In this document: piece by piece, positions 1-21,735 of the stretch
How positions within the stretch are numbered: position 1 is the stretch's first letter
Layout: every line of letters starts with the position of its first letter
From: a virus
Reading direction: 5' to 3' (one strand)
Virus record (IMG/VR): IMGVR_UViG_3300023440_000323
Location: 1 to 21,735 of that record
Length of the DNA stretch: 21,735 bases
Made by a program: the position numbers and the translations under genes
Notes under the pieces: generated by a model
The model's database searches: none
What the model saw: the letters and a program-made list of their open reading frames with translations, nothing else
Told to the model about the DNA's origin: nothing

Positions 1-47
1 GTCCTCCACGGTTGGTTTTGCAACTCCATGGAATACCAGAATGGACC

Positions 48-77
48 GCCCCTGCCGGGGCATGCCCCGGCAGGGGC
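48..77. repeat. Perfect 30-bp GC-rich palindrome
   Basis: Arms 48-61 and 64-77 are exact reverse complements, and the central AT completes an uninterrupted palindrome. No T-run follows on either strand, so it does not look like an ordinary rho-independent terminator. It lies in the TR-to-RT spacer of the DGR, where it could fold as a strong hairpin in the TR-containing RNA or extrude as a cruciform. A terminator-like or protein-binding role is the alternative. The palindrome is seen directly; its role is inferred. Confidence 0.85.
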
Positions 78-164
78 GCACAGCGCAATCTCCAACAAAA
101 TTTCCAGACGTCAGGTTACAGTACCAATATTTCGTCGTAAATCCCCCCAACTCTCTTCACGGCT

Positions 165-207
165 GGCCGCCCCTGATGTTCGCGCAAGCTACCAAAAAGG
201 GGCGGCC
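165..207. repeat. Inverted repeat, 10-bp stem, in the DGR spacer
   Basis: Positions 165-174 pair with 198-207 without mismatch, enclosing about 23 bases. On the minus strand this hairpin would lie about 85 bases after the end of TR in the same transcript. No T-run follows. It is a candidate structural element of the DGR RNA, but a 10-bp GC-rich inverted repeat can also arise by chance in GC-rich DNA. Confidence 0.5.
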
Positions 208-290
208 TGTCGATTTCGCCGCAAGGCAGGACAAGAACATCCCTGTGGCTCCACTATTTCCTTTCCTGGAATTTGAGGGGAAGCCATAGT

Positions 291-397
291 CGGACCGGAA
301 CCCCACGTTGTTGTTCGCGTTCGTCCGATAGTTGTTCAGGTTCGCGGACCAGACGCCGGCGATCGAGCCGTTGCCCCAGTTGCCGCCAGAGATCATG
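291..397 (-). other. DGR template repeat (TR)
   Basis: This 107-bp segment matches 844-950 at a constant offset of 553 bp with nine mismatches: at 309, 314, 333, 342, 363, 371, 381, 393 and 396. Every mismatch is a T on the plus strand, which is an A on the TR coding strand. By my count 23 of the 107 positions are such adenines, so the pattern is very unlikely by chance (about 1e-6 if mismatches were random). The adenines are concentrated in AAC codons, as is typical of DGR templates. The segment abuts the avd gene, whose stop codon (393-395) lies inside the TR 5' end. TR is expected to be transcribed and copied by an error-prone reverse transcriptase into VR, while remaining unchanged itself. 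Confidence 0.96.
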
Positions 398-803
398 ATG
401 ATGCCTTGCCCTTGTCCGCCTGTATCCAGCCGCCGATCATGCGCCCAAACTCGTCCACGAGGTTGCTTATGGCGATGTATCGATGTGCCGAAAGCAGGCG
501 AACATCTTCATCTGGCGATCGACCATCCTTGAATCCGAGATAGCCGAGCTCATTCGCCAGATGCAGCTGCATTCGCAGCTGTTCATGCGCGATATCGAGA
601 TTCACGAGAGTCGTTTTCTTGTGATATCTCTTCTGCGCTTCCACCATCAGGTCATAGACCCTGTAGGCGGTATTTCGGATTCGCGAGCTGAGCGCATACC
701 GCTCGTGACGAGGAAAGTGGTTCAGGTAGATGTTCAAAAGCTTCATGAGCTCGATGAATTTCCTGTTCATGTTGGCCTCGGCGTGAATGCTTCGGTTGAT
801 CAT
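393..803 (-). CDS. avd: DGR accessory variability determinant Avd (four-helix bundle protein)
   Basis: This 136-residue protein is helical throughout, with many basic and hydrophobic residues, and resembles the Avd family. Recognisable stretches are FPRHERYALSSRIRNTAYRV near residues 30-49, an ELGYLGF segment in the middle, and LSAHRYIAISNLVDEFGRM near the C-terminus. In known DGRs, Avd forms a positively charged barrel-like pentamer that binds the reverse transcriptase and the TR RNA and is required for cDNA synthesis. Length agrees with the family (about 110-135 residues). The gene begins 23 bp after the stop of the variable protein gene and ends inside TR, the usual VP-avd-TR-RT order. The ATG at 803 is preceded by a G-rich stretch. 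An internal Met at residue 12 (ATG at 770) is a possible alternative start. Confidence 0.93.
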   Translation of the reverse strand: MINRSIHAEANMNRKFIELMKLLNIYLNHFPRHERYALSSRIRNTAYRVYDLMVEAQKRYHKKTTLVNLDIAHEQLRMQLHLANELGYLGFKDGRSPDEDVRLLSAHRYIAISNLVDEFGRMIGGWIQADKGKASS

Positions 804-822
804 GGCCCCCGCTCGCTATCGC

Positions 823-839
823 TCACTCAGACAGAGTAA
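823..839 (-). repeat. Short hairpin just after the variable repeat (candidate DGR target hairpin)
   Basis: On the minus strand six bases (839-834) can pair with 828-823, with one G-T wobble, around a five-base loop. The hairpin begins about five bases after the end of VR and encloses the stop codon of the variable protein. In the Bordetella phage DGR a hairpin a few bases downstream of VR promotes target recognition. The position fits, but the stem is weak. Confidence 0.3.
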
Positions 840-2194
840 CAGGCGGACCGGAACCCCACGTGGTTGCTCGCGTTCGTCCGATAGTCGTTCAGGTCCGCGG
901 ACCAGACGCCGGCGAGCGAGCCGCTGCCCCAGTAGCCGCCAGAGAGCACGGCGAGGTTGCTGCGCCAGTATTCGTAAATACCGTCAACGCCAAAAAGATT
1001 GATACCAGCCGCGGACTTCCCGAGAGCATCCTTGTAGATGCCCAGGCCGGTCAGGGTGTTTCCGATGCCCGCTGTTGCCCCGTCCAACACCTGATTGGCG
1101 GCGTTGCCAAACCGTTGCCAGGCGCCCGCCGAATTGGTGATCATGGAGAGATCGGTGGCGTCGAACAATGTGGCCAGGTGCGCTGCATCGCCCCAATGAT
1201 CGGCGGCACCATTCCAGCCGGATGTAAAATCCTGCATCCTCACGGTTGTCTTGGCGACATAGAACGCCGTTGTGCCAAGCGTATCGTTGATGGCCTCGGC
1301 TGCCGTTGTGCCGGGCCTTGTCAGGCCGATACTGACCTCCCACATGTTCCCGTTCAGATCGACAACGCCGCAGGCCTGGCCGTTATGCGCGGTCTTTGCG
1401 AGATTGTTGGCGCTGCCGGTCTTGGCGCAGTTGGAATATCCGTCAGATACGAACGAAAGGCTTGCGTCGTTGACATCGCCGAGCGCGTTATTGTTGTTTC
1501 CTTTCGGGAAATTCGTGATCCCGGCCGCGTCATACCATGCGCAGTATGTAGCGGCAGTCGCAGCCTGACCGTGGGCCATCGCAAGCATCGCCAGGGCGGC
1601 ATAAATAAACCTGCTGGTGCAGAAAAACTCGCTCCCGCGCGTCTTGGCCCCATCAATGCAGGAGTAATAGGCATTTGCTGGCGCACCGTTCAGGCCGCTG
1701 ATAGGATTATGCGCCGGGGATGTTGATATGGGCAGGCCGCCCTTGATCGAGCTGGCCACGCCGGCATTGTTGCTGCACTGATACTTGTCGACAAAGAGCC
1801 CCTCGTGGTTCTGCCCGCCATCCTTGAAGGCCCGGTGCAGCGCATAGCCGGCAGCATTTGCCGCGGCCTCATCGCCAAAATCACCGACATCCTTGATGTC
1901 GATATTCAGGCCGGTGATCTTGTAATAGAATGCCGGGACATAAACCATCACCGAGCCGTCTGAATACTGGTAATTACCATAGTTGGCCGAGGCAATATCT
2001 TCGGATCCGGGCATCTTCGAGAATCCTGCCGGCAATACCGATGGAACGCCAACACCGAATCCCTGCTGTCCGGGCGTACCGATGCGATTTACAGACGGCT
2101 TGATGCCGAAACCGGCGGCAAATTGCTGATCTCCCTTCAGATTCACAACCCGGCCTGATTGCGGCTCGATGTTGTCGATCTTGATCGTACTCAT
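827..2194 (-). CDS. DGR variable protein: receptor-binding tail protein with FGE/C-type-lectin-like fold
   Basis: This 455-residue protein has an N-terminus of the phage tail-fiber type (MSTIKIDNIEPQSGRVVNLK), then a middle and C-terminal domain resembling formylglycine-generating-enzyme/sulfatase-modifying-factor proteins. Marks of that family are GLFVDKYQC near 132-140, VVDLNGNMWEVSIG at 277-290, and a C-terminal GG.W....AGVWSA.LN.YR....N..GFR segment. This C-type-lectin-like fold is used by known DGR variable proteins such as Mtd and TvpA to display variable ligand-binding residues. The last 36 or so residues (about 416-451) are encoded by VR. Residues differing from the TR translation are 416, 417, 421, 424, 427, 434, 437, 443 and 445. 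The start at 2194 has a good AGGAGA site. An enzymatic role is unlikely; host-surface binding at the tail tip is inferred from context. Confidence 0.93.
   Translation of the reverse strand: MSTIKIDNIEPQSGRVVNLKGDQQFAAGFGIKPSVNRIGTPGQQGFGVGVPSVLPAGFSKMPGSEDIASANYGNYQYSDGSVMVYVPAFYYKITGLNIDIKDVGDFGDEAAANAAGYALHRAFKDGGQNHEGLFVDKYQCSNNAGVASSIKGGLPISTSPAHNPISGLNGAPANAYYSCIDGAKTRGSEFFCTSRFIYAALAMLAMAHGQAATAATYCAWYDAAGITNFPKGNNNNALGDVNDASLSFVSDGYSNCAKTGSANNLAKTAHNGQACGVVDLNGNMWEVSIGLTRPGTTAAEAINDTLGTTAFYVAKTTVRMQDFTSGWNGAADHWGDAAHLATLFDATDLSMITNSAGAWQRFGNAANQVLDGATAGIGNTLTGLGIYKDALGKSAAGINLFGVDGIYEYWRSNLAVLSGGYWGSGSLAGVWSADLNDYRTNASNHVGFRSACYSV
844..950 (-). repeat. DGR variable repeat (VR)
   Basis: This is the 3' end of the variable protein gene, and it aligns with TR 291-397 without gaps. 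Nine substitutions are all at TR adenines and all are nonsynonymous: AAC codons of TR have become Tyr, Ser, Asp, Asp, Ser and His codons, two ATC codons have become Leu, and ATG has become Val. The last 17 coding-strand bases (860 to 844) are identical in both copies and GC-rich, fitting the initiation-of-mutagenic-homing segment. Identity ends abruptly beyond 844, and at the other end the first mismatch not at an adenine is at 951. Confidence 0.96.
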
Positions 2195-2218
2195 GACTTT
2201 TCTCCTGCGTTAGCATTC

Positions 2219-2587
2219 TCAGATTATCGTCCAGACGCTTCCCGGTGCGATATCAACCGTCACGCCTGCTGCTATTCCGACAGGGCCGACCGAATGCCCA
2301 TTGAAGCCGGAAGGCAGCGACAGATTACCGGTAATGACATTGTCGTTCTTGATGATTGCCCCATAGCCGGCAGCAAGCGCTGCTTGAGCCGCTGAAGCGG
2401 CTGCATCCGCTGCGCTTGCTGCCGCCGCATCACGATCAAGGGCGGTCTGAGCCCTGTCTGCGGCGGCCGCAGACGCCGAGATGGCGGCGTTTGCGGCCGA
2501 GTTGGCTGCCTCGTTTGCCTTGGTGATGACGGTGCCGGGCACGGTGCCAGCATCATTGATGCTGAGCTGCGCTATCTTAATTGGCAT
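2219..2587 (-). CDS. Short tail fiber protein with alanine-rich coiled coil
   Basis: This 122-residue protein has an N-terminal start (MPIKIAQLS), a highly Ala-rich heptad-like region at about residues 24-74 that predicts a trimeric coiled coil, and a C-terminal beta-type cap with SLPSGFNGHSVGPVGI and a closing VTVDIAPGSVWTII. Similar caps are common at the C-terminus of phage tail fiber and collar proteins. The start overlaps the end of the upstream gene by 11 bp and has a GGAGG site. It lies between the BppU-like gene and the variable protein, so it may form the shaft linking the tail tip to the variable receptor-binding protein; this role is inferred. Confidence 0.75.
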   Translation of the reverse strand: MPIKIAQLSINDAGTVPGTVITKANEAANSAANAAISASAAAADRAQTALDRDAAAASAADAAASAAQAALAAGYGAIIKNDNVITGNLSLPSGFNGHSVGPVGIAAGVTVDIAPGSVWTII

Positions 2588-2906
2588 TGGTAATATCCTC
2601 CAGCAGGTTGAGGCGGAATGTATCCGTGGAGTTCACGGCAACCCCTTCCTTGAATTCGATATCGACATCGTACAGGCCCGGTGGCCAGGTTGCGGTCGTT
2701 GCCGCATCGGCTTCGATCCTGAACAGGCCGTTTGCTGCATCGATGACTGCAATCGAGAACGTGACCTTCTGACCGGTCATATGCTTACCCTGGCAGGCGA
2801 TCACGACGCCGGTCAGGTCACGCGGCTGGGTCATCGCATCATCCGTATATGCGATGACATCCTCGCCAAATGTATCGCCACGCTTGGCGGTTACTTCATT
2901 CGCCAT
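2577..2906 (-). CDS. BppU-like tail protein, Ig-like fold
   Basis: This 109-residue protein begins MANEVTAKRGDTFGEDVIAY and contains a motif order (a D-T-F segment, then DLTGVVIACQ, then GLYDVDIEF and a C-terminal TDTFRLNLLEDIT) resembling the N-terminal domain of BppU-type baseplate upper proteins and similar small phage proteins. These domains usually anchor receptor-binding proteins to the tail tip. The ATG at 2906 has an AGGAGG site six bases upstream. It sits directly after the J-like tail-tip gene, which supports an adaptor role. The family assignment is by resemblance only. Confidence 0.65.
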   Translation of the reverse strand: MANEVTAKRGDTFGEDVIAYTDDAMTQPRDLTGVVIACQGKHMTGQKVTFSIAVIDAANGLFRIEADAATTATWPPGLYDVDIEFKEGVAVNSTDTFRLNLLEDITNAN

Positions 2907-2915
2907 CTCTGCCTC

Positions 2916-4442
2916 CTATTGCCAGTCCGCATAGTCGATCTCGCGCAAGGTGACGCGCTGTACCATTCGCAGCGGATCGTCCAGAACCGATGCAACCTCG
3001 AACGGTCGGGCGTTGTAGCCATTGCGCGCGCTGGTCCAGGCGAGCACATCGAACGGCTCAAGCGCTACCATGCGCGGCGGCAGGGCAAGCACATGCGTGC
3101 GCCAGCGCCGATCGTCAGCAAGCCAGGCCTTTTGCAGTCTCGTGACCTGGTGCGCGCGGGTCACGGCTGGCAGCTGCACGTCAGCCACCAGCTTGCGATT
3201 GCCGTCCTCCTGCCTTGCGGCCTGATCTTCCCATAATGTTGCGTCACGCGGCTGGTAAACGGACGCGGGATCAACCCAACTTGCCGCGACCGCATTATGG
3301 GTATCCGACAGGCTGGCCGCCGGACGCAGCTCCCGCCCCTCGGTCACAACAATATCGTCATCGAGCAACACTCCGCTCGGCAATGCCGGGGCGCCGACCC
3401 GGATCAACCAGCGCCCGCCGACATCGCTCAGCGCCGCCGTGCAGGATTTCTGCAACTCCGCGATCACATCCGCGGGCCGCCTGTCCAGGCGCACCTCGAT
3501 ACCGGCCTCATATGCAGGCACCATGTTGCCAGCGCCATCATCGACCAGAGCATCGCAAGCATCCATTGCCGCTGCCCAGATCGCATAGGGCAGATCTGCC
3601 TCTTGCGCCTGGCCGCCCCATATATCACCCAACCCGATGTCGATCCCACGCAGGATGTTGTAGATCATAACGGCCGGGTTGCGCGTCGGAGACCATGTCG
3701 CCCTGTCATTCCAGCGCTGCGTCCCGACGCCTCCTGCCGTGCTGTCCGCACGAGGGTCGTACATTGGAATGCCGCTCAGCTCGAAACGCATGCGCGGCTG
3801 ACCCGCAAACAACGAGGTATTCGCGCGCAGGGTTACTATCGCCCAGCACACCCCTTCACCGACCATATCAGCCGCCCACGGAAAATCCGGATGGCTGCCG
3901 TATTTTGCCAGCAGCATCGGATCTGCGGTTGTCTGGGTGCCGTCATAAAACTTCACCCAGGCATAGCCTGTGTATTTTCCGCCCAGCTCCTTCCCGTAGT
4001 CAGGATGTGTGGCGCCCGTGAATGGCGCCCATTCCCCGCCGATGGAAACCCGCAGCAGCTGGCATCCGGGAAGACATGAAAGTGCAATCACGAACGTCTT
4101 GTATTCGGTCCCTGTCGTGCCGCCGTGGGTCAGTGGCGGATAGACGAGTTGGCCGGCGGTTGCATACTGCCCGAGAACAAACGTCTCGGCATTAACCTCC
4201 CCGGTCATGGTGTATGGCGTTGCGATTGATGCCTGATCGCGACCGGGTCGACCGCGGATCGCAATGGCCAGCGCCGACAACGCAAGCGCTGCCGCTGTTC
4301 TTACAAAAACACCTGCCAGCCAGCTGCTGGCGGCAAAGGTCGTGACGGCAGTCCACGCCGCTCCGATCGCGCCGAAGATCGGTGCTGCTGCTGCCGCGCC
4401 AGGCACCAGCAGAAACCACAATAACAGGACGATCAGCCGCAT
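2916..4442 (-). CDS. Tail tip / host specificity protein (J- or GTA megatron-like, shortened)
   Basis: This 508-residue protein begins MRLIVLLLWFLLVPGAAAAA, a strong signal or membrane segment, with a second hydrophobic stretch at about residues 30-65. The body holds segments seen in phage host-specificity and tail-tip proteins, such as RNPAVMIYNILRG, then ADVIAELQKSCTAALSDVGG and a C-terminal VTLREIDYADW. I chose the ATG at 4442, which has a GGTGAGAG site and overlaps the upstream gene by 10 bp, over an earlier in-frame ATG at 4511 that would add 23 uncharacteristic residues. At about 500 residues it is much shorter than lambda J or GTA gp15. It probably forms the central tip, with receptor binding moved to the fiber genes downstream. 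Confidence 0.85.
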   Translation of the reverse strand: MRLIVLLLWFLLVPGAAAAAPIFGAIGAAWTAVTTFAASSWLAGVFVRTAAALALSALAIAIRGRPGRDQASIATPYTMTGEVNAETFVLGQYATAGQLVYPPLTHGGTTGTEYKTFVIALSCLPGCQLLRVSIGGEWAPFTGATHPDYGKELGGKYTGYAWVKFYDGTQTTADPMLLAKYGSHPDFPWAADMVGEGVCWAIVTLRANTSLFAGQPRMRFELSGIPMYDPRADSTAGGVGTQRWNDRATWSPTRNPAVMIYNILRGIDIGLGDIWGGQAQEADLPYAIWAAAMDACDALVDDGAGNMVPAYEAGIEVRLDRRPADVIAELQKSCTAALSDVGGRWLIRVGAPALPSGVLLDDDIVVTEGRELRPAASLSDTHNAVAASWVDPASVYQPRDATLWEDQAARQEDGNRKLVADVQLPAVTRAHQVTRLQKAWLADDRRWRTHVLALPPRMVALEPFDVLAWTSARNGYNARPFEVASVLDDPLRMVQRVTLREIDYADWQ

Positions 4443-4846
4443 TTGAACGCTCTCACCACTTTGTCGCGCGGGACGTGGCCAAGCCCCGACATGGTGCGCA
4501 CCGCCACCCATGCGCCGTTGACCACCCCAAGTGAGGGCCCATCATTACCCTCCACAACGGCGATGTCGCCAACCTGTGCGCGCCCAGGCTCAATCTCTGG
4601 CAGGCGGGCGGCCGTCAGCGCGACATGGTTGCGATGTCCTGCCTTGTGCAGCACCCGCAGCCCGCCGCGCAACGTGGTGTAACGCCCGCGCCATCCGTCA
4701 GCGAGATCAATCCCCGTCATGGCCAGGACCGCGCCCGCCGCAAACAGGGCGCAATCGCTTTTGCCATATTCAAATGGGCGCACTGCCTCTGCGGCCAGCC
4801 ACGCCGCCAGGCGCGCGCGCCAGTCTGGGCGTCTGATCATTTCCAT
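4433..4846 (-). CDS. DUF6950-like tail protein (NlpC/P60-type peptidase position)
   Basis: This 137-residue protein has the motif FEYGKSDCALFAAGAVLAMT with Cys32 as a likely nucleophile, followed by DLADGWRGRYTTLRGG and PGRAQVGDIAVV. These resemble the DUF6950 group, related to NlpC/P60 cysteine peptidases found in phage tail-tip operons. In gene transfer agents the gene at this position encodes a cell-wall peptidase. I cannot see a clear catalytic His, so enzyme activity is unproven. Two starts are possible: 4846, or 4840, where the ATG overlaps the upstream stop as ATGA. Confidence 0.78.
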   Translation of the reverse strand: MEMIRRPDWRARLAAWLAAEAVRPFEYGKSDCALFAAGAVLAMTGIDLADGWRGRYTTLRGGLRVLHKAGHRNHVALTAARLPEIEPGRAQVGDIAVVEGNDGPSLGVVNGAWVAVRTMSGLGHVPRDKVVRAFKCG

Positions 4847-5925
4847 TCGATCGCTATCTCCCCGGCCGTGGCCACATATCTGAAGAATCCGTCAGCCGGG
4901 CCGGTGCGTGCGTATTGGTGCAGGATCACCTTGCCAGCATTGCCGGGCTGATAGCCGCTGCCGCCTGCGCCGATCGTGACATCCAGCACCGGCGCCGTCA
5001 GCCCGGCGATGGAATACTTGTCGATCACGGTATGCTGGCCGGCCATGCCGCCCTGCTGATTTGGCCAATCCGCTCCCCTGTTGCCCCCCTGTGGCTGGCC
5101 GCTGCCGCCATCACCAGCTGGCGTCATGTCGCTGGTTGACCCCGCAGTCGTGCCGGCCCCGCCGTAACCGCCCGCGCCCCCCAGGGCCTGCCAGACGGCG
5201 GCCTGAGCCGATCCATCCATCAGACGGGAAATCGTGGCGCCGCCAGCGCCGCCAGCGATCGAAGAGCCGTCGTAGCTGGAAGCAGACCCACCGCCACCAC
5301 CTCCGCCGACCATCTCCAGGCCTATGATTTCTGTCTGGGCGGCAATCGGAACAGAACCGCTGGACGTGATGACGACAGGCGTATCCGTGAACGTTCCAGG
5401 CGCCCGCCTCCGTTGCACGGCGTCCGACCATTTCCTGATGATCGCGCGCATCAATGACATTGCGCTGCTGGCCGTTTCAAGGACGATTTCACCGGGCCCA
5501 TCGTCTTTCCCGGTACGCACGCTCACCCCATCAACCCGCCCGCGAAGAAGCCTGTGCGGTTGTTCCACTTCCACCTCTGGCGCGAGAATTACCCGCCACA
5601 CCTCGATTGGCGCCAGACGCAGGTCAAGGTTGCTCAAAAGCCCTTCGGTTTCCGCCGGCAAGCCGACAAACTGGATCCTGTGGCGGCGGGCGTCCAGAGA
5701 AATCGAATATTCCACCGGCTCCATCTGGATTGCATCCCCGACGCTGGTGAAGCTGCGCAGCGCGCCTGCTACCGTGAATGCGCGGTCAACCTCACCGCTC
5801 CACATGGCAATTTCGACCATGGAACCGGCGGCAGGATCGCGCGCGGTCAGCGTTACCAAGAGGCGCGCTGTGACCCCGCCAGATTGCGCAAGGTGATCCA
5901 GCGTCGGTTGTCCCAGCGGCCGCAT
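4837..5925 (-). CDS. Tail hub protein (GTA gp13/DUF2163-like N-terminus) fused to a glycine-rich domain
   Basis: This 362-residue protein has two parts. Residues 1 to about 185 look like the tail hub proteins found after the distal tail protein: ARLLVTLTARDPAAGS, YSISLDARRHRIQF, LLRGRVDGVSV, ETASSAMSL and a closing KWSDAVQRRRAPGTF. From about 205 to 350 a glycine-rich region follows: GGGGGGG, then GGAGGAT, GGAGGYGGAGTT and IGAGGSGYQPGNAG, ending in a beta-type tail. Similar Gly-rich domains occur at the tips of phage fibers and adhesins. A hub protein normally ends at the SDA-Q motif, so the rest looks like an added surface or adhesin domain. The ATG at 5925 has a GAGG site. Confidence 0.8.
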   Translation of the reverse strand: MRPLGQPTLDHLAQSGGVTARLLVTLTARDPAAGSMVEIAMWSGEVDRAFTVAGALRSFTSVGDAIQMEPVEYSISLDARRHRIQFVGLPAETEGLLSNLDLRLAPIEVWRVILAPEVEVEQPHRLLRGRVDGVSVRTGKDDGPGEIVLETASSAMSLMRAIIRKWSDAVQRRRAPGTFTDTPVVITSSGSVPIAAQTEIIGLEMVGGGGGGGSASSYDGSSIAGGAGGATISRLMDGSAQAAVWQALGGAGGYGGAGTTAGSTSDMTPAGDGGSGQPQGGNRGADWPNQQGGMAGQHTVIDKYSIAGLTAPVLDVTIGAGGSGYQPGNAGKVILHQYARTGPADGFFRYVATAGEIAIEWK

Positions 5926-5928
5926 TTC

Positions 5929-6567
5929 CTACCTCAGTGTCTGCAGTAGCGTGAACTGCACGCCCGACATGTGCGCGCGCGCAAAACGGCCCTGGCGCAC
6001 ACTTGCGGGATCGAGGATGGCCTTGAAGGTCGGATTGACCAAGGTCACCATCATTCCCGTTGTGACATTGGCCCGCAAGGCTGGCACCAGTTCGAGCATA
6101 GGCGTCGCGCCAGAAACGCCTGCGGCGCCCCCGGTCACCACCTGGTGCAAATGAGGAATGCCACCGACATCGATCGACAGGAAATCCCCCACCGATATCG
6201 TGTATCCAACCGGCAGACCCGCCAGCGACAGCGACAGCCTGTCCGCGCTGATACCTCCCACCGAGATTGCCGCGCCATTGATCGTGCCACCCGGGTCAAG
6301 CGCCGGCATCCTGCCCTCGACCGGCGTTACGAGGAAGCTCGTTCCGGTCCGCTGCACCCTGCGCAACCGCGCCTGCAGCGCGCGGCCGTCATCAATGCGT
6401 TCGGCAACCACGCTGATCGCACAACGCCACAAGCTCGCACCCAGAGATGACACTGTAACCTCACCACCAGCCGTGCGACTGATCTCTGCCACCTCGGACA
6501 ATTCAGGCTCTGCCTGACTCACACGCAGACCAGCCCAGAAATCTGCCAGCGGGATCGGCGTACTCAT
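5929..6567 (-). CDS. Distal tail protein-like structural protein
   Basis: This 212-residue protein begins MSTPIPLADFWAGLRVSQA and is rich in beta-type sequence, with LVTPVEGRMPALDPGG and a C-terminal FARAHMSGVQFTLLQTLR. It lies between the tape measure and the hub, where distal tail proteins are encoded in siphophages and in gene transfer agents (gp12). The ATG overlaps the tape measure stop as ATGA, indicating translational coupling. The assignment relies mostly on position and general character. Confidence 0.7.
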   Translation of the reverse strand: MSTPIPLADFWAGLRVSQAEPELSEVAEISRTAGGEVTVSSLGASLWRCAISVVAERIDDGRALQARLRRVQRTGTSFLVTPVEGRMPALDPGGTINGAAISVGGISADRLSLSLAGLPVGYTISVGDFLSIDVGGIPHLHQVVTGGAAGVSGATPMLELVPALRANVTTGMMVTLVNPTFKAILDPASVRQGRFARAHMSGVQFTLLQTLR

Positions 6568-8936
6568 CCGCGAACACCCGGGTTGCGCAAGGCGTCATGG
6601 ACGCGCTGCGGCAGGGTGTGCCGGTCATAGGTATCAATCCCGGCATCGGTGACAGACACCGCAACATCGCGCGAAACCGCCTCGATCGTCGGGCGCAACA
6701 TCGGCCCTTCTTCCGCCCGCATGATCAACTCAACCCGGTGGACGCCCCCGCCCGCCGCGCGCACCCCCAGCTTGCCGCCGATCCGTGTCAGCGGCATGAT
6801 CGCCTCGGGCCCGGCCTCACCCATCAGCCCGGTGCCGCCGCGCATCGGAAACAGCGTCGGGCTGGTCACGACGCCGCCCGCGGCAAAGGCCTGGACCCGG
6901 CCATGCGCAAACACGTTGCCATTGGCATTGGCAAACAGGCCGCCGAAGATCCCGCCGATAGCGCTGCCCAGCCCGCCTTTCCACAGGGCCTCGAATGCCG
7001 AATTGATGGCCATGTCGGCCAGCTTGTTCAGCACGCCCGACAGCGCATCGCCAAGCGACCGCGTGCGTTTCACCAGATCCCGGAATGCGCCGCCCAGGCT
7101 GTCCTTCAGCGCACTGGCCGCCTTTGCCGCCGCATCTGCGACAGATTTGCCGCTGCCTGCCAGTTTCTGCGCCAGATCGGCGGCGGCATTGCCGGTATCC
7201 GTGATTGCGCTCTTGCCCAGATCGGCAGCCGCAGCAATCGCATCGCCAAGCGCCTTCCATGATTTCAGCGGCGCCAGGACACCCTTGCCGATGTCCGACG
7301 CTGCCTGCCGGTACATGTTGGCATTCTCCAGCGCCTTCTGCGCAACCTTGTCCAGACCGGTATCCGGCATTTTCAGCGGGTTATCGGCGAAGGCTTGGCG
7401 AAACGCCTCGGCCGCCGCGTTGCCGGCCGCAGACGCCTTGCCGGCAAACGGATTGTCGATGCCGCCGATCGAGATGTGATCGAACAGCCCGACGCGACGG
7501 GGCGACTTGATGAACTTGAGGAATTCATTGACCTTGCGGCCAAACCAGTTCAGCCTGTCGATCGCCCCGTTGATCATGTGTTCGATGCCCTTGACCAGGC
7601 TGTTTGCGGCCTGGAACACCAGATCGCCGATGGCTGCGGGCAACTGCCCCCAGATCGCCTTGATGGCGTTGAAAGCCCCCTCGAAGGTGTTTGCAGCCTT
7701 GTTACCGAACGCGATCACGCTGCGGATCGCGCTCTGCATGCCCGAGGCGGCATCCGCCTTGAGGTCGAAAAACACCGCCGTCATCCGCGCGCCAAGGGCC
7801 ACGGCCCCGGTCTTGATGCGGTCCCACACCTCGACCGCCAGATCCTTCAACAGGCTGAGCGCATTCCCGAACCCGCCCGCGCCCTTCACCAGCTGGCCGA
7901 ACCAGTAGATCAGCTCGCCTGCGCCCACAATCAGGGCCCCGATCCCGGTACGGATGATCGCCCCTTTCAGCACCTTCATGGACAACGCCAGCTTGCCGAC
8001 ACCCAGCGCGGCGGCGGTCAGCGAGGCGACAAGGCGGATGCCCATGACTGCGGCGAAGGTCGCAGCGATGGTGGCAATCTCGCCGATATGGTTGAACAGC
8101 CCCTTGATGGCACGCCCGAGCGGGCCGGTCGTCTTGCCGATGGCCGCGAAAGCGTTCGCCATGGCCTCGAGCGCGGGCGCGGCTGCCACCGCCAGCTGGT
8201 TGGCGATACCCCGCCACAGCAGGCCCATGCGGCTCAGCGCATCGTTGGTACGCTGGATCCGGGCGGCGTCCTGCTCGGAAACCGCAACCCCGAAATCCTT
8301 CACGTCTTTCGTGGCCTGCCGCAGTGTAGCGCTGTCGATGCGCGAGAAGATCAGCCCGGCCCGTGCCCCGAAGATCTGCGAGGCGACAGCGGCGCGCTGC
8401 GCAGCCGGGATGTATTGCTGGATCGCGTCCTGAATCTTCGTCAGCTTCTGGTCGATCGGCAGCTTGGCGAGGTCAGTGGCCGAGAGATGCAGCTGCTGCA
8501 ACGCCTTCACCGCTGGCCCCGTGCCCTGGGCGGCCTGGGACAGGCTCTTGGTCATCATGATGGTGGCCTGCTCGACCTCGCCCTGCGACACGCCGGCCAG
8601 ATCGGCGGCGCGCGCCAGCACCTGCATGCTGGCGGTCGTCGTGCCCAACGAGGCCGCCAGCTTGGCCTGTTCGTCGATGGTCTGGAGGCTGGAGCGCACC
8701 ATGGATACCCCGGCGCTGACCGCTGCCGCCGCCATGATTCCGGCCGCGATCTTCGCGCGCCGGGCGAACTTCGCCAGCTTCGCATTGGCGACCTCCACCT
8801 CGCGGGATGCCTTGCCAAAGCCGCGCTTGGCGGCATTCCCAATGCCCTCGAACTCGGCCTTCACCAACTTGCCGCCCACCGCAGCAAGCCGGACATTGAC
8901 CTTTTTTTCAGCCAATTTCCTGCTCCTTTTGTTCAT
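6564..8936 (-). CDS. Tail tape measure protein
   Basis: This 790-residue protein is the longest in the window, as expected for the tape measure that sets tail length and travels with DNA on injection. It has a basic N-terminus, a hydrophobic segment at about 61-80 (AKIAAGIMAAAAVSAGVSMV), long Ala-rich helical regions, and a hydrophobic cluster around 285-360 that could insert in the host membrane. The C-terminal portion has the family's usual AAGGVV.SPTLFPMRGG and GLMGEAGPEAIMPL motifs. The gene starts inside the end of the GT frame (29-bp overlap) and overlaps the next gene as ATGA. Confidence 0.93.
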   Translation of the reverse strand: MNKRSRKLAEKKVNVRLAAVGGKLVKAEFEGIGNAAKRGFGKASREVEVANAKLAKFARRAKIAAGIMAAAAVSAGVSMVRSSLQTIDEQAKLAASLGTTTASMQVLARAADLAGVSQGEVEQATIMMTKSLSQAAQGTGPAVKALQQLHLSATDLAKLPIDQKLTKIQDAIQQYIPAAQRAAVASQIFGARAGLIFSRIDSATLRQATKDVKDFGVAVSEQDAARIQRTNDALSRMGLLWRGIANQLAVAAAPALEAMANAFAAIGKTTGPLGRAIKGLFNHIGEIATIAATFAAVMGIRLVASLTAAALGVGKLALSMKVLKGAIIRTGIGALIVGAGELIYWFGQLVKGAGGFGNALSLLKDLAVEVWDRIKTGAVALGARMTAVFFDLKADAASGMQSAIRSVIAFGNKAANTFEGAFNAIKAIWGQLPAAIGDLVFQAANSLVKGIEHMINGAIDRLNWFGRKVNEFLKFIKSPRRVGLFDHISIGGIDNPFAGKASAAGNAAAEAFRQAFADNPLKMPDTGLDKVAQKALENANMYRQAASDIGKGVLAPLKSWKALGDAIAAAADLGKSAITDTGNAAADLAQKLAGSGKSVADAAAKAASALKDSLGGAFRDLVKRTRSLGDALSGVLNKLADMAINSAFEALWKGGLGSAIGGIFGGLFANANGNVFAHGRVQAFAAGGVVTSPTLFPMRGGTGLMGEAGPEAIMPLTRIGGKLGVRAAGGGVHRVELIMRAEEGPMLRPTIEAVSRDVAVSVTDAGIDTYDRHTLPQRVHDALRNPGVRG

Positions 8937-9593
8937 TCATCCTGGCGACCATCACCGCCTCGAGCGCGGGCAACAGTTCGGCCACCACCACGCCCGGCAC
9001 GCCCAGCGCCCGGGCAAGCGCCAGCGCCGCCGCCAAATCCCAGCCGATGATCGCGCCGGATGGGGCGGTGCGCAGTTGCCCGCCAAGACGCCCGACCAGG
9101 TCCCACACCTGCATACCCTCGAGTGTCTGCGGCGCATTCAGCCTTTGCGGGCAGTCTTCGCAGAAGGTTGCGGGGCCCTCGCCAGGGTCGCAGGCCTCGC
9201 AATATCCCTCGCCCCCGCCGAAGATCCATTCGGCAAGGGCGCAGAGGCGTTTTTTTCCTGTTCCAGCAGCAGACCTTTTGCCACATAGCCGGTCTGGAAG
9301 GCCTCAAAAAGCGGCCAGAGGTCGAGCAGGGCGTCGATGGCCTCGGGACTGACGGGGATGACATTGCCGTCCGCGTCGCCAACACCCTCCCAGTCAAGCA
9401 CCGCGACCCGGGCCAGCGCCCTGGCAAAGGCCAGCGCGCTTTCCTCGTCACCGGCATCTTCGCCCAGCGCCTGCACCGCCGGGTCATTCCGTGCCGCCAC
9501 CATCAGGGCCGTGGTCAGGGGGTGCAGTTTCACCCGCACGCCATGGCCGAGATCCAGCCGCGCGGGTTCATTGGAAAGATCGAGTTTCAGCAT
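8908..9593 (-). CDS. Tail assembly chaperone GT, -1 frameshift product
   Basis: A -1 frameshift at 9249-9255 joins the first 115 codons of G to a second frame running to the stop at 8908-8910, giving about 228 residues. The extension has a CEAC-(9 residues)-CEDC arrangement that looks like a zinc-binding knuckle, then MQVWDLVGRLGG and an acidic-basic C-terminus. In lambda, gpG and gpGT bind the tape measure and recruit tail tube subunits; the G:GT ratio matters for tail assembly. The extension is open without interruption from the slippery site. A Met at 9114 would be the only start if it were made separately. Its position directly before the tape measure agrees with the role. Confidence 0.85.
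9138..9593 (-). CDS. Tail assembly chaperone G
   Basis: This is the unshifted product of 151 residues, starting MLKLDLSNEPARLDLGHG and containing LEWE-type and PEAIDALLDLWPLFEAFQTG segments typical of GTA- and lambda-like tail assembly chaperones. I chose the ATG at 9593, three bases after the tail tube stop, over an in-frame upstream start at 9635 that lies inside the tail tube gene. The last 36 residues after the slippery site (ASAPLPNG... to the stop at 9138) are low-complexity, as expected for a tail past a frameshift site. Confidence 0.85.
   Translation of the reverse strand: MLKLDLSNEPARLDLGHGVRVKLHPLTTALMVAARNDPAVQALGEDAGDEESALAFARALARVAVLDWEGVGDADGNVIPVSPEAIDALLDLWPLFEAFQTGYVAKGLLLEQEKNASAPLPNGSSAGARDIARPATLARAPQPSAKTARKG
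9210..9255 (-). promoter_or_regulatory. Programmed -1 ribosomal frameshift site
   Basis: On the minus strand the heptamer A AAA AAC spans 9255-9249 in the correct zero frame (codons GAA AAA AAC). After a seven-base spacer, bases 9241-9229 pair with 9222-9210 in a 13-bp stem that includes two G-U pairs, closing a six-base loop. Slippery heptamer, 5-9 base spacer and strong hairpin are the standard elements of -1 frameshifting. The site lies between the G frame and the -1 frame of the GT extension. Confidence 0.9.
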
Positions 9594-9595
9594 GG

Positions 9596-10534
9596 TCAAT
9601 AACTGCTCACCTGGTTCTTGAGGACGACCGTGCACATCTGTCCGGCCACAGAGTCATAGGCCGCCTGCCAGTCGAAGCTGGCCTGGATGCCTTGCGGGCC
9701 CTGTATTTCCACTCGGGGCCGCGGCAGGTAGACCGCGTGCGCGGTGATCGTCAGGCTCACGTTGGCCGAGATCACCCACGAGAACTCCAACGAGGCGGAA
9801 CTGCCATTCAGCGCCTGGGTCATGAGGGTATTGTCCGCGAACCGCACATCGATCTTGCCAGTCAGCGCGGCAATGGAGGGATCTGCCCCGTCGATGCGCC
9901 CGTCCGAGCGGATGGTCTCGATCCGTTCGACATTGTTGGAATAGGTCAGGTCGGCCGAGACGATGTTGCCCAGCGCTGTGCCATTCCTCTTGATCGCCCC
10001 GTTGAAATGCCCGAACCGCTGCAGGGCGTAGCCCGTCGGCGTCCCGGCCGCCGTGGCGGTGGCGACGTTTTCGCCCTGCGCGACCAGCTTCACATCCGCC
10101 GTCAGCAGGCCGGAGCGCTGCATTTGCAGGCTCAACTGATCCAGCACGCAGCCTGTATACATGGCGAAGCGCGGGATCTCCGGCATCGCCACCTCGATCG
10201 CCATGCTGGGCAAGTTCCAGGAGCCGGACTTGAAGGTATGCGTCCTGTTGGTCGTCCCGGTCGTCGTCGGATTGCCGAAGGCGGCTTTCAGCCAGAAGCC
10301 GAAGGCCTCGGCGTCGAGCGGCACCTTGATGTCGCCATCCGCCGTGACCGCGTCCTTGATGGGTGCCAGCGGATCGCGGCCATATCCCAGCAGTTCCGAG
10401 GCCAGCAGGGGCTGCTCGGCTCCAAGTGAAGCGCTGGCGAAGGGCATCTGCATGAAGCCACTCGTCGGCGCTGTTCCATAGGTGGTCTCGAACGCGGCCG
10501 CCAGCTGCGACCGCGCGCCTTGTGCACGGGGCAT
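9596..10534 (-). CDS. Major tail tube protein
   Basis: This 312-residue, mostly beta-type protein lies where lambda gpV and GTA-like tail tube proteins are encoded, between the tail terminator and the G/GT chaperones. It begins MPRAQGARSQLAAAFETTYG and has TADGDIKVPLDAEAFGFWLK, VSADLTYSNNVERIETIR and a C-terminal QGPQGIQASFDWQAAYD. The ATG at 10534 has an AAAGGACGG site, similar to those of the decoration and capsid genes and indicating high expression. A second frame open across the same bases is a GC-driven shadow. Confidence 0.88.
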   Translation of the reverse strand: MPRAQGARSQLAAAFETTYGTAPTSGFMQMPFASASLGAEQPLLASELLGYGRDPLAPIKDAVTADGDIKVPLDAEAFGFWLKAAFGNPTTTGTTNRTHTFKSGSWNLPSMAIEVAMPEIPRFAMYTGCVLDQLSLQMQRSGLLTADVKLVAQGENVATATAAGTPTGYALQRFGHFNGAIKRNGTALGNIVSADLTYSNNVERIETIRSDGRIDGADPSIAALTGKIDVRFADNTLMTQALNGSSASLEFSWVISANVSLTITAHAVYLPRPRVEIQGPQGIQASFDWQAAYDSVAGQMCTVVLKNQVSSY

Positions 10535-10558
10535 TTTTCCGTCCTTTCAATTGCGGGA

Positions 10559-10987
10559 TTATCCCGTAGGGGCTGTGGTGGTGTAGATCAGCGTGATCGG
10601 GAGAACGGCGGCTTTCAGCGCCTGACCGCCCTCGATGGGCAGATCGGTGGGGGCCGGCGCGCCCGGGTCGATCCAGTCGCAGAGGCCGCCCAAGGTGCGG
10701 TCCGCAGTCAATGTGCTGCCGATCTGCTCGACAAGAACATCGAACAGGGTGGCGCGGAGGCTGGCATCCTTGTCCTGGACGATGACCTCGACCTCGGCTT
10801 GGTGCTGCCAGTGATAGCGCAGCGGCGACAGCGTCACCTCGGGCTCGCCGGGATCGCCGTCGCGCAGGATCACGAAGCCGCCTGCGGGCACCCTCTCTGG
10901 CAGCACCTCTCCGCGCAGTACGGTGGTAGGCACGGTTTGTAGGGTGGCGTGCAAGGCACGCAGGATGGATTCGCGGTAGGAAGTCAT
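10559..10987 (-). CDS. Tail completion / tail terminator-like protein
   Basis: This 142-residue protein begins MTSYRESILRALHATLQTVP and contains VILRDGDPGEPEVTLSP and QAEVEVIVQD, a pattern common among small siphophage proteins encoded just before the tail tube gene (lambda U position). Such proteins cap the tail tube and join it to the head. Its upstream neighbour is a gene on the opposite strand, so it is separated from the rest of the operon by an insertion. Its start has only a weak ribosome binding site (GGGCGAG). The role is by position. Confidence 0.7.
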   Translation of the reverse strand: MTSYRESILRALHATLQTVPTTVLRGEVLPERVPAGGFVILRDGDPGEPEVTLSPLRYHWQHQAEVEVIVQDKDASLRATLFDVLVEQIGSTLTADRTLGGLCDWIDPGAPAPTDLPIEGGQALKAAVLPITLIYTTTAPTG

Positions 10988-11024
10988 GATATGCTCGCCC
11001 TATCCAAAAGTGTGAGATCATTAA

Positions 11025-11243
11025 GTGTTTGAGCAGCTCCGCCCGATTATCGAGCAAGAAATCGCAGTCTTGCCTCAAGACGCACGTTTTAATCTCCGAG
11101 ATCTTCTCGGCGGGAAATGGCCAGAAGATGCCGGGGCAGCACGTAAGCTAGGGCGCGATTTTCGAGCGAATCTTCATGCTTTTCCGGGTGTGGCTGATGC
11201 CGGCAAAGATGATCAAAATCTCCGCTGGTATTACAAGCGGTAG
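11025..11243 (+). CDS. DUF1413-like small protein, inserted moron-type gene
   Basis: This 72-residue protein is encoded against the direction of the late operon. It begins MFEQLRPIIEQEIAVLPQDA and continues FNLRDLLGGKWPE, KLGRDFRANLHAFPGV and a C-terminal Asn-Leu-Arg-Trp-Tyr-Tyr segment, matching the general form of DUF1413 proteins of unknown function. The only plausible start is GTG at 11025, because an in-frame stop lies at 11013. GC over 11041-11220 is about 53% by my count, against about 70% in the flanking tail genes. It ends five bases short of the converging neighbour. Opposite orientation, low GC and a complete frame suggest a later insertion, possibly expressed from the prophage. 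Confidence 0.75.
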   Translation: MFEQLRPIIEQEIAVLPQDARFNLRDLLGGKWPEDAGAARKLGRDFRANLHAFPGVADAGKDDQNLRWYYKR

Positions 11244-11248
11244 CCTCG

Positions 11249-11878
11249 CTATGTCCTCCCCTCCACCCACTTCGCCACGATCAGCCCCGGCACGCGGCCT
11301 GCGACCCTCTCCACATCCCGCGCCAGATCCAGCCGCTTTCGCAGTCTGACCTGCGGCACCAGCAGGAAGATCGGCACGGTGGCGCGGCCCCGGCCGGTTT
11401 TCGAGCGGGAGGCAACGCCGAGCCCCCGGCTGTTCAGCCGCCCGTCGGCGACCAGCATGCTGGGGCCACGGCGACGATAAACAAAGCGCAGGCGCATGCC
11501 GCGGCGTTTTTCCCATTCGCCCGGCGTCAGGCGCGCGCCACCACGGCCCTTGCCAGCGGCGGGAAGCGGGATCGCCAGCCAGAAGCCCGCCTTGGAGCGG
11601 ATCAAGACGCCGCGATCATGCGCGCCGACAATTTCGGGGGCGTTCGACCAGACAAAGGCGGCAGCATCGAGGCTGTCGCCCTGCTTGGGATAGGTCCGGT
11701 TGCGAATGGTGCGCGGCAGGCGGTGGCCGAGACCGGCGCCCGTGATTTGCTGACGCCACGCCTGTTTCAACTCGCTCCCGGCCACGGCCATCGCCGCCTT
11801 CACGGCCTTTTCGCCTGCCTTGACCTCTGCCTGCAGCATGGCAACGAGGTCAGGCTCGACGTCGAGTTTCAGCTTCAC
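11249..11878 (-). CDS. DUF6441-like tail completion protein
   Basis: This 209-residue basic protein begins MKLKLDVEPDLVAMLQAEVK and includes LKQAWRQQITGAGLG, NAPEIVGAHDRGVLI and a FWLAIPLP segment, recalling the DUF6441 group in lambda-like alphaproteobacterial prophages and the position of lambda Z. Such proteins complete the neck or tail end. The start is GTG, overlapping the upstream stop as GTGA, so translation is probably coupled. The family name is given from resemblance. Confidence 0.75.
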   Translation of the reverse strand: MKLKLDVEPDLVAMLQAEVKAGEKAVKAAMAVAGSELKQAWRQQITGAGLGHRLPRTIRNRTYPKQGDSLDAAAFVWSNAPEIVGAHDRGVLIRSKAGFWLAIPLPAAGKGRGGARLTPGEWEKRRGMRLRFVYRRRGPSMLVADGRLNSRGLGVASRSKTGRGRATVPIFLLVPQVRLRKRLDLARDVERVAGRVPGLIVAKWVEGRT

Positions 11879-12186
11879 GCCGGCACCAGTTCCAATGTCC
11901 AGATAAGCCGCTCGCGGTCGCGCTTCGGCTCGCCCTGGATCACGTAGTTGTCGGTGCCAATCGCAATCCCGTCCCCCGGCTTCGGGTTTGGCATCTCGGA
12001 CACCCGCACATCAATGAGCGTGGTGTCCGTCAGGATCTGCGCCGCCCCGAACGTTGTCACCTCGTCCGGAGCCTTGCGGATCACCCGCACGGGCACGGGC
12101 GTGGCACCAAACGGATACCAGGTTGCATCCGCCGCCATGTTGGGATCACTGAAGATCGCATCCATGGCAGCGGCAAAGGCGGTCAT
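11875..12186 (-). CDS. Head-tail connector protein (FII-like position)
   Basis: This 103-residue protein begins MTAFAAAMDAIFSDPNMAAD and has PVPVRVIRKAPDEVT, LIDVRVSEMPNPKPGDGIAI and YVIQGEPKRDRERLIWTLEL, the beta-barrel pattern of small head-tail joining proteins related to lambda gpFII. Its ATG shares a base with the stop of the capsid gene (TGATG), and its stop overlaps the next GTG. It would attach to the gpW-filled portal and provide the tail docking surface. Confidence 0.8.
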   Translation of the reverse strand: MTAFAAAMDAIFSDPNMAADATWYPFGATPVPVRVIRKAPDEVTTFGAAQILTDTTLIDVRVSEMPNPKPGDGIAIGTDNYVIQGEPKRDRERLIWTLELVPA

Positions 12187-13208
12187 CAGTTCGAACTGAA
12201 CAGCCGCACGGCCAGTGCCGGGCGCTTGTTGACCGGCAGGATCGAGGCCTCGGTCAAGAGGTCGATCCCGTCACCGCGCTCGCGCGGCATCTGGCGGGCA
12301 TAGATCGGCAAGCCCACGGTGTTGGCTGTCTCGATCAGGTTGGCCGGTGCACCATAGGTCGTGAAGGTATCGACCGTCCCCAAGGGGAAGGCAATGCCCT
12401 CGCCCGCCGGAATGGCCCGATCCGTGGTGCCGTTCGAGAGCGTGAAGATCGGGTTGTATTCCTCGAAGGTGATCCCGGCGAAGGGGAAGCTGCGGCGCAC
12501 GTCCTCGCGCAGGGGCTGCGCGCCCGTTGCACTGTAGTACTGGTACGCCTGCTGCACCGAGGAATGGCCGATCAGCTTGTCGAAGAACTCCGGGCTGACC
12601 AGCGCGCGGACGCCGGTCATGCTCTCGCCCTTGAGGTTGACCTCGATCTGGCGGATCACGTCGCGCACCTTCTGCTGCAACTTGGTGCCCGCGGTGCCCA
12701 GCAGGAAGTCGACCGAGATCTGGGTGATGCCGAACTCGGTGAAGTAGTCATAGAGCGTCGTGCCGGCGCCGTCCTTGACGATGCCACGCAGCGCGTTGAT
12801 CTCCATGTATTCGCGGGTCTGCGCATGCTTGTTGCGCATGAGCGTCAACTTGCGGGTCATTACCTCGACCAACGTGTCGGCATTGCTGCGCGAGCCCAGC
12901 GCCGGCACCCCCTGGATATCGGCGGGCAGGATCACGTCGTTATGCGGGATCCACGGCAGCGCGAAGGAACGCATGCTGCGGCCCTCCCGAGTGCCCACGG
13001 TCGCGGGCGCGCCGAGCGGCACCGAGGGCAGCAACGACAGCACGCCCTCGCGCTGCTCGATGATCACGCTGCGCTGGGTGATCCCTTCGAAGCGGAACAG
13101 GCCGAGCTGTGCGAGCCTTGAGTAGAGGTTGGGGAGGATGTTGATGGCGCGGGTCATCTCGGCCAGCGTATAGCCGCCCGCATCAAATGGGTTTGCCACG
13201 ACAGTCAT
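12186..13208 (-). CDS. Major capsid protein (lambda gpE family)
   Basis: This 340-residue protein belongs to the lambda E family by length and features: an N-terminal MTRAINILPNLYSRLAQLGL, then RSVIIEQREGVLSLLPSVP, NKHAQTREYMEINALRGIV, VRALVSPEFFDKLIGHSSVQ and FPFAGITFEEYNP. It forms the HK97-fold icosahedral shell. The start at 13208 has an AAAGGAA site, and the gene follows the decoration protein as in lambda (D then E). Confidence 0.95.
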   Translation of the reverse strand: MTVVANPFDAGGYTLAEMTRAINILPNLYSRLAQLGLFRFEGITQRSVIIEQREGVLSLLPSVPLGAPATVGTREGRSMRSFALPWIPHNDVILPADIQGVPALGSRSNADTLVEVMTRKLTLMRNKHAQTREYMEINALRGIVKDGAGTTLYDYFTEFGITQISVDFLLGTAGTKLQQKVRDVIRQIEVNLKGESMTGVRALVSPEFFDKLIGHSSVQQAYQYYSATGAQPLREDVRRSFPFAGITFEEYNPIFTLSNGTTDRAIPAGEGIAFPLGTVDTFTTYGAPANLIETANTVGLPIYARQMPRERGDGIDLLTEASILPVNKRPALAVRLFSSN

Positions 13209-13237
13209 TGTCGGATTCCTTTCCTGTTGGGATTTGA

Positions 13238-13618
13238 TCAGGCGGCCGTGCGCGGCACGATGCCCGCGGCCTTGAGCTGGTCGATCTTGGCCGCTTTCTG
13301 GGCCGCGGTGGTGACGGTTGCGTCATAGACGAGCTGCGCATCCGACACGATCGCCGGGCCGCGGGCAAGCACCACGCCGGTGGCATCCGCCGCGGTGGCG
13401 TCCACCGCCTCGATCAGAACGGCACTCGCGACCTGCGCGCCATCGGTACCGGTTGCGGTCGCGAGCTTGTATTTGCCGCTGGCCGTGATCTTGCCGAGCA
13501 CGGCGCCAAGCGGATAGCTGGTGCCGGCCAGAAGCGTCACGGTTTCGCGGGTGTAATCGGGGTTGTCGTCATATTTGACGAGGTCGCCCTGGGTTGGGGC
13601 CATGGTCAGGGGGGCCAT
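13238..13618 (-). CDS. Head decoration protein (lambda gpD family)
   Basis: This 126-residue protein has the family's typical opening, here KYDDNPDYTRETVTLLAGTS followed by YPLGAVLGKIT, and an alanine- and valine-rich beta-type body ending LKAAGIVPRTAA. Trimers of such proteins clamp the expanded capsid lattice. It is encoded between the protease/scaffold gene and the capsid gene, as in lambda. The ATG at 13618 has an AAAGGATC site. Confidence 0.93.
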   Translation of the reverse strand: MAPLTMAPTQGDLVKYDDNPDYTRETVTLLAGTSYPLGAVLGKITASGKYKLATATGTDGAQVASAVLIEAVDATAADATGVVLARGPAIVSDAQLVYDATVTTAAQKAAKIDQLKAAGIVPRTAA

Positions 13619-13655
13619 TGTTCAGATCCTTTTTGCAGTTTTGATCGGGTTTTGA

Positions 13656-14150
13656 TCAGGCGGCGTGCGTGCCGCGCGCGGCCTGCTCACGCGCGCGCTC
13701 GGCGGCAGCGATCAGCGGGCTTTCCTTGGGGGTGGTCTCGGCAGCAGGGGGCGCCACCGGCGAAATGGCCGCGGCTTCGCCCCGCGCCGCCAGCTGCGAC
13801 AGCACGGATGCGCGCAGGGCGTCGGGCTTCACGCCGTTCCTCAAGGCGTCGGACGCATCGATTTCCAGCCCGAGACGGGCGGCCTGCGCCGCGATTTCGG
13901 CAATCTCGGCCGCCTCGGCGCGGATCTGGGCGGCAATGTCGGGCGCGCCCTCACCGGACGGCGGCACGACCGGGGCGGCGGCAGCCGGGGCCGGTTTGGC
14001 CGCCTGGGGCGCGGCCGGGGTCGCATTGGCGGCAGGGGCCTCGGCGGAAGCGGATGCCTCGGGCGTCGGCTCCATCTCGGTCGCGGCGGGCGCAGCCTGC
14101 GCCTGGGTGTTCGCCGCCGCATCTTCACGTTTTGCGGGTTTCAGTGCCAT
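13656..14150 (-). CDS. Nested capsid scaffold protein (lambda Nu3-like)
   Basis: An in-frame ATG at 14150 inside the protease gene has a strong AAAGGA site eight bases upstream, very like the ribosome binding sites of the tail tube, capsid and decoration genes. It would make a separate 164-residue protein starting MALKPAKREDAAANTQAQAA, rich in Ala, Pro and Glu and ending in a helical segment. In lambda the scaffold Nu3 is produced the same way from within gene C. The start site is visible; production of the short form is inferred. Confidence 0.8.
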   Translation of the reverse strand: MALKPAKREDAAANTQAQAAPAATEMEPTPEASASAEAPAANATPAAPQAAKPAPAAAAPVVPPSGEGAPDIAAQIRAEAAEIAEIAAQAARLGLEIDASDALRNGVKPDALRASVLSQLAARGEAAAISPVAPPAAETTPKESPLIAAAERAREQAARGTHAA

Positions 14151-15038
14151 GGTTTCAGTCCTTTCACTGTTGGTGGATTGCGGTTTCTTGCGCCCGGTGC
14201 GGGCGGCAATGCCGGCGGGCGCATCGAGGACGGCCATGAGGTCCGCATGCGCCTGTTCCAGCGTGGCAATGCCGTCGGCAAGGCCAACATCCAGCGCATG
14301 CTGCCCGCGATAGACGGCGGCCTCGGTTGCAGCGATGGCCTCGGGCTTCATCCCCCGGCCACGGGCCACCTGGCCGACCAGCTGGCCGTAAAGATCATCG
14401 ACGTCCGCCTGCAGGTCGGCCTCGGCCCCGGGCGAAAGCGGGATATGCGGGTTGCCGTCCAGTTTTTTCGCGCCGGCATGGACGAGGGTGTATTTGCGGC
14501 CCTCCGCCTGGTCGTGCCCGCTTTGGTCCACGTGCACGGCAATGACGCCGATCGAGCCGACCTCGCCGGTTTGCGTGACCAGGAGGCGGTCGGCCACGGA
14601 TGCGATCGCGCAGGCGGCTGACAGCGCCTGTTCGCGGGCAATGGCCCAGAGCGGCTTGCCGGAATCCATTTTCAGCGCCTCAATGTGACTCAAGAGGTCG
14701 AACAGCCCCGCGACCTCACCGCCGGGGCTGTCGATCTCCATCAGAACCCCGCGCACGCTGGGGGTGGTGAAGGCGTCCTCGACGGTGGCGGCGATCTCGT
14801 CATAGGACACGATCCCGAAGAACGAGCTCAGCCAGTCGCCGCGCTGCACCAGCGGGCCGACGATCGGCAGATGCGCGATACCGCCTTCGGTCATCACCCA
14901 GCCTTGGCAGGCGGCTTGCGGGCTCTCGGCCTCTCCGAGAAAAGCCTGTGGCGCGGCCACCAGCGCCTCGACGGCGCGCGGGGCCAGTGCCAGCGGGCGG
15001 CCTGTCAGGCGCGCGCGCCACAATTCCGCGTGTCTCAT
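13656..15038 (-). CDS. S49 family head maturation protease with scaffold C-terminus (lambda gpC-like)
   Basis: This 460-residue protein has an S49/SppA-type protease domain in residues 1 to about 280: VRGVLMEIDSPGGEVAGLFD near 96-115, EQALSAACAIAS with Ser140 as the probable nucleophile, TGEVGSIGVIAVHVD near 157-171, and Lys191/Lys192 as the probable general base. The C-terminal third is Ala/Pro-rich and low-complexity, then helical, as in scaffold proteins. This matches lambda gpC, whose 3' part encodes the scaffold Nu3. The ATG overlaps the portal stop as ATGA and has a GGAGG site. Confidence 0.93.
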   Translation of the reverse strand: MRHAELWRARLTGRPLALAPRAVEALVAAPQAFLGEAESPQAACQGWVMTEGGIAHLPIVGPLVQRGDWLSSFFGIVSYDEIAATVEDAFTTPSVRGVLMEIDSPGGEVAGLFDLLSHIEALKMDSGKPLWAIAREQALSAACAIASVADRLLVTQTGEVGSIGVIAVHVDQSGHDQAEGRKYTLVHAGAKKLDGNPHIPLSPGAEADLQADVDDLYGQLVGQVARGRGMKPEAIAATEAAVYRGQHALDVGLADGIATLEQAHADLMAVLDAPAGIAARTGRKKPQSTNSERTETMALKPAKREDAAANTQAQAAPAATEMEPTPEASASAEAPAANATPAAPQAAKPAPAAAAPVVPPSGEGAPDIAAQIRAEAAEIAEIAAQAARLGLEIDASDALRNGVKPDALRASVLSQLAARGEAAAISPVAPPAAETTPKESPLIAAAERAREQAARGTHAA

Positions 15039-16507
15039 CCCTGTCCTCCGCCCTGTGATTGCTGCTGTTGCTGCTGGTCCATCGCCAACGCCATCTGCGC
15101 CGCACCCTGGGCAGGTGAGCCGGGGCGGCGGAAGTCGAGGCCCAGTTCTGCCTCACGCCTGCGTTCCGCCGCGATTTCCTCGTCCACCTGGTCGGCGTCG
15201 TAGCCGCGCTGCTTCATCCCCATGGAGCGGGATTTGAGACCCGCCTCGATCTCGGCAATCTCGGCGGTGATGTCCTTCAATGGGTCCACCCATTCCCATT
15301 TCGGGGGCAGCCATTCGCATTTGAGCCAGGCCCGGCGAGTAGTGTCATAACGTGGCAGATCCAGCGCACCCGCCATCACGGCGGTATCCATCCATCGCGC
15401 CCAGACCGGCTTGCACAGCTGGTGGATCAAGACCCGGTGCTGCCAGGCAATGACGCGGCGGCGGAACTCTATGATGGAGAGACGCGAATTGGCGAAGTTG
15501 GCCTTGGCCAGATCATTGCTGACGTATGAATATGGCACGCCCAGCGCGGCAGATATTTGCAACAGCGTCCGGTACTGGAAAGGCTCATATGTTGCCCCTG
15601 AATCAGCTGGATCGGCGGTGGTGATGCCCTCACCCGGATCGAGCCTCACCACCTGGCCGGGCTCCACCGCCAGCGGCTCGTCAGGCGAATCCAGAGGCGC
15701 ATCCGCTTGCGGCGAGGTCACGAACATCGCGAACATCGCGCTGACCTTCTTGCGGTCGAGCTCGGCATCGTCGTATTGGTCCAGGAAGAACAGCTTGACG
15801 ATGGCGGGCGCAAAACGCGACACGCCGCGGACCTGTCCGGCCTCGACCGGGTCGATGACGTGGAGCACCTCATTCGCATTTACCCGCACGACCTCGCCCG
15901 CAAGGCGTGGATCGGTGCTGTCGCCCGGGTGGCGGCGGTAGAAGTAATAGGCAGCGCGGCGGCCCAGCAGGTCGAACTCGATCCCTTGCCGGATCATCCC
16001 GCCACCCGGCAGCTCCTTCGTCATGTTGATCGGCAACATTTCCGAGGGCAGCATCTGCAGCTGCAAGGGCACCGACAGCCCGTCCTCGGGCCGGCGGGGG
16101 CGAAAGCGGAAGAATACTTCGCCAGTCAGGAACAGCTCGCGCGCAGCGCGGCGCTGCAACCCGTAGAAATCCGTGAGCCCCTCGGAATCGGCTTCGGCCT
16201 GCCATTCCTCCCAGAGGTTCTGAACGGCCGTCTTCTTTTCCGCGTCCTCGACCTTCGAGGTCGGCTTGACTCCGTCGCCCACCGCATTGCCGGTCCAGCT
16301 TTCCAGAGCGTTCAACGCATAGCCGTTGTTGCGCACCAGCCAGCGCGCCCGCGCCGTGATCGTCGGGCCCGCCTGGCCGATCAGCGTGTTCACATGGGCG
16401 CGGCTGGGGCGGAATTTCATCAGGCGGCGCCCATAAGCCCCTGCGTCAAACCCGAATCCGCCGATCATCGCGCCAATGCGCCGACGCAAGCCCGTCATCA
16501 TGGCCAT
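15035..16507 (-). CDS. Portal protein (lambda family)
   Basis: This 490-residue protein has the lambda portal features: RARWLVRNNGYALNALESWT near the N-terminus, GLQRRAARELFLTGEVFFRF, then VLHVIDPVEAGQVRGVSRFA, YDDAELDRKKVSAMFAMFVT, LGVPYSYVSNDLAKANFANS and a C-terminal Gln-rich tail with six consecutive glutamines. The dodecameric portal is the DNA entry channel and nucleates head assembly. The gene starts two bases after the gpW stop and overlaps the protease start. Confidence 0.95.
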   Translation of the reverse strand: MAMMTGLRRRIGAMIGGFGFDAGAYGRRLMKFRPSRAHVNTLIGQAGPTITARARWLVRNNGYALNALESWTGNAVGDGVKPTSKVEDAEKKTAVQNLWEEWQAEADSEGLTDFYGLQRRAARELFLTGEVFFRFRPRRPEDGLSVPLQLQMLPSEMLPINMTKELPGGGMIRQGIEFDLLGRRAAYYFYRRHPGDSTDPRLAGEVVRVNANEVLHVIDPVEAGQVRGVSRFAPAIVKLFFLDQYDDAELDRKKVSAMFAMFVTSPQADAPLDSPDEPLAVEPGQVVRLDPGEGITTADPADSGATYEPFQYRTLLQISAALGVPYSYVSNDLAKANFANSRLSIIEFRRRVIAWQHRVLIHQLCKPVWARWMDTAVMAGALDLPRYDTTRRAWLKCEWLPPKWEWVDPLKDITAEIAEIEAGLKSRSMGMKQRGYDADQVDEEIAAERRREAELGLDFRRPGSPAQGAAQMALAMDQQQQQQSQGGGQG

Positions 16508-16508
16508 G

Positions 16509-16724
16509 TCAGAGCCCCTTTTCGGCGTAAACGCGGGTCACGCGGCGGTTCGGGTTTTTCCCGCCTGCCGCGGAAATTCTGGCCTCGAGATCGGCGATGG
16601 CGCGCGCCATTTCCGCGTCGGAGCCATAGGTGACGGTCTTGCCGTCGTAAGTTGTCGAGCGCACGCCGCGGAAGCGCGCCGCCAGCAGCGCGTCCAGCTG
16701 CGCCTGCATTTCTGCAAGGGTCAT
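16509..16724 (-). CDS. gpW-like head-tail joining protein
   Basis: This 71-residue protein begins MTLAEMQAQLDALLAARFRG and has VRSTTYDGKTVTYGSDAEMA and DLEARISAAGG, a good match in form to gpW, which is about 68 residues. gpW closes the portal after packaging and prepares it for the connector. It sits between terminase large subunit and portal, as in lambda (A-W-B). The ATG has a GAGG site three bases after the terminase stop. Confidence 0.92.
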   Translation of the reverse strand: MTLAEMQAQLDALLAARFRGVRSTTYDGKTVTYGSDAEMARAIADLEARISAAGGKNPNRRVTRVYAEKGL

Positions 16725-16727
16725 CGG

Positions 16728-18734
16728 TTACCTCATGATGCTTGGCGTATAGACGCGCCTCTTGCGCCGCGGGGCGCGGGGTTGGCCGGCGGTAGGGGTT
16801 TCTGCCGGTGCCTGGTCGTCTACCGTCGCGTCGTGATCTTCGGCGGGAGACGCCTCGCCGGGCTCGATCCCCACCTGTCTTTCCAGCGAGCGCCATGTCT
16901 GTTCCGGCCAGCGGTCGGCCCCGAACACCCAGGCGGCGGCGCGGGCATAGACCCGGCAATCCAGCGCCTCGTTGCGCTCGCGCAAGGACTGCCATTCCAG
17001 CTTGGCAAAACCGCGCCGGTCGCGTTTTGTCACCAGCTGCTCGGCGGTCAGCTGTTTCAGCCATTCACTGTTGACCCATCCCGGCAGATGGATGGAGCCG
17101 GGCGGAGGTGTTGCACCATCTGCAACATCTTCATCCGTTGGTCGTGGCAGACGCAGGTAGCGGTAGGTTTCCGATTTGAACACTGCCGTTGCGATGGTCC
17201 AGAGCTTTGCCCCGCGCCGGATCCGCTTGCCGCCTTCGGTCGCATCCACGAATGTCGGCCCCGTCACCGGACTTGCCCGGTTGAACCCCTCGACCCCCTT
17301 GATCGGCATCACCTGCGCGCTGCTCTGCCGTCGCGCCCAGCTGTAGACGGCCGCGGATTCATAGCCCGTATCGATAGCGAGCTTGCCGATCTGCAGGAAC
17401 GCGCCATTCTCGTGCTGCCAGATCCTGCCCAGCAGAGCCGAGAGCTCCGCCCAGCTTGCAGGCTCGGCCGGGCCGCCATCGATGACGATATGGTCAATGA
17501 GCCAGCTTTCCAGCCCGCGCCCCCAGGCCCAGACGTCGATCTCGATCCGGTCCTTCTGCACGTCGGCGCCTGCGGTCAGGAACAGCCCGCGTTCGGGCAC
17601 CTTGCCAGCAGGCCAGTCTTCCCGCCGCTCGTAGAGGCGTTCCCAGTCTGGCGCTTCGCCACGCTCCTGCCAGGGCTCGCCCAGGATCGTGTTCTTGATT
17701 GCCTGCAGGGTTTCATCGTTGCCTGCGGCTTCCTCCCACTTGCGGGCGATCTCGGCCCAGCTGAGCCAGCCCAATGGCGAGTAAAGCGCATTGAGGTGGT
17801 AACCCTTGATCCCGGAGGCCTCGGCCTTGGCGCAGGTTTCCTCATCGGCCGTCGGCAGCCAGCAGGCACCCTGCTCCTCGGCCATCATCTGCGTCTTGAA
17901 GCGTTCCTCGATCGCCTCGTCGCAATGCTCGCAGAGGTAATGCGCCGTTTCCGGCCTGCCCTTTTCCCAGCGCAAGCGCTCGAAACGCAGCCATTGCAGG
18001 GCGCCGCAGTGCGGGCACGGCACATGATAGCGGCGCTGATCGCTCGCCTCGAACTCGCGCTCGATGCGGCTGGCACCCGCGATCGTCGGCGTGGAGGCCA
18101 GGAACATCTTGGCCCGGTGGCCGAAGCTCGCGCAGCGCGCCTCGGCGAGTGCGATCGGGTCACCCTCGCCATCGACGTCGCCCGGATAGGCATCGACCTC
18201 GTCCAGGAATATCCAGCGCGCGGGCATCGAGCGCAGGCCCACCGCGCTGTTCGCGCCCGTCAACACCAGCTGGCCACCCGGAAAGCGCTTGGCCATGATC
18301 GTATTGCCGCTGTCCTTGGAGCGCGCAGGCGAAATCCGTTCGCGCAGCGCCGGGCTTTCCTCGATCAGCGGCGCGATCCGCTGCTGGCTCAGCCGCTTGG
18401 CGGTTTCGACCGTCGGCTGCACCAGCAGGAACGGTCCCGGTGCGTGGTGGATGCAATAGCCCAACCAGTTGTTGCCGGCCTCGGTCGCCCCGATCTGGGC
18501 GGCCTTCATGAAGACGATGCGCCGCGCAGGATCGCTTGGGCTGAGCGCGTCCATGATCTCGCGCAAATACGGCGTGCGCGCGGTGCGATAGGGCCCGGCC
18601 TCGGAGGCCGCCCGCGAGGACAGGATCCGGTGTCGGTCCGCCCACTCAGAAACCGTCAGCGCCGGATCCGGGGCGAGACCGGCCAGCCAAGCGCGACGGA
18701 TGTCCTCGGCGCCGTCGAAGTCAGCGCGGGACAT
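16728..18734 (-). CDS. Terminase large subunit (lambda GpA family)
   Basis: This 668-residue ATPase/nuclease packages DNA and cuts at cos. I chose the ATG at 18734, preceded by a CGGAGAC site; an earlier in-frame ATG at 18899 would add 55 residues that overlap another likely gene. Seen in order are TVSEWADRHRILSS, a Walker A-type loop IVFMKAAQIGATEAGN at about 73-88, the Walker B stretch ARWIFLDEVDAYP at about 172-184, a four-cysteine motif (Cys240, Cys243, Cys268, Cys271), and IDTGYESAAVYSWA in the nuclease domain. Length is close to lambda gpA (641). Confidence 0.95.
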   Translation of the reverse strand: MSRADFDGAEDIRRAWLAGLAPDPALTVSEWADRHRILSSRAASEAGPYRTARTPYLREIMDALSPSDPARRIVFMKAAQIGATEAGNNWLGYCIHHAPGPFLLVQPTVETAKRLSQQRIAPLIEESPALRERISPARSKDSGNTIMAKRFPGGQLVLTGANSAVGLRSMPARWIFLDEVDAYPGDVDGEGDPIALAEARCASFGHRAKMFLASTPTIAGASRIEREFEASDQRRYHVPCPHCGALQWLRFERLRWEKGRPETAHYLCEHCDEAIEERFKTQMMAEEQGACWLPTADEETCAKAEASGIKGYHLNALYSPLGWLSWAEIARKWEEAAGNDETLQAIKNTILGEPWQERGEAPDWERLYERREDWPAGKVPERGLFLTAGADVQKDRIEIDVWAWGRGLESWLIDHIVIDGGPAEPASWAELSALLGRIWQHENGAFLQIGKLAIDTGYESAAVYSWARRQSSAQVMPIKGVEGFNRASPVTGPTFVDATEGGKRIRRGAKLWTIATAVFKSETYRYLRLPRPTDEDVADGATPPPGSIHLPGWVNSEWLKQLTAEQLVTKRDRRGFAKLEWQSLRERNEALDCRVYARAAAWVFGADRWPEQTWRSLERQVGIEPGEASPAEDHDATVDDQAPAETPTAGQPRAPRRKRRVYTPSIMR

Positions 18735-18951
18735 GGCCTGGGTCTCCGTCGCAGTTGTATGGCGGCAGGCCGAGACGCTTCCGCCGCTGAATGTCGGCAT
18801 GGCTCGCATGGACCATCTCCCGCAGGAGCGCATCCCGACATGCCCACCGTCCGCGCCAGGATACGCGCTTCGGCCGACTACTGAGCCGATCTTCCTCACT
18901 AGTGAGCCTGGCGGCCTCAGCAGTTTCCGGTTTCCACTTGTCAGCCCGCAT
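18721..18951 (-). CDS. Small unknown protein between terminase subunits (76 aa)
   Basis: I do not recognise this protein. It begins MRADKWKPETAEAARLTSEE, is strongly basic in the middle (RPKRVSWRGRWACRDALL), and ends RRKRLGLPPYNCDGDPGHVPR, a form compatible with a small nucleic-acid-binding protein. The ATG at 18951 follows a GAGG by six bases; ATGs at 18954 and 18981 are also in frame. It overlaps the stop of the preceding small gene by 11 bp and the terminase start by 14 bp, a pattern of coupled real genes. Confidence 0.6.
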   Translation of the reverse strand: MRADKWKPETAEAARLTSEEDRLSSRPKRVSWRGRWACRDALLREMVHASHADIQRRKRLGLPPYNCDGDPGHVPR

Positions 18952-19153
18952 CATTGTCCTCGACCATTCGGTACGCCGCATCGAGCATCTGCCCGAAAGG
19001 CAGGCGCATCATCGCGTCCCACTGTTCCCGCGTAAGCCGCAGTTCACACCAGCGGAGCAGCCGGTACCTGTCTGCGGTGAGCCACAGCCCGCAAAAATGG
19101 TAGCGCGGCGTCGGCAGCGGGATGTCGTCCACGGTCAGGTCAGCGCAATTCAA
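18941..19153 (-). CDS. Small unknown protein after terminase small subunit (about 70 aa)
   Basis: I do not recognise this protein. The convincing part reads DDIPLPTPRYHFCGLWLTAD and then RYRLLRWCELRLTREQWDAM, ending MLDAAYRMVEDNDAG. No ATG fits: the frame upstream runs through the terminase small subunit gene in another frame. The start is therefore probably TTG at 19153, which has a GAG at suitable distance, or GTG at 19132. Both the stop overlap with the next gene and the overlap with the previous gene suggest translational coupling. Confidence 0.5.
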   Translation of the reverse strand: MNCADLTVDDIPLPTPRYHFCGLWLTADRYRLLRWCELRLTREQWDAMMRLPFGQMLDAAYRMVEDNDAG

Positions 19154-19718
19154 TCTCGATCTCCGCCAGTTCCGCGAGGTGCATGCGCAGGTGTTTGTCC
19201 AGCACCTGTTCCATCGCGTGTGCATCCACCCCGAGTTCCGCCGCCATGTCGGCCGCCACCCGGGGCGGCCAGTTCTGCCAGGCGTCGCGCTCGCGCCGGG
19301 CGAGATCAAAGACCATGGTCGTGGCCTTCTCGCGATCCACCAGCTCGCCCTTCATCTTGGCAAGCTTCACCTTGGCGGTCTGCGCCTTGATGACCTCGTT
19401 GGCCAGGCGGGCGCGCAGATAGGAAACCTCGCCGCCACCGCCGCCGACGTCTCCTGCACCAGCTTCGCGTAGCGTTTCGTCCATGGAGCGGATCGCCGCC
19501 TTCGGCACCGGCTTGGTCTTCACCCGCGCCCTTGCGCCCAGCGCCTTGCTCCCACGCTGTTTGGCCGGATCGGTCTGGCTGTCCCACTGCCGGTCGGCCC
19601 TGGCCGCATCGATGGTGCCGTCGGGCTCGGTCGTGATCCGCCCTGCATCGATGGCTTTCCTGACCGCCGTGTGGCTCACACCCCGGTATCGGGCATAGGC
19701 GCGGATTGAAATGCCCAT
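19140..19718 (-). CDS. Terminase small subunit (Nu1-like DNA packaging protein)
   Basis: This 192-residue protein begins MGISIRAYARYRGVSHTAVR followed by KAIDAGRI, a winged-helix/helix-turn-helix type N-terminus as in lambda Nu1, which binds cos. A flexible basic linker follows, then a helical region (YLRARLANEVIKAQTAKVKL, then AKMKGELVDREKATTMVF and a C-terminal LDKHLRMHLAELAEIEIELR) that would contact the large subunit. It is the first gene of the leftward late operon. A CGGAGGA site lies about 10 bases before the ATG at 19718. Confidence 0.92.
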   Translation of the reverse strand: MGISIRAYARYRGVSHTAVRKAIDAGRITTEPDGTIDAARADRQWDSQTDPAKQRGSKALGARARVKTKPVPKAAIRSMDETLREAGAGDVGGGGGEVSYLRARLANEVIKAQTAKVKLAKMKGELVDREKATTMVFDLARRERDAWQNWPPRVAADMAAELGVDAHAMEQVLDKHLRMHLAELAEIEIELR

Positions 19719-19740
19719 CAGGCGTTATTCCTCCGTGATC

Positions 19741-19752
19741 CGATCATGATCG
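19741..19752. repeat. 12-bp perfect palindrome upstream of the terminase small subunit
   Basis: The sequence cgatcatgatcg reads the same on both strands and lies 23-34 bases upstream of the terminase small subunit start, in the divergent intergenic region. It could be an operator, part of a cos-like region, or chance. Nothing else supports a specific role. Confidence 0.35.
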
Positions 19753-19763
19753 CAAGGCCCTCG

Positions 19764-19852
19764 ATAAAGCACTGATATTACTCCGATTATGCTGGATAAG
19801 CGGCCCTGACAGAGCGAACGTAATCGCAGGAAACGACGCAACCGACGGAGAC
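19764..19852 (+). repeat. Promoter-leader direct repeat, copy A
   Basis: This 89-bp segment recurs at 20458-20546 with six substitutions (at 19780, 19783, 19791 and 19807-19809). The last 43 bases are identical and end with the ribosome binding site CGGAG, seven bases from the end of the repeat. Both copies stop just before the ATG of a different small gene, so the unit looks like a reused promoter and 5' leader. Confidence 0.85.
19772..19800 (+). promoter_or_regulatory. Predicted promoter in repeat copy A
   Basis: CTGATA (19772-19777) and GATAAG (19795-19800) are separated by 17 bases and each matches four of six bases of the sigma-70 boxes. The substitutions between the repeat copies fall only in the spacer and just downstream of the -10, so both boxes are conserved. 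It would drive the small gene at 19859. Confidence 0.4.
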
Positions 19853-19858
19853 GTAGCC

Positions 19859-20020
19859 ATGAAACGCACGATGGACATCAGGATCAACGAAACGATCAAG
19901 GCCCTCGCAAAGGCAGGACACCAAGTTCCGGAGGGCATCAAAACCCACCCGCTTTGCGTCCAGCGGCGCATCCTCGAGGACCGCTGCAAGGTCGAAGGCA
20001 TCAAGCCGATCTACCACTGA
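19859..20020 (+). CDS. Small unknown protein (53 aa), first gene after repeat A
   Basis: I do not recognise this protein. It begins MKRTMDIRINETIKALAKAG, continues HQVPEGIKTHPLCVQRRILE and ends DRCKVEGIKPIYH; it is basic and probably helical. A GGAG site from the repeat lies eight bases upstream of the ATG. It is divergent from the terminase operon, in the position of early or control genes, but no DNA-binding motif is clear. Confidence 0.65.
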   Translation: MKRTMDIRINETIKALAKAGHQVPEGIKTHPLCVQRRILEDRCKVEGIKPIYH

Positions 20021-20078
20021 CCATAGCGCTGAAGCGCGGGCAATCCCGCCTGCGCGGCGCCCAGCCCCGGAGGTTTCC

Positions 20079-20315
20079 ATGGCTTCTCTTTCCTTCCCCT
20101 CGACCCTCACCAACAACCCGATGCTGCGCGGCAGCCTCGCAGCCCCGAAACAGCGCTTCGGAGACTGGGGCCGTTACGCCATTGCGCCCGTCCACACGCG
20201 CTCTGACGATCTCGAATGGTTCGTCTGGGACGCCGAGGTCATCGACGAGGCCACGGGCCTTGCCGCCGTCATCCGGCAGGCGTCGACCATGGAGGAGGCC
20301 CTGCGGGGCCTCTGA
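20079..20315 (+). CDS. Small unknown phage protein (78 aa)
   Basis: I do not recognise this protein. It begins MASLSFPSTLTNNPMLRGSL and has FGDWGRYAIAPVHTRSDDLE, then WFVWDAEVIDEATGLAAVIR, a compact alpha/beta sequence resembling small hypothetical proteins of rhodobacterial plasmids and prophages. The ATG has a CGGAGG site. A terminator follows 34 bases after its stop, closing the first rightward unit. Confidence 0.7.
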   Translation: MASLSFPSTLTNNPMLRGSLAAPKQRFGDWGRYAIAPVHTRSDDLEWFVWDAEVIDEATGLAAVIRQASTMEEALRGL

Positions 20316-20349
20316 CCATCAACGGCACCCCCTTCGGGCCATTCCCTTG

Positions 20350-20373
20350 CGCCGCCCTTGAGGCGGCGTTTTT
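20350..20373 (+). terminator. Rho-independent terminator
   Basis: A seven-base GC stem (20350-20356 with 20362-20368) closes a five-base loop and is followed by five T (20369-20373) and more T-rich sequence. It ends the unit of the 53- and 78-residue genes and lies about 85 bases before repeat copy B. Confidence 0.9.
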
Positions 20374-20457
20374 CGTTGTTACGCCCACGCGACCGGGGAA
20401 TCGGCAGGCGGGATCGGTCCACTTTCCGGCGATTACATCATGCTCCGGTGGACGATC

Positions 20458-20546
20458 ATAAAGCACTGATATTGCTTCGATTATACTGGATAAGCGGCCC
20501 CATCAGAGCGAACGTAATCGCAGGAAACGACGCAACCGACGGAGAC
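20458..20546 (+). repeat. Promoter-leader direct repeat, copy B
   Basis: This is the second copy of the 89-bp unit, 694 bp after copy A and 83/89 identical. It ends with the same ribosome binding site, four bases before the ATG at 20551. Confidence 0.85.
20466..20494 (+). promoter_or_regulatory. Predicted promoter in repeat copy B
   Basis: It has the same CTGATA (20466-20471) and GATAAG (20489-20494) boxes with 17-base spacing as copy A. It would start the second rightward unit after the terminator. Confidence 0.4.
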
Positions 20547-20550
20547 CGAA

Positions 20551-20721
20551 ATGACCCTTCTCGACGCCCTTCAGATTTTCAACGCCCTCGCCTTCAACGG
20601 CCCGGAACAGACGGCCATCTGGACCCGCGCAAGCGCTATCGAGGCCGAAGGGACCGCCAGCGACGACCGCGCCTTCATCCTCGCGGTCGAAGAATTCGCC
20701 GCAGAAAAGGAGGCCAACTGA
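20551..20721 (+). CDS. Small unknown acidic protein (56 aa)
   Basis: I do not recognise this protein. It begins MTLLDALQIFNALAFNGPEQ and continues TAIWTRASAIEAEGTASDDR, ending AVEEFAAEKEAN; it is acidic and helical. The ribosome binding site lies in repeat copy B. Its TGA overlaps the next ATG (TGATG), so the two genes are probably translated together. Confidence 0.7.
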   Translation: MTLLDALQIFNALAFNGPEQTAIWTRASAIEAEGTASDDRAFILAVEEFAAEKEAN

Positions 20722-20921
20722 TGACCCGGATTGTTTCGCAGATCAGGATCGGCCACCGGATCAAGACCGACGCCGCCACCTACACGGTTCTCGGCAGCAT
20801 GAAGATGCGGGGCGGGTATTGCTACATCGCCCGCGACGAGGCCACCGGCCGCAAGATCAGCATCCGCCGCGACGACCTGCTTCAGGCCCAGCGCGACGGC
20901 GACGCCACGATTTCCGCATGA
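20721..20921 (+). CDS. Small unknown basic protein (66 aa)
   Basis: I do not recognise this protein. It begins MTRIVSQIRIGHRIKTDAAT and has YTVLGSMKMRGGYCYIARDE followed by ATGRKISIRRDDLLQAQ, a beta-rich pattern that could be a small SH3- or KOW-like barrel. It shares one base with the upstream stop and has an AAGGAGG site in the end of that gene. Confidence 0.7.
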   Translation: MTRIVSQIRIGHRIKTDAATYTVLGSMKMRGGYCYIARDEATGRKISIRRDDLLQAQRDGDATISA

Positions 20922-20935
20922 CCGGAGGGCGCGCC

Positions 20936-21184
20936 ATGAAAACCCAACTCACCCACCACGACCGCGCCGACCTGATCGGGGGCGTCATTATCGAGCGCGG
21001 TCCGGCCCGGCTTTTCGCAGAATGGACATGGGACCGATGCGCGGGATGCACCGAGGGACGGTTCGTCATGACCGGCCCGAGCGGTCGCCATTCGCTCCTG
21101 ATCATCGCAACCGACGCCGAGCGCCTCGATGCCCATTGGCAGCGGTTCGTCCGCCACCCCCTCAATCAGCAACCCCGGAGGTAA
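20936..21184 (+). CDS. Small unknown protein (82 aa)
   Basis: I do not recognise this protein. It begins MKTQLTHHDRADLIGGVIIE and has LFAEWTWDRCAGCTEGRFVM, with a CxxC pair, then HSLLIIATDAERLDAHWQRF. I chose the ATG at 20936 because GGAGG lies seven bases upstream; an ATG at 20918 that overlaps the previous stop is in the same frame. Confidence 0.65.
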   Translation: MKTQLTHHDRADLIGGVIIERGPARLFAEWTWDRCAGCTEGRFVMTGPSGRHSLLIIATDAERLDAHWQRFVRHPLNQQPRR

Positions 21185-21186
21185 CC

Positions 21187-21468
21187 ATGGATGCTTTCGA
21201 CCGTTTCCAGATTGCCACGACGTTGATCGCGGAAGGCCAGAGACCGAAGGCGCGGCAGGAGATTGTCGCCGCCATCGACTGGATCGACCGCACCGGACGC
21301 GACCGGCACGTCCGCGCGTCTCTTGCCGAACTGCTCGCATCCCTCGACCTCTGGCAGAACAGCGACGGCACATGGTGCCACCACCGAGACGCCCAGCGCC
21401 GCTGGCAAAGCCGCGGCGATGCCGCCACCGACCTGAAATTTCACCGTGAATGGAGCAAACAAAGATGA
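21187..21468 (+). CDS. Small unknown protein (93 aa)
   Basis: I do not recognise this protein. It begins MDAFDRFQIATTLIAEGQRP and continues KARQEIVAAIDWIDRTGRDR, then VRASLAELLASLDLWQNSDG, with helical repeats and a basic C-terminus. The ATG follows the upstream stop by two bases and has a GGAGG site. Its stop overlaps the next start (ATGA), keeping it in the same coupled series. Confidence 0.65.
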   Translation: MDAFDRFQIATTLIAEGQRPKARQEIVAAIDWIDRTGRDRHVRASLAELLASLDLWQNSDGTWCHHRDAQRRWQSRGDAATDLKFHREWSKQR

Positions 21469-21735
21469 CCAGAGCAGCCAACCCCGCCCGCAAGCCCGAC
21501 AGCGCGCAACAGTCGCCCGACAGGGCCGATGGTTCGCCCTCCGGGGGCAACCATCCCGACACCGCCCCAGACGCGCCCGTGTGCCGTGCTCCGCGCGCTG
21601 GAACAAAACTCGCCACACTAGTCGAGATGCTGCGCGCCGAAGGCGGTGCGACCTGCGATGAACTGGCATCCGCCCTTGAATGGCGACGGCACACGGTGCG
21701 CGGTGCCCTTGCGGGCGCCGTCCGCAAGCGGCTGG
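21465..21735 (+). CDS. DUF3489-like protein, partial (runs off window)
   Basis: The visible 90 codons begin MTRAANPARKPDSAQQSPDR, a disordered Pro/Asp/Ser-rich leader. From about residue 49 a winged-helix-like segment follows, GTKLATLVEMLRAEGGATCD then ELASALEWRRHTVRGALAGA, the pattern of DUF3489 proteins often found near phage and integrative-element recombinases. The ATG overlaps the previous stop as ATGA. The gene continues beyond the right edge. Confidence 0.8.
   Translation, partial: MTRAANPARKPDSAQQSPDRADGSPSGGNHPDTAPDAPVCRAPRAGTKLATLVEMLRAEGGATCDELASALEWRRHTVRGALAGAVRKRL

Follow-up and report, generated by a model that had tools for sequence, protein, structure and literature searches.

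RESULTS

The window analyzed in this study is the whole of a virus record, 21,735 bases, whose head and tail module is coded on the minus strand. This module is lambda-like and of the siphophage type, with a gpA terminase, a lambda-family portal, an S49 protease, major capsid protein E, a tail tube, a tape measure, and a J-like tail protein. Toward the left end, still on the minus strand, small tail genes are followed by the variable gene (827 to 2194), avd (393 to 803), the template repeat (TR), and the end of the contig. Gene content and order bear out the proposal of the initial annotation that the siphophage tail operon ends with a diversity-generating retroelement (DGR). One of the small tail genes (2577 to 2906, minus strand; 109 amino acids; phrog_1084, E 1.6e-10) had been called BppU-like, a label that holds only as a weak resemblance to BppU_N, since the match to PF10651 (E 0.01; 16.0 bits) falls below the Pfam cut-off of 23.1. 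The other (2219 to 2587, minus strand) encodes an alanine-rich, tail-fibre-like protein of 122 amino acids (phrog_5342 tail fiber protein, E 2.2e-6). The search for a closely related annotated phage returned none, Pseudomonas phage Bise being the sole match, across part of avd, and an Rfam scan gave no match. The nearest genome match is an Amylibacter MAG with 80% protein identity. Given this match and the similarity of the contig end to Sulfitobacter and Novosphingobium plasmids (see below), the alphaproteobacterial host proposed earlier is plausible.

The TR (286 to 397, minus strand), delineated by repeat comparison, overlaps the stop codon of avd, and the variable repeat (VR; 839 to 950, minus strand) lies at the 3' end of the variable gene; the two 112-nt repeats lie 553 nt apart. 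Over their full length, 11 of the 25 TR adenines are changed in the VR compared to none of the 87 other bases. In the 108-nt core (TR 288 to 395, VR 841 to 948), mismatches occur at 9/23 adenines and 0/85 other positions (Fisher p = 2e-7). Nine TR codons are AAC in the VR frame, a stop codon is unreachable from any TR codon by adenine change, and ~3.9e13 protein variants are encodable. Between the repeats, avd (minus strand) encodes an accessory variability determinant of 136 amino acids (PF22296, bAvd, E 1.5e-19; phrog_3206, "Avd protein of DGR", E 4.8e-24), a protein that many DGRs possess. Repeat pair, avd, and variable gene are thus where they had been placed from the letters of the sequence. 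By analogy with BPP-1, the unchanged 3' stretch of the VR, GTGGGGTTCCGGTCCG (844 to 859, minus strand), which is identical in TR and VR, is a candidate IMH. The BPP-1 DGR also has a DNA hairpin just after its VR; a stem of at least 6 bp with a loop of 3 to 8 nt was not found in the stretch examined after the VR of the window.

Because Pfam gave no match for the variable protein (455 amino acids; 827 to 2194, minus strand) even at E 1, its fold was predicted by modeling (AF2 pLDDT 85.5). The model, with the VR at the C terminus, matched TaqVP (Z 30.9, rmsd 2.7, 296 residues), Mtd (Z 13), and TvpA (Z 10.9), supporting the predicted C-type-lectin/FGE-like fold that had been suggested from the sequence. 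As the variable gene adjoins tail fibre genes, the protein most likely binds the host receptor.

What follows the TR is only the 5' stub of a reverse transcriptase (RT) gene (126 to 160, minus strand), namely, a GTG start, 11 codons in all, and 2 bases. The stub is identical to the RT start of a sister contig, L001, whose homology to the window stops exactly at position 126, within RT codon 12. Read through from the stub, the frame stops after 14 amino acids. The sequence in which it stops, positions 1 to 125 (minus strand), is the terminus of an IS256-family element, including the first transposase codons from about base 28. It is 97.6% identical to the end of contig L159 and similar to L158, to L160, and to Sulfitobacter and Novosphingobium plasmids; the alignments end at 125 for L158 to L160 and at 120 to 126 for four plasmids. 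The matching end adjoins a 404-amino-acid Mutator-type transposase in L160 (PF00872, E 1.5e-95) and an annotated IS256-family transposase in L161, where an 8-bp repeat, ACCAGTAG, stands at both ends of a related copy. The terminus GGTACTGTAACCTGANGTCTGGAAATT is common to four insertions. Both marks of the IS256 family, a terminal inverted repeat and an adjoining Mutator-type transposase, were found, with the window itself holding the first transposase codons only. These alignments led us to reject positions 1 to 125 as DGR or RT sequence. A 32-bp perfect palindrome (47 to 78) was likewise rejected as a DGR hairpin, being part of the IS end and present in L159 too. Insertion of IS256-family elements generates an 8- to 9-bp target-site duplication. 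The record holds one IS end only, the other lying beyond it, and the flank of that other end would be expected to begin with an 8- to 9-bp duplication of AATATTTC(G).

Judged from these alignments, the left end of the window lies within an IS256-family element that interrupts the RT gene. No RT was found in the whole 21,735-base record, which lacks the uninterrupted RT gene of a self-sufficient DGR. The cassette had been described as complete; in this record it is not, because 11 RT codons give way to the IS256-family end at position 125/126. Another phage record appears interrupted by insertion sequences as well: in L160 (2051 to 3238), the N terminus of the terminase runs, by eye, into an apparent IS3-type transposase tail.

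The sister contig L001 (4,510 bp), retrieved by avd similarity, is 95.8% identical to positions 126 to 2718 of the window (2.6 kb). The TR core and the adjoining 162 nt are identical in both, and the variable gene outside the VR is 95.4% identical (4.6% divergence) versus 88% in the VR. All 13 core differences between the two VRs fall at TR adenines (13/13; p 5.6e-11), a pattern that, on sequence grounds, is the one predicted by adenine-mutagenic retrohoming and is unlike ordinary drift. Directly after its TR, L001 carries an RT (RVT_1 above cut-off; PHROG reverse transcriptase, E 3e-97) with the motifs IGNLLSQ and YVDD and with 36% identity to Brt of BPP-1 and 54% identity to the phage Bise RT. 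Its RVT_1 domain, motifs, and identity to Brt indicate that, in the lineage to which the locus belongs, a DGR-type RT stands beside the TR. Of the DGR-type RT expected near the left edge, none is present within the record, but an intact one follows the TR in L001. Altogether, TR, VR, avd, and the sister RT confirm the locus as a genuine DGR.

A full RT is present in 89 of the 95 distinct avd loci that are followed by 1.5 kb or more of sequence; in the RTs of the retrieved loci, IGNLLSQ is exact in 118/124 and YVDD in 116/124. A conserved gene of ~138 amino acids after the RT had no PHROG match. Summed over 91 TR/VR pairs in relatives, we counted 1,422 adenine versus 56 nonadenine mismatches, a ratio somewhat flattered by a repeat finder that penalizes nonadenine mismatches more. 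Moreover, locus pairs 100% identical over the upstream 600 nt have VRs that differ at up to 21 adenine sites and at no more than one other site. Since such pairs differ almost solely at adenine sites, DGRs of this family are, or recently were, active in nature, as read from the sequences. The adenine-biased variation expected in related genomes was therefore found in L001 and in natural relatives, and its form fits mutagenic retrohoming.

Retrieval by the variable protein gave 75 loci, in which the machinery is complete in 52, partial in 10, and absent in 13, so that part or all of avd/RT is missing from 23/75 (about 30%). In some loci without machinery, e.g., L081 and L171, the variable gene stands directly before a gene resembling, by eye, the post-RT gene of other loci. 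In L093 (7293 to 7619) and L144 (7655 to 8602), in-frame deletions have removed the TR and fused the start of Avd to the C-terminal end of the RT in one open frame. The same tblastn pattern points to an avd-RT fusion in L206 (about 9661 to 10530). A C-terminal RT stub alone follows the variable gene in L083, L101, L166 (RT residues 257 to 313), and L173. Stubs of this kind suggest, at the sequence level, repeated deletion of the mutator. Some of these incomplete or fused loci may instead reflect assembly errors, or an RT that escaped detection through its divergence or distance.

Several loci deserve separate mention. Psychrobacter sp. 72-O-c holds three prophage copies of the DGR tail module in one genome (L179, L180, and L184). 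In Anaerobiospirillum, L210 and L213 have variable genes without a nearby RT, and L212, from the same isolate as L210, has a TR and an RT; diversification in trans is possible. In L019 (5889 to 5974), 21 Ns are confined to the VR, as if reads disagreed, with avd intact and no RT following. We did not count these Ns as within-sample adenine diversity, as the TR copy looks scrambled.

DISCUSSION

In DGRs, TR RNA is reverse transcribed with errors at adenines, with Avd taking part, and the cDNA replaces the VR (PMC6328139, PMC8144416). We propose that the lineage of the window works in the same way: the TR RNA would be copied by an Avd-assisted, adenine-promiscuous RT, and the mutated cDNA would then replace the VR, rewriting up to about a dozen C-terminal residues of the C-type-lectin-fold tail protein. 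In the assembled genome of the window, an IS256-family element would have inserted after RT codon 11, so that the VR of this copy could change only with RT provided in trans. It is very probable, in our judgment, that the locus is a phage DGR with the layout of BPP-1 and of the Thermus aquaticus prophage whose RT is broken by the IS, this copy probably diversifying no longer. The position of the insertion after RT codon 11 is the reason to think that the copy is probably frozen. As VR and TR show no nonadenine difference, the insertion would be recent. The same argument for recent loss has been made for other DGRs with broken RTs, one of them with an insertion element in the RT (DiGReF survey, PMC3521204).

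Other readings of the locus have to be weighed against this one. That the repeat is a mere duplicated gene end, with no DGR involved, has nothing in its favor beyond the existence of the repeat and is refuted by the adenine-only mismatches, by avd, by the sister RT, and by the pattern in 91 relatives; we give it practically no credence. It is conceivable, if rather unlikely, that the real phage has an intact, active DGR and that the IS end is an assembly join or a minority variant of a mixed population, with the RT just past the contig end. The contig does end 125 bp into a multicopy repeat, as does L159, and would seem to stop about one k-mer into the IS, again like L159; L001 shows that intact cassettes exist, and the lack of nonadenine changes between VR and TR is in line with this reading. 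However, the junction lies exactly at the terminal base of the IS, which is not expected of a random chimera, and it is this precision that favors a real insertion. Genomes with an intact RT may nevertheless coexist with those carrying the IS.

Loss of the RT here could also be combined with continued diversification of the VR in trans by a DGR carried by a second prophage of the cell. Multiple prophage copies in the genome of a relative, as in Psychrobacter sp. 72-O-c, and the distant DGR targets already known (PMC3521204) speak for such an arrangement, which we hold to be quite improbable in this case. A real IS insertion with a copy that is probably frozen thus remains our preferred reading.

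A close parallel is the DGR of a Thermus aquaticus prophage (TaqVP, PDB 5vf4; PMC6328139), which is likewise prophage borne, with the order target-avd-TR-rt, a C-terminal VR, and a target of matching fold over 296 residues (Z 30.9). It differs in the sequence of the target (22% identity), in the RT, which is interrupted in the window, and in host group. The Bordetella phage BPP-1 system (Mtd, Avd, Brt) shares the order tail gene, target, avd, TR, rt (the place of rt being taken from L001), adenine-specific change from TR to VR, a target of C-type-lectin fold (Mtd, Z 13), and an RT to which that of L001 is 36% identical. Unlike BPP-1, the window has a TaqVP/FGE-like target rather than Mtd, lambda-like siphophage head genes, a broken RT, and no hairpin seen after the VR. 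The locus had been described as unlike the Mtd arrangement, which is right for the protein family and wrong for the gene order, which equals that of BPP-1. Broken DGRs such as that of Acaryochloris marina (DiGReF, PMC3521204) also have an RT cut by an insertion element and only adenine changes between VR and TR; in contrast to these, the window holds a phage-tail DGR, an IS256-family element, and an insertion after RT codon 11.

DGRs that rewrite tails are already well known, and transposon-broken DGR RTs have been reported; the locus is ordinary in kind. What it contributes is a clean case, in a siphophage whose host is probably alphaproteobacterial, of tail diversification by a DGR, with a sister pair found in nature. 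The locus illustrates, too, that TR, VR, and avd can make a DGR look complete although its RT is cut, and that surveys starting from the RT (such as PMC8144416) miss broken copies of this kind. A broader hypothesis, possible though doubtful at present, is that the mutator (avd, TR, and RT) has time and again been put out of action or eliminated, whether by an inserted IS, a deletion fusing avd to RT, or loss of the whole cassette, while the variable gene was kept. If true, this DGR tail family alternates between "search" and "frozen" receptor-binding states, overlooked by RT-anchored surveys. With part or all of avd/RT missing from 23 of the 75 loci, one could measure at what rate variable tails become frozen in phages.

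The DGR of Pseudomonas phage Bise (OR683401, L156) resembles that of the window in avd (72% identical at the DNA level), in its RT (54% identical to that of L001), and in its TR/VR differences, 8/8 at adenines. It differs in its baseplate genes J and V, from which Bise is probably a myophage, in its intact RT, and in its target of 364 amino acids (phrog_2889). Bise has been isolated and can be cultured, and its DGR, intact and apparently unannotated, belongs to the same family; the phage offers a convenient laboratory model.

Follow-up and report, generated by a model that had tools for sequence, protein, structure and literature searches.

The two 107-nt repeats at 291-397 and 844-950 of the IMG/VR virus contig IMGVR_UViG_3300023440_000323 (21,735 bp, analyzed at its full length and referred to here as the window) are, with a probability of roughly 95%, the template repeat (TR) and variable repeat (VR) of a phage-borne diversity-generating retroelement (DGR) situated beside a tail module. 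Sequence comparison indicates that the reverse transcriptase (RT) gene of this copy was probably cut by an insertion sequence (IS), leaving a DGR with a broken RT rather than an intact one. Read along the minus strand, the element begins with the target gene (2194-827), whose 3' end holds the VR, and continues with avd (803-393), the TR (397-291) and the RT start (160-126). DGRs are recognized by substitutions confined to adenines together with an adjoining Avd gene, and the assignment is made because both are present here: adenine-only substitution beside an Avd gene. The VR also forms the C-terminal end of the target gene, as is expected of a DGR.

Table 1. Coordinates of the features of the window and the evidence for each.
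Feature	Position	Strand	Evidence
IS256-family insertion sequence end, tip at 125	1-125	-	similarity to transposase flank and to L160
Perfect 30-nt palindrome within the IS end, outside the DGR	48-77	.	DNA fold z -4.8
RT gene, first 35 nt, then insertion	126-160	-	alignment to L001
79-codon ORF with TR in the frame of the target	157-396	-	ATG overlaps avd stop, TGA overlaps RT start
TR	291-397	-	repeat comparison in the window and with L001
avd, accessory protein, 136 aa	393-803	-	PF22296 1.5e-19; NF033474 81.4 bits; phrog_3206
VR	844-950	-	repeat comparison in the window and with L001
Target gene, 455 aa, putative tail/receptor-binding protein, C-terminal VR	827-2194	-	phrog_2889, phrog_5302, hhalign
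Three tail genes upstream of target (tail fibre-like; BppU_N-like, weak; J-like tail tip)	2219-4511	-	
Phage structural module: tape measure, tail tube, capsid E, S49 protease, portal (lambda-family), GpA terminase	6564-18899	-	

Ungapped comparison of the two repeats gave nine mismatches, every one of them at a plus-strand T of the TR copy, i.e., at an adenine of the coding strand (five T>C, three T>G and one T>A). The TR copy contains 23 such positions and its remaining 84 positions are free of mismatches, a distribution with a hypergeometric probability of 2.3e-7; the earlier note had put the value near 1e-6. The nine changes fall in nine different codons of the target frame and alter the residue each time: ATG became GTG once, ATC became CTC twice, and six AAC codons became Tyr, Ser, Asp, Asp, Ser and His codons. 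Direct comparison therefore agrees with the claims made previously that the differences are restricted to template adenines, that all nine change an amino acid and that six AAC codons were converted to Tyr, Ser, Asp or His; substitutions at template G, C or T, which in similar numbers were to count against that account, were absent.

A sister contig, IMGVR_UViG_3300023439_000095 (4510 bp; L001), aligns with window 2718-126 at 95.8% identity (108 differences in 2593 bp). The TR is identical in the two contigs (107/107), and so is the 165-base stretch that follows it, as far as the point at which the window RT is interrupted. The VR of L001 differs from the TR at 13 positions, 13/13 of them adenines (chance 6.3e-11), and from the window VR at 14 positions, 14/14 of them template adenines (chance 6.7e-12). 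The avd genes differ at ten bases with no residue change (100% identity over 136 aa). The claim that mutagenic homing happened at least once in this lineage is borne out by this combination of an identical TR with a different, adenine-only set of VR changes; the comparison supports homing in the window/L001 lineage, with two different outcomes seen. Across 396 bp covering the avd end, TR, spacer and RT start (L001 2198-2593, window 521-126), the contigs show no differences, in contrast to their overall divergence of 4.2%. This identity would reflect either constraint or recombination.

L001 carries a full RT ORF that starts with GTG at 2559 and matches RVT_1 (56.8 bits) and phrog_1423 (331 bits); its sequence includes YVDD and the SQ dipeptide that is described as a mark of DGR RTs (PMC3521204). 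The end of the ORF overlaps the next gene in another frame, and the true C-terminus is unsure. That gene (L001 3508-3918) is predicted to encode 137 aa and is conserved among relatives, lying downstream of the cassette or, in loci without one, immediately behind the target. A search for an intact RT in the window record returned no RVT_1 match anywhere along its length. An intact relative was located in an Amylibacter metagenome-assembled genome (L164; target 80%, Avd 80% and RT 65% identity), in which 15/15 TR/VR changes are at adenines; the host is therefore probably a member of the Rhodobacterales.

The adenine bias extends to the relatives at large. In 122 distinct TR/VR pairs (relatives plus the window), 1885 of 1999 mismatches were at TR adenines, and adenines made up 3393 of the 13,941 TR bases. 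Each pair was the best ungapped one of its locus, taken with no adenine filter and with Avd aligned over at least 100 residues; five loci that were too short, two that had no pair and 13 repeats of an already counted pair were left out. Less adenine-pure pairs were found at four loci: L019 (4/14), L008 (19/26), L084 (8/11) and L085 (19/27).

The Avd of the window scores just above the curated NF033474 cut-off of 80 bits. The target protein matched two families annotated as ‘tail protein’ (phrog_2889 and phrog_5302) and, by hhalign (97.4), ORF18 of Vibrio phage VP58.5, which is annotated as SUMF1/EgtB/PvdO; searches of Pfam and of PDB sequences with this protein were without match. Its AlphaFold model (mean pLDDT 53) was too poor to show a C-type lectin fold. 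Mtd was considered as a homologue of the target and rejected, the hhalign probability being only 0.7. The BPP-1 element needs a hairpin just 3' of its VR. A hairpin or cruciform sought in the corresponding stretch of the window (800-850, minus strand) by DNA folding was not significant (z 0.43), and an Rfam search of the window and L001 gave no match. By the known DGR mechanism, TR RNA would be reverse-transcribed by the RT together with Avd, with errors at adenines; the mutated cDNA would replace the VR at the C-terminus of the tail protein, and the replacement would alter the binding surface of that protein.

The break in the RT was located by two independent comparisons. The match to L001 ends at window 126, after the first 35 nt of the RT gene. 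Window 17-129 is 78.8% identical to sequence flanking an IS256-family transposase annotated on a plasmid of Sulfitobacter dubius, and that alignment places the start of the IS transposase, which would read leftward, about 4 nt beyond the left edge of the window. Another viral contig, L160, begins (1-106) with the same IS end at 92% identity, a match that reaches window 125 and no further. In the comparisons with L001 and L160, the tip of the IS and the break in the RT thus coincide to the base (125/126). Only one IS end lies in the record, with the transposase off its edge, and the family is named by likeness to the annotated IS256-family flank. Elements of this family make a short target duplication of 8 bp. 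Past the IS end, L160 continues with a gene that has its relative at window 11249-11878. A role for the palindrome at 48-77 as a cruciform or terminator of the DGR was entertained and then dismissed: the palindrome is inside the IS end, and L157 and L158 have similar ones in the same position.

With its RT cut, homing in this copy is probably off unless an RT acts in trans. The cut would be recent, given that TR and VR have gained no difference outside the adenines (0/84).

Two other accounts of these data were weighed. An ordinary duplication of the gene end, with the copies later changed by gene conversion or random divergence and no retroelement involved, would yield near-identical repeats such as these, which are 553 bp apart with one inside a gene and the other inside a small ORF; however, it does not predict that 9/9 changes should be at adenines (2.3e-7), nor that L001 should show the same preference with a different set of changes (6.3e-11), and Avd lies between the two copies and an RT is present in L001. 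This account is refuted by the base specificity. The other accepts the DGR but holds that its RT is intact and the element active, the IS end being an assembly switch or an insertion carried by only part of the population. Repeated elements are where assemblies break, and the contig does end in one; L160, too, starts within this IS end, and TR and VR still differ at adenines only. The coincidence of IS tip and RT break to the base is nevertheless what a real insertion would be expected to leave, and broken or lost cassettes are common among the relatives (21/74), so that an intact RT in this copy is considered unlikely.

The latter count comes from a survey of 98 target-protein loci, 15 of which end too near the target or lack its C-terminus; the other 83 were classed, with the label of no cassette unsure for L119, L125 and L152 (L125 also shows a small RT fragment). 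After near-copies were merged, 74 loci remained, the window among them: 53 with an intact cassette, ten with remnants of avd or RT, ten without a cassette and the one broken by the IS. On a tree of the target protein with the VR end removed, the intact label changes 17 times, counted without direction, and at least 15 of these changes are forced by starred branches; the changes cluster no more than shuffled labels do. Fragments of avd and/or RT with differing breakpoints follow the target in L083, L093, L101, L103, L111, L122, L132, L144, L165 and L176. These comparisons suggest that the cassette is deleted or broken recurrently while the target stays and, given the avd/RT remnants, at least those changes would be losses. 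The targets of L109 and L111 are near-identical (branches 0.015 and 0.019), and the cassette is intact in one of the two loci and reduced to a remnant in the other, consistent with a recent loss.

The TR of this element also lies in an open reading frame. In both the window and L001, a 79-codon ORF that includes the TR in the frame of the target starts with an ATG overlapping the avd stop and ends with a TGA overlapping the GTG start of the RT, in the window by 4 nt each; L164 has the same arrangement with an ATG as the RT start. Within the TR itself, stops in the target frame were found at none of 130 loci, which the coding role of the VR alone would require. The spacer between TR and RT was therefore the informative region, and it was examined wherever Avd, target, RT start and a TR/VR pair were all present (129 loci, dereplicated to 79). 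The target frame of the spacer was free of stops in 55/79 loci, against 17 and 10 for the other two frames (Fisher 1.6e-9 and 1.8e-13, with kinship ignored). Stops per codon numbered 49/3514 in the target frame and 150/3497 and 199/3537 in the others, and a Markov null gave a mean of 14.6 and at most 23 open spacers in 200 draws. The excess persisted when RTs were dereplicated to below 70% identity (29/43 open, against 9 and 5). At 21 of the 79 loci (L022, L061, L147 and L174, for example), the TR frame is fused to the RT; at 34 it ends on the RT start, 30 of these with an exact 4-nt overlap; and at 24 it closes earlier. In several fused loci, the first codon with RT homology is not a start codon. 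In VP58.5, ACA1 and phiARM81mr, the RT gene as annotated begins at the avd stop and includes the TR in frame; the annotated RT genes of Bise and BalMu-1 do not show this layout.

The frame open from TR to RT in 55/79 loci suggests that translation of the mutagenesis template itself may occur in this branch of phage DGRs, a reading offered tentatively and at less than even odds. The open frame could instead be a by-product of RNA structure or shared descent, which is given about an even chance. Codon-position bias in the spacer is weak (42/58/62 for rel 2 open pairs and 57/67/80 for rel 0 open pairs), and engineered BPP-1 TRs with stop codons still home when used in Bordetella (PMC3240598). In a set of BPP-1/BalMu-1-type loci (74 found by searching with the BPP-1 and BalMu-1 RTs, 30 usable after dereplication), the target frame was open in just 7/30 and the RT frame in 19/30. 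A by-product of this kind is harder to reconcile with the count of 55 against 17 and 10 and a null that never exceeded 23, with the persistence of the excess below 70% RT identity, or with the 30 exact 4-nt overlaps, the 21 fusions and the fused loci whose RT homology runs from a non-start codon. Two stronger versions of template translation were rejected: a functional TR peptide, as the codon-position signal is weak and the peptide is not conserved, and a target-frame rule for all DGRs, which fails in the BPP-1/BalMu-type set. In BPP-1 itself (L182), no stop interrupts the brt frame over the 699 nt that precede the annotated start, a stretch that takes in spacer and TR.

Published work touches on template translation at several points. 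A BPP-1 operon whose TR carried stop codons showed almost no activity in E. coli until brt was given a ribosome-binding site in front of it; the lack of that site is the only cause named by the authors (PMC12875486), and the near-inactivity is a hint in favor of TR translation. The TR fused to the RT as its N-terminus is reported for the ACA phages and called uncommon (PMC10612066), so the fused form is already in print for one phage pair. TRs that overlap annotated RT ends are listed in PMC3521204, where TR and RT are considered most likely to be separately transcribed. Neither a wide occurrence of the TR frame-to-RT arrangement nor the idea that it acts as a gatekeeper was found in the literature searched.

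The system is an ordinary DGR of a known type. It shares with the DGR of Bordetella phage BPP-1 (mtd-avd-TR-brt, NC_005357) the order target-avd-TR-RT, a C-terminal VR and adenine mutagenesis, and differs in that its target has no detectable homology to Mtd, in that the BPP-1 spacer is open in the brt frame and closed in the target frame, and in that the window is without a strong hairpin 3' of the VR. The DGRs of VP58.5 and Pseudoalteromonas phage ACA1 have a related target, Avd and RT and a TR frame running into the RT, but their TR is fused to the RT as its N-terminus (for ACA, PMC10612066) whereas in L001 the TR has an ORF of its own that stops on the RT start codon, and the RT of the window is broken. 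RTs broken by insertion elements have been described before: the Acaryochloris marina DGR has an RT inactivated in this way and adenine-only TR/VR differences, which were read as recent inactivation (PMC3521204, 2012). That DGR is in a bacterial genome, whereas the present one belongs to a phage tail module and has an intact sister that is 96% identical. Treponema denticola has kept leftover DGR targets after loss of RT and TR (PMC4891356); here, in several phages, avd or RT fragments with different breakpoints lie beside the target. Burkholderia phage KS5, which has an IS and an RT, was rejected as a parallel, its RT not being taken for a DGR one by the authors (PMC3091744). PMC6642488 yielded no passage on loss or insertion.

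The window and L001 form a sister pair in which one TR has given two independent VR outcomes, with the RT intact in one contig and IS-broken in the other. They offer a natural comparison of an active with a frozen element, the frozen state of the window being probable. The wider point is that DGR cassettes appear to be broken or lost repeatedly while the tail gene stays. If the translation reading is true, the template would be more than an RNA and would be tied to RT synthesis, which would depend on ribosomes crossing an in-frame, stop-free template. A template with a frameshift or stop would then silence its own RT before the target gene was ruined, and RT synthesis could be subject to feedback from RT and Avd bound to that RNA.
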